DNA of 64,000 nucleotides from Candidatus Dadabacteria bacterium (GTDB taxonomy: Bacteria; Desulfobacterota_D; UBA1144; Nemesobacterales; Nemesobacteraceae), in NCBI GenBank assembly GCA_022827275.1, contig JAJDTG010000015.1, forward strand, positions 1 through 64,000, written 5' to 3'. Below the pieces are notes generated by a model. It was not told where the DNA came from and did no database searches. It saw only the letters and a list, made by a program, of their open reading frames with translations. Positions 1 through 64,000 of this stretch are shown one piece after another. Each line of letters opens with the position of its first letter. Position 1 is the stretch's first letter. Both the position numbers and the translations under genes were made by a program.

Positions 1-23
1 CCCCCTTTGGGGTAACTCTTCCT

Positions 24-41
24 CCCCCCCCCCCCCCCCCC
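24..41. repeat. C18 homopolymer at the left end of the IS110 element
   Basis: Eighteen consecutive C residues follow TTCCT at 19-23 and run into the predicted left end of the element. The right flank also starts with CCCC (1652-1655), so the original target was probably a C-rich tract that later expanded, or was mis-assembled. Confidence 0.8.
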
Positions 42-119
42 AGTACCTTTTATGAAGCTAGGAATTTGAAGATCTAGCGGAAAGCAGAAAAACAAGTTTA
101 ATAGAATTCACGGGCCGTT

Positions 120-257
120 CGATCGGGAGTTGCCTCCTCCCCCCTGCGCCACAGAGCGCCTATTGGGGACTTGCACCCCGATCGAGCGCCGTGATGAATG
201 CCCAGTAGGAAGTTAGTGCCACAGAGCACCCGTACTGGATCCGGCAAACATCACGGC
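120..257 (+). ncRNA. Putative bridge RNA in the IS110 leader
   Basis: Two hairpins follow each other with 3 nt between them. Hairpin 1 has an 8-bp stem, CGATCGGG (120-127) with CCCGATCG (177-184), a large internal loop and an apical GCGC-CACAGA-GCGC (146-159). Hairpin 2 has a 9-bp stem, GCCGTGATG (188-196) with CATCACGGC (249-257), an internal CCAGTA/TACTGG stem (202-207 with 233-238) and an apical GTGC-CACAGA-GCAC (216-229). The apical loops are identical while the stems differ in a compensated pair. In IS110 elements such as IS621, a leader RNA of this shape carries a target-binding and a donor-binding loop. Strand 205-213 equals the right end (1643-1651), and 232-238 is complementary to the left end (40-46), as expected for donor guides. 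Confidence 0.75.
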
Positions 258-290
258 TGACCCGACTAAACACCACGGAGGTAATTTATC

Positions 291-1540
291 ATGGACAATG
301 ATAAAACACTATTTTTTGCAGGTATTGACTGGGGTTTCTCCTCTCATCAGGTATGCCTCACAGACCACGACGGTTCCGTCGTGGGAGAAAAGGCTTTCCC
401 CCACGGCGGGGGCGGGCTCTTTGAAATGGCCGAGTGGATGCTCGGAGTGTGCGGTTCAAGCGCGCGGAACATTGCGGTTGCTATAGAAGTCACCCGCGGG
501 CCAGTGGTTGAAAGCCTTCTGGAGAGGGGCTTTGAGGTCAACTCCATAAATCCCAAGCAGCTTGACCGCTTCAGGGACCGATTCTCTCCCTCCGGAGCCA
601 AGGATGACCGCAGAGATGCCAGGGTGCTTGCTTCGGCGCTTCGCACCGACACGGACTACTTCCGCCCCCTGGAGTCCCAGGACCCCGACATCGCAGTATT
701 GCGGGAACTCACGCGCACAAGGGAGGAACTCTTGGCTGAACGCAATCGCATGGTAAACCGTCTGCGCCAGTTGCTTTGGAGTTACTACCCGCAGCTAAAC
801 GAACTTATAGGCGATGCCGTCCGGCCGTGGCTTGTGGAGTTGTGGGAAAGGGCTCCAACCCCGGCGGCCGCGAAGAGAATAAGGAATCCACCGTGCACAA
901 GCTCCTTGTGCGCCACAGAATACGTCGTATTGACGCCCAGGGAGTGCTTGAGATCCTGCGCTCGGTGGAGATAAATCTTCAAAAAGAAACTGTTTTGGGC
1001 CGAGTCACGCACATAAAGATAATTGTTGAACGCATGAAGCTTACGGACCGTCAGCTCAAAGAAACCGAGGCTGCTATCGGGAACACAGTCAACATCATAG
1101 CTTCACGGTACAGCACGAAGAGCGGAGCCCTCGGCGACGTTGAGATACTGCGCTCCCTTCCTGGTGTTGGAGCAGTGGTGCTCTCAACGCTGCTTGCCGA
1201 GGCATGGGATCTTATACGTCGCCGCGACTACAAGGCTCTGCGATGCCTCGTCGGCACGGCTCCGGTAACCAGGCAGTCGGGCAAGAGCAAGTACGTCATG
1301 CGACGGCGAGCATCATCTCGAAGACTCACTGAGGCTCTTTACCACTGGGCAGGGGTAGCGGTACTGCACGATCCGGTGAGCAAGGCCCGCTACGCCTCGC
1401 TGCGGGCACGGGGACTTCGTCATTCAAGGTCTCTTCGCACAGTCGGCGACCGTCTTCTCCGTGTCGCCTGCACCCTGCTTGAAAAAGGGGAACTGTTCGA
1501 CAAGGAGTTTAAGACGCCTACGCAGGCAGCGGCCGCGTAA
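291..1540 (+). pseudogene. IS110-family transposase, frameshifted
   Basis: This is the transposase of the IS110 element. The N-terminal part begins FFAGIDWGFSSHQ, the first acidic position of the DEDD RuvC-like domain, and has the conserved PKQLDRFRDR and KDDRRDARVLA segments. The C-terminal part carries the Transposase_20 region (LRSLPGVGAVVLSTLLAEA) and the GTAPVTRQSG segment with the family serine. The parts are in different frames. The N-terminal frame runs to 974, but homology switches near 885-893, where one missing base would restore a protein of about 415 aa. A good ribosome-binding site (GGAGG, 279-283) precedes the ATG. It is either inactivated, misread, or needs frameshifting; no classical slippery signal was recognised. 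Confidence 0.88.
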
Positions 1541-1697
1541 CAGACGTTACGCCGCAGTGAAGCTGTGGAAAAACTCGAAATGCTAGGAGGAACCTTAAAA
1601 AAACAAACCCGCTATATATATAAATTTAACGCTTGATAAAGGGTAGGAAGTCCCCTATCAACTCAGGTAGAATTCACTGTAAAGCCCAGCTTCCCGT

Positions 1698-3821
1698 GTG
1701 GATAAGGTCAATTCCCCAAGCAAGACGATACCCATGAAAACCGACTATTTCGGCGATTTCCCAATTCCCAGAGATCTTCTTCCTGAAAAGCTCGTCCGAC
1801 TACTTGAACCGGTTTCTCTTTCGCCAAACGAAAGGGTGGAGGTTGCGGCACGATACGAAAACGACTTTAACGGGCCTGAATACGAGTATTTCCATATGCT
1901 TATGGCCGTCGTACCTGACGGCGAAGAAGACAAGGTTGGTGTGATGGACGAAACCGGCCATGGAGTCGTTTCTTTTTCCGTACCGAGGGATGATAAAAAG
2001 GGCTGCTGTGCCGAATATCAAGAGAGCATATCCGGTTACGACTACATAGTAGCATCCCGAGGGGATGGCTCGTTTTACTCGTATGTTTTGGCCGAAAAGA
2101 TTTGGATGATGCTCGGGCTTACCCCTAGGTGTTTTGGAGGCGATTCACAGCGCATTGTCTTTGACGACCTTTCGATACCGGAGTTTGCGGTGGCTGAAGG
2201 CGAGGTCTCCAACGAATTCAGTTTTGAGCCGAGCCGGAATATTTCTTGGAAGATGTCAAACAGGTATCTGCGCAAGTACCTCTGGATGCGCAACGCACAT
2301 GCCGTCCGCGTATTTTTCTATGAAGCCTCTGTAAATGAAAATCCTAAGATTCGCGAAATAATGAATGGCGAGAAGGAAGTCGTTCTTGAACCGGACGGCG
2401 GTTGGTACCAGTTTAAGCTTCTAGAGAGCAGAGACAGTTTGTTCTTACACTGTTTGGCCACCGTGGTTGCGGTTGCGCCGGAACGTTGCGACGAACCGAC
2501 AATTGAAGGTATCAAATGGCCCGGTGTCGATGGATTAGTAACCGAGGACCGAATTGATAAAGACTTTGAAACTACAATAATTCTCGACGATAAATTTCTT
2601 GAGCGCTATGAACAGAATGGATTCTATCTGGTTGCTCCTAGCCTAGACCACAATGGTGACTGGTGCTACATTCCCGCGTATAAGGCCCAGTGGGCGTTTG
2701 TGTGTCACAGGGTCGGCCGTAATCTGGTTAAGATGAGGCTGAAAAATCTTTACAAAGGAGGGATACCTAAAGCGATACCCGCAGGTGAAGTTCTCCATGT
2801 CCGCCAATTTGCATTGTCCCCCGATGAGGTAGCTCACCTTGATATGGACGAAGAGCATATTGTTGCTAAAACCCAGCGTCTCTTGGATCAGATGCTTGCC
2901 TTGGGAGATAACCTCTCAAGCCTTGGAGTGGTGGTGGGAATTCAGAAAAGGGCAGAAGATATTGCAGGATTCTCAGAAGCCGTGCTGAGAGGCAACGGGT
3001 GGAACCCATATCCTGAACTTGTCCGTCTGGCTCAGGTGGCGCCGCTCGACATGAGCCAGCAGGTATTTTTATCCAGATGCAAAAGTCTTCATGAAATCTG
3101 GCAACGAATTCCAGATGGCTTCTTAAGGGAGCTCCTTATAAAGGCTGGCTGCCCGGGCGAAACTGTTAAAAGCCTCGGCAGCCTGAAACTTCTGCAAGGT
3201 CTGCTGAATGTTCTTCAGTTGCTCAACGCAAACCAAGAGGCCCCTGACTCATTTCCAAACGAAGAGGAACCGGAGACATGGGAAGAACGAAATGATACTA
3301 TGGCTCCCTTGTTTCTTAACAATGATCTTAGGATTGCGGACGCGCATGATAAACCTGGTGAGATCGTTCGCATACTTGAAAAATTAGGCGTAGAAACGGC
3401 TTCCCTCAACGATGGCTACGGGCGTGCCCTAGATGCCGTTTATGACGGCGTGATAAATGTATTTCTCGCCCTGAACAAAGAGTTAGTGAAATTGCTCGAC
3501 CGAGAGGATCACTACATGACAATTGTGTTGACGGGGTGGAAGGGCGGCACGTTTGGATTTCGAGTGAGCAAGCAAGACCGGAAATTTTTCCGCCAGTTGT
3601 CAAAAGTCAGACTGGAACTGCCGAATCCAAGAGGAGAACCTTGTCAGATAGAAATAAGATTATCGCAGTCATTCTGGCGAGAATGCCCAGAGCTTAGAAG
3701 CAAGGAGATAGGAGGATGGATGTTCAGGCGAGGGAATTGGCCGTGGCCAGAAGGTAAGCCACCGAAATACAAAGCCAAAATGAAAGGCAATCATTTGCGT
3801 GTAGTCGGTCTACTTGACTAG
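1698..3821 (+). CDS. Unrecognised 707-aa protein
   Basis: This is a long intact frame directly downstream of the IS110 right end. I do not recognise the family. It looks soluble, without signal peptide or obvious membrane segment, and is rich in acidic residues and aromatic clusters. Seen in the sequence are a region around residues 190-215 with many aromatic and basic residues (RYLRKYLWMRNAHAVRVFFY) and a helical C-terminal third. The start is uncertain: GTG at 1698 gives the longest form, while ATG at 1734 starts MKTDYFGDF; neither has a strong ribosome-binding site. It precedes a Gabija locus by 215 nt on the same strand, so a defence role is possible but unsupported. The IS may have cut off its original promoter. 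Confidence 0.75.
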   Translation: MDKVNSPSKTIPMKTDYFGDFPIPRDLLPEKLVRLLEPVSLSPNERVEVAARYENDFNGPEYEYFHMLMAVVPDGEEDKVGVMDETGHGVVSFSVPRDDKKGCCAEYQESISGYDYIVASRGDGSFYSYVLAEKIWMMLGLTPRCFGGDSQRIVFDDLSIPEFAVAEGEVSNEFSFEPSRNISWKMSNRYLRKYLWMRNAHAVRVFFYEASVNENPKIREIMNGEKEVVLEPDGGWYQFKLLESRDSLFLHCLATVVAVAPERCDEPTIEGIKWPGVDGLVTEDRIDKDFETTIILDDKFLERYEQNGFYLVAPSLDHNGDWCYIPAYKAQWAFVCHRVGRNLVKMRLKNLYKGGIPKAIPAGEVLHVRQFALSPDEVAHLDMDEEHIVAKTQRLLDQMLALGDNLSSLGVVVGIQKRAEDIAGFSEAVLRGNGWNPYPELVRLAQVAPLDMSQQVFLSRCKSLHEIWQRIPDGFLRELLIKAGCPGETVKSLGSLKLLQGLLNVLQLLNANQEAPDSFPNEEEPETWEERNDTMAPLFLNNDLRIADAHDKPGEIVRILEKLGVETASLNDGYGRALDAVYDGVINVFLALNKELVKLLDREDHYMTIVLTGWKGGTFGFRVSKQDRKFFRQLSKVRLELPNPRGEPCQIEIRLSQSFWRECPELRSKEIGGWMFRRGNWPWPEGKPPKYKAKMKGNHLRVVGLLD

Positions 3822-4036
3822 GGTCAATCCCGAAGCTTCTTGGATTCTGTGAGGCCCTGTTTCTCAGTTAAAAAACCTGGTAACGTAGCGAGTTTTTCAG
3901 AAGTTGGGAAAAAGATTTTCTCTCAAAGGCTGATAAAAAAGATTTTAAACTGCAAGAGAATTTATCCAGTTGAATGGGCACTGCAACAGAGATAAACTTT
4001 GAAAAAAAACAAACTTGTAACATTAGAATGAATTGA

Positions 4037-5836
4037 ATGCACCTCTCACGCATAAAAATAAGAAATTTCCGAAATTTTTCAGAACTAGATGTTCCTATTG
4101 CCAGAAACGTGGTTATTGTTGGCGAGAACCGCGTCGGAAAGAGCAACCTCCTTTATGCACTTCGACTGATATTTGATCCCAGTTTGCCCGACAGTGCACG
4201 TCAACTGAGCTTTGCCGATTTTTGGGACGGGCTCGGAAAACCCTCGGCTAATGACAAAATTGTCGTCAGCGTTGAGATCAAGGACTTTGAAAATGACTAC
4301 GATATCCTCGCACTATTGACTGATTTCCGGCTCGACAATGACCCACACACGGCACGGCTGACTTACGAACTTAGACCTAAGGCAGACCTAGAAGGGAGCC
4401 CCCAAATTGAACAAGACTATGAATTCATTTGCTATGGCGGCGAGAATGAAGCCAAACACTTCGGTCACAGTCTTCGTCGCCGGATCATGATGGATATTCT
4501 TCCCGCGCTCAGAGATGCCAAAGGCGACCTTGCCGCATGGAAACGTTCGCCGCTACGCCCGCTCGTGGAAGAGGCATTCAAGGATGTTGACCGAGACCAA
4601 TTGAATGAAATCGAGGAAGCAATTGAAGCAGCAAGGGAGGAAGTAACAGAGTTTGATCAGGTTCGTACCTTGGAAGAGGATATCAGTTCACTTTTTGTCA
4701 AAATGAGCGGCCCAAAACAGGATATCAAGCCACAGTTAGGTTTTATTCCCACAGATACTAAAAGCCTATACCGTTCTGTGCGATTACTGATCGATGAGGG
4801 GGAACGTGGCATTAGCCAAGCAAGCTTGGGCTCCGCAAATTTGGTTTTCTTGAGTCTGAAATTACTAGAAATCGAACGGCTTATTGACCAGAATCATATC
4901 AACCACACCTTCTTGGCCATTGAAGAACCGGAAGCCCACCTGCATCCGCACCTGCAACGATCAGTGTATCGCCATGTCTTTGAAACCACACAGGAGGGTG
5001 GCGGTGCAAACCCACTCTCGATTCTCCTAACCACCCATTCGCCCCATATAGCAAGCGTTGCTCCCCCAAGATCTATTTTGCTTCTCAAAGACACGGAAGA
5101 CGAAGGAACTCGTGGTTACTCGACACAAGCGATTGAACTGAGCGATGCGGAAGAGGACGATATCGCACGTTACCTAGATGTCACCCGCGCTGAGATACTT
5201 TTTGCTCGTGGAGTCATACTTGTCGAAGGTGACGCAGAACGATTTTTGGTTCCGGAGTTTGCGAAATCTATGGGAACACCACTTGATCAACTTGGCATCA
5301 CGGTGTGCTCCGTTGGCGGAACCAACTTCCGCCCGTACTTAAAATTCCTCGGAGGTCTTGATGTCCCCTTTGCTGTAGTAACCGACTGGGACCCCCAAGA
5401 CAGTGGAAGAGAGCCCCTAGGCTATAACCGTTCCTTAAGTCTTGTTCACGAGATAGAAAAAATTCGAACTGGAAAAGAACCAGAAGAGGTAATTGAATAT
5501 CTAGAGTTGATAGAAGATTATAATGATTTTGGAACTGAGTGTGAGAAATTTGGTGTATTTACCAATGCAGACACATTGGAAATTTCTTTATTTGAAGAGG
5601 GGTTTGCGGAGGCGGTGATTGCGACTTTACGCGAGAGAAAAAGGAGTGAAAAGCAAAAGAAAATAATCAACGATTGGGAAGCTGACCCAGACACTTTAGA
5701 TGCGGAGAAACTTCTCAAGATGATTGAGAGAATTGGCAAAGGTCGCTTTGCGCAGAGGTTTATATCTCATATGGGTGACGCAGAACCACCTGAGTACATC
5801 AGTAGTGCTATAAAATTTGTGGTGAATCGTGTCTAG
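4037..5836 (+). CDS. gajA: Gabija GajA: OLD-family ATPase/TOPRIM nuclease
   Basis: The 599-aa protein is a two-domain OLD nuclease. The ABC-type ATPase has Walker A GENRVGKS (residues 29-36), an ABC-like signature region (SQASLGSANL), Walker B followed by LAIEEPEAHLHP, and TTHSPH. The C-terminal TOPRIM domain has its glutamate in ILVEGDAERFLVPEF and the DxD pair in VVTDWDPQD. Length fits GajA (about 580 aa). The next gene is a UvrD-like helicase overlapping by 8 nt, which is the Gabija arrangement. In known Gabija systems GajA forms a tetramer that, with GajB, cuts DNA when nucleotide pools fall during phage infection. All visible catalytic residues are intact. Confidence 0.88.
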   Translation: MHLSRIKIRNFRNFSELDVPIARNVVIVGENRVGKSNLLYALRLIFDPSLPDSARQLSFADFWDGLGKPSANDKIVVSVEIKDFENDYDILALLTDFRLDNDPHTARLTYELRPKADLEGSPQIEQDYEFICYGGENEAKHFGHSLRRRIMMDILPALRDAKGDLAAWKRSPLRPLVEEAFKDVDRDQLNEIEEAIEAAREEVTEFDQVRTLEEDISSLFVKMSGPKQDIKPQLGFIPTDTKSLYRSVRLLIDEGERGISQASLGSANLVFLSLKLLEIERLIDQNHINHTFLAIEEPEAHLHPHLQRSVYRHVFETTQEGGGANPLSILLTTHSPHIASVAPPRSILLLKDTEDEGTRGYSTQAIELSDAEEDDIARYLDVTRAEILFARGVILVEGDAERFLVPEFAKSMGTPLDQLGITVCSVGGTNFRPYLKFLGGLDVPFAVVTDWDPQDSGREPLGYNRSLSLVHEIEKIRTGKEPEEVIEYLELIEDYNDFGTECEKFGVFTNADTLEISLFEEGFAEAVIATLRERKRSEKQKKIINDWEADPDTLDAEKLLKMIERIGKGRFAQRFISHMGDAEPPEYISSAIKFVVNRV

Positions 5837-7621
5837 CCGTGCGCTATACCTCAGAGCCGCCGAAGAACTGCGACCGAATCCGGGTCAATGGGCTGCGTAC
5901 CAATCCGAAGGCCACTGTGTTGTTCTAGCTGGTCCTGGGAGTGGGAAAACAAAAACTCTGACCATTAAACTCGCACGCATTCTAGCCGAGGATGTGCAGG
6001 AACCCCGCGGCGTCGCCTGCATTACATACAACAACGAGTGTGCAAGGGAACTTGAACAGCGTCTTGACGCTTTAGGCGTTGAACCGGGTAACCGTGTATT
6101 TATCGGTACAGTGCATTCATTCTCATTGACGCAGATTATACTGCCTTATGCTAAGTCAGCGTGTCTTGGGCTGCCCGATGAATTTCGTGTTGCAACTCAA
6201 AACGAACAAAGAGGTGCACTTGGGCGTGCTTACGATCGAGTAATTGCAAGAAGCGAAAACCCGGAGTCGTGGCGTCTGACCATGGATCGTTATCGGCGTT
6301 CCCACTTGGACCGCAGTACTGAGGCTTGGTGTGAGAGTGATCCCGAATGTGCCAGCTTGATCACTGTTTATGAATCAGAATTGCGGAAACTAGGGCTCAT
6401 CGACTTTGATGACATGCCGCTTCTATCCTTGCGGGCACTTCGTGAAAACAAGTGGCTGCGAAAGGCAATTGCGGCCAAGTATCCCGTGTTGATCATCGAT
6501 GAATATCAGGATTTGGGTTACGCATTGCACAGTATGGTTATGGGACTGTGTTTTAGTAGCGGTATAAGGCTTTTCGCTGTTGGTGATGTTGATCAGTCAA
6601 TCTACGGGTTTACAGGAGCAAATCCCCAGCTTCTGCAAAAACTGTCCGAACGAAAAGATGTGGAAACCGTAAGGCTTCGCCTAAACTACCGTTGCGGGTC
6701 GAGAATTGTCTCCGCCTCAAAATACGCACTCGGTGAAGATCGAGGCTACGAAGCTCCTGAAAATGCTAGGGACGGCACAATTTTTTTCATCCGCTTGAAG
6801 GACAGTACAAGCAGCAGGCCGAATACCTATTTAGAACAATTTTACCCGCCGCCTTTGACCGTATGCCGGATTTAACACTGGATAAAGTCGCCGTTCTTTA
6901 CCCGGCTGCTTGGATCGGCGATGGTGTTGCTGATGCTGCTCAGGAACACAACTTTGAAGTCATCAGGACTGACGGCAATGCAATCTATCCACGGTCAAGT
7001 CAATTGATGCGTTGGCTTGAACAGTGTGCGCTCTGGTGCTGTAGCGGCTGGCGAACCGGCATTCCAAGGTTATCAAAGCTTGTCGCCGAAGGCCGCAAGA
7101 TATTCAGCGAAGTGCTCGTATCAGATGACGACAAGCTCAGCTTTCAAAGAGGATTGCTTACACTTTTGTGGGCACAGCGGGACAGTACTTTGAGTCTTCA
7201 CAGATGGCTTATGGACTTGCGCGAAGAATTGTTGATACATCTCCTCACCGCAGGTCGTACATTAAGAGACGAAAGGAATATCTTCGATGCCTTTGTTGAG
7301 AGAACGGGGTTAGGTAAAGACTGTGAAGATCTGACTTTAGGGGTCTTTTGCGGTCATGGTGAGGGCAACAACCGGATTAACTTGTCCACTTTGCACAGCT
7401 CCAAGGGCAGAGAGTTTGCGCTGGTAGTTCTTTTCGGTATTGATGCTGACAGAATACCACGCAAAAGAGCTAGTGAACGTGAGCAACGTGAAGCCCGCCG
7501 TCTTTTTTATGTTGGTTTTACCCGCGCTGAAAGTGAAATCCATATAACCTATAGCAAGTCTAGCCCATCACGGTTTGTAACCGAACTACAGTACCGGTTA
7601 GAAAGTGAACAAAAAGGATAA
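5829..7621 (+). pseudogene. gajB: Gabija GajB: UvrD-like helicase, split by a frameshift
   Basis: The helicase begins at GTG 5829 inside the end of gajA. Walker A is AGPGSGKTKT (residues 34-43), Walker B is LIIDEYQD, and motif III-like GDVDQSIYGF follows. The frame closes at 6875, but homology continues in another frame (HPLEGQYKQQAEYLF, then from ATG 6863 onward) to 7621, including the motif V/VI-like STLHSSKGREF and RRLFYVGFTRA. The switch lies at a T7 run (6781-6787); one extra T restores a protein of about 597 aa. The C-terminal part could start at its own ATG, but splitting between the RecA-like domains would not normally give an active enzyme. It may be a true disruption, a switchable tract or a sequencing error. 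Confidence 0.85.
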
Positions 7622-7662
7622 TGCAGGTGGGAAATCCTACGACAATGTTTATCTGCATAGGT

Positions 7663-8046
7663 CTATTGCTGTAGCGGCCTCATTAACAAGTTCCAGAGAA
7701 ATTCTGCCGCTTCGTTAACGGTGAGGTGTTCTTTACCGTTCTCCGAATAAGCAATTCCGTTAGTAAAAGACTGCGGGCCATCATACCATATCCGGCAACG
7801 CGACAAATCTTGGCCGTCACGGTATATAGCTACGGAAAAATGCCTAGAATCGATTCTTCTGAACCGACCTTGGATTCCGGGGTTGTGCTCAGACAACTTG
7901 TCAAGCGAATTCTCAAAGAATTGGGCAATGTACCCAAAGCTCTTTTCAAGAAAAGAGTCTTTGTCCAACTGGATGAAGAAAAGGGAAGACTTGGCCGTAG
8001 AGACCCCTCCGTCTTCAGAAAACCGTTTTGCGCGTGAAAAAATCAT
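7663..8046 (-). CDS. Unrecognised 127-aa protein
   Basis: A compact frame on the minus strand lies between gajB and the toxin-antitoxin pair. I chose ATG at 8046 because AAGGTG lies 3 nt upstream on that strand; a GTG at 8052 is also possible. The protein has a plausible mixed composition with an HFSVAIYRDGQDLSRCRIWYD segment that looks like a beta-rich core, followed by a helical C-terminus. I recognise no family. It converges on the gajB end with 41 nt between stop codons, so it may belong to the same accessory block. Confidence 0.6.
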   Translation of the reverse strand: MIFSRAKRFSEDGGVSTAKSSLFFIQLDKDSFLEKSFGYIAQFFENSLDKLSEHNPGIQGRFRRIDSRHFSVAIYRDGQDLSRCRIWYDGPQSFTNGIAYSENGKEHLTVNEAAEFLWNLLMRPLQQ

Positions 8047-8154
8047 GGTCACCTTGTGGAATTAATTGACGGTTTTTTTTAAGTGCCGCGTAAAAAGTCG
8101 TCCCGAAGCCGGTTTTAAGCCGTCCTCCCAAACGATTCTTTCAGTCCCGACCTC

Positions 8155-8183
8155 TTGACTTCCATATGTAGTCACAATATAGT
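8155..8183 (+). promoter_or_regulatory. Promoter of the VapBC-type pair
   Basis: TTGACT (8155-8160) is separated by 17 nt from TATAGT (8178-8183), 53 nt before the antitoxin ATG. A loose inverted repeat, CAC-TTGCGAAT-GTG, lies just downstream (8187-8200) and could be the antitoxin operator. Confidence 0.6.
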
Positions 8184-8236
8184 TACACTTGCGAATGTGA
8201 AGTTTTAAACGGTGCAGAGAATCAGGAGACTGTTTC

Positions 8237-8491
8237 ATGGAATTTGCTTTGCGTCAGGCAAAAGCGCGTCTTTCCGAGCTGGTATCCGCTGCCGAGAAAG
8301 GAGAACGCGTCGTCATAACAAAATACGGGGAACCCGTGGTTGAGCTCGTGCGTCTGCGCGGGCGCGGAGGGATCAACCTTGAGAAGCTTGCGGAGGATTG
8401 CAACCGGGCTGGAATCCGGGAAAGCAAGGAAGGGTGGCCGAAGGAGTTTGACGATCCCGCGTTCAGCCGGAAAGTCCTTGGACTCGAGTAG
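8237..8491 (+). CDS. Phd/YefM-type antitoxin
   Basis: The 84-aa protein starts with the typical antitoxin fold: an N-terminal AKARLSELVSAAEKGERVVI helix-strand followed by TKYGEPVVELV, the Phd/YefM DNA-binding and dimerisation segment. The C-terminal 35 residues are charged and probably the flexible toxin-binding tail. ATG 8237 has AGGAG about 8 nt upstream. The toxin follows after 18 nt, so both are one transcript. The complex would repress its own promoter. Confidence 0.85.
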   Translation: MEFALRQAKARLSELVSAAEKGERVVITKYGEPVVELVRLRGRGGINLEKLAEDCNRAGIRESKEGWPKEFDDPAFSRKVLGLE

Positions 8492-8509
8492 GAAATCCTG
8501 AATCATCCT

Positions 8510-8917
8510 ATGCGGATATTGCTTGATACGTCTTATGTCTACGCTCTGATGATGGCGCGTTGGGACCTTTCGGAAACAGAGAAGCTGATTTTCTCCAGCA
8601 AAGACATGCGGTTCCATGTAAGTGCTGTGTCCGTCTGGGAAATGCGCCTGAAATTCAATGCCCGGGACCATTCGGGCAAGCGGAAAAGCGAATTTGACCC
8701 GCAAGACGTCGTGAAGCTGCTGGCAGCACACGACGTGATTTTCTTGCCTATGACTGCGGGCCACGCAGCCTGCAGGCTTAAAACTCCAATAGCTCACAGA
8801 GACCCGTTTGACGAACTCCTGCTTGTTCAAGCTCAGCAGGAGAACCTGAAGCTTCTCACGGCCGACCGCCAGATAATCGGACATCCATTGGCTATTAGCC
8901 CGGACTTCATTCAGTAA
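8510..8917 (+). CDS. vapC: PIN-domain toxin (VapC-type ribonuclease)
   Basis: The 135-aa protein has the PIN-domain acidic set: Asp in ILLDTSYVYAL near the start, Glu in VSVWEMRLK, and the Asp residues in AHRDPFDELLLVQA and LLTADRQI. Such toxins cleave structured RNAs such as tRNA in a metal-dependent way. Length and order (antitoxin first) match type II vapBC operons. All catalytic positions are intact, so the toxin should be active if not bound by its partner. Confidence 0.87.
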   Translation: MRILLDTSYVYALMMARWDLSETEKLIFSSKDMRFHVSAVSVWEMRLKFNARDHSGKRKSEFDPQDVVKLLAAHDVIFLPMTAGHAACRLKTPIAHRDPFDELLLVQAQQENLKLLTADRQIIGHPLAISPDFIQ

Positions 8918-8951
8918 AACCGCGCACTGATCAGTAATTGCCTTTCAATAG

Positions 8952-9427
8952 CCCGGATGCATTGCCGCCTATCCGATGTACAGGGAAGTATCAAAACTGC
9001 TCGGAATGGACATCCTTGAGGTCTCAGGAGGTTCCATAGGTGATGAGCTCCGGACGCTTTCTCGTAATTTCGGGGACTATGATTTTTTCTACCTGCACGT
9101 AAAGAAAACGGACAGTTACGGAGAGGACGGAAATTTCGGGGCGAAGGTGGGCGTAATAGAGGAATTCGATTCGCTTCTTCCCGAAATCACGGGACTCGGA
9201 GTTGACGTTCTTGCAGTTACGGGTGACCACTCGACCCCGTCGGCGATGAAGTCGCACAGCTGGCACCCCGTGCCTCTTATGATCGGTTCTGAATACTGCA
9301 GGGGAGGGGAAGTTGCGGATTTCTCCGAATCGTCCTGTTTGTCGGTGATCTGGGGATCACAAAGGCGACTGAAATAATGCCGCTTCTTCTTGCCCACGCG
9401 GGGCGCCTTAGCAAGTTCGGCGCTTGA
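8952..9427 (+). pseudogene. apgM: Remnant of archaeal-type phosphoglycerate mutase (ApgM)
   Basis: Only the C-terminal part of a cofactor-independent phosphoglycerate mutase remains. It starts after an in-frame TAG (8949-8951) with CIAAYPMYREVSKLLGMD, contains the metal-binding VTGDHSTPSAMKSHSWHPVP, and ends in a second frame with GDLGITKATEIMPLLLAH. One base is missing near 9345. The N-terminal half is absent from the window, so this is a decayed copy and not only a read error. It sits directly upstream of tRNA-Leu. Confidence 0.85.
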
Positions 9428-9468
9428 AATTTGTCCCTTGCGTGATACTTTTTACAATCCGATTCTGT

Positions 9469-9554
9469 GCCGAAGTGGCGGAATAGGCAGACGCGCTATC
9501 TTGAGGGGGTAGTGCCCTACGGGCGTGCGGGTTCGACTCCCGCCTTCGGCACCA
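9469..9554 (+). tRNA. tRNA-Leu (anticodon GAG)
   Basis: The acceptor stem GCCGAAG (9469-9475) pairs with CTTCGGC (9544-9550), followed by A and an encoded CCA. The anticodon stem CTATC/GGTAG encloses TTGAGGG with anticodon GAG. A long variable arm (AGTGCCCTACGGGCGT) marks a class II tRNA, and the T arm has GGTTCGACTCC. It is followed within 100 nt by an unrecognised gene, a common place for integrated DNA, but I found no second copy of the tRNA 3' end. Confidence 0.95.
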
Positions 9555-9647
9555 CCAAACTATCTTGTATCATTAGATTTTTTAGGATATAAGGAATTTG
9601 TATATCACTTTCAATATCATTATTACAGGGAGGTTGTCAGGTAGCGA

Positions 9648-10673
9648 ATGATAACAAAAGCAGGACTCAAAAGATCTATGGGTAAGGAGGGTCTAAATGG
9701 TAGTTCCGAGAAGTGCACAATTAAAAGCCGTTGCCACACTAATATATTTAAGTTTCCTAGGGTGGTTGTAAAAGCCGGAACAGATATCAACTCCATACTT
9801 ATTGACAAGGAGAAAGAATCTAAAGTAGCTATGGTCTCAGATCCACAATCCTATTTTGAGGAACACAGTCTATTTCGTCACTGTTCAATCAGTCCCTTAT
9901 TTAGGTGGGGTCTTCAAGAAGCCATAAAAAAGGAGACTAGCAAGGCCGAGGAGAACCACTCTCCTCTCTTTGTCGTGATAGAACAAGAACTCCCATGCGA
10001 GACTATCATGGGTGATGGCACTTGCTTCGCTATAGACCAGAAATATTATGAAGGAGGTGTTCCAGGGAAAACTGTTATGGTGACAGGTAAGACTTCAGAT
10101 GGTACATGGCCTAAAGGGGAAGATGATGTAAATCAGTTTATCAATACAGTCCTTGCTGCCATAAAGATCGAACAGAAAAGGAAAGACCCCATTGAAGAAA
10201 TCTTCGGTACTTACTGGTTTCTCGATATAGATGAGCACACTATTTGTCCTATTCCGGAAATGAAGGCAAGTGCAAAATTGTGTGTTATATCACCTCCTAT
10301 TGATGATAAGAAGTTAAAAGAGAAATCCGATCGTTTACAGAAATTGATTCAAGGCATCGAGACGGATATTCAAGCGGATAAGCAAAAGAGGAAGAAAATT
10401 ACTTCCCTCGTTGTTAACGCCTTAGGGTTGTGGAAAATCAAAGACGATTATTACCGTCGCGCATTGTATCTGGGCCTGTACCATGGTATTGAAAAGAAAC
10501 TAAAAAATCACGATTTAAAGACCGGCGACTCAAGATTAAACCCATTCAAGGCAAAGCACGGAAGCTATCGGGTTCGTATTGCTCATCCAGATATGTCTGA
10601 GAAGATAAAAAGGGAACGTTTGAATGATCTACAAACTGATATTATGGAGGAACTTGGCTGTATATACCTGTAA
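9648..10673 (+). CDS. Unrecognised 341-aa protein next to tRNA-Leu
   Basis: A lysine-rich, probably soluble protein with AT-richer codon use than neighbouring core genes. The middle carries a beta-rich stretch (HSPLFVVIEQELPCETIM, then YYEGGVPGKTVMVTGK) and the C-terminal third is helical and charged (residues about 215-260). No catalytic motif or family was recognised. ATG 9648 is preceded by CAGGT, about 6 nt away. It lies 94 nt downstream of tRNA-Leu and looks like accessory DNA; function unknown. Confidence 0.75.
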   Translation: MITKAGLKRSMGKEGLNGSSEKCTIKSRCHTNIFKFPRVVVKAGTDINSILIDKEKESKVAMVSDPQSYFEEHSLFRHCSISPLFRWGLQEAIKKETSKAEENHSPLFVVIEQELPCETIMGDGTCFAIDQKYYEGGVPGKTVMVTGKTSDGTWPKGEDDVNQFINTVLAAIKIEQKRKDPIEEIFGTYWFLDIDEHTICPIPEMKASAKLCVISPPIDDKKLKEKSDRLQKLIQGIETDIQADKQKRKKITSLVVNALGLWKIKDDYYRRALYLGLYHGIEKKLKNHDLKTGDSRLNPFKAKHGSYRVRIAHPDMSEKIKRERLNDLQTDIMEELGCIYL

Positions 10674-10679
10674 CTATAA

Positions 10680-10871
10680 TTATCCTTCGGTTTCGAGCAA
10701 TTCTGAAAGCTCAGTTGCACGATCAACACCCATTCCTCCGCCAACCATGCTTTGGGATGCCCTTGCGCGTCTGGTAATATCACTCGCCATCAAGCTATCG
10801 AAGTTAAGCGACGCCGTTTTTACACCAATTATTCGTCTTAGTGGATTGTTTCTATTGTGGTTCTGATCAGT
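10680..10871 (-). other. Open in-frame extension downstream of the YfgM-like gene
   Basis: After the TAA of the YfgM-like gene, the same minus-strand frame stays open for 63 codons. It reads like protein, including SLMASDITRRARASQSMVGG and GVDRATELSELLETEG. A separate small protein of 36 aa could start at ATG 10790. There is no clear ribosome-binding site. It could be a small gene, the former C-terminus of a longer protein, or chance. Confidence 0.3.
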
Positions 10872-11489
10872 TTATAGACCAGCTTCGTTCGGGGTTTCAC
10901 TGCGGATTTTCTCCGCTTTCTCGGGCTCTCCAATCTTTTCGTACACAAGACTCAACTGCCTTCTCGCTTGGACGTAGTAGGGACTCTCACTTCTGTTTAC
11001 TTCGGAGAAGTGTTCTATGCTTTTGTCCCATTTTTCTAGACTGAAGGCAGACAGTCCGATCACGAGGTTTGCGCCATCGCGGAAAATGCCGTCTTCGGGG
11101 TCCTCATCGAGGAAAAGCTCAAGATGTCTCGTCGCTTCTTCGAAGTTCCCAAGCTGGTAATTGATCATTCCCATCTGGTAAAGAGCCAGAATCGACACCT
11201 CGGTTCCGGAATGCTCTTCGTGCAGTGTCTGCAACTGTGAAAGAGAAGTCTCCATCTCTCCACTGTTGTAGCTCTCAACAGCCTTGCGGAACTGCTCGTT
11301 TGCCAGGAGATCTTTTTCTTCCTGTTGCGAGGAAACAAAGCAGACTCCGAGCAGGGCCACCACTATGACGCCTATGCTGATAAGTATCTTGTTGAAGTGC
11401 TCCGAGAGGCCTTCAAGGAATTCCACCAAGTATTCTCTGAATTTGTCTGGGCGCTTAAGCTCTTTGGTCGTGTACTTTATCTTGGGCAT
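10872..11489 (-). CDS. YfgM-like inner-membrane TPR protein
   Basis: The 205-aa protein has a short basic N-terminus, one membrane helix (about residues 34-53, ILISIGVIVVALLGVCF) and a periplasmic TPR domain with repeats such as LYQMGMINYQLGNFEEATRH and YVQARRQLSLVYEKIGEPEK. This is the layout of YfgM, an ancillary component of the Sec translocon/periplasmic chaperone network in Proteobacteria. It is divergently placed to the NfeD gene. Orthology is by architecture only; a general TPR-anchor protein is the alternative. Confidence 0.75.
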   Translation of the reverse strand: MPKIKYTTKELKRPDKFREYLVEFLEGLSEHFNKILISIGVIVVALLGVCFVSSQQEEKDLLANEQFRKAVESYNSGEMETSLSQLQTLHEEHSGTEVSILALYQMGMINYQLGNFEEATRHLELFLDEDPEDGIFRDGANLVIGLSAFSLEKWDKSIEHFSEVNRSESPYYVQARRQLSLVYEKIGEPEKAEKIRSETPNEAGL

Positions 11490-11694
11490 GGGTTGTAAAT
11501 TCTTGCCTAGCAGAAAAGCGGCAAGCCTGTGAATTCCGTGTCATTAATGCCGGATTTATCTGCTGTGTTAGAATATTCCTTGAGTGAACATGATACGTTG
11601 TTTCTTAAGACAATGTCAAAGGCTCTCGGGGAATTATCGGGGGAACCAGCTGAGGTTTTCTTCCCCGGCCCGAAAGTCCGGACGAAAAAGCGCT

Positions 11695-13068
11695 ATGCCC
11701 AAGGCGGGCGGGAGTCCGCTTCTTCGAGTTTCAGTCTTTTTCCTGATTCTTTCCGCGATTCTGGGTTACCAGGTATCCGCCGCCGATCCGGAAGTTTCTC
11801 CCCGCACGGGGGAAATAGTCGAGATCGAGATAAACGGTTCCATAAACCCCTCGACCGTGGACTACATTAAAACCGGTCTTTTAGAAGCGCGCGCCCGCAA
11901 TGCCGCTGCTCTGCTTATCCTCCTCGATACCCCTGGAGGGCTTCTTAATTCCACAAAGGATATAGTGAAGGTCATTCTTAATTCCGAGGTTCCGGTGATA
12001 GTTTACGTCTACCCGAGGGGAGCGACGGCTACTTCCGCGGGAGTCTTCATCACGCTGTCCGCCCATGTGGCGGCGATGTCTCCCGGGACAAGCATAGGGG
12101 CGGCTCATCCCGTGATGCTGGGGGGCGGCCAGAGGGGTCCGGGGAAGAAGCCTGAAGAAAAAAAAGACGATAAGTCTTCTGACGTGATGAACGAGAAAAT
12201 CGAGAATTTCGCATCGTCTTTTATGGAGAGCATAGCGAAGGAGAGGGGAAGGAACGCGGAATGGGCCGTCGATTCGGTCAGAAAAAGCGTTTCGGTGACG
12301 GCGGATGAGGCGCTCAAAAAAAAGGTGATCGACATTATATCCCCTGACATTCCCACCCTTCTCTCAGAAATAGACGGAAAGGAAGTGAAACTGAGCGGCA
12401 AAAGCGCCCGCCTTGAGACGGCCGGCGCGAGCACGCAGCGCCTTGAGATGAGCCTGCGCCAGAAGGTGGTCAATATTCTAAGCACCCCGGACATAGCGTT
12501 TCTGCTTCTCTCCCTGGGGTCGCTCGGAATATTCCTTGAGTTCTACAATCCGGGGCTGATTTTTCCCGGGGTCGCCGGACTTATTGCCCTGCTCATAGGG
12601 TTTGTCTCCCTTCAGATTCTTCCTTTTAATTACGCCGGCCTCATACTGCTTTTCGTTGCCATGGCGCTTTTGATATCTGAGGTTTACGTGACGAGTTACG
12701 GCCTTTTGAGCCTTGCTGCGCTTGCGTGCCTTGTGTTCGGGGGGCTTCTGCTTTTTGATACGCCGGAATCTGATCTCGGCGTGAGCAGGGGAACCATAGC
12801 GACGGTGGCCGTAAGCATTGGATTGCTTTCGGTTTTTATTGTATATTTAGGCATAAAATCGTTCAAAGTTCCCGTTCAGGGCGGTTTTGAGGGGATGGTG
12901 GGTCAGAAGGGGGAAGTTATTTCCTGGTCTCAAAAAAGCGGAAAAGTCTTTATCGGGGGAGAGTACTGGGAAGCGACGGGCGAGCGCGAATTTTCACCCG
13001 GGGAAAAAATAAAGGTAATAGAGAGCACAGGAGATCTCGTCGTCAGGGTTTCAGATTATGACGGCTAA
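11695..13068 (+). CDS. NfeD-family membrane serine protease (NfeD1b type)
   Basis: From ATG 11695 the protein is 457 aa and starts with a signal peptide (LLRVSVFFLILSAILGYQ). The ClpP-like protease domain follows, with LILLDTPGGLLNSTKDIV and the catalytic serine in GATATSAGVFITLSA. Then come four to five membrane helices and a C-terminal OB-fold NfeD domain (GMVGQKGEVISW onward). A longer frame opens at 11584, but its extra 37 residues are basic and lack a signal sequence. It is 12 nt upstream of the slipin, the classic NfeD-stomatin pair; in archaea the protease cleaves the slipin C-terminus. Confidence 0.9.
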   Translation: MPKAGGSPLLRVSVFFLILSAILGYQVSAADPEVSPRTGEIVEIEINGSINPSTVDYIKTGLLEARARNAAALLILLDTPGGLLNSTKDIVKVILNSEVPVIVYVYPRGATATSAGVFITLSAHVAAMSPGTSIGAAHPVMLGGGQRGPGKKPEEKKDDKSSDVMNEKIENFASSFMESIAKERGRNAEWAVDSVRKSVSVTADEALKKKVIDIISPDIPTLLSEIDGKEVKLSGKSARLETAGASTQRLEMSLRQKVVNILSTPDIAFLLLSLGSLGIFLEFYNPGLIFPGVAGLIALLIGFVSLQILPFNYAGLILLFVAMALLISEVYVTSYGLLSLAALACLVFGGLLLFDTPESDLGVSRGTIATVAVSIGLLSVFIVYLGIKSFKVPVQGGFEGMVGQKGEVISWSQKSGKVFIGGEYWEATGEREFSPGEKIKVIESTGDLVVRVSDYDG

Positions 13069-13080
13069 CAGTGACGCACA

Positions 13081-13839
13081 ATGTCAATAACCGCGATTGT
13101 AATTCTTGTAATTGTTTTTCTGATAGTTATCTCGGGACTTAAGATCCTCTATGAATACGAAAGGGGAGTGATATTCCGTCTCGGAAGAATAGTCGGAGTC
13201 AGGGGTCCCGGATTCATTGTCGTCATCCCGTTTCTTGAGAAAATGGTGAGAGTCAGTCTTCGGCTCGTGACCATGGATGTGCCTCCGCAGGATGTGATCA
13301 CCAAGGATAACGTCTCGGTCAAGGTAAACGCGGTTGTCTACTTCAGGGTGGTTGAGCCGAACAGGGCCATCTTGCAGGTTGAGAACTATCTCTACGCCAC
13401 TTCCCAGCTTGCCCAGACAACCTTGAGGAGCACGCTCGGGCAGGTCGAGCTCGATGAGCTTCTCTCCGAGAGGGACAAGCTTAACGTCAAGCTTCAGGAG
13501 ATCCTTGACAAGCAGACCGACGCCTGGGGAATCAAGGTTACGATGGTCGAGGTTAAGTACGTCGACCTCCCGCAGGAAATGCAGAGAGCGATGGCCAAGC
13601 AGGCGGAAGCCGAGAGGGAGAGAAGGGCGAAGGTAATAAGCGCAGAAGGTGAGTTCCAGGCCTCGGCCAAGATTGCGGAAGCCTCCGAGATACTGTCTGC
13701 AAACCCCGTTTCCCTTCAGCTCAGGTTCCTTCAGACGATAAACGACATATCTTCCGAGAAGGCTTCAACGATCATTCTGCCTGTTCCGCTTGACATATTG
13801 AGGGCCTTTGCGGCGAAAGACGAAAAAACGGATTCGTAA
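13081..13839 (+). CDS. Slipin (SPFH/stomatin family)
   Basis: The 252-aa protein has one N-terminal membrane segment ([19 protein letters not shown]), then [20 protein letters not shown], the stomatin signature, and the helical region [20 protein letters not shown]. Slipins scaffold membrane microdomains and are substrates or partners of NfeD proteases. The gene follows nfeD in the same direction after 12 nt. Confidence 0.93.
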
Positions 13840-13875
13840 GCTTTTTGCCGGACCGAAACTCTTTGTAAAAACCTC

Positions 13876-15534
13876 ATGGAAAAATTTCTGCGTCTCTTTG
13901 TGCTCGCGTTGCTGGTCGCGTCCGCGGGGTTCTTCTCTACGGGATGCTCCCGGAGCACGGACTGTCAGGGTAGAAACGATAATGCCTCGCTTACGGGCAA
14001 TGCGGACCCGAACTCTTTTTCCGCCGGGGGTTCTCTTATAAGGGAACTCGGTGAGGAGCCCGCGACCCTTAACCCCGTTATAGCGACGGATGTCTACGAA
14101 GGCATCGTTAACGGCGGGATCTACGAGACGCTTATAACAAGAGATAACGAGACCCTTGAGTTCGAGCCCCTTCTTGCAAGTTCCTGGAAAGTTTCTGAGG
14201 ACGGGCTTTCCTATACTTTTCACCTGAGAAAAGACGTTAAATGGCATGACGGCACTCCGTTTACCGCGGATGACGTGGTTTTTTCCTATAATTCCATAAG
14301 AAACCCGAAAGTAGCCGCCGCCCACCTCCAAAGCTACTACCAGGACGTAAAGTCCTACACCAAGATTGACTCCCACACCGTCAAGTGCGAGTACGGAAAA
14401 CCCTACTTCCGCGCTTTTGAGTTCTGCGGGGGGATTCCCATAGTGCCGAAGCACGTGTTCAGCAAAGGGGATTTCAACACTAACCCCGCCGGCAGAAGCC
14501 CGGTGGGAACAGGGCCCTATGTGTTTGAGCACTGGGAGACCGGAAGGGAAATCAGGGTTAAGAGAAATCCCGGTTACTGGGGCGAGCCCGCGTGGCTCAG
14601 TGAAGTGGTCTACAAGATTGTGCTTGACCCCACGGTGAAGCTTCAGCTCCTAAAAAAACAGGAGCTTGACTACGGGGGTCTTCTTCCGCTTCAGTGGTCA
14701 AAGCAGAGCTGCGGGGATTCGTTTCGAAAAAAATTCTACAGGGCTTCTTATACTACCCCGGGCTACAACTACATAGGCTGGAATTCGAAGAAGCCTTTTT
14801 TCAGCGACAAAAAGGTAAGGCGGGCGATGACCCATTTTGTCGACAGGGAAACCATCCTGAGAGAGATTCTCCTGGGTCTCGGGGAGATAGTGACCACTAC
14901 TTTTTACGTAAACAGCTCCGAATACCCTAAGGACATAAAGCCGTACGCCTATGACCCGAAGAGGGCCAGGGCGCTTCTTGACGAGGCGGGGTGGCGCGAC
15001 AGCGACGGTGACGGAATAAGAGACAAGGACGGCGTCCCGTTCCGTTTCGAGTTCCTGCTGCCCACGGGTTCTGAAACCGGTGAGAAGATAGCGACTATAC
15101 TGAAAGAGGAACTCTCCCGCTCCGGCATCGAGATGAGCATAAGAAAGATAGAGTGGGCGGTTTTCATCCAGAGCATAACCGAGCGGAAATTCGATGCTGT
15201 GACCCTGGGCTGGAGCCTTGGGGTGGAAAGCGATCCCTACCAGCTCTGGCATTCCTCCCAGGCCGAGGCGGGCTCGAATTTCGTGGGATTCAAAAACCCC
15301 CGCGCGGATGTACTGATTGAGGAGGCAAGAGAGGAGTTCTCACGGCCGGAGCGAATAAAAAAATACGAGGAGTTCTCAAGGATTCTTCACGAAGAGCAGC
15401 CGTACACTTTTCTGTTTGCGAGGAAATCCACGGTGGTCGTGCACAAAAGGTTCCACAATGTAAGGCTCTATCCGCTTGGATTTGATGCCAGGGAGTGGTT
15501 TGTTCCGAAAAGTTTGCGTAAATATTCAAACTGA
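13876..15534 (+). CDS. dppA: Peptide ABC transporter substrate-binding lipoprotein
   Basis: This 552-aa family 5 (SBP_bac_5) protein has a lipoprotein signal ending in FFSTGC with Cys24. The fold is recognisable from LNPVIATDVYEGIVNGGIYE, TADDVVFSYNSI and the EF-hand-like DSDGDGIRDKDG in the second lobe. It captures peptides or similar solutes for the permeases at 27292-29291 and ATPases at 29298 and 35395. Normally all five genes are contiguous; here about 11.7 kb of accessory DNA separates it from dppB. Two further copies of its last 50 codons exist at 20352-20517 and 22801-22947. Confidence 0.92.
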   Translation: MEKFLRLFVLALLVASAGFFSTGCSRSTDCQGRNDNASLTGNADPNSFSAGGSLIRELGEEPATLNPVIATDVYEGIVNGGIYETLITRDNETLEFEPLLASSWKVSEDGLSYTFHLRKDVKWHDGTPFTADDVVFSYNSIRNPKVAAAHLQSYYQDVKSYTKIDSHTVKCEYGKPYFRAFEFCGGIPIVPKHVFSKGDFNTNPAGRSPVGTGPYVFEHWETGREIRVKRNPGYWGEPAWLSEVVYKIVLDPTVKLQLLKKQELDYGGLLPLQWSKQSCGDSFRKKFYRASYTTPGYNYIGWNSKKPFFSDKKVRRAMTHFVDRETILREILLGLGEIVTTTFYVNSSEYPKDIKPYAYDPKRARALLDEAGWRDSDGDGIRDKDGVPFRFEFLLPTGSETGEKIATILKEELSRSGIEMSIRKIEWAVFIQSITERKFDAVTLGWSLGVESDPYQLWHSSQAEAGSNFVGFKNPRADVLIEEAREEFSRPERIKKYEEFSRILHEEQPYTFLFARKSTVVVHKRFHNVRLYPLGFDAREWFVPKSLRKYSN

Positions 15535-15549
15535 TAGTATTCAGTCTAA

Positions 15550-18500
15550 TCAATCAGAAAATAAATACTGAGTGATTAGTGAGCGGGTCAAGATCTCAGC
15601 CCGGCCCGAAAGACGACAAATATCTTCCTCTTTCATTGCATTGAAATTTGTAGGGTAATCAATGACGGCTTCGCGATTAATCCACTGGGGAATCTTTATA
15701 GGGACTTGATTATCGATTTGTCCAAGGTTGACGTAAACAAATCGATCTAATTCATCTTTAGAAACATAATCATGCAAGCGCTTTTTAGTGGCATCGTTCA
15801 CTTTACGCATGATGCTATTAAACACCTGAACGATACGCGGGAACCACATTGACGGAAAAGCAGTACCAGTGAACTGGCCAGTCCCCGCATCACTTACAAG
15901 GATAGTATCTACTGAATGAGATATACGACTAATACTGTGGTCTCTGCCCGGTTCCATAACACTAACACCCAAGTTTTCAAATACTCCTCCGTCTGTTACC
16001 AAAACCCTTCGTTGTTGCAAGTCATCGCCTTGTCGAAAAGTAAAAGTCCAATCGTAAGGAGGTAATAACGGGGGATAGGCCGCCGATGCTGTGATTGCTT
16101 CTGCCAAACGAAGGTTGCTGGCTGGTGCATAACCATGCCTCCAAGATCCAAACTGTTCATTGCTCATACGAAATGCGGTTCCGGTACGCAACTCGCATGC
16201 GTTTAGTACTACTTGTTTATTTTGCCTTGTCGGGGCGTCACATTTGATATCACCGACAAGGTCAGCAATTGTTTCGGCAAGTACATGGGTTGTGGAATAC
16301 CAACTTGGCAATGGGAATCTGAGCCAATGAATATTTTTCCAATACTTCTGGATCCTTGTGGGTAGTAGTCGAACAACTTGACTTAAGAAGAAACGAAACA
16401 CTCTGAAGAGAGTGGATGGAATAGTTGCGAACAAAAACGATAGCAATATTGAAAATGATCTCTTTGGGTGCAGAAGCTTTAGTAAAGATGGCTTAACAAA
16501 ACCACGTCTCAGGATATTAATTATCAATGCATCAATTGACGAGAACGAATCTTCGCGATAACCCAGCAACCCTGTTGTCACCGAACCACCAGAAACACCT
16601 GAGATTACGGCAACTTCTTCAAGCATTTCCAGATCTTGAAGGGCGCGTAAAGTTCCTAAGTGAAACGCTATTGCGCGGGAACCGCCTCCAGACAATGCAA
16701 GACCAATAGAGTAAGGGTAAGGGCGAATGGGAGGTGCTTGTATGTACCCACCGTGCTGGGTCAAGGCTGTCACTTGCTCCCCATTTGAATAATTTAACTC
16801 TTGTTTCTCGAACAAGTACAAACCGAGTTCTGGTGTCTCACCCGAAGAGAAACCAATGATCATCATGACTTGATGAACGCCACCTGTCGGAGTCTCTTTA
16901 AATATTCCGGCGATTCCCTTAAAATCGGTCATGCTTGGCCTAGCGGCACAAGATGGATGAGAATGCCAAGTCCCTAAATAAACAATTGCATTTTGCGTGA
17001 GGGTTGAGTAATGCTTGGTAAGAGCCTTAACTCCTTCTATGCCGCAAGTAAACTGTTCTGGTGAAAAAGCACTATCTTCCGGTGGGCCACTGACCGCTGA
17101 AATCCATACTGTTCCCAGACTCTCGTCCAATTGACCGAACAAAATACCTCCTGTTTCGTCTGCCGCTCTCCGTTCCCGTTTACCGGTACGAATCCATCCT
17201 TTAGTGTCTCGCCATGCATGCTCTGCAACTCGAAACTCAATGCCGTCACCGGTTACGATAATGTCTCTAGAAAATGTACTTACAAAGTCGGAGTGCGATG
17301 TTGCATCCTTCGCCATTAAACCGCCCTTTGCAAAGTAAGTAGTATTCGCAAAGCTTCGTGCGATATGGTTTAGCATACGTGCAGCCAATCCGGCTACATC
17401 TGCGTTTGAACCAATAAAGGTTGGGTCTGAACAACCAGGCTCAGGCTGGCGCGTTGCTTCCGTTGTATTAGGGTTCCAGAAAGCATCAAACCAATGTCTC
17501 AACCAGTTCCGGTTAGCAGTTGCAAGTCCCAATCGCCGGTATACATCTAACGGACCCCCAGAGTATTCGGCAGGAGCTAACACCCAGGCACCATGTTGAG
17601 CTTGGCCGCTTACCATCATTGCTGCTATTGGTAACCGCAGGTCTGTAGTTTTTCGCAGTCCTTCTAGACGATGCCGCACTTGCAACGAAGCGGTGGCATC
17701 AATGAGCAAATCTATACCGTCTGAGAAACTTGTGTCCCGTAGAGTTGTTTTAATTATATCTTCGGTGTAAGAGACGACTTGGCAGCTAGGCGCGATAGCA
17801 TCAAGTCGTCGCTTTAGGGCATTCGCTTTAGAGTCTCCAATATCACCCCATTCGTAATTCTGACGTACGAGAATGCCTGGATTCACGATGACTTTATCGT
17901 ACAAAAAGAGACGACTTACACCGGCGCGTACTAGATGCTCGGCCACCGCACTCCCAAGTGCTCCGCAACCAAAGACCGCTACCGATTTACCACGTAATTC
18001 ATCCATTGGTGTTCCGGCATCGCGACGTTGCATAATCTCCGGTCGGTTTTCCATCACATTACACCAGCGAATTTCACTGGTTTCTTGCCAACGGTTAAAT
18101 TCCTCAAGGACACGTCCCGATAGATCAAAAACTTTTTTGGGAATTTTCGATTTTTTGTAAAACGATAACAGACCACAGGCAATCAAAGTGTTGTGGAGTC
18201 CCAAAGCATGGGCTGGAGGGATCTCCCACACTGTTAGATGCTGAAGTCGTTGCTTAATATCTCCTGCTAGGCCACGGGAAGGAGTACCGATAATTACATA
18301 GAGGGATTCCCCTTGTTTCAGTCTCTGGGCAGCCAGCATTAACTGGACTAGGACTTCTGTTTTCTCCACATCATGTTTTTCAAGACACTGTAACAGATGT
18401 TTTACAGTTTCTGGATATTCAAAAGGCAACTCAAAATCAAGCAGTAATGCGGGCGCAAAGGACTTATCCGCTGGTAATTCTGAAACAGGCAACCAGTTAT

Positions 18501-19095
18501 TTATTTCGATAAGATTCGTTTTTGTTTTAAAGAATGTGGCGGCACCGAACCAAGGCCATTGATCGCGTGTAGGTGTATTTGCATGAACGACCACACGAGT
18601 GTTGCTACCACGGTAAGCCACCGGAGGATGTAACGGTCCCTCTGGATCGTCAAGCTCATTCTGTGCAGCTTTTTTCAACCAGCTAGCAAGTTGCTCAACA
18701 AAACCAATCATTCCACGGGCCGGTTCCCACTGGGTCTCCGCTGATAAATATAAACATAAAAAATTGCCCCATTGAACATGTGGGTGGCCCGAGAAACGTG
18801 TGTGCGCGGTGTAGACTCTGGGAATAATATTGGGAAATTCGGGCGGGATAAATAATTGAACATTTTCCCGGGGATGGAGTTTCAGTCCCCCTTCTTTATG
18901 TTTGTAGCGAGAACAATCAAGCGATATATCCACCCGCAGACAATCCGTCTTGGAGGTTCTCTGGTGAATGTGATGGATGCGCAGTGCAGACTTTCTAGAA
19001 TCTGCGATACGATGGAGTTGTCTCAGCGCAAACTTCTGACCTTCAGTAAGCAACGGTTCATCCAAACCCCTTAGCCGAGGAAGCAGCACTGCCAC
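15550..19095 (-). CDS. E2-E1-JAB-patatin polyprotein
   Basis: One 1181-aa chain carries four enzymes. Residues 1-165 are an E2-like (UBC) domain with probable catalytic Cys114 in WGNFLCLYLSAE. Residues about 330-590 are a ThiF/E1 domain with GCGALGS (376-382) and candidate cysteine C555 in PGCSDPTFIG. Residues about 610-770 are a JAB/JAMM isopeptidase with E647, HSHP (711-714), S721 and D724. Residues about 795-1181 are a patatin-like phospholipase with GGGSRA (803-808), nucleophile S835 in GVSGGS and D1035 in DGG. A hydrophobic stretch (880-912) may touch membrane. In type II CBASS, Cap2 (E2-E1), Cap3 (JAB) and CapV (patatin) are separate genes around a CD-NTase; here they are fused and the partner is an MBL-fold protein. 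GTG 19095 overlaps that gene by 38 nt; a TTG about 30 nt downstream is possible. Confidence 0.9.
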   Translation of the reverse strand: MAVLLPRLRGLDEPLLTEGQKFALRQLHRIADSRKSALRIHHIHQRTSKTDCLRVDISLDCSRYKHKEGGLKLHPRENVQLFIPPEFPNIIPRVYTAHTRFSGHPHVQWGNFLCLYLSAETQWEPARGMIGFVEQLASWLKKAAQNELDDPEGPLHPPVAYRGSNTRVVVHANTPTRDQWPWFGAATFFKTKTNLIEINNWLPVSELPADKSFAPALLLDFELPFEYPETVKHLLQCLEKHDVEKTEVLVQLMLAAQRLKQGESLYVIIGTPSRGLAGDIKQRLQHLTVWEIPPAHALGLHNTLIACGLLSFYKKSKIPKKVFDLSGRVLEEFNRWQETSEIRWCNVMENRPEIMQRRDAGTPMDELRGKSVAVFGCGALGSAVAEHLVRAGVSRLFLYDKVIVNPGILVRQNYEWGDIGDSKANALKRRLDAIAPSCQVVSYTEDIIKTTLRDTSFSDGIDLLIDATASLQVRHRLEGLRKTTDLRLPIAAMMVSGQAQHGAWVLAPAEYSGGPLDVYRRLGLATANRNWLRHWFDAFWNPNTTEATRQPEPGCSDPTFIGSNADVAGLAARMLNHIARSFANTTYFAKGGLMAKDATSHSDFVSTFSRDIIVTGDGIEFRVAEHAWRDTKGWIRTGKRERRAADETGGILFGQLDESLGTVWISAVSGPPEDSAFSPEQFTCGIEGVKALTKHYSTLTQNAIVYLGTWHSHPSCAARPSMTDFKGIAGIFKETPTGGVHQVMMIIGFSSGETPELGLYLFEKQELNYSNGEQVTALTQHGGYIQAPPIRPYPYSIGLALSGGGSRAIAFHLGTLRALQDLEMLEEVAVISGVSGGSVTTGLLGYREDSFSSIDALIINILRRGFVKPSLLKLLHPKRSFSILLSFLFATIPSTLFRVFRFFLSQVVRLLPTRIQKYWKNIHWLRFPLPSWYSTTHVLAETIADLVGDIKCDAPTRQNKQVVLNACELRTGTAFRMSNEQFGSWRHGYAPASNLRLAEAITASAAYPPLLPPYDWTFTFRQGDDLQQRRVLVTDGGVFENLGVSVMEPGRDHSISRISHSVDTILVSDAGTGQFTGTAFPSMWFPRIVQVFNSIMRKVNDATKKRLHDYVSKDELDRFVYVNLGQIDNQVPIKIPQWINREAVIDYPTNFNAMKEEDICRLSGRAEILTRSLITQYLFSD

Positions 19096-20200
19096 CGGCG
19101 CCTGTTGCCTTTAGTGCATCTTCAATAGGTTCAGGTGTATCTACATCGCCAACGTAATTGAAACCGTTTTCTGTAACCTCAAAGATAATTGGCTGCGGGT
19201 CGTCTTCGTCAGGGTGCTCGTGTGTGCACAGAAATTCGTTTGGAACGATGCTCTCGTACTCAACTTTGGCAACTGTATGAGGTGGGTTGTCTCCCGGTTG
19301 GTTGCTATCGGGGATTGGTTCAGAACTTGACACTATATATCCTGGGGCAAGAGAATGATTACCAATATCTTTTACAATATCAGACTTAAGTGTTTCTTCC
19401 TCTTTACCTTCATCTTTCCAGTACATAACAGACTTCGAACAATGGTGCGGTGCCAGCAGCACATTCCAGTATAAAGTACTTTTGTAACTGCGGTTAAATA
19501 TCTTACGAATAATGGGATATTGAAGATCTCCCATCAACAGTGCTTGTCCGATTCCATTTCCCGACTTGAGAGTAATCTGTAGCGCAATGCTGCAATCGTT
19601 TCGTTCTCCATAGCTGTCTTCTTTAAATGGAGCGTGGACAAAGGCTTCAAAGTCATAGTAGACAGATTCGCCATCAACTGTGTTAATAGTATTTCCAGGA
19701 GTTGTGAGAAGCCTTGAAGGAAAACCCTTAAATTCCTCTTCTTCCAGCAGTTCGTCATAACCAATTATGCGGATTCGATCCCCAGCTCCAAGACTAAAGG
19801 GATTATCAATAGCTACTTTAACTCGACGCATTGCCTCTTCATAAAAAGCCTCTGCGTCTTCACACAGATCAGCATTTTCTTTGTATTCACGAAATATACG
19901 TGGCGAAAGCCATAATTCTGATATAACAACTTGAGACAGAAGGTCCTTGAAACCTTGGCAATGATCTTTGTCGGGATGAGTTAATACAAAGGTTGACAAG
20001 TAGGGAGCACCGTTAACCTTGGGTAGTATTTCAATTAACTCATCAATCACAGGCCATGCGGTATCATCATCCTCTTCAGATTTAGCCATATGCCGCAGAT
20101 CAATTTGTAAGTAAGTAGAATCCGAAATACGAACAGTGGTACTGTCCCCGTTTCCTACCGGCCAGAAAATAAACCCCTTACTGGGTGGTGTTATAGACAT
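19058..20200 (-). CDS. Metallo-beta-lactamase-fold hydrolase with Gly-ended tail
   Basis: The 380-aa protein has the MBL metal motif THPDKDH (HxDxDH), the later metal-ligand Asp in ALLMGDLQ and His in LLAPHHCS, as in ComEC-like MBL domains. Zinc sites look complete, so a hydrolase (nucleotide, nucleic acid or phosphoester) is likely; substrate unknown. The C-terminus is a low-complexity tail, GAGGSAASSAKGFG, ending in glycine. The start has AGGAGGT about 9 nt upstream. It is the first gene of a two-gene operon with the E2-E1-JAB-patatin protein, occupying the place the CD-NTase has in CBASS. I infer that its tail is the conjugation substrate; this is not shown. Confidence 0.85.
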   Translation of the reverse strand: MSITPPSKGFIFWPVGNGDSTTVRISDSTYLQIDLRHMAKSEEDDDTAWPVIDELIEILPKVNGAPYLSTFVLTHPDKDHCQGFKDLLSQVVISELWLSPRIFREYKENADLCEDAEAFYEEAMRRVKVAIDNPFSLGAGDRIRIIGYDELLEEEEFKGFPSRLLTTPGNTINTVDGESVYYDFEAFVHAPFKEDSYGERNDCSIALQITLKSGNGIGQALLMGDLQYPIIRKIFNRSYKSTLYWNVLLAPHHCSKSVMYWKDEGKEEETLKSDIVKDIGNHSLAPGYIVSSSEPIPDSNQPGDNPPHTVAKVEYESIVPNEFLCTHEHPDEDDPQPIIFEVTENGFNYVGDVDTPEPIEDALKATGAGGSAASSAKGFG

Positions 20201-20237
20201 TATGTTCTACCTCCTGGTTCTTATCTATATAAGATTC

Positions 20238-20265
20238 AATATGCGGAATTCAGATATATTTTCAA
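20238..20265 (-). promoter_or_regulatory. Candidate promoter of the MBL/E2-E1 operon
   Basis: On the minus strand TTGAAA (20265-20260) is followed after 16 nt by CATATT (20243-20238). Transcription would begin near 20231, about 30 nt before the MBL start. Confidence 0.5.
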
Positions 20266-20351
20266 GGCCCTCTGATAAAATAAATTAACTTCGAAGTAAT
20301 TCTTGTCATTTTCCAAAGGAGGATGAGAAATCCCATATGGATTTACCCTGA

Positions 20352-20517
20352 GAATTCCTCCAAAATTCTCCACGAGGAGCAGCCGTACACTTTTCTGTTT
20401 GCGAGGAAATCCACGGTGGCCGTGCACAGAAGGTTCAGTAACGTAAGACTCTATCCGCTTGGATTTGATACCAGGGAGTGGTTTGTTCCGAAGAATTTGC
20501 GTAAATACTCGGACTAG
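20352..20517 (+). pseudogene. Truncated dppA 3'-end copy (scar 1)
   Basis: The frame KILHEEQPYTFLFARKST...WFVPKNLRKYSD repeats the last 50 codons of the substrate-binding gene (15381-15534), with only a handful of substitutions and the same stop position. There is no upstream part of the gene. It forms, with the intact dppA end, a direct repeat bracketing the MBL and E2-E1-JAB-patatin genes. Confidence 0.88.
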
Positions 20518-20565
20518 TAGTCTTCGGCCTTGTGTAGTTAGTGCTAGGGAATGTGTCTAGGATTG

Positions 20566-20630
20566 CTCTTTAACTCTCTGTTCCCCGGATCTTTACTTAA
20601 GCTTTTCAAAAAACAGTTTTCTCCCTTCAA
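20566..20630 (-). pseudogene. Remnant of a fic 3' end
   Basis: The stretch matches the 3' end of the intact fic gene (22994-23055), including CTTTTCAAAAAACAGTT (20602-20618). Together with the dppA scar just upstream it reproduces the junction dppA-end/fic-end found at 22801-23060. Only about 20 codons remain. Confidence 0.65.
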
Positions 20631-20771
20631 CCACGAATTTTTTTATTCCATACCTTTCCGAGTACTCAGTTTTTTGTGGGAAGCATTCTTATTGTCATCC
20701 GCAGATTTGAGTCCTTCAAAGAAGAAAGTTTTCAGAAGAAAAGTATTCTTCTCAGTTGAGAAGTTTTGAGA

Positions 20772-20798
20772 AATAGATAAAATAAATACTTATCTATT
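20772..20798. promoter_or_regulatory. Inverted repeat, candidate AbiEi operator
   Basis: AATAGATAA (20772-20780) and TTATCTATT (20790-20798) form a perfect 9-bp inverted repeat with a 9-nt spacer in a very AT-rich leader. A TATAAT box follows at 20854-20859. AbiEi proteins are known to repress their own promoter through inverted repeats. Confidence 0.45.
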
Positions 20799-20892
20799 GA
20801 TAAATATATAAACACTTTCAGAGAATTATTTTTATATTTTCTTAAAAATACAGTATAATTATATTTATATATTAAATAATAAACCAGAAGGC

Positions 20893-21720
20893 TTGGATCA
20901 GACGCAGACCGAGAATGTTGATATGAACTACGTAGAAACACAAGATGAAACGCCACGAGGGACCAGAATCAACCGCGTGCTTGCCCAGAATCCTCCGGGT
21001 GTTCCCATGACCAGCGGGTGGCTTGCCTTGCAGCGGGTTTCCCCCCAACTACTGCAGGGATACAAGAGCAGCGGCTGGCTGAGCCCTATTGGAAGAGGGG
21101 CGTGGATGAGGGCGGGCACGGAACCTACCTTGTCAGGGTCCATCTACGCTTTGCAGCGGCAGCGTTCCGTGACCGTTTACCCTGCGGCGTGCACGGCGCT
21201 TGGGTATCAGGGACGCCTACATTACCTGCCGCTTGGAGCAAGCCCCGTTCTGCAGCTAGCCGTCGGATCCGACAGAAAACTGCCCCAGTGGTTTACGCGC
21301 CAGCCATTTGCCGCAAACCTGCGCGTGCTGAACGTCGATGCGCTGTTTGACCCGGTCTCAGCGGGTGTGACCGACTGGCAGGCCGGGGAGTTCTCGCTCA
21401 AAATAAGCTCTCCCGAGCGTGCCATGCTCGAGTACTGCTACCTGCTGCCGAACCACGCGGATTTCGAGGAAGCCAGGCAGCTTATGGAAGGCCTTGCGAC
21501 ATTGCGCCCCGAGGTGGTGCAAAGCGTTTTGCTTGCCTGCAGGTCGGTGAAGGCGAAACGGCTGTTTCTCGCCCTAGCGGAGATTGTCGGTCACGAATGG
21601 TACCGTGAACTGGATCTGGGATCCGTTAAACTCGGTTCCGGGGGCCGTCATGTTGTAACCGGCGGACTTTGGAACTCGAGATTCAAGATAACGGTTCCCG
21701 AAATCTGGGTGGATTCATGA
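20893..21720 (+). CDS. AbiEi-type antitoxin/transcriptional regulator
   Basis: The 275-aa protein matches the AbiEi layout: an N-terminal winged-helix-like region (RVSPQLLQGYKSSGWLSPIG), then a domain with AACTALGYQGRLHYLPLG and the LKISSPERAMLEYCYLLP segment typical of type IV antitoxins. TTG 20893 gives the longest frame; ATG 20923 is an alternative, neither with an ideal ribosome-binding site. Its TGA overlaps the ATG of the nucleotidyltransferase gene (ATGA), giving translational coupling. AbiEi both represses the operon and neutralises AbiEii without stable complex formation in described systems. Confidence 0.85.
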   Translation: MDQTQTENVDMNYVETQDETPRGTRINRVLAQNPPGVPMTSGWLALQRVSPQLLQGYKSSGWLSPIGRGAWMRAGTEPTLSGSIYALQRQRSVTVYPAACTALGYQGRLHYLPLGASPVLQLAVGSDRKLPQWFTRQPFAANLRVLNVDALFDPVSAGVTDWQAGEFSLKISSPERAMLEYCYLLPNHADFEEARQLMEGLATLRPEVVQSVLLACRSVKAKRLFLALAEIVGHEWYRELDLGSVKLGSGGRHVVTGGLWNSRFKITVPEIWVDS

Positions 21721-22640
21721 CGGAAGCGTATCAAAGACAATCGAACTTGTTACTTGAGACCCTGCGGATTGCCGCTGGGCAGGAGGTGTTCGCTCTTAAA
21801 GGGGGCACGGCCATCAATTTTTTCTTCCGGAATTGTCCGAGACTTTCCGTGGACATTGATCTCTGCTACCTGCCGCTTAACGGTCGCGACGAAGCGTTTC
21901 GCGATATCCGTGAGAACTTGGAAGCGATCGGGTCTGAGATCAGAAAGTCCTTGTCCGGAGCGGAAGTGAACATCCAGGAGAATTTTAAGGTCCTGGTAAG
22001 AAAAGACGGCATGCTGGTTAAGGTTGAAGTTAACGAAGTGGTGCGGGGAACCTTGCTGCCGCCGGTCAGGATGCCCTTGTGTCCGTTGCTTGAAAAAGAG
22101 TTCGGTGGGAGCATGAAGATAAACTGCCTCTCGGAGTCGGAGCTTTACGCAGGCAAATTCTGTGCCGCCCTGCAGAGGCAGCATCCGCGGGATATCTTCG
22201 ATGTCTGGTTGTTTTTTAAAAGGGGTGGAGAGCTTACCCGGGAGATCCTTGATGCTTTTGTCGTTTACCTAATTAGCCATCGCAAGCCGACTCATGAGGT
22301 GATCGATCCCAGAATTCAGGACATAAGGAACCTTTATCATCATCGTTTTGCGGGGATGGCGAGAATGGACGTGAGTCTTGAGAACTTGCTCGAAACCCAG
22401 CTTGCGCTGCCGGGGAGGATTCTAGGCGCTCTCACCGAGCGCCACAGGGCTTTTCTCGTCGGGTTCAATGAAGGGGAGCCGGACTGGAATCTGCTTCCTT
22501 TTCGCGATGCGAAAAACTTGCCCGCGATTCGCTGGAAACGGATCAATCTTGACAGAATGAGCCGTGGCAAACGGAGCGAAACCACAAGGAAACTGGTACG
22601 GGTACTCAGGGAGAATCCATATATTCACGATACCATCTGA
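21717..22640 (+). CDS. AbiEii-type nucleotidyltransferase toxin
   Basis: From ATG 21717 the protein is 307 aa. The nucleotidyltransferase motif is FALKGGTAINFFF followed by the metal pair in LSVDIDLCYLP, as in AbiEii/MenT toxins. The later YAGKFCAALQRQHPRDIFDV segment is also typical. Such toxins transfer nucleotides to tRNA or other targets and cause growth arrest; the pair can act in abortive phage defence. The start is fixed by the ATGA overlap. The module is bracketed by two copies of the dppA/fic end junction. Confidence 0.9.
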   Translation: MTEAYQRQSNLLLETLRIAAGQEVFALKGGTAINFFFRNCPRLSVDIDLCYLPLNGRDEAFRDIRENLEAIGSEIRKSLSGAEVNIQENFKVLVRKDGMLVKVEVNEVVRGTLLPPVRMPLCPLLEKEFGGSMKINCLSESELYAGKFCAALQRQHPRDIFDVWLFFKRGGELTREILDAFVVYLISHRKPTHEVIDPRIQDIRNLYHHRFAGMARMDVSLENLLETQLALPGRILGALTERHRAFLVGFNEGEPDWNLLPFRDAKNLPAIRWKRINLDRMSRGKRSETTRKLVRVLRENPYIHDTI

Positions 22641-22678
22641 GTTCCTGACCGATTCTAAGAGCTTGTTTTTGGAGGCCG

Positions 22679-22803
22679 ATTTTTCCCCAGCAAAATACAG
22701 TCCCACCGAGAGCGATTTTTTCTCCGTTCTTGCGGCTCCCGACGGGAATCATTTCCTCGGCACTGACGGCAGAGTAAGGGGTGTTCTTAGCGGAATGATT
22801 CAC
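22679..22803 (+). pseudogene. Fragment of the dppC permease gene fused to a dppA end
   Basis: The frame PAKYSPTESDFFSVLAAPDG and NHFLGTD repeats residues about 88-128 of the permease at 28290. At ATGATTCACG it switches into the dppA 3' end. The permease reads GATTCACGGGG there and dppA reads ATTCTTCACGAAG, so the join lies in the shared TTCACG. Confidence 0.85.
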
Positions 22804-22947
22804 GAGGAACAGCCGTACACGTTTCTGTTCGCGAGAAAATCAACCGCGGCTGTGCACAGAAGGTTCCATAACGTAAAGTTCTATCCGCTTGGATTTGATG
22901 CCAGAGAGTGGTTTGTTCCGGAGGGTTTGCGCAAATACTCGAACTAG
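22801..22947 (+). pseudogene. Truncated dppA 3'-end copy (scar 2)
   Basis: HEEQPYTFLFARKSTAAVHR through WFVPEGLRKYSN and stop repeats the last 48 codons of dppA. It is directly joined to the dppC fragment upstream and followed by the intact, convergent fic gene. With scar 1 it brackets the AbiE module. Confidence 0.88.
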
Positions 22948-22998
22948 AAGTTTTCCTTCTGGTTAGTCAATGCTAGAGAAAGCCTTTGGGATCCTTCT

Positions 22999-23856
22999 TT
23001 AACTTGCTGTTTCATCAGCTTTTTGCTTGAGCTTTTCAAAAAACAGTTCTTTTCCCTCAGCTGCCCTAATCCCAATTTCAAGCCATGAGACTAGGGTTCT
23101 GCCGAGATAAATAATAAGAGCGTCCATATTCCCCGTATCTGCTTTCTGAAGGGTAGCAAAGTAGTTGTCCTTGTCCCTGCTTTCAATCACGAAAGGCGGG
23201 TAACCGAGGCGTATCAGGACGTAATTTAGCAAAAGGCGTACTATACGACCGTTACCGTCGTCAAACGGGTGAATAATGATGAAGCGGTGATGCAGTTCCG
23301 CTAGGAAAGACGCGATTGAAGCCGGTGGAGACTCAATACTTTCCTTGAACCACTCCGTCAGTTCCTGCATTTTTCCAGGGACTTCTTGGGGAATGGCAAA
23401 TTTGAAGATTTCTCCTCTCGCCGTCCTCACATGATTTGGATGAGTTTTGTACTCACCTGGGAATATCTGTTTGCGGGTAAGCTGTCTGTCTAAGGTCTCG
23501 GCCTCTTTCCAGAAAGGTTCTTTCAGAATAAGCCGGTTCAGGTTGCGTATGTCGGCTTCTGTCAAATGGCGTTCTTTGTCTCCGGCAAGTTCCCTGACTT
23601 TTTCTACCGCCAGATCATGGGCCTTCATTTCCTCATAGTCCCGCATTAGGTGACCCCCCTCGGCGCGGTCTTGAAAGAGCAGCAACTCTGTCTCCTCGTA
23701 GGTGAGTGTGTTTCCTTCTATTCGGTTTGAATTATAATTCCACTCAAGGCGGATCTTTTTCCACAGCCGTTCATTATCTTCTGGTTTGAGCGGTTGCAGC
23801 GAATGCCATTGCTTGTATAGCTCCTCAATACGTTTGTTAACTTGTCCGAGAGGCAT
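22999..23856 (-). CDS. Fic-domain protein (AMPylase-type)
   Basis: The 285-aa protein has the complete Fic motif HPFDDGNGR and, near the N-terminus, SNRIEGN, which matches the inhibitory helix motif (S/T)xxxE(G/N) of class II Fic proteins. An N-terminal Fic_N-like region and a short C-terminal helix complete it. Such enzymes transfer AMP (or other nucleotides) to a target hydroxyl and are self-inhibited by the glutamate. Being complete and lacking a separate antitoxin, it should be autoregulated. The target is unknown. Its 3' end is duplicated as a remnant at 20566-20630. Confidence 0.92.
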   Translation of the reverse strand: MPLGQVNKRIEELYKQWHSLQPLKPEDNERLWKKIRLEWNYNSNRIEGNTLTYEETELLLFQDRAEGGHLMRDYEEMKAHDLAVEKVRELAGDKERHLTEADIRNLNRLILKEPFWKEAETLDRQLTRKQIFPGEYKTHPNHVRTARGEIFKFAIPQEVPGKMQELTEWFKESIESPPASIASFLAELHHRFIIIHPFDDGNGRIVRLLLNYVLIRLGYPPFVIESRDKDNYFATLQKADTGNMDALIIYLGRTLVSWLEIGIRAAEGKELFFEKLKQKADETAS

Positions 23857-23971
23857 TTACGCTTTTCCTTTCAAGGTAGGACTGTAGTCGTTTGATAATA
23901 ACCATGCATAATCTGCTAGCATTTTCCGTTGGGTTAAACCAGAATTAAAATCAGTTTAATGCTGCAGCGGC

Positions 23972-25405
23972 TCAGGAAAAGACAACCTGAATATCCGTAT
24001 ATTCCACCAGACCTTCCTCTGCGAATTCGACTCCGAAGCCTGAGCGTTTTACCCCTCCGAACGGGGCGTTGGGCTGAATCATCCCGTGCTTGTTTATCCA
24101 GACCGAACCGCATTCCATCCGGTTGGCGATCTCTCTTGCCTTTTCTATGTCCCGGCTCCATACAGAACCCCCGAGACCGTTCGGATTGTCGTTTGCCTTC
24201 TCGACCGCCTCCTCGATATGGTGATAGCGGATAATCGGCAAAACGGGGCCGAACTGCTCCCGGTCGACCAGGGGGTCTCCGTTTTCAAGGTCGGCTATGA
24301 TCGTGAGCGGATAAAAATATCCCTTCCCGCCCATTTCTTCCCGTATCTCTCCGGGGTCTCCGCCCAGGAGCACGCGTCCCTTGGACTCCGCGCTTCGAAC
24401 CAGGCTGGCCACGATATCGTATTGCTTGCGGTTCTGGATCGGGCCCAGAACGACATCTTCGTCCGTACCCTCTCCAACCTTCATCTTTCGGGCGAACGCG
24501 ACCAGTTCATCGCAGACCTCGTCGTACACGTCATTATGAACGTAGAGCCTTTTTAGTGCCGCGCAGGTCTGGCCGCTATTGATGAACGCGCCCCAGAAAA
24601 GCCCCTCGGCGATCTGCTTAGGGTCGACGTCCGGAAGAACGATTCCGGCGTCGTTTCCGCCGAGCTCGAGAGTCAGCCGCTTCATGGTTTCCGCCGAGTT
24701 CGCCATGATCTTCTGGCCGGTCGCGCAGGAGCCGGTGAAAACAATCTTGCCGATTCCTTCATGCGCCGTCATTGCGGCGCCCAGCCTGTCTTTGCCGGCG
24801 ATGCAGTTAACCACGCCTTCCGGCAAGACCTCGTTCATGAGTTCAACTAGGCGCAGTGTTGACAGGGGGGTAAAGGGAGACGGCTTGCACACTACCGTGT
24901 TGCCCGAGAGAACGGCGGGAACTATATGCCAGACCGCGATCAGAACCGGAAAGTTCCAGGGAGTGATCGACCCCACGACGCCGATCGGCTTGCGGTGAAG
25001 CACGACCCTGCCCTCATCGTTGTCCTGGAGGATCTTCACCGGCAGTGAAAGACCGGCTGTATAGCGGGTCCAGGCTACCGCGCCCCCGATTTCCCAGCGT
25101 GAGCCGAGGCCATTTAGAGGCTTGCCCTGCTCGGCGGTCAGGATTCGGGCGAGTTCCTCGGCGTTTTCCTCGATTTTCGAGGCGATTTCGAGACATGCCG
25201 CCTGGCGTTGGGATTCGGGCACTTCGCGCCATCTCTCAAACGCCGTCCGGGCGGCCCCCACGGCATCATCCAGATCTTTCTTCCTTGCCAGCGACGCAAG
25301 TCCGGCCACTTTTTCGTTAGCAGGATTCAGCACTTCAAAGCATCGTCCGGTAGGGACCTTCTTGCCGTTAATGATGAGGTGGAATGGTTTCGTTGCTGGG
25401 CTCAT
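23972..25405 (-). CDS. NAD(P)-dependent aldehyde dehydrogenase
   Basis: From ATG 25405 (AGGAG 8 nt upstream) the protein is 477 aa. Conserved ALDH elements are GVVGSITPWNFPVLI, the Glu in LELGGNDAGIV and the catalytic Cys in INSGQTCAALKRLY. It oxidises an aldehyde to the acid with NAD(P). It is divergent from a PLP decarboxylase, 350 nt away, so the pair may convert an amino acid to an amine and then, with an amine oxidase or transaminase elsewhere, to the acid. The exact substrate (semialdehyde, aromatic or betaine aldehyde) is not visible. Confidence 0.9.
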   Translation of the reverse strand: MSPATKPFHLIINGKKVPTGRCFEVLNPANEKVAGLASLARKKDLDDAVGAARTAFERWREVPESQRQAACLEIASKIEENAEELARILTAEQGKPLNGLGSRWEIGGAVAWTRYTAGLSLPVKILQDNDEGRVVLHRKPIGVVGSITPWNFPVLIAVWHIVPAVLSGNTVVCKPSPFTPLSTLRLVELMNEVLPEGVVNCIAGKDRLGAAMTAHEGIGKIVFTGSCATGQKIMANSAETMKRLTLELGGNDAGIVLPDVDPKQIAEGLFWGAFINSGQTCAALKRLYVHNDVYDEVCDELVAFARKMKVGEGTDEDVVLGPIQNRKQYDIVASLVRSAESKGRVLLGGDPGEIREEMGGKGYFYPLTIIADLENGDPLVDREQFGPVLPIIRYHHIEEAVEKANDNPNGLGGSVWSRDIEKAREIANRMECGSVWINKHGMIQPNAPFGGVKRSGFGVEFAEEGLVEYTDIQVVFS

Positions 25406-25755
25406 TCGGTTTCTCCTGTAAATCACTGCAGTAAGTGCCGCCATATCGACCGCAATATCCGATACTACGACATTCTTACATTGTTGGTAATGTTTGGACC
25501 CAATGTCAAGGGGTTTCTGTTTCTTCCCAAGATTGTATAATTACCGCCACTCCCGATGATATTTTCTCTGCGTTAAACAGGCTTGGATTGCCCCTCTTGT
25601 TTAACCGGGTTAAAAAGGAAAAAATTAATAGAAATTTCAGCAGAAATGGGTTCCACTTTAGAAAGCAGAAGCGGGTCGGCACTTTTTATATTTGCGCTCG
25701 CATTGTTTGGTTTTTTATCTGGCGCATTTCACCTCTGTGCCCGCGAGGACTTGCG
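25406..25755. promoter_or_regulatory. Divergent control region between aldehyde dehydrogenase and decarboxylase
   Basis: About 350 nt separate the two start codons. An open frame crosses it in the decarboxylase direction from 25435, but its composition is not that of the enzyme family. AT-rich stretches at 25535-25700 are likely promoter DNA; no clear operator was seen. Confidence 0.35.
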
Positions 25756-27210
25756 ATGAGCAGAGCAAAAGGCGGTGATGGCGGGGTCAATGGCGATCTC
25801 AGCATGTCACCGGAACAGATGCTGGAACTTGCACGCCAAGCGGCGGAGCTGGTGGTGCAGCGCATTGAGAATTTGCCCGGAGAAGGCGCCTGGGAGGGAG
25901 AGTTCCGAAGAGAACTTGAGGATCGACTCCTTAGGCCTCCACCCGAGGAGAGCCGTTCGGCCTCGCAAGTGATCGAGGAGGCCGCACACGGGATCCTTCC
26001 GATCGCGCTGCGCCTGGACCACCCGCGTTGCTTTGGATTTATCCCTTCGCAGCCCACCTGGCCCGGAGTTCTGGCCGACTTCATGATTGCCGGATTTAAC
26101 ATCAACCAGTGCTCCTGGCTGACTTCAAGCGGTCCTAGCCAGCTCGAGCTTGTCGTGATCGACTGGTTTCGGCGCTGGATTGGCTATCCGGAGAGTGCGG
26201 GCGGACTGTTGACGAGCGGGGGCTCGGCGGCGAACCTCGATGCCTTGGTCGCGGCGCGGGAGGCCGCAGACAACCCGGAACGTGCCAGCGTGTACATGAG
26301 CGATCAGAGCCACAGTGCGCTTGTCAAGGCGGCCAGGGTTATAGGTATTCGTCCGGAATGCATTCGTATGATTCCGACCGACGGGCGTTTCCGTATGGAC
26401 ATGGATGAGCTTGTCGAGGCCGTGGCCGAGGACCGGGCCGCCGGACTCAGTCCCATCGCGGTGTGTGCGAACGCCGGAACGTCAAGCAGCGGAGCCATCG
26501 ACCCGCTGGAAGCGATGGCGGACTACTGCGAGGCCCAGGGTATATGGCTTCACGTCGACGCCGCGCATGGAGGCTTCGCAATCGTGACCGAGGAAGGCAG
26601 GAAGATCTTGAGTGGAATCGAGCGCGCAGATTCGATTGCGATGGACGCGCACAAGTGGTTCTTCCAGCCCTATGAGGTGGGCGGCCTGATGGTGAAGGAT
26701 GTACGTACGCTCGAGCGGACGTTTGCCACCAAGCACGATATTCTTCAGGACACGATCTGGGGCGCTGACCATCCGAATTTTTCGGACAGGGGCCTGCAGC
26801 TCAGCCGCTCCGTTCGGGCGCTTAAGATCTGGATGTCGGTTCAGACCTTCGGTATGGCCGCGTTCCGGCGAGCCGTATCGCATGGGATGGCGCTGACGCA
26901 CCGGATTGAGGAGTACGTCGAGGACAGTCCCGTTCTGGAGATGTTGACTCCTGCGGTATTGGGGATCGCATGCTTCCGCGTCAACCCCGCAGACACCGAC
27001 CTTGGCGAGGACGCGCTGGAAGAAATCAACAGGACCATACTGGCCCGTGTTTTCTGGGAAGACCGCGCGTTCATATCATCGACACTTCTTCACGGGACAT
27101 TTGCGCTCAGGATGTGCGTCATCAACTACTCGACGACCTGGAACGACGTACGCGAGACACTGGAAGCCATCTCGAAATTCGGGACGGAGAGCTTGATCCG
27201 AACTGATTGA
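25756..27210 (+). CDS. PLP-dependent group II decarboxylase
   Basis: From ATG 25756 the protein is 484 aa. It has the fold-type I pattern: GLLTSGGSAANLDALVAAR, LHVDAAHGGFAIV (Asp for the pyridine nitrogen) and the Schiff-base lysine in IAMDAHKWFFQPYEVGG. Overall it resembles aromatic-L-amino-acid decarboxylases, including the N-terminal PRCFGFIPSQPTWPGVLADF. It would remove CO2 from an amino acid (aromatic, or acidic as second choice). The upstream open frame lacks family features, so the shorter start is preferred. Confidence 0.88.
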   Translation: MSRAKGGDGGVNGDLSMSPEQMLELARQAAELVVQRIENLPGEGAWEGEFRRELEDRLLRPPPEESRSASQVIEEAAHGILPIALRLDHPRCFGFIPSQPTWPGVLADFMIAGFNINQCSWLTSSGPSQLELVVIDWFRRWIGYPESAGGLLTSGGSAANLDALVAAREAADNPERASVYMSDQSHSALVKAARVIGIRPECIRMIPTDGRFRMDMDELVEAVAEDRAAGLSPIAVCANAGTSSSGAIDPLEAMADYCEAQGIWLHVDAAHGGFAIVTEEGRKILSGIERADSIAMDAHKWFFQPYEVGGLMVKDVRTLERTFATKHDILQDTIWGADHPNFSDRGLQLSRSVRALKIWMSVQTFGMAAFRRAVSHGMALTHRIEEYVEDSPVLEMLTPAVLGIACFRVNPADTDLGEDALEEINRTILARVFWEDRAFISSTLLHGTFALRMCVINYSTTWNDVRETLEAISKFGTESLIRTD

Positions 27211-27260
27211 TTCCGGTTAATCGTGCCGGACCATGTGCACATAAAGAGGACTGTTATGTG

Positions 27261-27266
27261 TATAAT
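27261..27266 (+). promoter_or_regulatory. Candidate -10 box of the permease genes
   Basis: TATAAT at 27261-27266 lies 26 nt before dppB, with no good -35 element. If used, it would let dppBCD be transcribed apart from dppA, from which they are separated by accessory DNA. Confidence 0.4.
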
Positions 27267-27291
27267 TTCCCCCTGAGGTTAAACGGACGCG

Positions 27292-28293
27292 ATGAAAGAC
27301 TACATCCTGAAAAGACTCCTGCTGATGATTCCCACGCTGTTCGGGATCACTCTTATCACCTTTATGGTGATACAGCTTGCCCCGGGGAGCCCGGTTGAGA
27401 GCAGGATGTCGCCTGATCAGGGAATAAAAAGCGACCAGGTGACCAAGGAGATAGTCGAGCAGACAAAGAAGCTCTACGGTCTCGATAAGCCGGTTCACCG
27501 GAGGTATTTCATCTGGCTTCGCCAGATCGCGACGCTTGATTTCGGAAATTCCTACAAGGACCACCGCCCCGTGATAGACAAGATAGCGGAAAGGCTCCCG
27601 ATCACCCTCATACTTAACGTGCTTTCGATCTTCCTCGTCTACGTGATAGCCATACCGATCGGGGCCTGGTCCGCCGTGCGGCAGTGGAGTTTCGCGGAGC
27701 GGGCCACGACTTTCGTTCTTTTTCTTCTCTACTCGATTCCGAGCTTCTGGATGGCCGTGGTGCTTATCTATTTCTTCGGCGGCGGGGGATCTCTTGATAT
27801 CTTCCCCATATACGGAGTGCATTCGAGGGGATACGAGGACCTTCCGTTTTTCGAGAGAACCCTCGATTTCCTGTGGCACCTTGTCCTTCCCGTGTTCTGT
27901 CTTACCTACGCGAGCCTCGCTTCGCTTTCCCGCTACCAGAAGGGAAGCCTCCTTGAGGTGCTGCGGGAGGACTACATAAGGACCGCGAGGGCCAAGGGGC
28001 TCGCGCCCAACAGGGTGCTTTTCAAGCACGCCCTCAGAAACTCGCTCATCCCCATAGTGACCATAATCGCCTCGATTCTTCCCGCCATGATAGGCGGAAG
28101 CGTTATCATAGAGACCATATTCTCGATCCCGGGAATAGGAAGGCTCGGCTTTGAGTCGGTGCTTTCAAGGGACTATCCCGTAATAATGGCCGTCGCCACC
28201 ATATCCGCTTTCCTTACCCTGATCGGCATTTTGATATCGGACATAACCTACGCCATTGTTGATCCCCGGATAGGCTTTGAGAGGAAATCATGA
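27292..28293 (+). CDS. dppB: Peptide ABC transporter permease (DppB type)
   Basis: The 333-aa inner-membrane protein has six membrane helices and the EAA loop RTARAKGLAPNRVLFKHAL, which contacts the ATPase. The N-terminus (YILKRLLLMIPTLFGITLI) is typical of DppB/OppB. Its stop overlaps the dppC start by 4 nt. It forms the transmembrane channel with dppC. Confidence 0.93.
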   Translation: MKDYILKRLLLMIPTLFGITLITFMVIQLAPGSPVESRMSPDQGIKSDQVTKEIVEQTKKLYGLDKPVHRRYFIWLRQIATLDFGNSYKDHRPVIDKIAERLPITLILNVLSIFLVYVIAIPIGAWSAVRQWSFAERATTFVLFLLYSIPSFWMAVVLIYFFGGGGSLDIFPIYGVHSRGYEDLPFFERTLDFLWHLVLPVFCLTYASLASLSRYQKGSLLEVLREDYIRTARAKGLAPNRVLFKHALRNSLIPIVTIIASILPAMIGGSVIIETIFSIPGIGRLGFESVLSRDYPVIMAVATISAFLTLIGILISDITYAIVDPRIGFERKS

Positions 28294-29291
28294 AGCAGGG
28301 CTCAGCAGGCGTCGGATACTGGGGCAGGGTGTGGGTAGAGTTCAAAAAGGACTCCCTCGCGTACGTATCGTTTTTCTTCATAATCCTCCTCGCGGTGACG
28401 GCGATTTTCGAGAGTTTCCTAGCGGGCAACAGGCCCATAGTGCTGGTTGAGGAGGGCAAGTACTATTTCCCCGTGGTTATCGATTATCCCGAGCTTCGCG
28501 GAGAGGATCTTCGGGCCGCGTATCTTGACGATCAGGATTCGTTCGCGATTTTCCCTCCCGTGAAGTACAGCCCCACGGAAAGCGATTTCTTCTCCGTTCT
28601 CGCGGCTCCCGACGGGAACCATTTTCTCGGCACCGACGACAGGGGGAGGGATGTTCTCAGCAGGATGATTCACGGGGCGAGAATATCGCTCTCAATAGGG
28701 GTGGTAGCCGTCGGGATAGCCATGGTGATAGGAATAATACTGGGGGCGGTTGCGGGTTATTACGGCGGCTGGATCGATTTTGCGATCTCAAGGTTAATAG
28801 AGGTGATGATCACTTTCCCTGTCTTCTTTCTGATCCTCACAATCCTCGCCTTTACCGAGCCGAGCATTTACAATATCATGATAGTGATAGGCGTAACGGG
28901 CTGGACGGGCGTGGCGAGGCTCGTTCGCGGAGAGTTCCTGAAACTTCGCCAGACGAACTACGTTGAGGCGGCGTGGGCTCTTGGAAGCGGCGACCGCAGG
29001 ATTATACTAAAGCACATGCTTCCAAACGCTCTTGCCCCGGTGCTTGTAAGCGCCACCTTCGGAGTGGCGGGAGCTATACTGGTTGAATCGAGTCTCAGTT
29101 TTCTCGGGTTCGGGGTGACGCCCCCTGAACCCAGCTGGGGAGAGATAATCTCGCAGTCCCAGAAGTACGTGGATTTTGCGTGGTGGCTTGTTCTTTTCCC
29201 GGGGCTTGCGATCTTCATTACGGTTACGGCTCTTAATCTGGTGGGGGAAGGATTCAGAAACGCGATAGACCCCAAACTAAAGGAAAGATAA
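28290..29291 (+). CDS. dppC: Peptide ABC transporter permease (DppC type)
   Basis: The 333-aa protein has an N-terminal membrane helix (FFIILLAVTAIFESFLA), a periplasmic insertion with LAAPDGNHFLGTDDRGRDVL that is the DppC/OppC signature, and five further helices with an EAA loop (NYVEAAWALGSGDRRIILKH). A stretch of its coding sequence (about 28553-28676) is repeated as a pseudogene at 22679-22803. Confidence 0.93.
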   Translation: MKQGSAGVGYWGRVWVEFKKDSLAYVSFFFIILLAVTAIFESFLAGNRPIVLVEEGKYYFPVVIDYPELRGEDLRAAYLDDQDSFAIFPPVKYSPTESDFFSVLAAPDGNHFLGTDDRGRDVLSRMIHGARISLSIGVVAVGIAMVIGIILGAVAGYYGGWIDFAISRLIEVMITFPVFFLILTILAFTEPSIYNIMIVIGVTGWTGVARLVRGEFLKLRQTNYVEAAWALGSGDRRIILKHMLPNALAPVLVSATFGVAGAILVESSLSFLGFGVTPPEPSWGEIISQSQKYVDFAWWLVLFPGLAIFITVTALNLVGEGFRNAIDPKLKER

Positions 29292-29297
29292 TATTAA

Positions 29298-30296
29298 GTG
29301 ATGGCGAATTCAGATCTGCTCGAGATAAAAAACCTTAACGTGTCCTTTCCCTCAGAAGGCGGGGAGCTTGAGGTCCTTGGGGACGTGAGCCTCAGTATAG
29401 GGGAGGGGAGGATAGTCGGGGTCGTGGGAGAAAGCGGCTGCGGGAAAACCCTGACCGCTCTTTCCGTCATGGGGCTTCTGCCCGCGCCGCCGGCCAGGGT
29501 GAACTCGGGGGAAGTGATATACAAGGGGGAGAACCTCCTTTCGCTCACCGAGCGGGAGCTCAGGCATTACCGCGGGAACAGGATCTCCATGATATTCCAG
29601 GAGCCGATGAGTTCCCTTAATCCCGTCTACACCGTGGGAGACCAGATAGGCGAGGTCATACGGGTTCACGAGAACGTCTCGAGAAAAGAGGAGAGGAGAA
29701 GAGTGGTTGATCTGCTCGACATAGTCGGCATTCCCTCTCCCTCGGAGAGATACTCGAGCTACCCCCACGAACTGAGCGGGGGAATGTGCCAGAGGGTAAT
29801 GATCGCGATGGCCCTTGCCTGCAGCCCCGAGCTGCTGATAGCCGATGAGCCAACGACCGCCCTTGACGTGACCATTCAGGCGGGAATTCTGTCTCTTATA
29901 AAGAGTCTTCGGGACAGGATGGGGATGGCGGTTATGTTTATATCTCATGACCTCGGGGTTATCTCCAACGTTGCAGATGATGTCTATGTTCTTTACGCGG
30001 GGAAGGTGGTCGAGCAGGGAAGCGTCGAGCAGCTTTTCTCAGCCCCCGCTCACCCCTACACGATAGGGCTTATAAACTCGATTCCCGGCCAGTCGGAAGG
30101 CGAGGATCTTCACTCGATCAGGGGCACGATTCCATCTCCCGGGGAGTTTCCGAGAGGATGCAGGTTCAACAACCGCTGCGAGTACGCGGAAGGAAAATGT
30201 TTTGAGGAACAGCCAGATCTATACAGCGTTTCTGATTCTCACGGTTCGGCCTGTTTCCGCTACGAGATGTTTTTGAAAAACGGATCGGAATTCTGA
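29298..30296 (+). CDS. dppD: Peptide ABC transporter ATPase (DppD type)
   Basis: The 332-aa ATPase has Walker A GESGCGKT, signature LSGGMCQR, Walker [13 protein letters not shown] and the C-terminal oligopeptide/dipeptide transporter region with Cys-rich [15 protein letters not shown], often an Fe-S site. GTG 29298 and ATG 29301 are adjacent; ATG is more likely. Accessory DNA follows directly, separating it by 5.1 kb from dppF. Confidence 0.93.
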
Positions 30297-30354
30297 TTTT
30301 GAAGGCATGATCGGAGCTAAGAGAATCGAACAATCGGTTGTACTCTGTGCGCAC

Positions 30355-30537
30355 TAACTGAGACTTCGCAATGGGATCAACCATCTAGCCGACTGGCTCC
30401 ACTACGATTTCATGAAAGTCGATGTGCCAGACGCCTCTTTCGACGCCGTTTATTCCATTGAGGGGACTTGCCACGCATCGTACAAGGCGGGCGAATTGCT
30501 TTTGATGGTATCCTTTCATCCGTCTGGTTTGTGGTAG
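30355..30537 (+). pseudogene. Remnant of a SAM-dependent (sterol-type) methyltransferase
   Basis: Between two stops a short frame reads LADWLHYDFMKVDVPDASFD followed by AVYSIEGTCHA. This matches the post-motif I region of Erg6-like C24 methyltransferases. No SAM-binding motif I or C-terminus is present. It is a decayed fragment right after dppD. Confidence 0.6.
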
Positions 30538-30548
30538 AGAAGAGAAAA

Positions 30549-31079
30549 GATGAAAAAAGATTGCGGTGTCCGATTTGCGAAAAAGTGGGTCTGAACGAGC
30601 AGATTTCTAAAGACAGAGTGGATTACAAGGGCGAAACCACCGAACTGATTTACACTTCTCTATGTGCGATTCTTGCGGTTCTGAGTAGGTTAATGTCCAG
30701 CAGTCACGCATGAACAAGTGTTACAGGGTGGCGTTTAAAAAACGGGTTGACGGTTTTGTTGACTGGTTCTGAAGTCAAATCTATCCAGGAACGTCTGGGG
30801 CTCAAACAGTCAGATGTTACCAGAATTTTTGGCAGCGGACCGGTTGTTTTTTCAAAATATAAATCTGATGATGTTACTAAATCTGAGGCAATGAACAGAC
30901 TATTGCGTGTTGCTGTGGAAGTTTCTGAGGCGTTTGAGTATCTGGCAAAGCGTGCTCAAGTTCATTTGGGAGCAGATAACCCCCCCCCCCCCCCGTTATG
31001 CTTTTACGGTATAATTTGCGAAAAACTCCGAGCACTATTTCCAGTTCTGATAGACTCAAATCTGACAGGGCAGTATTGA
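30549..31079 (+). pseudogene. MqsA-type antitoxin pseudogene with several lesions
   Basis: The pieces, in three frames, match YgiT/MqsA-like antitoxins. The first zinc half is LRCPICEKVGLNEQISKD, the second is MCDSCGSE in the +1 frame (about 30662-30687) followed by an in-frame TAG (30688-30690), then MNKCYRVAFKKRVDG. The HTH domain is LTGSEVKSIQERLGLKQSDV and FSKYKSDDVTKSEAMNRLLR (from 30747). There are thus two frameshifts, a stop, and a C15 run (30980-30994) near the end. No MqsR toxin gene is visible beside it. Confidence 0.75.
30980..30994. repeat. C15 homopolymer bracketed by ATAAC/GTTAT
   Basis: Fifteen C residues are flanked by the inverted pair ATAAC (30976-30980) and GTTAT (30995-30999). 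It lies at the end of the mqsA-like remnant. It could be slippage-prone DNA or an assembly artefact. Confidence 0.7.
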
Positions 31080-31167
31080 GGGGTTTTGAGATTTGATTTT
31101 TACGACAGAATGAAACAATCCTTACTTGAGTTATATAACATAAGAAAACGGGCAAACTGACAACACG

Positions 31168-32976
31168 ATGCAAATAAAACTCCAGCAACCGTATCTTTCT
31201 ATAAAGACCCTAGAAAGTGTTGATTTGCCAAGTTTTACAGCTCTAATCGGTCGAAACGGCGTCGGCAAGACCCACTTGATCGAGGCGATAAAAAAAGGTT
31301 ACGTGACAGTTTCCGGATTTCTCCCTCAAGACATTGCAATGTACGGTCTTGATTCATTTAAGCTGAAAGATTCTCCGGTAGCAAGTTGGGGGGACTGTCT
31401 CCTTCCTGAATTGGCGGCGGAAACATATTTTGGAGATGGTTCTAATCTGTCTCCTGTTGTTAAGGCCAAAAAAATCTTTGAAGAAGTTATTAATGATTTT
31501 AATCTGATTGATGGATCAAGTGCCCGTCGAGAATTCGAAAAAGGGTTCAAGAACGAAATCCGCGGACTGGACCACTTTAGGAGTTTTCCTCTTTTGAATT
31601 ATGAAGGTGCGCTTTCGACTTATTTCGCAGGAATAAAAAATATTATACACACTTTGAAAAGTAGCAGAGATGCAAAAAATGCCGAGATCGCTGAGCTTGT
31701 TATTCTCGCAGTAAAAATGAGTGAAAAATTCCCGCACGAAATTTCCCGTAATGATATTCTTCGAGCGGGCAATTACGAAGGTGATACTATTGAAAACACT
31801 TTGAGCAATGTGTTTGCGAGATATAAAATTGAGCAATTCTCATGGGCTCATACAAAGGGAGAAACAAGCCAAGAAAGTTTTCAAACTCTGATGTCGCAGT
31901 ACCTGGAGACAACTCCGCCGCCGTGGGAAATCTTACGAGAATACTTGGATGATTTGCGTGATGTAACAGGTGACCCGAATCTTTTCAATTTTGAATTTTC
32001 AGATCCTGCAAATGATAAGATTGATTTTCCGAGTTTTATGCATTATTCGTTTAAAACGAATTTGACTAATAGGGCGACCGGACAAAGCTATTCGGCCGAA
32101 AACCTTTCCTCTGGTGAAAAAATTCTAATGTCGCTTTGTTTGGCTTCGTTCAATCAAAGTATTGGTCGTCGTCGGCCTAAGCTTATGCTCTTGGATGAAT
32201 TGGATTCCGTGCTCCACCCGTCTATGGTCTCTGCCTTGATTGCCGGCCTCAAGACCCAATTTGTCCAGAAGGGAACACGAGTCATAATCGCTACCCATTT
32301 AGTAACTACCGTGACTATGCTGGATGAAGGTGAAATTTTCCGCGTTGCACGGGTCGGAGGCAAAGTTGAAGTTCTACCTGTGAAAAAAGCCTATGCGGTT
32401 TCAGAATTATCTGAGGGGATTGCAACGATTGACACTGGGCTAAAAATTGCGCTGTCTGATTCTGCTCCTATCACAATTTTGACTGAGGGTAACAACGTGA
32501 TTCACCTTAAAAAATGGGTAGAATTGTTCTTCCCTGGAAAAGTTGAAGTATTTGATAGTCTTCCAGACAAGACGAGTAAGAACCAACTAAAAACCTATGG
32601 TCAATTTCTCTCTAAGGTAAATACAGATTCTCATTTTCTCATTGTATGGGACTGTGATGCGGAAGCAATTGCCAAGAAGTTTTCAAGCGAGTTGGCGGGT
32701 TCAGCGAATGTAACAGGGTTTTCGTTTTCTAAACGAGAAAACAAAATAGCCCCGAAAGGTATAGAAAACAATTATGATGAGGAGATATTAAAACCGTTTG
32801 CAAATAAAACGATAGAATATTCAACGGGCAAAGAAGTTAGCCTCTCTTTCAATAGCAAAAAAAAGACCGAATTCGCAGAACATATTTCCGCAAATGGAAC
32901 TACTGGGAATTTTCGACATTTCAGTACTCTCAAATTAGTTGTAAAAACCATATTGAACCGACCTGCTTCGCCGTGA
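31168..32976 (+). CDS. ATPase with TOPRIM-like C-terminus (OLD-like)
   Basis: The 602-aa protein has an SMC/ABC-type ATPase: Walker A IGRNGVGKTHLIEAI, signature NLSSGEKILMSL, Walker B PKLMLLDELDSVLHP and IIATHLVT. The C-terminal part has a glutamate in ITILTEGNNVIHLKKW and a DxD in FLIVWDCDAEA, as in TOPRIM domains of OLD nucleases. No helicase or other partner follows, so it is not a Gabija GajA pair. The nearest intact gene downstream (357 nt) is a HEPN-motif protein; OLD-like ATPases paired with diverse toxins are common in defence. Function is inferred from fold only. Confidence 0.8.
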   Translation: MQIKLQQPYLSIKTLESVDLPSFTALIGRNGVGKTHLIEAIKKGYVTVSGFLPQDIAMYGLDSFKLKDSPVASWGDCLLPELAAETYFGDGSNLSPVVKAKKIFEEVINDFNLIDGSSARREFEKGFKNEIRGLDHFRSFPLLNYEGALSTYFAGIKNIIHTLKSSRDAKNAEIAELVILAVKMSEKFPHEISRNDILRAGNYEGDTIENTLSNVFARYKIEQFSWAHTKGETSQESFQTLMSQYLETTPPPWEILREYLDDLRDVTGDPNLFNFEFSDPANDKIDFPSFMHYSFKTNLTNRATGQSYSAENLSSGEKILMSLCLASFNQSIGRRRPKLMLLDELDSVLHPSMVSALIAGLKTQFVQKGTRVIIATHLVTTVTMLDEGEIFRVARVGGKVEVLPVKKAYAVSELSEGIATIDTGLKIALSDSAPITILTEGNNVIHLKKWVELFFPGKVEVFDSLPDKTSKNQLKTYGQFLSKVNTDSHFLIVWDCDAEAIAKKFSSELAGSANVTGFSFSKRENKIAPKGIENNYDEEILKPFANKTIEYSTGKEVSLSFNSKKKTEFAEHISANGTTGNFRHFSTLKLVVKTILNRPASP

Positions 32977-33333
32977 TGAATTCACCAATTCCTTGAAAAC
33001 CTTCGCAAGCGTTTGAGCAAATTGATCAAGCGGGCAATGGGGAAACTGGCAAGTCAAAGTCTAGAGACTACGAGTTAGATTAGTGTCTTACTCTGTGAAA
33101 AATACGGGAGATGGTACATCAGTCATGCTGAGAGCTGGTTTCGGCAGAAATGTAGAAAAGATCAGACTGGATGCACACCATTCGTCGACATACACTGAGT
33201 TTACAGAATCAATACACCAAAATTGTATCCGCAAGCTGATGACAAAATCGACAAGCTTCGATTTCCGCCCCCAACATCCACATTCGTGTAATCAGACCTG
33301 CTTAATAGTGGGGATTTAGGTGACTTCAAAACA
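32977..33333. other. Gap without a convincing gene
   Basis: About 357 nt. A 78-codon frame (33083-33319) has no family features and an odd composition. No tRNA, clear promoter or terminator was seen; probably a leader of the next gene plus decayed DNA. Confidence 0.5.
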
Positions 33334-34968
33334 ATGAAATCCGGCGACCAAAAATTGATAAATCCGCTTCTCCTCGGGCTACACACGCAGCAAATTGAAG
33401 AGTTGCTTTCGGTATTCCCGATGCTTCATGCGGCGGAAGATACACAATTCATTTCACTCTGGAAGTATCTTGAAATGCGCCCGCAACGATTTTTCTCCAC
33501 GGACGCCTTCCAAGTGTTCTTGGATAAACTAATCGAGTTGGACAGGAAACATAAAGAAGCTCTATTTCAAGTGTTGGATGAACACAATGCTCAGATCAAT
33601 AACGCTTATAGACACGTCAACGAGGTATGTGCGTTTGATTGGCACGATGAACAAGTACGGAGTAGAGACGACTATGGACGGCTCATTTTCATCGATCAAG
33701 ACGTACACCCTGCCTATCTCCGGCTAGCTGAAGCTGTCTTTCGACCCTTACTGCGAATCGTAGCACATTTTTCCCGGTTGGACCGAGGAAAAAGCGTTGA
33801 GAATCTAGACTTATATCAGATTGTCCAAGAACTAGAATCTACAAGTTTTCGGAGCGTACTATCTCCATATGATCATTTGATGCGAAACGGTATAGCCCAT
33901 GGGGGAGTAACTTATTCGGCGGATAGCGTTATTTATGAAGATAAAAAGGGCAAGCGGCAAAAACTCGACAACTACAGTATTATTCGCAAATTCGATGACT
34001 TATTGGATGTTTGCAACGGCCTCTTGCTGGCCTTCTCGATATTCATTCTTACTCGGAAAGACGACCACTACAAGTTGCCGGTAAGTTTGTTGATAGAGGA
34101 GTTAAGGGCGGAGACAAGAACACCGTATTGGGAAGTTGATGGCTGCTTGCCATCGACACAAATCAATGGAACTCAGCTAATAATTTATGTCCATATAACC
34201 ACTATAGATGAGCGAAAAGTCTATTTCTCTGTTTTTCAAACGGCAATAATGGTTGAGAAGATTGCCCCGGGTTATGATCGCTATTTTTTCTCCCTTCGTT
34301 CTGAGAAACATTTGCCTGGATTTGCGGCGTTCGACGGCGGCAAACTAGCCGAGCATAGAGTGAAGAATAGTCAACTAGACCAATACGGCGATGTCCTAGA
34401 AGATAACCTTTTATTTTTCGTTCCGAAGTTACGTCTCCCGAGAATATTGAAAAAGCTGGAGACTCTATGGCTGTCCTATAAGATTCATAACCCCTCGATA
34501 GCTTCTGATATTCGTCAACAACTTGGATGGATCAATGTAGATGTCAGGAACACGAAGATACACCGGAATGCTTGGGGGGTCGTTTTGAACGCAGACGTTG
34601 TGATAGCACGAGAAGCTAGCATCGTTAATCAAAAGCTCATTAAGCGGAGTTGCAGTAGAGTGGTAAAGAAGGCCCTCAAGGAAGCTAGAAGAAAACTTCC
34701 TTTCCTTAACGTGTGTCGGTATTTGCCGCTTGGCTTTTGTAGGATTTCTATATATCAAAGGGATTATCGGGCCCGCCGACTCTCAGGTTTCGGTCTGGGA
34801 GAGGACCTAATCTGCACTGTTCAGGTACAGCGCATCAAACATATCGCGTCGCCTGATATAATGGGTGCGACGGTTGAGATTGTGGGCCGTTATAGAATAG
34901 CTTGGAATCGGAGTTGGTTGGAAGAGGAAAGCAGGAGTGCCAGCGAAATGTCCAGTGAGATTGATTAA
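33334..34968 (+). CDS. Unrecognised 544-aa protein with HEPN-like motif
   Basis: The protein is intact and soluble. Around residues 188-194 it reads HLMRNGIAHGG, which fits the Rx4-6H motif of HEPN ribonucleases, embedded in a helical region. The N-terminal part has long amphipathic helices; the C-terminal half is mixed and unrecognised. ATG 33334 is the only reasonable start. Its neighbour is an OLD-like ATPase, and both are within the second interruption of the dpp operon, so an RNase effector of a defence system is a fair inference. I am not sure that the HEPN assignment is right, as the motif is short. Confidence 0.7.
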   Translation: MKSGDQKLINPLLLGLHTQQIEELLSVFPMLHAAEDTQFISLWKYLEMRPQRFFSTDAFQVFLDKLIELDRKHKEALFQVLDEHNAQINNAYRHVNEVCAFDWHDEQVRSRDDYGRLIFIDQDVHPAYLRLAEAVFRPLLRIVAHFSRLDRGKSVENLDLYQIVQELESTSFRSVLSPYDHLMRNGIAHGGVTYSADSVIYEDKKGKRQKLDNYSIIRKFDDLLDVCNGLLLAFSIFILTRKDDHYKLPVSLLIEELRAETRTPYWEVDGCLPSTQINGTQLIIYVHITTIDERKVYFSVFQTAIMVEKIAPGYDRYFFSLRSEKHLPGFAAFDGGKLAEHRVKNSQLDQYGDVLEDNLLFFVPKLRLPRILKKLETLWLSYKIHNPSIASDIRQQLGWINVDVRNTKIHRNAWGVVLNADVVIAREASIVNQKLIKRSCSRVVKKALKEARRKLPFLNVCRYLPLGFCRISIYQRDYRARRLSGFGLGEDLICTVQVQRIKHIASPDIMGATVEIVGRYRIAWNRSWLEEESRSASEMSSEID

Positions 34969-35394
34969 AGTGACTAGTGTTTGGTTTCGGGAACTAGTTA
35001 GCGGCTCGAGGAATAGAATCGGACATTGTTTCTGGAAATTGCAGGCAAATCTGCTCGTTTTGCCCCGGTACTCCATCAGGATATCCGCTACGACGCCTTC
35101 GGCAGTTCAGGGTGCCTGTCCCTGCGTTGAATTGTGCATAAGATGAGCGTACCCAAAATAGTGCTTGGAGCTTTTCGCAAATTTAAGAAATTATCATGTT
35201 TTTAGCCAAATGGAATCCTAATTCCATAAAAAGCTTTGCACGAAGATAACGAAAACCGGAAATCCTGACCCTGATGCTAGATTAGGAGAGCCAAATCGGG
35301 TACTTTCCATTGCAAGCCCGTCTTTTGCGTTTGTATAAGGGCGGATAAACGCCTCACTAGAGGACAGCAAGAACCGTTTTTTTCTCTTATCGAT
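34969..35394. other. Gap before dppF, probably decayed accessory DNA
   Basis: About 426 nt without a convincing gene. A short frame near 35055-35120 reads FAPVLHQDIRYDAFGSSG, coding-like but without recognisable family. No promoter with good elements was found before dppF, although one must exist if dppF is cut off from dppD. Confidence 0.4.
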
Positions 35395-36372
35395 ATGATT
35401 AATGAAACTATAGTAAGTGTAAGGGGACTTAAAAAGTACTTCCCGGTTCGAAAGGGTGTTTTATCAAGGGTTTCAGAGTATGTGCGTGCCGTTGATGAAG
35501 TAGAACTTGAAGTGAAAAGAGGCAGTACCGTGGGTCTTGTGGGAGAGAGCGGCAGCGGAAAGACTACGCTTGGAAAGACGGTGCTGAGACTTCTTGCCCC
35601 GACCGCCGGGAAGATTTTCTTCGAGGGAGAAGACATTACCGAACTTGACTCGGCCCGGCTTCGCTCGCTAAGAAGAGAAATGCAGATGATATTCCAGAAC
35701 CCCTACGGTTCCCTTAATCCCAGAATGAACGTGGGCTCTCTTGTTTCCGAGGGAATAAGCATCCACAACACTGTAAAGAAAGAAGAGCGCGGCGAGTTCG
35801 TGGCCAGGCTTCTCGGCGAGGTGGGCCTTGGCACCGACGTCATGGGTCGCTACCCCCACGAGTTCAGCGGGGGACAGCGCCAGAGAATAGCCATAGCCCG
35901 CGCGATCTCTCTTCGCCCGAAGTTTGTCGTCTGCGATGAGCCGGTCTCGGCGCTTGATGTGTCGGTGCAGGCGCAGATAATAAACCTGCTCAAGGACCTT
36001 CAGAAAAAACACGGTCTTTCCTACCTCTTCATCTCCCATGATCTCCGCGTCGTAAAGCACATAAGCGATCTGGTGGCAGTGATGTACCTCGGAAAGATAG
36101 TCGAAATCGCCCCCAGCGAGGAGATCTACTCAAACCCCGTGCATCCCTACACCAAGATGCTTATCTCCGCCATTCCCGAGATAAAAAGAACCAGGAGTGA
36201 AAACGGCAGCGAAGCATCCATATCGGGGGAAATAAAGAGCATTGCTGATATTCCCTCGGGGTGCAGTTTCCATCCGAGGTGCCCTCTTGCGACCGAGGTG
36301 TGCGCAAGGGAGATTCCACGGCTCGAAAAAAAAGGAGCAGATGGGAGAAGCGTCGCCTGTCATAACGTCTGA
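35395..36372 (+). CDS. dppF: Peptide ABC transporter ATPase (DppF type)
   Basis: The 325-aa ATPase has Walker A GESGSGKTT, signature FSGGQRQR, Walker B VVCDEPVSALD and the oligopeptide C-terminal region with HPRCPLATEVC. DppD and DppF normally form a heterodimer. Its distance from dppD (5.1 kb) shows the second break of the operon. Confidence 0.93.
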   Translation: MINETIVSVRGLKKYFPVRKGVLSRVSEYVRAVDEVELEVKRGSTVGLVGESGSGKTTLGKTVLRLLAPTAGKIFFEGEDITELDSARLRSLRREMQMIFQNPYGSLNPRMNVGSLVSEGISIHNTVKKEERGEFVARLLGEVGLGTDVMGRYPHEFSGGQRQRIAIARAISLRPKFVVCDEPVSALDVSVQAQIINLLKDLQKKHGLSYLFISHDLRVVKHISDLVAVMYLGKIVEIAPSEEIYSNPVHPYTKMLISAIPEIKRTRSENGSEASISGEIKSIADIPSGCSFHPRCPLATEVCAREIPRLEKKGADGRSVACHNV

Positions 36373-36416
36373 GCGGCCCGCCTGTTTTTCCGGCGATTGT
36401 TTTTTTCCGGTATAAC

Positions 36417-36444
36417 TTGCAATAAAGCGATTGTGGTTTATATT
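36417..36444 (+). promoter_or_regulatory. Promoter before yceD-rpmF-fab operon
   Basis: TTGCAA (36417-36422) and TATATT (36439-36444) with a 16-nt spacer. It lies 33 nt before the yceD start. Confidence 0.55.
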
Positions 36445-36476
36445 AGAGCGATTTTAGCAGGCGGGGTTTCCGCGCG

Positions 36477-36986
36477 ATGATAGTTAACGTATCGGAAATA
36501 AAGGACGGGGGATTGAGTCTTGATCTCACGAGGGGGCCGGGATGGCTCGGCGGTTCCGAGAAATCAGAGGTTGCGAGCGTGGATTCCGATATAGGGTTTC
36601 ATATTGATCTTCTGCGCACGTCGGGCGAGATAAGCGTGCGGGGGGAAATCGGATTCATGGCGGTCGCCCGGTGTTCCCGTTGCTTAAGCGACGTGAGCGT
36701 TGATACAACTGTTGAGGTAAACCTCATTCTTTCGCCTTCCGAGGCGGAGAGAAAGGAGGAAGCGGGCGGGGAGATAGATTATGAAACTTACCGCGGGAGA
36801 AGCATAGACCTTAACGATTACATGAGGGAGCAGGTGAATCTTTCGCTTCCCTACAAGGTGGTCTGCTCCGAGGGCTGCAGGGGACTCTGCGGCGGGTGCG
36901 GACGGAATCTTAACGAACAGCAGTGCGGCTGCGAGACTCACGAGGAGGACTCGCGCTTTTCGGTGCTTAAAGATATAAAGATATAG
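36477..36986 (+). CDS. yceD: YceD/DUF177 family protein
   Basis: The 169-aa protein ends in a cysteine-rich motif, CSEGCRGLCGGCGRNLN, conserved in DUF177, and has an earlier CSRC pair. Members are linked to 23S rRNA maturation and to rpmF in an operon, as here (20 nt apart). Confidence 0.9.
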   Translation: MIVNVSEIKDGGLSLDLTRGPGWLGGSEKSEVASVDSDIGFHIDLLRTSGEISVRGEIGFMAVARCSRCLSDVSVDTTVEVNLILSPSEAERKEEAGGEIDYETYRGRSIDLNDYMREQVNLSLPYKVVCSEGCRGLCGGCGRNLNEQQCGCETHEEDSRFSVLKDIKI

Positions 36987-37006
36987 CTTCAAGCCAGGAG
37001 ATTAAA

Positions 37007-37210
37007 ATGGCATTACCCAAGAGAAAGACTTCCAGATCGAAATCGAGAAAAAGAAGAACTCACTATAAAGTCGCGGTGCCGGGAGCTTCCTTCTGTCCCG
37101 AGTGCAACGAGATGAAACCTCCCCACAGGGCGTGTCCCAGCTGCGGTTACTACAAGGGAAGGAATTTCTTCAGACAGGCTCCGGATACGGAAGCCGTTAC
37201 GGAAGACTAA
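37007..37210 (+). CDS. rpmF: 50S ribosomal protein L32
   Basis: The 67-aa protein begins ALPKRKTSRSKSRKRRTHYK, the L32 signature, and keeps a four-cysteine zinc ribbon (CPEC and CPSC). It follows yceD and precedes the fab genes, a common bacterial order. Confidence 0.96.
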   Translation: MALPKRKTSRSKSRKRRTHYKVAVPGASFCPECNEMKPPHRACPSCGYYKGRNFFRQAPDTEAVTED

Positions 37211-37225
37211 AAACACACTGAATCC

Positions 37226-38167
37226 ATGATAGCTTTCCTTTTTCCAGGTCAGGGCTCCCAGTACATTGGTATGGGCGCTGATTTCTGCGCCGAGTTCGCC
37301 GTTGCCAGGGAGACTTTCGAAGAGGCAAACGACGCCCTCGAAATCGACCTTGCGAAGCTCTGCTTTGAAGGCGAGGCACAGACCCTTGCCCTTACCGCGA
37401 ACGCGCAGCCGGCGATACTCACAGCGAGCGTGGCAGCGTTGAGAGTGGTTCTTGAGGAAACGGAAGTAAGGCCGGACCTGGTGGCTGGGCACAGCCTCGG
37501 GGAATTTACGGCCCTTGTCGCCTCTGGGTGCCTCGGGTTCAGCGACGCCGTGCGCACCGTGAGAAAAAGAGGGGAGTTCATGCAGGAAGCGGTTCCCCCG
37601 GGAGTCGGGAAAATGGCTGCCGTGCTCGGCCTCACGTCCGAGGAAGTAAGCGGACTCTGCGCCGAGGTCGCGGGGGAAGATAGCGTGGTTTCCCCGGCCA
37701 ATTTCAATTCGCCCACGCAGACCGTTATCTCGGGAGAAGCCCGGGCCGTCGAGGTGGTGTCTGAGCTTGCCGGGGAAAAAGGGGCAAGACGGGTCGTCCC
37801 TCTTGAGGTGAGCGCGCCTTTTCACTGCTCCCTTATGGAGCCCGCGGCCGCGCGCCTGAAAGACGTTCTCGGGGAAATAAATTTTCATCCCATTAAGTAT
37901 CCCGTGGTCACAAATGTCGGGGCGGAGGCCAACTCCGATTCCGCGAAGGTGGCGGACATTCTGGTGGAGCAGGTGACAAGCCCCGTGAGATGGGCTGAGT
38001 CCCTTGAGTTCCTGAAGGACTCCGGGGTTTCTGAGTTTCTCGAGATCGGCCCCTCCAAGGTTCTGAGCGGCCTTGTGAAAAGAACTCTTAAGGGCGTTCG
38101 CTGCGCCGGTATTGAAAAACCGGACGAGTTACATCATATTAAAGCACATGGAACTGGAACTAACTAA
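37226..38167 (+). CDS. fabD: Malonyl-CoA:ACP transacylase
   Basis: The 313-aa protein has FPGQGSQYIGMG at the start, the catalytic serine in AGHSLGEFTAL and the later His in APFHCSLMEPAAARL. It loads malonyl on ACP. It follows rpmF after 15 nt; plsX and fabH, normally between them, are absent. It overlaps fabG by 20 nt. Confidence 0.95.
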   Translation: MIAFLFPGQGSQYIGMGADFCAEFAVARETFEEANDALEIDLAKLCFEGEAQTLALTANAQPAILTASVAALRVVLEETEVRPDLVAGHSLGEFTALVASGCLGFSDAVRTVRKRGEFMQEAVPPGVGKMAAVLGLTSEEVSGLCAEVAGEDSVVSPANFNSPTQTVISGEARAVEVVSELAGEKGARRVVPLEVSAPFHCSLMEPAAARLKDVLGEINFHPIKYPVVTNVGAEANSDSAKVADILVEQVTSPVRWAESLEFLKDSGVSEFLEIGPSKVLSGLVKRTLKGVRCAGIEKPDELHHIKAHGTGTN

Positions 38168-38897
38168 TCAGGTTGCTCTTATCACGGGCGGATCGCGTGG
38201 GATAGGAAAAGACATTGCGAAGAAACTCGCCTCGTATGGTGCGTACGTGTTGATTAACTACGCAACCAACCGGCAGGCGGCTGAGGAAACCCTGGGGGAG
38301 ATAGAGCAGGACGGGGGCAGCGGCAGGGTGGTCGGCTTTGACGTTTCCGATTTTGACGAGGTTCAAAAAAGCGTGGGGGAACTCTCAAACGAGCTTAACG
38401 GAATACAGATACTTGTTAACAACGCTGGAATAAGGAATGACGGGCTTTTGATGAGGATGGGGGAGGATGACTGGGACCGTGTCATGGATATAAACCTCAA
38501 GGGAACGTTTAACTGCACCAAGGCGGTTTGCAGGGGGATGTTCAAGAACCGTTACGGAAGAATAGTGAATATTATCTCGGCTGCCGGGGAGGCTGGAAAC
38601 CCGGGGCAGGCTAATTACTCCGCCTCGAAAGCCGGGGTAATAGGCTTTACGAAATCGACGGCCAAGGAGTTCAGCCCAAGAGGGATAACGGTAAACGCCG
38701 TAAGTCCCGGTTTTGTTGAAACGGATATTATCGCCGACCTTAATGAGGACATGAGAAAGAAATATCTGGAAGCCATACCTCTCGGCCGCTTCGGCCGCGT
38801 TGAGGATATCTCAAGCGTGGTGTGTTTCCTGATTTCCGAAGGCGCCTCGTATATAACCGGGGAGGTTATAAAGGTTAACGGCGGAATTTACATGTAA
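38148..38897 (+). CDS. fabG: 3-oxoacyl-ACP reductase
   Basis: From ATG 38148 the protein has 249 aa. It is a classical SDR: ITGGSRGIGKDIA, NNAG and catalytic YSASK, ending with the FabG pattern VIKVNGGIYM. It reduces beta-ketoacyl-ACP with NADPH. The start lies inside the end of fabD. Confidence 0.95.
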   Translation: MELELTNQVALITGGSRGIGKDIAKKLASYGAYVLINYATNRQAAEETLGEIEQDGGSGRVVGFDVSDFDEVQKSVGELSNELNGIQILVNNAGIRNDGLLMRMGEDDWDRVMDINLKGTFNCTKAVCRGMFKNRYGRIVNIISAAGEAGNPGQANYSASKAGVIGFTKSTAKEFSPRGITVNAVSPGFVETDIIADLNEDMRKKYLEAIPLGRFGRVEDISSVVCFLISEGASYITGEVIKVNGGIYM

Positions 38898-38921
38898 AAT
38901 TTAGTAGGAGGTTTGACTCAT

Positions 38922-39188
38922 ATGTCAAAGGATAATGCGGAAATTTTAGCCAAGGTAAAGGAGATGGTCGCGAGCCACCTCGGCAAGTCCGAGGAGGAGA
39001 TAACTCCCGATTCTTCCTTTATAGAGGATCTGGGGGCCGACTCGCTTGACCTAGTGGAGCTCATAATGTCCATGGAGGATGAGTTCGGGCTTGAGATCTC
39101 GGATGAAGACGCGGAGAACATAATAACGGTTCAGGACGCGATCAATTTCATCCAGAGTTCAGTTGAAGCCGCTTCGGAGGATGACTGA
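38922..39188 (+). CDS. acpP: Acyl carrier protein
   Basis: The 88-aa acidic protein has the phosphopantetheine site [21 protein letters not shown] lies about 11 nt before ATG 38922. It sits between fabG and fabF as usual. Confidence 0.96.
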
Positions 39189-39194
39189 GGTAAG

Positions 39195-40427
39195 ATGTCA
39201 AGAAGGGTAGTGGTTACAGGCATAGGGCTCATAACGCCCGTCGGTGTGGGGAACGACGCCACGTGGTCTTCGATCTGCGAAGGGACCCCCGGAGTGAGCA
39301 GGGTTTCGTCCTTCGATCCTTCGGATCTTAAAACGCAGATCGCCGGGCAGGTGGAGGATTTCGATCCGACGCTCTACATGGAGCCCAAGGACGCGAAGAG
39401 AAACGACAGGTTCATTCAGCTCTCCATCGCGTCAACAGCGCTTGCGCTCTCTGACGCGGGGCTTGAGGTTACCGACGATATCTCCGGGCGCACGGGGACT
39501 TTTATCGGATCGGGAATCGGCGGGATGAAGACCTTCTACGACACCGTACTTACAATGGAGAACAAGGGCCCCAACCGCGTTTCTCCATTTTTCATACCGA
39601 ACATAGTGACCAACATGGCTTCGGGGTACGTCTCGATAAGGTTCAACGCCAAGGGTCCCAACTGTTCTTCGACGACAGCGTGTTCCGCAAGCGGTCACTC
39701 GCTTGCGCTTTCCGCCAAGATAATAAAGGACGGCAAGGCGGACGTTATGATAGCCGGCGGGGCCGAAGCTCCGCTGATCCCCCTTACCTTCGCGGCCTTT
39801 AACGCCATGAAGGCGCTTTCGACCAGAAACGACGATCCCGAGACCGCTTCAAGGCCGTTTGAGGCCGGGCGCGACGGATTTATCCTTTCAGAAGGGGCGG
39901 GGGTGCTGATCCTCGAAGAACTCGAGTTCGCGAAAAAAAGGGGCGCCAGAATATACGCCGAGGTGCTGGGCTCGGGAATGAGCGCGGACGCCTTTCACAT
40001 CACGGCGCCTTCGCTTGAGGGACCGAGCAGCTGCATGAGCGCGGCTCTTTCGGATTCGGGCCTTAATCCAGAGGACGTGGACTACATAAACGCCCACGGA
40101 ACCTCGACGCGTCTTAACGACGTTAACGAGACCAACGCGATCAAGGAAGTGTTCGGCGAGGACGCCCGGCGAATTCCGGTTAGTTCCACGAAATCCATGA
40201 CCGGCCACCTGCTCGGCGCTGCGGGCGCGGTGGAAGCGGCAATCTGCGTGCTTGCGCTTCGAGACGGCGTTTTGCCGCCGACTATAAACCTCTTTGAGAG
40301 CGATCCCGAATGCGACCTGGATTACGTTCCGCACACCGCCAGGGAGAGCGACATAGAGGTGGCGCTCAGCAATTCCTACGGTTTCGGCGGAACTAACGTG
40401 AGCGTCGCGCTTCGCAAATTCAGCTGA
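39195..40427 (+). CDS. fabF: 3-oxoacyl-ACP synthase II
   Basis: The 410-aa condensing enzyme has the active-site cysteine in STTACSASGHSLAL, histidines in NAHGTSTRLND and SMTGHLLGAAGAVEA, and the C-terminal SNSYGFGGTN. It elongates acyl-ACP with malonyl-ACP and starts 6 nt after acpP. Confidence 0.96.
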   Translation: MSRRVVVTGIGLITPVGVGNDATWSSICEGTPGVSRVSSFDPSDLKTQIAGQVEDFDPTLYMEPKDAKRNDRFIQLSIASTALALSDAGLEVTDDISGRTGTFIGSGIGGMKTFYDTVLTMENKGPNRVSPFFIPNIVTNMASGYVSIRFNAKGPNCSSTTACSASGHSLALSAKIIKDGKADVMIAGGAEAPLIPLTFAAFNAMKALSTRNDDPETASRPFEAGRDGFILSEGAGVLILEELEFAKKRGARIYAEVLGSGMSADAFHITAPSLEGPSSCMSAALSDSGLNPEDVDYINAHGTSTRLNDVNETNAIKEVFGEDARRIPVSSTKSMTGHLLGAAGAVEAAICVLALRDGVLPPTINLFESDPECDLDYVPHTARESDIEVALSNSYGFGGTNVSVALRKFS

Positions 40428-40438
40428 CCTCCCTGAGT

Positions 40439-40453
40439 CGGGGAAAATCCCCG
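40439..40453 (+). terminator. Short hairpin after fabF
   Basis: CGGGGA-AAA-TCCCCG forms a 6-bp stem 12 nt after the fabF stop. There is no T tract, so it is at best a weak or factor-assisted terminator between convergent fabF and hipA. Confidence 0.4.
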
Positions 40454-40593
40454 GCGATTCCCCCCATTGTCTTGTCCTGCCAGATAGCTTTCGGGGCTGT
40501 TATTAATAATTGCAGTAGAGTAATGCTGGTTGTCCGGTTTGCTGCAGGGAGAAGGACTGTACTGCTTGCTTCCTGGGGGAAGACATGCAGGTG

Positions 40594-41814
40594 TCATACC
40601 TCCAGGGGGATGATCTTAAGATGATCCTCTATGGCCTTTACGGCATTGCCCGGCAACGGAAGATTTGCCTTCTCCGCATTCCAGTAATGGTGAAACGACG
40701 CAACGGTCTCGCGCACAGTGTCCAGAACAAGCTTCTCCGGCAGCAAGGCCTTGGCGGCAAGATGGGAAAGCTCGTCCTCTGAATAGCGATCAAAGCGCTT
40801 GGTCCGGCTGAATTTCAAAGCGGCCTCGCTGTCCTCAATATAAGCAATAGTGGAAACAAAGTCGTAGGCCGGCGCCAGCGCCGCGTTGCGCCTGTCGGGA
40901 TAAATGAGGGACCAGTTCTTAAGGTGCATGTCGGCATTGCCGATAAGCACATTGAAGGTCAGGCGGCGGATAAACTCGGCAATGTCCCCCTCGCCGCATT
41001 CGGCCCCGATAACCGTGGCAATGTTGCGCGCGCTTGCCTTTTTATACTTGTCCTCCGGATAGACACCGAAAACCTGCGCGAAGTCCTCGACGTGAACCGC
41101 GCCGCCGTCATCTGACCGGTCAAAGCGCCTGACGGCAAGCGCCTGTCCGCTTAAGCGACCGATGTCTTCGGGCAGGTCTTCAATCGCGTCGACTCTGACG
41201 AGGCGTACCTCCGGCACGTTTATGCCCAGGAGCCGGGCAAGTGTCATCATCGAGAACTCGTTCTCGGGCACGCCCGCGAAACTGAGCGAAGGCAGCTTGA
41301 CTATCCATGAACCGCCGACACCTCCGGCCGGGAGGGCAAGACCGCCGCGAGCCTTCTCAACGGCTGAAAATTTCAGCTGTACGCCGGCCAGGGAAAATCG
41401 CAGGGCCCTCTCGCGCCTGCCGCTGCCGCGGCTGCTCTTGTCGGAGACATCCGGCGGCCATAGTTCACCGCCCGGGGGCGTGACGGTGATCGCTCCCGGC
41501 AGGTCTGCGCCAAGGGCCCAGAGCAGGAAGAACTCGCGAACGGGTTTTACCCCCGCTCGCTCCGCGAGGTAGGTACGCATGGGCTCTTCGGGAAGCAGGT
41601 TTGAAAAAAACGGTATCAGCCGCGTCTGCGTGGGCGGAAACCCGGTAATCAGTTCTCCGAACCGGTTCTTGAACCCCAGACCGAGCGTGGGCCTTGCGGC
41701 ATCCCCGATATAGGAGTCGTTGAAGGCGAACAAGGCGCGGTCGTCGCCGACGCGTGTCAGCGTGCCTATGGGGTCGCCGTAAAGCAGGACATCCAGAACA
41801 TGTACGTCAGTCAT
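40594..41814 (-). CDS. hipA: HipA-family serine/threonine kinase toxin
   Basis: From ATG 41814 the protein has 406 aa. The catalytic segment is NADMHLKNWSLIYPD and the metal Asp lies in APAYDFVSTIAY; the N-terminal HipA region (PTLGLGFKNRFGELITGFPP) is present. E. coli HipA phosphorylates glutamyl-tRNA synthetase and causes persistence. The start overlaps the hipB stop by 8 nt. All catalytic residues are intact. Confidence 0.92.
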   Translation of the reverse strand: MTDVHVLDVLLYGDPIGTLTRVGDDRALFAFNDSYIGDAARPTLGLGFKNRFGELITGFPPTQTRLIPFFSNLLPEEPMRTYLAERAGVKPVREFFLLWALGADLPGAITVTPPGGELWPPDVSDKSSRGSGRRERALRFSLAGVQLKFSAVEKARGGLALPAGGVGGSWIVKLPSLSFAGVPENEFSMMTLARLLGINVPEVRLVRVDAIEDLPEDIGRLSGQALAVRRFDRSDDGGAVHVEDFAQVFGVYPEDKYKKASARNIATVIGAECGEGDIAEFIRRLTFNVLIGNADMHLKNWSLIYPDRRNAALAPAYDFVSTIAYIEDSEAALKFSRTKRFDRYSEDELSHLAAKALLPEKLVLDTVRETVASFHHYWNAEKANLPLPGNAVKAIEDHLKIIPLEV

Positions 41815-42133
41815 CTCCTTCCTCATCAAGACTGTAGAGCGGCTGCGGGGCTGCCCTTTCCCGTAATGCGTCCGCGGCGCTGCTGCGCGCAAGGGATTTC
41901 AAGGCGGGAACAACCTTGCGCGGGACGAGCGCGAGCTCCAGGTCAAGAGTTCTGGCAAGCGCTACCAGGCTTGAGAGCCTGAGGTCGACCGCGCCGTTTT
42001 CAATCTTTGAGATATGGCCCTGCGGAACGCCCGCTTTTTTGCCGAGTTCACGCTGACTGAGCCCCTTTGCCTCGCGGGCCTTCCTCAGCGCGCGGGCTAT
42101 ATGTTCAATCGCATAGTTCATTTTGATATCCAA
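41807..42133 (-). CDS. hipB: HipB-type XRE antitoxin
   Basis: The 108-aa protein has a Cro/CI-type HTH (GLSQRELGKKAGVPQGHISK) followed by ALARTLDLELALVPR, the HipB dimer segment, and a charged tail. ATG 42133 or 42121 may be used. It binds HipA and represses the operon; a candidate operator lies directly upstream. Confidence 0.9.
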   Translation of the reverse strand: MDIKMNYAIEHIARALRKAREAKGLSQRELGKKAGVPQGHISKIENGAVDLRLSSLVALARTLDLELALVPRKVVPALKSLARSSAADALRERAAPQPLYSLDEEGDD

Positions 42134-42135
42134 TT

Positions 42136-42193
42136 CTATATTGAAAACGATTTTTAATATAGCTTAATATATCACACCGAAAGAGATAGGCAA
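42136..42193 (-). promoter_or_regulatory. hipBA promoter and operator
   Basis: On the minus strand TTGCCT (42193-42188) and TATATT (42171-42166) are 16 nt apart. A perfect 7-bp inverted repeat, CTATATT (42136-42142) and AATATAG (42156-42162) with a 13-nt spacer, covers the expected transcription start, ideal for repression by HipB. Confidence 0.6.
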
Positions 42194-42409
42194 GGTTTAA
42201 TATGCTAATCTATATAAAATATTATATTTGATATATTATTAGGTATCAATGTCGGACCGTTGCCGGAAAGACCAGGACAGGAAATATTCTTCCACACGTG
42301 GTTCTCCGACATAAAGCGGGAAGAAACTGTTTTATTTTTCCGCTCGTTTCGGTAAAATACCCGGCTAACTCTCCGCAAATGCGGAACCTTGAAGAGAGAG
42401 AGGTACAGT

Positions 42410-45076
42410 ATGGCTTTAACTAATCATCTGGGGGCTCTCTCCGACCTCGCGGTCGGGGACAAAACCTACAAGATATACTCCCTCGCGAAGCTTGAATCGC
42501 GCTACGGAGCATCTATTTCCAGACTTCCTTTTTCAATAAGAATACTGCTTGAGAATGTGCTCAGGAACCTTGACGGGAAAACCGTGACGGAGCAGCACGT
42601 TGAGTCCCTTGCCAACTGGGATCCCTCGAACGCCGAGGCCAAGGAAATCCCCTACAACCCCGCGAGGGTGATACTCCAGGACTTCACGGGAGTTCCCTGC
42701 GTGGTTGACCTTGCCGCCATGAGGTCGGTGGTCGAGAAAAAAGGGGGAGACCCCTCGCTTGTGAACCCCATAGTGCCCGTTGATCTGGTCATAGACCACT
42801 CCGTTCAGGTTGATTATTTCGCAAGCGGCGACGCTTTCGGCAAGAACGTGGAAGTCGAATACGAAAGAAACAGGGAAAGATATACGTTCCTTAAGTGGGC
42901 CCAGGGCTCTTTTGACAATTTCAGGGTCGTGCCGCCGGGAACCGGAATAGTGCACCAGGTGAACCTTGAGTGCCTTGCGAGCGTGGTCGTCTCAAAGCAG
43001 GTCGATTCGGAGTCGGTTGCGTATCCAGACACCCTGGTGGGAACGGATTCCCACACGACCATGATAAACGGCCTGAGCGTCATGGGCTGGGGAGTAGGGG
43101 GAATAGAGGCAGAGGCGTGCATGCTCGGGCAGCCGCTTTACATGCTGATACCTGACGTCATCGGATTCAGGCTCACGGGCCGACTCTCCCAGGGGGTTAC
43201 CGCGACGGACCTGGTTCTCACGGTGACCGAGATGCTGAGAAAAAAAGGGGTTGTCGGCAAGTTCGTCGAGTTTTTCGGGCCCGGAGTGAGCAATCTCGCG
43301 CTCTCCGACCAGGCCACTATAGCGAACATGGCTCCCGAGTACGGAGCCACCATGGGATTTTTCCCGGTAGACGCGGAAACCCTGCGATACCTCGAGACGA
43401 CGGGCAGGGATGACGCCGCCACGCTGGTTGAGGCCTACACCAAGGAACAGAAGATGTTCAGAACCGACGACGCCGAGGATCCGGTTTACACCGATACGCT
43501 GGAGCTTGACATATCGACGGTGGAACCCTCCCTTGCGGGCCCGAGCCGCCCGCAGGACAGGATATCGCTTGGGGACATGAAAAGCTCCTACCACGAGAAC
43601 CTCGAGGCTAGAGGGCTTGCCGCAAACGGGGACGCCTCGCGCGCCGCAAACGGAATCTCGGACGGCTCCGTCGTAATAGCCGCCATCACCAGCTGCACCA
43701 ACACATCTAATCCCTCCGTCATGGTAGGGGCGGGCCTTTTCGCCAAGAAGGCAGTCGAGAGAGGGCTCACCGTTTCGCCTTACGTTAAAACAAGCCTGGC
43801 GCCGGGATCAAGGGTGGTAACGGATTACTTAAACGCCGCGGGACTTACCCCGTATCTTGAAGAACTGGGCTTTGATCTCGTCGGGTACGGATGCACGACC
43901 TGCATAGGAAACAGCGGCCCGCTTCCAGAAGACGTGGACGCGGCCATAAGAGAGGGCGATCTTACCTGCGCCGCGGTTCTTAGCGGAAACCGCAATTTTG
44001 AGGGCAGGGTGCACCCGCTCGTCAAGTTCGCCTACCTGGCGTCGCCTCCGCTCGTGGTGGCGTTCGCGATAGCCGGCAAGGTGGGAGTTGATCTCTACAC
44101 CGAACCCCTAGGGGTCGGAAGCGACGGGAACGAAGTGTACTTAAAGGACATCTGGCCGACGCAGCAGGAGATAATCGACACCGTTTCGCAGTCAATCACC
44201 CCCGAGATATTCAACAACCAGTACTCGAGGGTTTTCGAGGGCGATGAGACCTGGAAGTCTCTTGAGGCCCCGCAGTCAAATATCTACGAGTGGGATACGG
44301 AATCAACCTACATACAGGAGCCCCCGTTTTTCGATGATTTCCCGCTTGAGCCGGAAGACCCGGGGGACATAGAGAACGCGAACGTGCTAGCCTTGCTTGG
44401 AGACTCGATAACCACGGACCATATTTCCCCGGCGGGCTCCATTCCCAAGGACGGCCCCGCGGGCGGCTACCTTATCTCGAAGGGCGTTACCCAGAGGAGC
44501 TTTAACAGCTTCGGCTCAAGGAGAGGTAACCACGAGGTCATGATCCGCGGATCGTTTGCCAACATAAGGATAAGAAACAAGATGGTCGGAGGAAAGGAAG
44601 GAGGGTTGACCGTGCACGTTCCCACGGGAGAGGAAATGTCGATTTACGAAGCGTCCTCAAGGTACATGAGCGACGGGACGGACCTTGTCGTGATCGGCGG
44701 GAAGGAGTACGGGACGGGAAGTTCCCGGGACTGGGCGGCGAAGGGAACCGCTCTTCTGGGCGCAAGGTGCGTCATAGCCGAGAGCTTTGAGCGGATTCAC
44801 CGGAGCAACCTGGTGGGAATGGGTGTTCTGCCCCTTCAGTTCGAAGAGGGGCAAAGCGCCGAGTCCCTCGGCCTGACGGGCTTTGAGACTTTCAGTATAA
44901 GCGGGATTTCAGAGGATCTTTACCCGGGCAAACGGATGACGGTAACCGTGACGGACTCAGGCGGCGGGCAGAGAGAATTTCACGCCACATGCAGGCTCGA
45001 TACGCCGGTTGAGGTCGAATATTACCGCAACGGCGGGATACTTCAGACCGTCCTGCGTCAGATGATATCAGGGTAG
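42410..45076 (+). CDS. acnA: Aconitate hydratase
   Basis: The 888-aa enzyme carries the 4Fe-4S cysteines in [13 protein letters not shown] and [14 protein letters not shown], and [17 protein letters not shown] typical of AcnA. It isomerises citrate to isocitrate. ATG 42410 has GAGAGAGG about 6 nt upstream. It opens a run of TCA genes in one direction. Confidence 0.95.
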
Positions 45077-45090
45077 GTGGAGAGGCGGAT

Positions 45091-45119
45091 TTGAAAAGGG
45101 TGGTTTTTTTCATTATATT
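45091..45119 (+). promoter_or_regulatory. Promoter before icd
   Basis: TTGAAA (45091-45096) and TATATT (45114-45119) are 17 nt apart, 44 nt before icd, so icd and the following genes may be transcribed apart from acnA. Confidence 0.6.
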
Positions 45120-45162
45120 GTAAGATTTAAATTTTGGTTTAGTTAAAAAGGAGAAGCGTTCA

Positions 45163-46407
45163 ATGACAGTCCCAAACGGAGAAAAGATACAAATTGACGA
45201 GGAGAGCAGGAAGCTTATAATCCCCGACAACCCGATAATTCCCTTCATAGAAGGCGACGGGATAGGCCCCGACATCTGGCACGCGTCCCAGATAGTGTTC
45301 GACGCCGCGGTCGAAAAGGCTTACGGAGGAACAAAGAAGATAACCTGGCTCGAGGTGCTGGCTGGTGAGAAGGCGTACGAGAAGACCGGCGAATGGCTTC
45401 CCGAGGAAACCACCGAAACGATAAAGGAGTACATAGTTGCAATCAAGGGCCCGCTTACCACTCCCGTGGGAGGCGGAATAAGGAGCCTCAACGTTGCTCT
45501 TCGCCAGATACTTGATCTGTACGCCTGTGTCCGGCCCGTAAGATGGATCAAGGGAACCCCGAACCCTCTTCTTGTTCCCGGCAAGCTTGACGTCGTGATA
45601 TTCAGGGAGAACACCGAGGACGTGTACGCGGGAATCGAGTGGGAGAGCGGTACCCCGGAAGCGAACGCCGTGAGGGAGTATCTCGTCGAGAATTACGGGG
45701 TTAACATCCGCGAGCTCAGCGGAATAGGAATAAAGCCCATAAGTCCTTTCGGAACCAAGAGGCTTGTGCGAAAGGCGATCGAATACGCAATAGAGTACAA
45801 AAGAAAGAGCGTCACCCTCGTTCACAAGGGCAACATAATGAAGTTCACCGAGGGCGCCTTCCGCGAATGGGGCTACGAGCTTGCAAAAGAGGAGTTCCCT
45901 GAGATCACAATAACCGAGGATGAACTCTGGGACGATTACGGCGGCAAGCAGCCCGAGGGCAAGATCGTCATAAAGGACCGCATAGCCGACAGCATGTTCC
46001 AGCAGGTTCTGACAAGACCCAGCGAATACGACGTGATGGCCATGCCTAACCTAAACGGCGACTACATGTCAGATGCCTGCGCCGCGCAGGTAGGAGGTCT
46101 CGGAGTCGCTCCGGGCGGCAACATAGGCGATTACCTGGCGGTTTTCGAAGCCACCCACGGAACCGCTCCCAAGTACACCGGGCAGGACAAGGTAAACCCG
46201 GGTTCCGTGATACTTTCGGGAGTCATGATGTTCCAGTACCTTGGATGGCACGAGGCTGCCGAGCTTGTTTTCAGGGCGATGGAGGAGACCGTTCTGCAGA
46301 AAACGGTTACCTATGACCTCGAGAGACAGATGGACGGGGCGACCCTTCTTAAGTGTTCCGAGTACGGAGAGGCCATCGTGTCAAACATGGACAAGGTAAT
46401 GGACTAG
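45163..46407 (+). CDS. icd: Isocitrate dehydrogenase (NADP type)
   Basis: The 414-aa enzyme has [13 protein letters not shown], the substrate-binding [15 protein letters not shown] and [16 protein letters not shown], and the metal site in [17 protein letters not shown]. The closest type is the bacterial homodimeric NADP enzyme; the phosphorylatable serine S is in GGIRSLN. It makes 2-oxoglutarate. Confidence 0.95.
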
Positions 46408-46450
46408 AGGGGCTCGCGGCACAGCAAATCTTTTCAAAAGGAGTGGAATC

Positions 46451-47398
46451 TTGAAGAACGGCAGAGCGAAAATTTCTGTGATAGGTGCGGGAAACGTCGG
46501 CGCGTCGGCGGCGTTTCGGATTGCACAGCTTGAACTTGCCGACGTGGCTTTGATCGACATAGTGGAGGGAATTCCGGAGGGGAAGGCGCTTGACCTTGCC
46601 CAGATGTGCCCGATTACGGGAAGCGACGTAAATCTCGTCGGTTCAACCAATTACGAAGACACGGCAGGTTCAGACGTGGTGATAATCACCTCGGGCATCC
46701 CGAGAAAGCCCGGGATGAGCCGTGACGATCTTATCTCGACGAACACCAAGGTTGTAAAGAGCGTTACGGAGCAGGTGGTTTCCCATTCCCCGGACGCTAT
46801 ACTAATACTGGTCACCAACCCGCTTGACGCCATGGTTTACGTGGCGCACAGGGTAAGCGGCCTTTCGGACAGCAAGGTGATGGGGATGGCAGGGGTACTC
46901 GATTCCGCGCGTTTCCGCGCGTTTATCGCGATGGAGCTCGGGGTGTCGGTTGAGAACATAAACGCATCGGTTCTCGGCGGACACGGAGACACGATGGTTC
47001 CGCTTCTTAGCAACACCACTGTGTCGGGTATTCCAATAGCGCAGCTTGTCCCCGCCGACAGGCTAGACGCGATGGTCGACCGCACCAGGGCGGGAGGAGC
47101 CGAGATAGTAGCGCTTCTTAAGACCGGAAGCGCCTTTTACGCCCCAGCGGTAGCCGCGGTGGAAATGGCCGAGGCGATAATAAAAGACAAGAAGAAGGTA
47201 CTGCCCTGCTGCGTCTACGCGGACGGACACTACGGAGTGGAGGATACGTTCGTGGGTCTTCCCGTGAGGCTCGGCGCGGAAGGGGTCGAGGAGATAATAG
47301 GAGTTGAGATCTCCAGCGAGGAGATGGAGGCTCTGCATGTCTCGGCGGGCAAGGTGAAAGAGCTTTGCGAAGTAATTGACGGAATGGGAATCCTCTAG
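46451..47398 (+). CDS. mdh: Malate dehydrogenase (LDH-like type)
   Basis: The 315-aa protein has the Rossmann start ISVIGAGNVGASAAF, the malate-specific arginine in IPRKPGMSRDDL, and the catalytic His in LGGHGDTMVPLL. A TTG start at 46451 is supported by AAAGGAG 8 nt upstream. It oxidises malate to oxaloacetate. Confidence 0.95.
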   Translation: MKNGRAKISVIGAGNVGASAAFRIAQLELADVALIDIVEGIPEGKALDLAQMCPITGSDVNLVGSTNYEDTAGSDVVIITSGIPRKPGMSRDDLISTNTKVVKSVTEQVVSHSPDAILILVTNPLDAMVYVAHRVSGLSDSKVMGMAGVLDSARFRAFIAMELGVSVENINASVLGGHGDTMVPLLSNTTVSGIPIAQLVPADRLDAMVDRTRAGGAEIVALLKTGSAFYAPAVAAVEMAEAIIKDKKKVLPCCVYADGHYGVEDTFVGLPVRLGAEGVEEIIGVEISSEEMEALHVSAGKVKELCEVIDGMGIL

Positions 47399-47481
47399 GG
47401 TTCCGCTCACGTTCCGCCCCCCGGCGCCGTCTATGATCTCGGACGGACGCTCCGGAAATATTTTTTGGAGGTTTCTACAAT

Positions 47482-48213
47482 ATGGCTAACGGTACGGCGA
47501 GCAAGGCGCTCACCATGAGAAAGGATATGTGGTGGGTTGAGCCTCTCATAACCGGGGTGGTGCTCGGGGCTTTTGGAATCTACTCAACGTGGAGGGCTCT
47601 TTCGAACCAGTTTTTCTACGCCGAGCCCTACCTCTCGCCTTTTTATTCCCCGCTTCTGCTCTTTGACTGGTGGCCGGCTTCCCCGGCAATACTTATTCTC
47701 TGGGCGCCGCTTGGATTCCGGGCGACCTGCTACTACTACAGAAAAGCATACTACCGGGCGTATTTCTTCTCGCCCCCGGGCTGCGCGGTAAAGCCGGTAG
47801 GGAAAAGGGGCTCCTACAAGGGGGAGTCAAGCTTCCCGTTCATCCTGCAGAACGCCCACAGGTTCTTTCTCTACGCCTCTATCGTCATTCTGCTGTTTCT
47901 GTGGATTGACTCGTACGAAGCCTTTTTCTTCCATGACGGGTTCGGAGTGGGCGTCGGGACCATAGTTCTTACCGCAAACGCGTTTCTGCTTACAATGTAT
48001 TCGTTTTCCTGCCACTCGTTTCGCCACCTGATGGGAGGGAATCTTGACGTGTTCTCAAAGTGTCCGACCCGCTTTCGTCTCTGGGGCGCCATAAGCGTCC
48101 AGAACGAAGTGCATATGAAATGGGCGTGGACAAGCCTTGTTTTCGTGGCTTTAACCGACCTTTACGTGTTCCTGGTCGCAAACGGAACAATCACTGATCT
48201 GAGGTTGATATAG
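47482..48213 (+). CDS. sdhC: Succinate dehydrogenase membrane subunit, five-helix type
   Basis: The 243-aa protein has five hydrophobic segments (about residues 16-40, 60-85, 128-148, 155-180 and 212-235) with histidines in SCHSFRHLMGG and HMKWAW that could bind haem. It directly precedes sdhA by 2 nt. A single five-helix anchor (not a SdhC/SdhD pair) suggests a type B or related complex. The family is assigned from context plus topology. Confidence 0.82.
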   Translation: MANGTASKALTMRKDMWWVEPLITGVVLGAFGIYSTWRALSNQFFYAEPYLSPFYSPLLLFDWWPASPAILILWAPLGFRATCYYYRKAYYRAYFFSPPGCAVKPVGKRGSYKGESSFPFILQNAHRFFLYASIVILLFLWIDSYEAFFFHDGFGVGVGTIVLTANAFLLTMYSFSCHSFRHLMGGNLDVFSKCPTRFRLWGAISVQNEVHMKWAWTSLVFVALTDLYVFLVANGTITDLRLI

Positions 48214-48215
48214 AC

Positions 48216-49934
48216 GTGGAAAAATACGAAACACACACACATGACGTTATAATCATCGGCGCAGGCGGGGCAGGTCTTCGGGCCGCCATCGAATCTTCCG
48301 CAAAGGGCGCCTCGACAGCTCTTATATGCAAATCCCTGCTCGGCAAGGCCCACACCGTGATGGCGGAGGGCGGCGTCGCGGCCGCCCTGGCAAACGTCGA
48401 CACGAAGGACAACTGGGAAACCCACTTCAAGGACACCATGAAGGGCGGGAAGATGCTTAACAACTGGCAGATGGCCCTTTATCATGCGCAGGAGGCTCCC
48501 GAGAGGGTGCGGGAGCTTGAATACTGGGGAGCTCTTTTCGACAGAACGAAAGAGGGAGGGATAAACCAGAGGGCCTTCGGCGGTCACACCTGGAAGAGGC
48601 TTGCCCACGTGGGCGACCGGACCGGTCTTGAGATGATAAGGACCCTCCAGGAAAAAGGGATACACTCAGGCATAGACGTCTACATGGAATGCACCATAAC
48701 CCATCTCGTAAAGGACGGAGACAGGGTAGTGGGAGCTTTCGGCTACTGGAGGGAAAGCGGGAAATTCGTTCTTTTCCGCGCGAACGCCATTGTTCTCGCG
48801 ACGGGCGGAGTGGGAAAGGCCTACAAGTACACTTCCAATTCCTGGGAATACACCGGAGACGGCCACGCGATGGCGTATGAGGCCGGAGCCGAGCTTATAG
48901 ACATGGAATTCATACAGTTCCACCCCACGGGGATGGTCTGGCCCCCGAGCGTGAGGGGAATCCTCGTTACGGAGGCTGTGCGCGGAGAGGGAGGCATACT
49001 CACAAACAGCGAGGGCGAGCGCTTTATGGAGAGATACGATCCCGAGCGCATGGAGCTATCGACCCGCGACGTGGTCGCAAGATCCATATACACGGAAGTA
49101 GAGCAGGGCCGCGGTTCTCCCCACGGCGGAGCGTTCCTAGACGTCTCGCACAGGGGAGCCGATTACGTAAAGCGCAAGCTTCCGAGCATGTACCACCAGT
49201 TCATGGAGTTTGCCGATATAGACATAACGAAAGGCCCGATGGAAGTGTTTCCGACCACCCATTACGTTATGGGCGGGGTCAAGGTCGAGGGAGATACCTG
49301 CTCGAGCACCGTCCCGGGGCTTTTCGCAGCGGGCGAGGTAGCCGGGGGAATGCACGGCGCAAACCGTCTCGGCGGAAACTCACTCTCTGATCTTCTGGTT
49401 TTCGGAAAAAGGGCGGGAGAAGGAGCCGCCGCTTACGCAAGCGGGAAATCCCACGCGTCCATACCCGCAGAGCTTATAGAAGGATACGCAAACGAGCTTA
49501 GAGAGCCTTTTAACAACACCCAGGGGGAGAACCCCTACACGATCCATCAGGATCTCCAGGACGTGATGCAGCTCTACATAGGGGTGTTCCGTACGGAAGA
49601 GAACATACAGACGGGCATAGATAAGATAGAAGCACTGAAGGAGAGGGCCAAGACGCTCAAGATAGAGGGCTCGGTGATGTTTAACCCGGGATGGCATCTC
49701 TGCAGGGATCTTAAGTCGATGCTGATCGTCTCTGAGGCGCTCGCGAGATGCGCGCTTGCGAGGAAGGAGAGCAGGGGGGCCCACAGCCGGGTCGATTTCC
49801 CCGAGAGTGATGACGGTACATGGGGCAAGCTTAATTTCATAGTGGCTCCCAAAGACGGGGCGATGGGTCTCGAAACGCGGCCGATTGTGGAGATGCCCGA
49901 TGAGCTTTCGAAACTGTTTACGGAGGATAAGTGA
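48216..49934 (+). CDS. sdhA: Succinate dehydrogenase flavoprotein subunit
   Basis: The 572-aa protein has an FAD-binding IIGAGGAGLRAAIES, the covalent-flavin His region around AHTVMAEGGVAAAL and the catalytic segment FHPTGMVWPPSVRGILV. It oxidises succinate. GTG start; the stop overlaps sdhB (TGATG). Confidence 0.95.
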   Translation: MEKYETHTHDVIIIGAGGAGLRAAIESSAKGASTALICKSLLGKAHTVMAEGGVAAALANVDTKDNWETHFKDTMKGGKMLNNWQMALYHAQEAPERVRELEYWGALFDRTKEGGINQRAFGGHTWKRLAHVGDRTGLEMIRTLQEKGIHSGIDVYMECTITHLVKDGDRVVGAFGYWRESGKFVLFRANAIVLATGGVGKAYKYTSNSWEYTGDGHAMAYEAGAELIDMEFIQFHPTGMVWPPSVRGILVTEAVRGEGGILTNSEGERFMERYDPERMELSTRDVVARSIYTEVEQGRGSPHGGAFLDVSHRGADYVKRKLPSMYHQFMEFADIDITKGPMEVFPTTHYVMGGVKVEGDTCSSTVPGLFAAGEVAGGMHGANRLGGNSLSDLLVFGKRAGEGAAAYASGKSHASIPAELIEGYANELREPFNNTQGENPYTIHQDLQDVMQLYIGVFRTEENIQTGIDKIEALKERAKTLKIEGSVMFNPGWHLCRDLKSMLIVSEALARCALARKESRGAHSRVDFPESDDGTWGKLNFIVAPKDGAMGLETRPIVEMPDELSKLFTEDK

Positions 49935-50665
49935 TGTCGGTAGCCAAGCTAAGAGTTTTTCGCGGTGACGCGCAGGGTGGAGAGGAAAAGGAGTACGAGG
50001 TCCCGGTAGATGAGGGGATGGTGGTCCTCGACGCGCTTTTCTACATACAGGCTAACTACGACGGCGATCTGGCGATAAGATGGAACTGCAAGGCGGCCAA
50101 GTGCGGCTCCTGCAGCACCGAGATAAACGGAAAACCGAAGCTTGCCTGCAAGACCCGCATGGACAGTTTCGCCGAGGGCGAAACGATTACCGTTCACCCG
50201 ATCAAGGCGTTTCCCGTGATAAAGGATCTCGTGACCGACGTGTCGTGGAACTACGAGGTAAGCAAAAAGATCCCTCCGTTTACCCCCGCAGAAGACACCG
50301 AGTGGGTCATGTACCAGGAGGACGTTGAGAGGGGACAGGAATTCCGCAAATGCATAGAGTGCTTTATGTGCCAGAACGTATGCCATATACTTCGCGACCA
50401 CAACAGAAAAGACGCCTTTGCCGGACCTAGGTTCATGATAAAGATCGCCGAGCGGGAGATGCATCCCCTGGACGTGCTTGACAGAAGGGAGTTCGCGCGC
50501 GAGGAGGCGGGAGTCGGTTTCTGCAACATAACCAAGTGCTGCACGGAAGTATGCCCCGAGGACATACACATAACGGATAACGGAATCATTCCGCTTAAGG
50601 AGAGGGTGGTTGACAAGTATTATGATCCGCTTTCCTGGCTTCTGAGAAAGGTAAAGGGGAAGTAG
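49934..50665 (+). CDS. sdhB: Succinate dehydrogenase iron-sulphur subunit
   Basis: The 243-aa protein has a 2Fe-2S region (WNCKAAKCGSCSTEINGKP) and two ferredoxin-like clusters, CIECFMCQNVC and CNITKCCTEVCPEDI. It carries electrons from sdhA to quinone. ATG 49934 shares one base with the sdhA stop. Confidence 0.95.
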   Translation: MSVAKLRVFRGDAQGGEEKEYEVPVDEGMVVLDALFYIQANYDGDLAIRWNCKAAKCGSCSTEINGKPKLACKTRMDSFAEGETITVHPIKAFPVIKDLVTDVSWNYEVSKKIPPFTPAEDTEWVMYQEDVERGQEFRKCIECFMCQNVCHILRDHNRKDAFAGPRFMIKIAEREMHPLDVLDRREFAREEAGVGFCNITKCCTEVCPEDIHITDNGIIPLKERVVDKYYDPLSWLLRKVKGK

Positions 50666-50674
50666 GAGAGGGCT

Positions 50675-51841
50675 TTGAACGTACACGAATACCAGGCAAA
50701 AAAGCTTCTCTCTGATTTCGGAGTCAAGGTTCCGGGGGGACAGGTTGTTTTCAGCGCGGACGGGGTGTCGGAGGTGGTCGAGGCCCTTGACTCGGCAAAA
50801 TACGTGGTGAAAGCCCAGATTCACGCGGGCGGCAGGGGCAAGGGAGGCGGAATAAAGGTAGTTGACAATTCCCACGACGCCATGGCGGCAGCGGATGAGA
50901 TAATCGGCATGAACCTGGTCACCCACCAGACTGGCCCCGAGGGCAAGACGGTGGGAAGCGTTCTTATCGAGGAAGCTTCAAGCATAGAAAAAGAGTTCTA
51001 TCTCGGCATGGTGATTGACCGCTCACGGGAAAAAGTTGTCGTCATGGGAAGCCCCGAGGGCGGGGTTGAGATCGAGGAAGTGGCGGCCAGGTCTCCCGAG
51101 AAGATAATAAAGGAGCACGTCGATATCTCGCTTGGCATTCAGCCTTACCAGTGCCGGAAAATCGCTTATTTCATGGGTCTTTCGGGCGGCGCCGTAAGGC
51201 AGGCCGTATCGTTTATCTCATCCCTTTACAAGGTATTCATCGAGAAGGACTGCTCCCTTGCGGAGATAAACCCGCTCGTTCTTACCTCCGACGGGAACAT
51301 AGTTGCTCTCGATGCAAAGATTAACTTCGATGACAACGCGCTTTTCCGCCACCGCGACATCGCTGGGCTTAGAGACAGGGACGAGGAGGATCCGCTTGAG
51401 CTTGAAGCAAGCGACGCGGGGATAAGCTTCGTTAAGCTTGACGGAAACATAGGGTGTCTTGTTAACGGCGCGGGGCTTGCCATGGCCACCATGGACATTA
51501 TCAAGCACCACGGCGGTGAGCCCGCAAACTTCCTTGACGTCGGCGGAGGGGCCACAACGGAGCAGGTTACGAAGGCGTTTAAGATGATCCTGAGCGATGA
51601 GAACGTGAAGGCCATATTCGTTAATATTTTCGGCGGCATCATGAAGTGCGACACCATTGCCGACGGCATAGTGGAAGCTGCGGGCGAAGTCGGAATAAAC
51701 GTTCCCTTGGTGGTCAGGCTTGAAGGAACAAACGTTGAAGCCGGAAGGGAGATTCTTTCTGACTCGGGTCTTGATATCCAGACCGGAGCTGACATGAAAG
51801 AAGCCGCATCTAAAGTGGTTGAGGCTGCCAGAGCTAATTAG
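50675..51841 (+). CDS. sucC: Succinyl-CoA ligase beta subunit
   Basis: The 388-aa protein starts [19 protein letters not shown], the SucC signature, with the ATP-grasp domain and the C-terminal CoA-ligase part ([18 protein letters not shown]). A TTG start at 50675 follows AGGAGAGGG. The alpha subunit gene sucD normally follows; here an accessory block starts instead. Confidence 0.95.
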
Positions 51842-52058
51842 TTTCAGAAGTATCTATAAACTTTGCTGAAACCGACAGGAAGAACAATTATGCTTCAAAT
51901 TGATACCCCTCTTCCTATAGCTGTGACGAACAGAGTCTGGAAATACTTTCGAATTAAAAACACCTACCACTAAGAGCCACAGAAGGAAATATTCTGGAGG
52001 TAGGGAAAATCCGTCAAGCTGTAGAACTCCCCACACCAAATAGTCTATATACAATATA

Positions 52059-52086
52059 TTGACATTTTTTGATTGCTAGATACAAT
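52059..52086 (+). promoter_or_regulatory. Strong promoter of the ubiquitin-like operon
   Basis: TTGACA (52059-52064) with a 16-nt spacer to TACAAT (52081-52086), about 97 nt before the Ubl gene. The sucC-to-Ubl gap (51842-52182) holds no other convincing feature. Confidence 0.7.
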
Positions 52087-52182
52087 ATAATGCAGTGTGA
52101 CTTTGCGCTTCAAATAGTGTGGAGTTTATCCGCACTGATTCATAGCGGTCATGTGGCTTTGCGCAACGAATGGAGAAATTTC

Positions 52183-52443
52183 ATGAAAAACTTTGAGTAT
52201 AAGGTTAATGGTGAGACATTCTTCTCTGAACAACAGGTGGTAGACGCAGCCGATATTTTACAGGCTGCATATAAAGGGAAGGCGATCGGCAAAAACCCTG
52301 ACGAACATGGTTTTCGATTAAATGTTGCAGGCTCTCAAGAAACTTTTGTAGCCGGAGATTCAGTGGACTTGGAGAAATTCTCAATTTTCAGGGCATTTCC
52401 TGATTCAGGGGCACCGTTTGCCATGGGTCTCCTTGATGTCTAA
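52183..52443 (+). CDS. Ubiquitin-like protein (multiubiquitin-type domain)
   Basis: From ATG 52183 (GGAGA about 8 nt upstream) the protein is 86 aa. Its start, FEYKVNGETFFSEQQVVDAA, and following AAYKGKAIGKNPDEHGFRLN match single domains of bacterial multiubiquitin-type proteins with a beta-grasp fold. An upstream frame from 52069 lacks support. The C-terminus is PDSG-APFAMGLLDV: a glycine at position 76 is followed by 10 residues, so a precursor cut after G76 by the JAB domain is likely. In Bil-type systems the matured Ubl is attached to phage proteins. Confidence 0.8.
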   Translation: MKNFEYKVNGETFFSEQQVVDAADILQAAYKGKAIGKNPDEHGFRLNVAGSQETFVAGDSVDLEKFSIFRAFPDSGAPFAMGLLDV

Positions 52444-52867
52444 GAGCGCACGACTTCTGGCTGAAGAATTGAGAAGTCTTGGTTACGAACCAGAGATCTT
52501 TGTTTCCACAATGCATCATTGCGTTGGTGAAGGAGTCAAGTTCGAGTATCAGATCGAGGATGGTAGTCGATCTGGAGAAAAAGTGCTAATTGGCCTCGTA
52601 GTTCCAGAACCCCGGGGCACATGGCCTGAAGCTACTCCGCACTGGATACTTATTTCTCCAGTTGATATTGTCCTTGAGGAGCAGGTCCAAGCGAATCGAG
52701 GTGGGCAGCAGGGTTCCGTCGAACGGTATGTGGATGAGGAAGATGTCGAGTGGATGGCGATCAGCGCACCTGTAAAGGATTTCTGGGACAAGATTGAACC
52801 ACCTGACAGCAAGAGCGTTAAAACATATATCAAGCGGCATATCCGACGTATTTGGGATGCCAGATGA
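52436..52867 (+). CDS. E2-like protein of the ubiquitin-like operon
   Basis: The 143-aa protein starts inside the end of the Ubl gene (8-nt overlap). The WPEATPHWILISP segment (63-75) resembles the proline-rich front of E2 folds, and the C-terminal half (WMAISAPVKDFWDK and IKRHIRRIW) fits prokaryotic E2-like families. The only cysteine is C29, far from the usual catalytic place after the proline segment, so it may work as a non-canonical or inactive E2, or use C29. The E2 assignment relies on operon position plus fold-like pattern. Confidence 0.65.
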   Translation: MSKSARLLAEELRSLGYEPEIFVSTMHHCVGEGVKFEYQIEDGSRSGEKVLIGLVVPEPRGTWPEATPHWILISPVDIVLEEQVQANRGGQQGSVERYVDEEDVEWMAISAPVKDFWDKIEPPDSKSVKTYIKRHIRRIWDAR

Positions 52868-54372
52868 ATTACCGCGTTGTCCTCCGGGAGAAATTGCACC
52901 GGAAACTTGTCCACCACCTGTTGCATCATCTTCAAACTGATAGTTTGCAGGAAGAGGTGTGCTTTGCACTCTGGTATCCTGGGGATGGTATGAATCGATA
53001 CACCGGTATTTTGGGTGAATTGATTTTCCCTACATCTGATGATCGAGAGTTACATGGCAATGTCACCGTCCACGGACAATATCTAAATCGAGTTCTAGAG
53101 CGTGCTCTTAAGACGAAAACAGGTGTTGCCGTTCTCCACAGCCATCCATCTTACGGTTGGCAGGCGCTCAGCCGGGATGATTACGATACTGAATGCAACT
53201 TAATACTACCTTTTATCCGAGAGACTGGTCTCCCGCTCTTGGGCCTAACTCTGGCTGAGAACGAGATATGGAGTGCTCGTTTCTGGCATGAACCGCGTCT
53301 TGGAAGTGCCCGGTTGACTCACTGTACTGAGGTGCGTCGGGTGGGGGTACGCAAGTCCATTGCGGATACGGATCCTAAAGCATATCCAACTTATACTCGA
53401 CGTACTATTCTAAAGCGCACTTTAGATTGCTGGGGTCTTTCGGTGCAGGCCCGACTTGCACGAACGCATGTTTGTGTTGTAGGTGCTGGGAGCGTGGGTG
53501 CTATGGTTCTTGAAGCTCTTGCCCGTACGGGCATTGAGCAGATAACTATCATTGATCAAGACGAAGTTGCCCCACATAATCTTGACCGACTTGCTTATGC
53601 TGACCGTTTTTCCATAGGCCTCAGAAAGGTGGATGTTGCTGCGGCACGTGTTCGCCGGATTTCAACTGCCTCTAAGCCTGTTGTCCGTGCTATTCCATTG
53701 TCAATCCGCCATGAACGGGCGTATAGGCTTGCTGCCGACGCTGATATAATCATAAGTTGTGTTGATAACGCGGAGGCGCGGGATGTATTGAACCACTTGT
53801 CATACAGTAATTGTCTGCCTTTAATCGACGGAGGCGTTGACGTTGACTCCCCGGAAGGCCACCTTTGCTCTGCAAAGTGGCGTGTTCATTTAGTCGGTCC
53901 AGGCATGCAATGCTTGCGTTGCCGAGAACAATACACGAGTACAGAAGCGGCCGATGAACGAGAGGGATTGAGACGTCACGGTCGCTATATTAATCACGAT
54001 GATCCAAGTGGTCCAGAACCGGGCCAGAATACATTTGCGTTCTGTAGCATTGTTGCCGCTGAAGAAATCCGGCTTTTTGTTCGTTATTTGGTAGGAGAAA
54101 AATGGTGGCATGATACTGATCCTAATTCCGGTCTCTGGGCTTTCGAACACCAATTTGTTGATGCTTCCATAAAGTCTTTTGAGCATCCCGGCGAATGTTG
54201 CTCTTCGTGTGAGTTTGCCCATAAGCGACTAGGTCTGGGGAAACATGGGCGTCCCTCTTATTCTTTTCTACCCGAATCCCGTGACCATTTGGGCACACGT
54301 GCAAGGCGTTTTTTCCTGCGTATTCGCCGTAGGGTAGAACGCCTGATTTATACCTTGGAACATTTTGAATAA
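52864..54372 (+). CDS. JAB isopeptidase-E1 fusion
   Basis: From ATG 52864 (ATGA overlap with the E2-like gene) the protein is 502 aa. Residues about 1-150 are a JAB/JAMM domain with the glutamate at 30/31, HSHP (92-95), S103 and D106. Residues about 185-430 are a ThiF/E1 domain with GAGSVG (207-212), the acidic nucleotide-binding DQDEVAPHNLDR (231-242), CLRC (350-353), candidate active C394, and CCSSC (445-449); the CxxC pairs probably bind zinc. In Bil systems BilC (DUB) and BilD (E1) are separate; here they are fused, JAB first. Confidence 0.88.
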   Translation: MNYRVVLREKLHRKLVHHLLHHLQTDSLQEEVCFALWYPGDGMNRYTGILGELIFPTSDDRELHGNVTVHGQYLNRVLERALKTKTGVAVLHSHPSYGWQALSRDDYDTECNLILPFIRETGLPLLGLTLAENEIWSARFWHEPRLGSARLTHCTEVRRVGVRKSIADTDPKAYPTYTRRTILKRTLDCWGLSVQARLARTHVCVVGAGSVGAMVLEALARTGIEQITIIDQDEVAPHNLDRLAYADRFSIGLRKVDVAAARVRRISTASKPVVRAIPLSIRHERAYRLAADADIIISCVDNAEARDVLNHLSYSNCLPLIDGGVDVDSPEGHLCSAKWRVHLVGPGMQCLRCREQYTSTEAADEREGLRRHGRYINHDDPSGPEPGQNTFAFCSIVAAEEIRLFVRYLVGEKWWHDTDPNSGLWAFEHQFVDASIKSFEHPGECCSSCEFAHKRLGLGKHGRPSYSFLPESRDHLGTRARRFFLRIRRRVERLIYTLEHFE

Positions 54373-54741
54373 ACTAATCTACTCACTTGGTTTAACTGGA
54401 AGCTTAAGAAATTAGAATTTAATTATTTGGGAATTATATACAATCTTACTGAACTTCAGGGATCTTAAAAAAGAAGCCCATGACACGTGATAATAAATAT
54501 ATTCTTGCTGAGATAGAAAGCAGAAGATGCATAGATAGTGTTCTAAGCACTTTTAAAAGCCCCTTACAACTTGATATAATTACATCCATCTATGTGTGGC
54601 CGTTTTACTCAGCAGCTAACTCCGACACAACTCGTCGGGGTGCAACAGATGACAAGCGAATGGTTATATAAGCATCAGAAGGGAAAGTGAGAGCACGGAG
54701 AAATGAGAAAATAGTCCCCAAGACACACGGAAGACGCAAGA
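54373..54741. other. Gap without a convincing gene
   Basis: About 370 nt, AT-rich. A 63-codon frame (54480-54671) shows no family features. It may contain the end of the Ubl operon transcript and the leader of the next gene. Confidence 0.45.
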
Positions 54742-55347
54742 ATGAAGTCTATTAATTTGCGGGTAATAGTTGCCCTGACTATTTTCTACATTGTCGTCAT
54801 TCTCTTTTTTCGCGGCAATGATGCATTGGAACTTTTAAGGACAGGCAACCTCAACGAGTTGGGAGATTTTCTTGCAGGCTTCTTTACACCTCTGGCTTTC
54901 GGTTGGTTGGTATACGGGTATTTGCTACAGTCCAAAGAACTTCGCCTTCAGCGTGAAGAGCTATCGCTTGCACGGAATCAACTTGGCAAGCAGACTGAAT
55001 TGTTGCAGGAGCAAGTAACAGCAGACTTGCGGGATACCATCCCCCATCTTACTCTTCGAATCGTTTCACTCAGGGACTGGTGGGAGTGGGTAATCGAGAA
55101 CAAAGGGGGCAACGCGAAAAACATAGAACTGTGGCACCTCAATGAAAAACAAATGCTCGAGGAAATGAATTCCTTGGCACGTTATCAGTCTTTCCAATTT
55201 ACAGCCACGAGGATTGGCTCTGGTCACTTATATGAGGCTCGCTTCCTCTCGGAGCGTTCAGAAAGGTTTCGTCAATGCTGGGAGATAGGAGAAGGAAAAT
55301 CTAAGGAAATCACGCATGGGCCAGAGCCTTTAACGACTGAGAAATGA
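54742..55347 (+). CDS. Membrane protein with coiled coil, unknown function
   Basis: The 201-aa protein has two membrane helices (about residues 7-24 and 42-64) and then a coiled coil (LRLQREELSLARNQLGKQTE), followed by a cytoplasmic domain with WWEWVIENKGGNAKN. Similar small membrane proteins with coiled coils are common next to defence genes; no enzyme motif is seen. It lies between the Ubl operon and the restriction-like trio and could be an effector of either. Confidence 0.65.
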   Translation: MKSINLRVIVALTIFYIVVILFFRGNDALELLRTGNLNELGDFLAGFFTPLAFGWLVYGYLLQSKELRLQREELSLARNQLGKQTELLQEQVTADLRDTIPHLTLRIVSLRDWWEWVIENKGGNAKNIELWHLNEKQMLEEMNSLARYQSFQFTATRIGSGHLYEARFLSERSERFRQCWEIGEGKSKEITHGPEPLTTEK

Positions 55348-55516
55348 GAACTCGGTATAGCCAGTAAAGTGATCCTGCCATTGGCAAGTTTATTTTCCCC
55401 ATCATACTCCCTGTATGAAAACTACTGTTTTGCTGGGAGCCGGAGAAGTGGACCAAGTTGTCGGCGCAACATCCGTCTCGGTCGTGAAGCGGGCTCCCCC
55501 CGTCAACGAAATTTCC

Positions 55517-55549
55517 TTGACGCTTTCCTATATTTTTCTAGAATATAGG
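55517..55549 (+). promoter_or_regulatory. Candidate promoter/operator of the HTH-helicase-methylase operon
   Basis: TTGACG (55517-55522) is followed by a perfect 8-bp inverted repeat, CCTATATT (55527-55534) and AATATAGG (55542-55549), spacer 7 nt. The repeat may overlap the -10 region, so a repressor, possibly the small HTH protein encoded 36 nt downstream, would block transcription. Confidence 0.45.
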
Positions 55550-55584
55550 CATGTATTTCCAAGAATTGCTCCGATGGGGTAGCT

Positions 55585-55821
55585 ATGGCGAGCCAAAATG
55601 ATGTCTTCATCATCCCAGATGTCGCCAGCCTCCTCAAGATGACAGAGAAGACCGTGTACAGCCTCCTCCGAAAGGGCAACTTGCCTGCTTTCAAGGCCGG
55701 CGTCAAGTGGCGGTTCCGTCGAACAGCAATCGACTCCTGTATCAAGGTGAAGACCAACGCTGCTGGCGCACAGCTAGCCAATAATGGCGTCAAACCGTTG
55801 CGCTTCAGGTGGGAGGACTGA
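55585..55821 (+). CDS. Excisionase/AlpA-type HTH protein
   Basis: The 78-aa protein is a helix_turn_helix_17-type DNA-binding domain: VFIIPDVASLLKMTEKTVYS, then LRKGNLPAFKAGVKWRFRR and AIDSCIK. Such proteins regulate or act as recombination directionality factors. Its stop is immediately followed by the helicase ATG, so it belongs to the same transcript and probably regulates it. Confidence 0.85.
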   Translation: MASQNDVFIIPDVASLLKMTEKTVYSLLRKGNLPAFKAGVKWRFRRTAIDSCIKVKTNAAGAQLANNGVKPLRFRWED

Positions 55822-58800
55822 ATGAACGCTGATTCCACCGGTCGCACCCTCTTCATCGTTGACAACAGTGTCGCCGGCTGGACCGGGCTGCGTTACCTTA
55901 AAGAATGGGTGGATATCGCCAGGGCTTTTGATATCGCAACCGGATTCTTTGAGATCGGTGCACTGCTCGCCCTCGACGGAAAGTGGCAGAGCCTTGAGAA
56001 GATTCGTGTGCTGATGGGGGCCGAGACAAGTTACCGTACACGCAGAGTTCTTCTGAACGCCGTACGCACTCAGACGATCGAGATGCTCAATCAAAGCATC
56101 GAGTCTGACAAGCAAGACAATCCATTTCTACATGGCGTACCAGCGATTCTCGATGGGTTGCGCCACGGTCAGATCGAGTGCCGTATCTACGACAAGAGAA
56201 AGTTCCACGCGAAGACGTACATCACACATGCCAAACTCGAAGTCGTTGGCTCGCAGGCATTAGTAGGTTCAAGCAATTTCACAAAGCCGGGGCTCACCCA
56301 AAACATCGAACTCAATGTGCAGATTCAGAGCGCACGTGAAGTGGCCCAGCTCCAAGATTGGTTCGAAGTACACTGGAAAGACGCCAAAAACATAACCGAG
56401 GATGTGATCCACCTTGTCGAGCGGCATACTCGTTTCTACTCGCCATTCGACATCTACGCGAAAGCGCTACAGGAGTTCTTCCATGGGCATGAATTGACCG
56501 CCACCGAATGGGATGAAACGCAATCCAAGATGTTTCACCACCTAGATCGATACCAACAGGAAGCATATTGGGCGCTGATGAAGATTGCGCGTCAGCATGG
56601 TGGTGCATTTCTCTGCGATGGCGTTGGCCTTGGCAAAACTTTTGTCGGCCTGATGCTCATTGAGCGTCTGGTCCTCCATGAAGGCAAGCGCGTTGTTTTA
56701 TTCGCGCCCAAGGCGGCAAAAGAAGGTGTATGGGAACCTCACCTGCGGGAATGGCTGCCGCATATTGGAGGCGTGGACGGTGCAGATTTCAGCAACTTGG
56801 CCGTTTTTAGTCACACTGATCTGAGCAGGAAAGGCGACTTTCCAGAGCGATTCCGGCGCATCGCTGAGTTGGCCGACGTAGTAATCATCGACGAAGCGCA
56901 TCACTTCCGAAACTTGGGCAGGCAGGGCGACGACGATAGGGATCCCTCCCGCTACTATCGGCTTTACGACCTGCTCGACAACACGGTGCGTTCCAAGACC
57001 CTGTTCATGCTGACCGCAACCCCGATCAACAACCGCCTTAGCGACTTCCGACACATGGCCGAGTTGTTTACCCGCCGGGACGAGGCATATTTCGCACGGA
57101 CACTGGGCGTCAACAACCTGCGTGCCCACTTCAATCAGATGGAAAGGGCCCTGCGGGATCGCGTTGGTCGTGATGTGACCGATGTTGCCGAGCAGATGAA
57201 CGAAGCCCAGGAGATACTGGCCACAGACGCGATCTTTCGCCAACTCGTGGTGCAGCGCAGTCGCGCCTACGCTCGAGAGAGCCAGATTCGAGAGACCGGT
57301 GAGGCTACGGCGTTTCCCGAACGTAAGGCGCCGCAAGTTGCTGCCTATTCGATCCGTAAGTCCTACGGTCGTCTTCTGGATCTGTTCGAAAAGGCTTTCA
57401 CGCGGGAGAATCCGCTCTTCACGCTACCCATGTATCACCCGCTGCACTGGTACAAAGGCCCGGACAAGGATATTGACCCATTTGAACAGAACCGACAACA
57501 TCAAGTCGTCGGTCTGATCCGCACCAATTTTCTCAAGCGTTTCGAGAGTTCCGTTGTGGCCTTTGAACTTTCTTGCGACCGCCTACTGAAGAAGCTTCTG
57601 GCCTTCATTGAAGTCCACAGTGAGACTGCCGGAGAGGAGAGTCAGCTGGCTGGGTGGAAGATGCAAAACGCTGACATTCTCGGCTACGCGACGCAACGCG
57701 AGTTCGATTTTTTCGGCGAGGGTAACGACGAATCCGAGGACGAGGACATCCTGCCTCCAGAAGTGCTTGAGGATGTCGAACGGCTCGACCGCAACGAGTA
57801 CGATGTCGAGGAGATGATTTCCGAAACCTTTCTGGACCTCGACCAGATCGTACAGTTTCTCTATGAGGCCCGGAGGTTCGAGCCTAGGCACGACGACAAG
57901 CTCCAGAAACTTATCCGTCTGCTCAAGTCCAAAGAACTTGCTGGACAGAAAGTCCTCGTTTTCACGGAATTCGCTCACACGGCACGTTACCTGAAACGCC
58001 AACTTGACGATGGTGGCATCGAAGGTGTGGCTCAATTGGACAGTGCTACCGGTGGCAATCGAGCAGAGATGATCCAGCGGTTCTCACCCTTCTACAACGG
58101 CAGTTCTTCGGCTGCGCTTTCGGATGCCGGTCGCAAGGAGATTCGCATCCTCATCTCTACCGATGTCCTTTCAGAAGGACTGAACCTCCAGGATGCGTCG
58201 CGAATGATCAACTACGACATTCACTGGAATCCAGTGCGCCTGATGCAGCGCATCGGCCGCGTTGACCGGCGCCTGAACCCAGAAGTCGAGAAACGACTCG
58301 CCGCAGAACACCCAGAAATTGCTCGCTCTCGTGGTAAAGTGAGCTTCTGGAACTTCCTGCCACCCGATGAACTGAATGCCATCCTGACGCTCTATACGAG
58401 GGTTACGCAAAAAACCCTGCTGATCTCGAAGACGCTTGGAATCGAGGGCAGGAAGCTGTTGACGCCGGACGACGATTTTGACGCGCTCAAGGAGTTCAAT
58501 CATGCCTACGAGGGTATGCGCACAGCGGTCGAGAATATGAACCTCGAATACCAAGCCTTGCTACAGGCCGACCCCGAACTGGAGTCGCGTCTCAAACGCT
58601 TGCCTAGCGCGACTTTCAGCGGTCGGGAGCGAGTATCCGAGGGAATGCGCGGCGTGTTTTTTTGCTATGCGCTTCCCGCCCTTAATAAGGAAATCGGCGA
58701 ATTTACAGAGGAGGCGGGGACCACACGCTGGTACCTCTACGATCTCGACCGGGACGTGATCCTCGAAGAACCGGGCGAGATCGTCGCAAGTATCCGGTCT

Positions 58801-58962
58801 AAGCCTGAGACGCCTCGCAAGTGCGTTACGGAGGAGAAAACGCTCATCGAGATCCGCACGAAGGTCGAGAGGCACGTCAAGAACACGTATCTTAAGCGAG
58901 TTGACGCTCCGATGGGCGTGAGGCCGTCGCTCAAATGCTGGATGGAACTAAATGGAAGATAA
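55822..58962 (+). CDS. PLD-nuclease-SNF2 helicase fusion
   Basis: The 1046-aa protein begins with a phospholipase D-like nuclease domain (KFHAKTYITH followed by LVGSSNFTKPGL, the HxK and GSxN pattern, about residues 130-160). The SNF2/SF2 helicase follows with Walker A CDGVGLGKTFVG, DEAHHFRN, SAT-like MLTATPINNRL, and motifs V-VI including STDVLSEGLNLQDAS and QRIGRVDRR. It would translocate on DNA and cut via the PLD domain. With the following methyltransferase (11-nt overlap) it looks like a restriction-modification type defence. It is not DISARM: no DUF1998 or drmA-like gene is present. Confidence 0.88.
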   Translation: MNADSTGRTLFIVDNSVAGWTGLRYLKEWVDIARAFDIATGFFEIGALLALDGKWQSLEKIRVLMGAETSYRTRRVLLNAVRTQTIEMLNQSIESDKQDNPFLHGVPAILDGLRHGQIECRIYDKRKFHAKTYITHAKLEVVGSQALVGSSNFTKPGLTQNIELNVQIQSAREVAQLQDWFEVHWKDAKNITEDVIHLVERHTRFYSPFDIYAKALQEFFHGHELTATEWDETQSKMFHHLDRYQQEAYWALMKIARQHGGAFLCDGVGLGKTFVGLMLIERLVLHEGKRVVLFAPKAAKEGVWEPHLREWLPHIGGVDGADFSNLAVFSHTDLSRKGDFPERFRRIAELADVVIIDEAHHFRNLGRQGDDDRDPSRYYRLYDLLDNTVRSKTLFMLTATPINNRLSDFRHMAELFTRRDEAYFARTLGVNNLRAHFNQMERALRDRVGRDVTDVAEQMNEAQEILATDAIFRQLVVQRSRAYARESQIRETGEATAFPERKAPQVAAYSIRKSYGRLLDLFEKAFTRENPLFTLPMYHPLHWYKGPDKDIDPFEQNRQHQVVGLIRTNFLKRFESSVVAFELSCDRLLKKLLAFIEVHSETAGEESQLAGWKMQNADILGYATQREFDFFGEGNDESEDEDILPPEVLEDVERLDRNEYDVEEMISETFLDLDQIVQFLYEARRFEPRHDDKLQKLIRLLKSKELAGQKVLVFTEFAHTARYLKRQLDDGGIEGVAQLDSATGGNRAEMIQRFSPFYNGSSSAALSDAGRKEIRILISTDVLSEGLNLQDASRMINYDIHWNPVRLMQRIGRVDRRLNPEVEKRLAAEHPEIARSRGKVSFWNFLPPDELNAILTLYTRVTQKTLLISKTLGIEGRKLLTPDDDFDALKEFNHAYEGMRTAVENMNLEYQALLQADPELESRLKRLPSATFSGRERVSEGMRGVFFCYALPALNKEIGEFTEEAGTTRWYLYDLDRDVILEEPGEIVASIRSKPETPRKCVTEEKTLIEIRTKVERHVKNTYLKRVDAPMGVRPSLKCWMELNGR

Positions 58963-61900
58963 TCCGATACCGACCGACCATCGCGCCGCACTCGCGAACA
59001 TCAAGCGATTCAATCAGTTAATCGCCTATCTGCGCGACGAACTGGCGTGGCCCATCGAGGATGCAGACTTTGACGACCTGACCTTCGAGTACACCCCTGA
59101 GGAGCTGGGTATCGAAACAAAGAGCGCCGCCAAGATCCAGGAGATCAAGCGGCTGCGTCCCCTTACTTCAAACCAGCCCTGGGGCATCTTCTTTGTAAAG
59201 TTCGAGCCAAAAAAACTTCCGGTCGTTGCCCTGCGCCGAATCCTCGGTCAAGTGACTCTCAAGAAGCGTGCCTCCGCCAACAGTTTCGAGCGCCGGGCAT
59301 GGGCAGTAGACGACCTCCTTTTCGTCTCCAACTACGGTGAAGGCGCGGCGCGGCAGATCAGTTTCGCGCACTTCGCTGGCCCCGCCGGGAGCCGCGATCT
59401 TCCCACTCTCAAGGTGCTTGGCTGGGACGACCGCGATACCGCGCTGCATCTCGATGTCATTGCCAGAGAGTTGAGCGAGCACTTGGCGTGGCCGGAAGAT
59501 GAGGACGACGTCGACGCGTGGCGCGACCAGTGGCGCGCGGCATTCACCCTAAAGTACCAGGAAGTCGTCACCACCTCACACGATCTCTCGATTCGTTTGG
59601 CGGAATTAGCCCGCAAGATCCGCGACCGTATCCAGACCGCACTTGCCATCGAAACGGAGGACGGGCGTATCACGAAGCTTATGAAGGCGTTTCAGGAAGC
59701 CCTAGTGCATGACTTGGACAACGATGGCTTCGCCGATATGTACGCCCAGACTATCGCCTATGGCCTGCTCTCGGCCCGCATCGCCGACCCGCACCGGAAA
59801 ACAGCGGACGATTTCGCTGGGCACATGCGTACGAACCCTTTCCTGCGCGACTTGATGGACACGTTTCTCCAGGCGGGCGGGTGGGAGACTAAGATGGGCA
59901 GTATGGGCGTAAACTTCGACGAATTGGGCGTTGCAGAAGTTGTGGAACTACTTGACGACGCAAACATGGAGGCCGTGATCCGTGACTTCGGTGACCGGAA
60001 CCCGCGTGAAGATCCGGTAATCCATTTCTACGAGCTCTTCCTGAAGGAATATGATCCCAAGAAGCGAATGCAACGCGGTGTCTTCTACACACCGCTTCCC
60101 GTGGTCTCCTACATTGTCCGCTCGGTGGACACGTTGCTGCGCACAGAGTTCGGACTCGCCGATGGCTTGGCGGACACGACTACTTGGGATCAAATGGCGA
60201 GGCGTCATGCAAACCTAGAGATACCTCAGGGTATCTCACCGGATCAGGATTTCGTCCAAATCCTCGACCCTGCCACTGGCACTGGTACCTTTCTGGTAGA
60301 GACTATCGACGTGATCCACAAGACGTTGAAACAAAAATGGCACACGCAAGGCTACGACGAGCAGCAGGTGAAGTCGCTTTGGAATGAGTATGTTCCCAAG
60401 CATCTGTTACCACGCCTTCACGGCTACGAACTACTGATGGCCCCATACGCCATCGCCCATTTAAAAATCGGTCTCAAGCTGTACGAAACCGGCTATCGCT
60501 TCAAGAGCAGCGAGCGGGGGCGAATATATCTCACCAATGCGCTGGAACCGGCTAAGGATTTCTCACAAGGAACTTTCGATTTCGTCATCCCGGCACTCGC
60601 CAAAGAGGCCCAAGAGGTTGACGAAGTCAAGCGCACCGCGCGGTTTACGGTCGTAGTCGGCAACCCACCGTACTCTGGTCATTCGGCCAACAAGGGTGAG
60701 TGGATCGCTAGCTTGATTGACGACTACAAGCAAGGCTTTCCTGAGCTGAAAAAGCCGGCACAAGCAAAGTGGCTCAGTGATGACTACGTTAAGTTCATCC
60801 GCTTCGCCCAGTCGGTGCTTATACGCACAGGTGCCGGAACGCTCGGATTCATTACCAACCACAGCTACTTGGACAATCCCACATTTCGTGGCATGCGTAA
60901 GAGTCTCTTACAGGATTTCAACAACATTCACCTTCTGGACCTGCATGGCAACTCAACGAAAAAGGAACGAGCACCGGACGGCGGGAAGGACGAAAATATT
61001 TTTGACATTAAGCAAGGTGTGGCCATCGGTCTGTTCGTGAAAGGAGCAGTTGACAACAACAGTCTTGCCCAAGTGTGTCATGCCGACCTCTGGGGCGTGC
61101 GTGAAGCGGTTGCCGATGGTGGAAAATATGACTGGCTGGCGACCAACGACATCAGCAACGCAGTTGCCAACAGCGAGGAGGTTTCCCCGAGGGCTCCTCA
61201 ACATCTGTTTGTGCCACGTGACGAAATGTTAGTCAATGAGTATGAGGCCGCTTGGCCGATCCCCAAGATCTTTTCGCCGAGTGGCAGCCCCGCGCCGGGT
61301 ATCATTACCACTCATGACCAGTTTGCCATTTCGTGGACGCGCAAGGAAGCCACGTCGAAGGTCGAGCGTCTGCTTACTACGACATCAGAGCAAGAGGCGC
61401 GAGAGATATGGCACCTGTGTTCACAGAAGCAATGGCAATACGACCGTGCGAAAAGGCAACTTGCCGAAGAACTCTGGCGCGAGCGGATCGAGACTGTCCT
61501 CTACCGCCCTTTTGATTTCCGTGTAACCGTTTTCGATCGCAACGTAGCGGTTCATCGGCGCGAGCGCGTCATGCGCCATATGCTGGCGGGTGTGAATCTT
61601 GGACTTTGTATTGGCCGAGCGGGTCAAGTGATCGGTTCAGATAGCTGGGATGTGGTCTTTGTGTCTGAGGATATTTCGGACTTTAACCTGTTCAGGCGCG
61701 GCGGGAATTGCCTCTTCCCACTGTACACATATGCTTCGGAGGTGATGCCCCATTTCTCAGGTGGCAGGGAACCGAATCTCGACCGCGAATTCATTGATGC
61801 ATTCGGTTCGGCCATCCGCCTTAAATTCATTTCCAACGATGTCGGCGATCTCGACACCAACTTCGGCCCGAAGGATGTATTTAACTACCTCTACGCCGTA

Positions 61901-62392
61901 CTCCACAGCCTGGGATACCGCCACCGCTATGCTGATTTTCTGAAGTCCGATTTTCCCCGTGTGCCAATACCTGGAAACCGAGTCCTGTTCGCAGACATTA
62001 TAGGCCTCGGCGCACGCCTCGTCAGTCTGCATCTAATGGAAGCCGAGGGCACGGACGTGCAGGTGACGTTTCCTGATACCGGCAGCAACCAAGTGGACAA
62101 AGTGTATTACACGCCCTCGACCGATGGTTTACCGGGGTGCGTATGGATCAATCACAAACAGCATTTCGAGAACATCGAACCAGAGGTCTGGGCGTTCACC
62201 ATCGGTGGCTACAAACCTGCGGACAAGTGGCTCAAGGATCGAAAAGGCCGCACGCTTTCCGAGGACGACATTGACCACTACCGGAAGATCATTGCTGCCC
62301 TTGCTGAAACCCGGAGTCTGATGATTGAGATCGACGACGTTATCGAACAGCACGGCGGCTGGCCTGTTGCATTTCAATTGGGGCAAGATTAA
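58952..62392 (+). CDS. Large N6-adenine DNA methyltransferase
   Basis: The 1146-aa protein has SAM motif I DPATGTGTFLVETIDVI and catalytic motif IV NPPYSG, as in N6-adenine enzymes of the type IIG/ISP group. A long N-terminal region (about 430 residues, with VFYTPLPVVSYIVRS just before motif I) and a long C-terminal region, probably target recognition, frame it. No PD-(D/E)xK nuclease motif was seen; cutting is likely done by the PLD domain of the upstream helicase. It marks host DNA, and may also supply recognition. Confidence 0.9.
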   Translation: MEDNPIPTDHRAALANIKRFNQLIAYLRDELAWPIEDADFDDLTFEYTPEELGIETKSAAKIQEIKRLRPLTSNQPWGIFFVKFEPKKLPVVALRRILGQVTLKKRASANSFERRAWAVDDLLFVSNYGEGAARQISFAHFAGPAGSRDLPTLKVLGWDDRDTALHLDVIARELSEHLAWPEDEDDVDAWRDQWRAAFTLKYQEVVTTSHDLSIRLAELARKIRDRIQTALAIETEDGRITKLMKAFQEALVHDLDNDGFADMYAQTIAYGLLSARIADPHRKTADDFAGHMRTNPFLRDLMDTFLQAGGWETKMGSMGVNFDELGVAEVVELLDDANMEAVIRDFGDRNPREDPVIHFYELFLKEYDPKKRMQRGVFYTPLPVVSYIVRSVDTLLRTEFGLADGLADTTTWDQMARRHANLEIPQGISPDQDFVQILDPATGTGTFLVETIDVIHKTLKQKWHTQGYDEQQVKSLWNEYVPKHLLPRLHGYELLMAPYAIAHLKIGLKLYETGYRFKSSERGRIYLTNALEPAKDFSQGTFDFVIPALAKEAQEVDEVKRTARFTVVVGNPPYSGHSANKGEWIASLIDDYKQGFPELKKPAQAKWLSDDYVKFIRFAQSVLIRTGAGTLGFITNHSYLDNPTFRGMRKSLLQDFNNIHLLDLHGNSTKKERAPDGGKDENIFDIKQGVAIGLFVKGAVDNNSLAQVCHADLWGVREAVADGGKYDWLATNDISNAVANSEEVSPRAPQHLFVPRDEMLVNEYEAAWPIPKIFSPSGSPAPGIITTHDQFAISWTRKEATSKVERLLTTTSEQEAREIWHLCSQKQWQYDRAKRQLAEELWRERIETVLYRPFDFRVTVFDRNVAVHRRERVMRHMLAGVNLGLCIGRAGQVIGSDSWDVVFVSEDISDFNLFRRGGNCLFPLYTYASEVMPHFSGGREPNLDREFIDAFGSAIRLKFISNDVGDLDTNFGPKDVFNYLYAVLHSLGYRHRYADFLKSDFPRVPIPGNRVLFADIIGLGARLVSLHLMEAEGTDVQVTFPDTGSNQVDKVYYTPSTDGLPGCVWINHKQHFENIEPEVWAFTIGGYKPADKWLKDRKGRTLSEDDIDHYRKIIAALAETRSLMIEIDDVIEQHGGWPVAFQLGQD

Positions 62393-62841
62393 GGACTGAG
62401 ACATAATCTGCATGTCACCAACTCCACTGAATAAGAACCGTTGCGACGGCACGTTCAGAGGGTCGGAGGATAATATCGGCCCGGCGCGAGGTTGAGGAGC
62501 TACTCGTCGGCACCGGCGCGGACGGGCTCATACCGACGATTTTGTACTCTTCTATCCGATTAACTTTTGGGATCTGCAGTTCAGCCAACAGTTCTTCTAC
62601 ACGCTTGGCAAACTCGCTTCCCGTTGAGACAATCTTCAAGCAGAGATTCCGAGAATCCCTGCTCGGATCTGAAATCAAACGTGAAAATTGACGAGTAAGA
62701 TGGTAGGGGATTTAATAGAGGATAACTATATAATAATCTATTTTCTATGTAATCCGTACGGTTTAAGCAGCCGGGTATTCATCCCAAGTGCGGTCTTCCA
62801 GAATACGCCCCGCTTTCTTTTGGGATAAGACCCCTAATAAG
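62393..62841. other. Gap with a doubtful minus-strand frame
   Basis: About 450 nt. On the minus strand 62678-62415 is an 87-codon frame (FAKRVEELLAELQIPKVNRI inside) with some coding character but no known family; its serine-rich end is odd. The part 62680-62841 is AT-rich and empty. Confidence 0.4.
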
Positions 62842-64000
62842 TCAAAATTGGGAATTGCCTCTGAATTTCTTTTTCCCTTTTATCTTTGAGTGACAACAGA
62901 TTTTAAATTTTAACCCGCTTCCGCAAGGACATGGATCATTTCGGCCTATATCGGAAACATACTTCCAAAACTCTCGCTTTCCTTGTTCTCCGTGTGAATA
63001 TTGCCCACAAGGAGGGATTTTTCTAAATTTCTCAAAGTAGGCTTGCCAAACAAAGTACGGATATACCTTGTTAATAACAAAGTCGCTTAAGGTTTCTCTT
63101 TCGTTTATCAAAAAGATCCCCAAGCAGCAACTTTCATCCTCAGGAAATAAATGCAAGTCAACAATCGGGCAATCGATTTCTTTGGCCAGCTTTTTAATCC
63201 TACCCCCAACTTCGAAAACTTTAGGTTTTCCATTGAGAAGTATTTCAATTTCGTAAACATCCTGAATACAATCTTTCCCCGAAGAGCAATTCGTTATTAT
63301 CCATTTTTTCTTTTTCTTCCTACCCGAAAGTTCATACCTCGCACTGAAACTGATTTCTCCTCTGACAGCACCCTTGTCATAGTACAAACCGGGAAAACGA
63401 CGCTGTATTTTCTCCATCTCCGCAGGGGTGCATTCAATCGTGGGCAAGGGGGAGCTTTCATGGCTGGCATATGGCTTGGTTGGATACACGGGTGCCAAGC
63501 CGCCGCCGGTCGCCCCCGAACTGGGTTTCACCTGTAATTTGCCGAAATCGTCGCCAAACACTTCTCTCCAGAGTTTCACGCTCTTATTATGGTCTTTCTC
63601 TTCAAAGGCTTTATTAATTTTAGTGTTATATAAGTCAAACTTTTCACGGAAGTTCCTGTATTTAGTTTCGTCCCAGTTTCTATTGAAATTCTCCCCAGGT
63701 AAGACCGGGTTTTCGACGGTCGGCATTTGCGGATTATTCTGCAGGAACTCATTAATCCTGTTGGACAGAGTCTTTAACGCCTGTGGCAGATCGCTGAAAG
63801 CGGACGAACCCTCATCAGAGCTATAAACATGATTCCCAAGAAGGGTCGTCAGCAGAATCGATTTTATAGAATAGTTGCTCTTGTGGTCGCGCTGGAACTT
63901 AAGAAGGCGAGTCACTTTTCTCAAAAGATTGTTGCCGGTAATTCTGTTCTTCTCAGCAAACCACTTTTTGTATCCATCACCGTCCGTCTGTTCATATTTC
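62842..64000 (-). CDS. CD-NTase C-terminal region fused to E2-like and SEC-C domains (partial)
   Basis: The frame is open to the right edge, so the N-terminus lies outside. The visible start (YKKWFAEKNRITGNNLLRKV then RLLKFQRDH, LTTLLGNHV, NFNRNWDETKYRNFREKFD, NKSVKLWREVFGDDFG) is the helical C-terminal half of a CBASS-type SMODS nucleotidyltransferase. A linker follows, then a domain with FPGLYYDKGAVRGEISFSA, EVGGRIKKLAKEI and HLFPEDESCCLGIF, matching E2-like proteins of short type II CBASS with cysteines at the catalytic place. It ends with a SEC-C zinc motif (NDPCPCGSGLKFKICC). The catalytic GS and DxD of the cyclase are not visible. Fusion of cyclase and E2 is unusual; frame continuity is clear. 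Confidence 0.8.
   Translation of the reverse strand, partial: KYEQTDGDGYKKWFAEKNRITGNNLLRKVTRLLKFQRDHKSNYSIKSILLTTLLGNHVYSSDEGSSAFSDLPQALKTLSNRINEFLQNNPQMPTVENPVLPGENFNRNWDETKYRNFREKFDLYNTKINKAFEEKDHNKSVKLWREVFGDDFGKLQVKPSSGATGGGLAPVYPTKPYASHESSPLPTIECTPAEMEKIQRRFPGLYYDKGAVRGEISFSARYELSGRKKKKKWIITNCSSGKDCIQDVYEIEILLNGKPKVFEVGGRIKKLAKEIDCPIVDLHLFPEDESCCLGIFLINERETLSDFVINKVYPYFVWQAYFEKFRKIPPCGQYSHGEQGKREFWKYVSDIGRNDPCPCGSGLKFKICCHSKIKGKKKFRGNSQF

Follow-up and report, generated by a model that had tools for sequence, protein, structure and literature searches.

We found that a two-gene operon in the window (the whole 64,000-nucleotide stretch of a Candidatus Dadabacteria contig analysed here) is almost certainly a variant of the known 6A-MBL system, pairing an MBL-fold protein with a single chain that carries E2, E1, JAB and patatin domains. 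Taken as a whole, the proposal of a 6A-MBL anti-phage system in which the patatin effector has been fused to the C-terminus of E2-E1-JAB and the MBL protein is the modifier is, in our judgement, probably correct.

Membership of the family is clear from the curated NCBIfam anti-phage equivalog models: residues 71-746 of the fusion protein match 6A-MBL_cap2_3 (NF058523, a model that stops at JAB) with 369.2 bits against a cut-off of 320, and the MBL protein matches 6A-MBL_enzyme (NF058524) with 307.7 bits against a cut-off of 220. The two genes overlap on the same strand (Table 1). The suggestion of a compact defence system, made in an earlier sequence-only reading, thus stands to the extent that both products belong to a curated anti-phage family. 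The same reading suspected that MBL genes near E1, E2 and JAB sets had been catalogued before, as indeed they had: row 6a in Table 1 of Iyer et al. (2006) is a triple-module E2-E1-JAB protein beside an MBL, with no patatin given in that row, and row 6b, listed separately, is the operon type later named CBASS (PMC1779556). Apart from that work, our search by name and by components, which lay outside preprints and most subscription papers, found no dedicated 6A-MBL paper. The pairing of E2-E1-JAB with an MBL is therefore known since 2006; what is new is the patatin fusion variant and the result on the MBL tail.

Table 1. Features of the 6A-MBL operon, its borders and a second ubiquitin-related region, in window coordinates
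Feature	Position	Strand	Residues or basis
E2-E1-JAB-patatin fusion gene, 1181 aa	15550..19095	(-)	ORF, Pfam, NCBIfam, alignment
E2 (Prok-E2_A) domain, ~aa 16-175	18571..19050	(-)	catalytic Cys114 at 18754-18756
E1 (ThiF-type) domain, ~aa 356-600	17296..18030	(-)	GxGxxG, D400, R411, K423; Cys555 at 17431-17433
JAB/JAMM isopeptidase domain, ~aa 640-770	16786..17178	(-)	E647, H711, H713, S721, D724
Patatin phospholipase domain, ~aa 797-1181	15550..16707	(-)	GGGSRA, S835 in GVSGGS, D1035 in DGG
MBL-fold protein, 380 aa (6A-MBL_enzyme)	19058..20200	(-)	HxDxDH, D225, H252/H253
MBL C-terminal tail, aa 353-380, predicted disordered; putative conjugation tail	19058..19144	(-)	end ...SSAKGFG
Direct-repeat copy 1, 3' end of native oppA-like gene, border of 6A-MBL cassette	15382..15542	(+)	
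Direct-repeat copy 2 of oppA 3' end, other border of 6A-MBL cassette	20365..20525	(+)	88.8% to copy 1
Direct-repeat copy 3 of oppA 3' end, border of neighbouring AbiE cassette	22799..22945	(+)	
JAB-E1 fusion, DrmD/phospholipase-D-like helicase and methylase-like protein region	52852-54372, 55822-58962, 58952-62392		

All four domains read from the letters of the 1181-residue chain were recovered by domain search above Pfam gathering cut-offs: Prok-E2_A (5e-22, residues 32-174), ThiF (6e-20, 364-478), Prok-JAB (4e-9, 640-747) and Patatin (1e-21, 799-1045). In an alignment of 25 E2-E1-JAB homologues, C114 of the E2 and C555 of the E1 domain are the sole invariant cysteines, the E1 GxGxxG loop, D400, R411 and K423 are conserved, and the JAB residues E647, H711, H713, S721 and D724 are kept in every row that reaches them (24 of 25 from H711 onward, the remaining row stopping at the end of its record). 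The fused patatin has its oxyanion loop, GxSxG serine and DG[G/A] aspartate, all of which agree with the stand-alone patatins of relatives. From these conserved residues all four enzymes look active. The gene is under purifying selection throughout, with dN/dS between the window and a sister genome of 0.13 for E2, 0.15 for E1, 0.15 for JAB and 0.11 for patatin; the JAB-patatin linker is its least constrained part (0.41). For the E1 part, CBASS Cap2 is the closest relative with a solved structure. An AlphaFold model of the full chain had a mean pLDDT of 51, too low for domain contacts to be read. The start of the gene is uncertain, being either the GTG at 19095, which gives a 38-nt overlap with the MBL gene, or an in-frame TTG near 19065 or 19053, closer to the MBL stop. 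We drop the earlier label 'polyprotein', since nothing in the data points to the processing that it implies.

The overlapping gene encodes an MBL-fold protein whose metal ligands, as first read, are complete: H75, D77, D79, H80, D225, H252 and H253 are invariant in an alignment of 22 sequences, and the motif is HxDxDH, as in ComEC, not HxHxDH. AlphaFold gave a confident MBL fold (pTM 0.85), with pLDDT below 50 for residues 353-380. This C-terminal tail, downstream of the MBL domain, is rich in alanine, serine, glycine and proline, and its end is conserved. In 35 of 36 MBL homologues the tail finishes with GFG, GYG, RAG (PRAG), RVG or HG followed by zero to five residues, a motif class defined after the tails had been seen; the exception ends GGGGYA (locus L099). 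The glycine end is present in 12 of 13 representatives below 50% identity, and such tails span many phyla. Shuffling the tails of the 13 representatives gave the motif in 0.69 of them on average and in five at most, and it occurred in 7 of 213 control ORFs, which were other ORFs of the same loci and not a curated set of unrelated MBLs. It was absent from the other operon products and from three other nearby MBL genes, the sole other MBLs checked. In a blind MAFFT alignment of 22 sequences, G380 is invariant. The motifs also track clades of the enzyme tree, with GFG in the window and actinobacterial clade, HG in the TM clade and RAG in most others; because the MBL and E1 genes are linked in one operon and co-inherited, this agreement is only consistent with the proposal and is not independent evidence for it.

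In type II CBASS, Cap2 forms a thioester with the C-terminal glycine of the CD-NTase and Cap3 removes it, and comparable conservation of the C-terminal glycine has been reported across 1,583 CBASS cyclases (PMC10097602). The tail of the Bacillus cereus CBASS cyclase ends KPGGFA (PMC11153139), much like the GFG of the window MBL. Taken with these parallels, the glycine-ending tail suggests that the MBL protein is itself the conjugated modifier, and we consider its conjugation through the tail rather likely. The sequence-only reading had put an MBL enzyme in place of the cyclase; the protein does occupy the place of the CD-NTase, and it is probably more than an enzyme replacing it. According to a 2025 review, Cap2 is the only known system that activates a non-beta-grasp protein (PMC12355090). 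We think it somewhat more likely than not that the MBL of 6A-MBL systems joins the CBASS CD-NTases as a second class of non-beta-grasp modifier, conjugated via its conserved C-terminal glycine (in some cases once JAB has trimmed the tail), and that some lineages fuse this entire switch to the phospholipase effector under its control.

In the scheme that we infer, where MBL conjugation, its targets, the trigger and direction of control, any activity of the MBL itself and protection by the Dadabacterium copy are all hypothetical, the E1 domain would adenylate the glycine end of the flexible MBL tail, and the MBL would be passed via Cys555 and then Cys114 before being joined to a target protein, as type II CBASS does with its CD-NTase. 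The targets might be the patatin or the chain itself. By analogy with ubiquitin precursors, which the residues beyond the glycine in many MBLs resemble, the JAB domain would have a maturation role, trimming those short residues in many relatives, and it would also cleave the MBL from its targets. The state of conjugation would control the patatin, which, once released or activated, would degrade membrane phospholipid and so stop the infection; the fusion would hold effector and switch in one chain.

The active site of the MBL is nonetheless intact and ComEC-like, and ComEC MBL domains have been reported as nucleases, so the protein may double as a nuclease. In a stronger form of this idea, which we think unlikely, the MBL is a ComEC-like nuclease effector regulated by conjugation, of itself or of something else, with the patatin as a second, optional effector. 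The nearest solved fold to the MBL model is the ComEC MBL domain (9ic4, TMt 0.74), to which there is also a profile match (2e-8); weak matches link the protein to the defence MBL proteins Avs1a, LmuA and PDC-M48B; the metal ligands do not vary; and enterobacterial operons consist of MBL and E2-E1-JAB alone. A nuclease effector is, however, compatible with conjugation through the tail and does not exclude it, and the recurrent patatin or TM third gene described below points to the membrane rather than DNA as the main target in most lineages.

Slightly less likely still is a modifier from outside the operon, either a ThiS/MoaD-like protein of the host or another unlinked beta-grasp protein, with the MBL as effector or target. 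The E1 domain belongs to the ThiF/MoeB type, and Iyer et al. speculated, for operons with JAB, E1 and E2, that the modifier was an endogenous ThiS/MoaD or an operon-encoded Ubl (PMC1779556). Inspection of ORFs of at least 30 residues upstream and at least 80 residues elsewhere showed no apparent beta-grasp Ubl or BilA candidate, including within the cassette, which would fit a modifier encoded at a distance. Such a modifier leaves the disordered, glycine-ending MBL tail across many phyla unexplained, and Cap2, the closest solved relative, takes a large non-beta-grasp partner encoded beside it. We retain the MBL protein as the preferred modifier.

The fusion itself recurs. Its nearest match, in the sister genome (Dadabacteria RHO1_bin_23), is an intact four-domain ORF of 1183 residues with 84% identity over the full chain, and a viral contig (L093) encodes the same domain order in one ORF with 40% identity over 1131 aligned columns. 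An artefact of gene prediction or assembly, or chance read-through of two genes, can be discounted: although the sequence is of MAG type and the JAB and patatin genes of relatives overlap by 4 nt, such that one indel could fuse them, the fusion is intact in the independent MAG and the IMG/VR contig, and dN/dS is low in all four domains. In the E2-E1-JAB tree the three fused proteins cluster with moderate support (82/68) within a clade of members that have a separate patatin, and a one-time fusion of adjacent, coupled genes is the simplest reading. Because a phage-tail-type protein lies downstream of the fusion in L093, that copy may be the cargo of a phage. In the MBL gene of the sister genome (L021, 6892-7800), four nucleotides (AATC) are duplicated ahead of the tail and shift the reading frame, the tail sequence with its KGFG end still being readable in the shifted frame; this is either an assembly error or a loss.

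Patatin fusion to all three enzymes had been singled out as the most unusual feature of the locus. The four-domain order recurs in the sister genome and L093, so the fusion is rare but not unique, and a patatin encoded separately is commoner. We accordingly rejected the idea that patatin is peculiar to the Dadabacterium locus, as it is a common third gene of 6A-MBL. Plasmid loci share a core of MBL followed by E2-E1-JAB, to which a separate patatin is added in Streptomyces, Rhodococcus, Pseudarthrobacter, Ruegeria, Phaeobacter, Bradyrhizobium, Gluconobacter, Roseomonas and Sphaerotilus, and in Rhizobium A1, where a frameshift seems to divide it. Burkholderia, other rhizobia, Nostoc, Methylocystis, Deinococcus and others have instead a small third gene with 2-4 TM segments by hydropathy scan. 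Overlaps of 4-14 nt between the JAB stop and the third gene are frequent, 4 nt being a common value, and the separate patatin is usually translationally coupled. Since it encodes either a patatin or a 2-4-TM protein, the slot is mostly membrane-directed, as in CBASS. The lipase effector that had been suggested thus finds its counterpart in the effector slot of relatives, and we hold it quite likely that the patatin is an effector. E. coli, Klebsiella and Xanthomonas show no third gene in the same operon and, as the E. coli and Klebsiella copies have no obvious effector there, the patatin may be accessory. In enterobacterial 6A-MBL operons (L029, 4462-4980 and 4993-5847) a WYL/BrxR-type regulator is accompanied by a divergent 172-residue protein, predicted to have membrane segments, which could be a hidden effector. 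WYL/BrxR or HTH-ImmA type regulators lie upstream at many 6A-MBL loci. Another operon, on a Mesorhizobium plasmid (L053, 2431-7161), has separate E2 and ThiF genes and, as its last gene, a patatin close to that of the window.

The MBL exceeded its cut-off in 7 of 387 genomes sampled across bacteria. Of 61 genomes comprising the window's own and its relatives, only the own genome and one other, probably the sister genome (G008), passed the cut-off; phylum searches around other genomes added few further members. Close relatives are found on E. coli and Klebsiella plasmids, with a match in 109 of 5,426 complete E. coli genomes, 29 of these over at least 80% of the query. Neither the MBL nor the full chain had a match in a phage collection; in viral contigs, single-protein queries found nothing and a profile query succeeded.

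Three direct repeats of the final ~150 bp of an oppA-like gene border the 6A-MBL cassette (15543-20525), which holds only its two genes, and a neighbouring AbiE cassette (20526-22945), and neither cassette contains an integrase. In the stretches read from other genomes of the genus the oppA 3' end is present as a single copy; one of them (G009) is an empty site in which oppA is joined straight to the sequence beyond the window's cassettes, and the sister genome has the 6A-MBL cassette alone, without the AbiE cassette. The 3' end of the oppA-like gene looks like an accretive insertion hotspot. The AbiEi/AbiEii type IV toxin-antitoxin pair (20893-22640) that adjoins the operon also lies beside 6A-MBL on Ruegeria (L027) and Phaeobacter (L052) plasmids. 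A further repeat of ~130 bp (83% identity) occupies 22677-22807 and 28546-28677. Elsewhere in the window another ubiquitin-related gene encodes a 506-residue JAB-E1 fusion, with a DrmD/phospholipase-D-like helicase and a large methylase-like protein downstream of it, and this region is likely to be a second defence island.

If 6A-MBL conjugates its MBL, the conjugation of large enzymes through glycine tails would prove to be a strategy of general use in bacterial immunity, and the operon type left uncharacterised in the 2006 list would gain a mechanism open to test. With close relatives on E. coli and Klebsiella plasmids, the question is testable in laboratory strains. By joining effector and switch physically, the fusion suggests that the conjugation machinery regulates the effector directly.

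The components invite comparison with several known systems. The MBL protein shares fold and HxDxDH motif with the ComEC MBL domain, its best PDB match, but it stands alone without a channel domain, ends in a glycine tail and is accompanied by conjugation enzymes. Bil and related bacterial ubiquitination operons use E1, E2 and JAB enzymes in anti-phage conjugation, and these enzymes are common to Bil (BilABCD) and the window operon; Bil, however, encodes the beta-grasp protein BilA, none being apparent in the window cassette, whose enzymes are fused.

The likeness to type II CBASS is closer in layout, each gene having a positional analogue: both have E2-E1 and JAB enzymes, a patatin effector and a partner whose flexible tail ends in glycine. 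The Cap2/Cap3-type catalytic residues (C114, C555 and the JAMM motif) are conserved as domains of one chain, and the CBASS-like C-terminal Gly/Ala tail, with zero to five residues past the glycine, is present in the MBL rather than in a CD-NTase. We nevertheless rejected membership of CBASS, as the cassette has no CD-NTase (SMODS) and hence no nucleotide cyclase, an MBL-fold protein taking that place. The functions of Cap2, Cap3 and CapV are in one chain, and the Cap3 model matches it weakly, with 20 bits against a cut-off of 200. The genome's one SMODS match lies ~44 kb from the operon, at contig positions 63946-64431; the CD-NTase (SMODS) gene concerned, with a C-terminal SEC-C motif, runs from 62842 to 64000 and past the window's right edge, outside the 6A-MBL cassette. 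With 6A-MBL the operon shares both components (MBL and E2-E1-JAB), their order and scores above the curated cut-offs; it differs in that the JAB of the window continues into a fused patatin, whereas the patatin or TM protein is usually a third gene of its own or absent.
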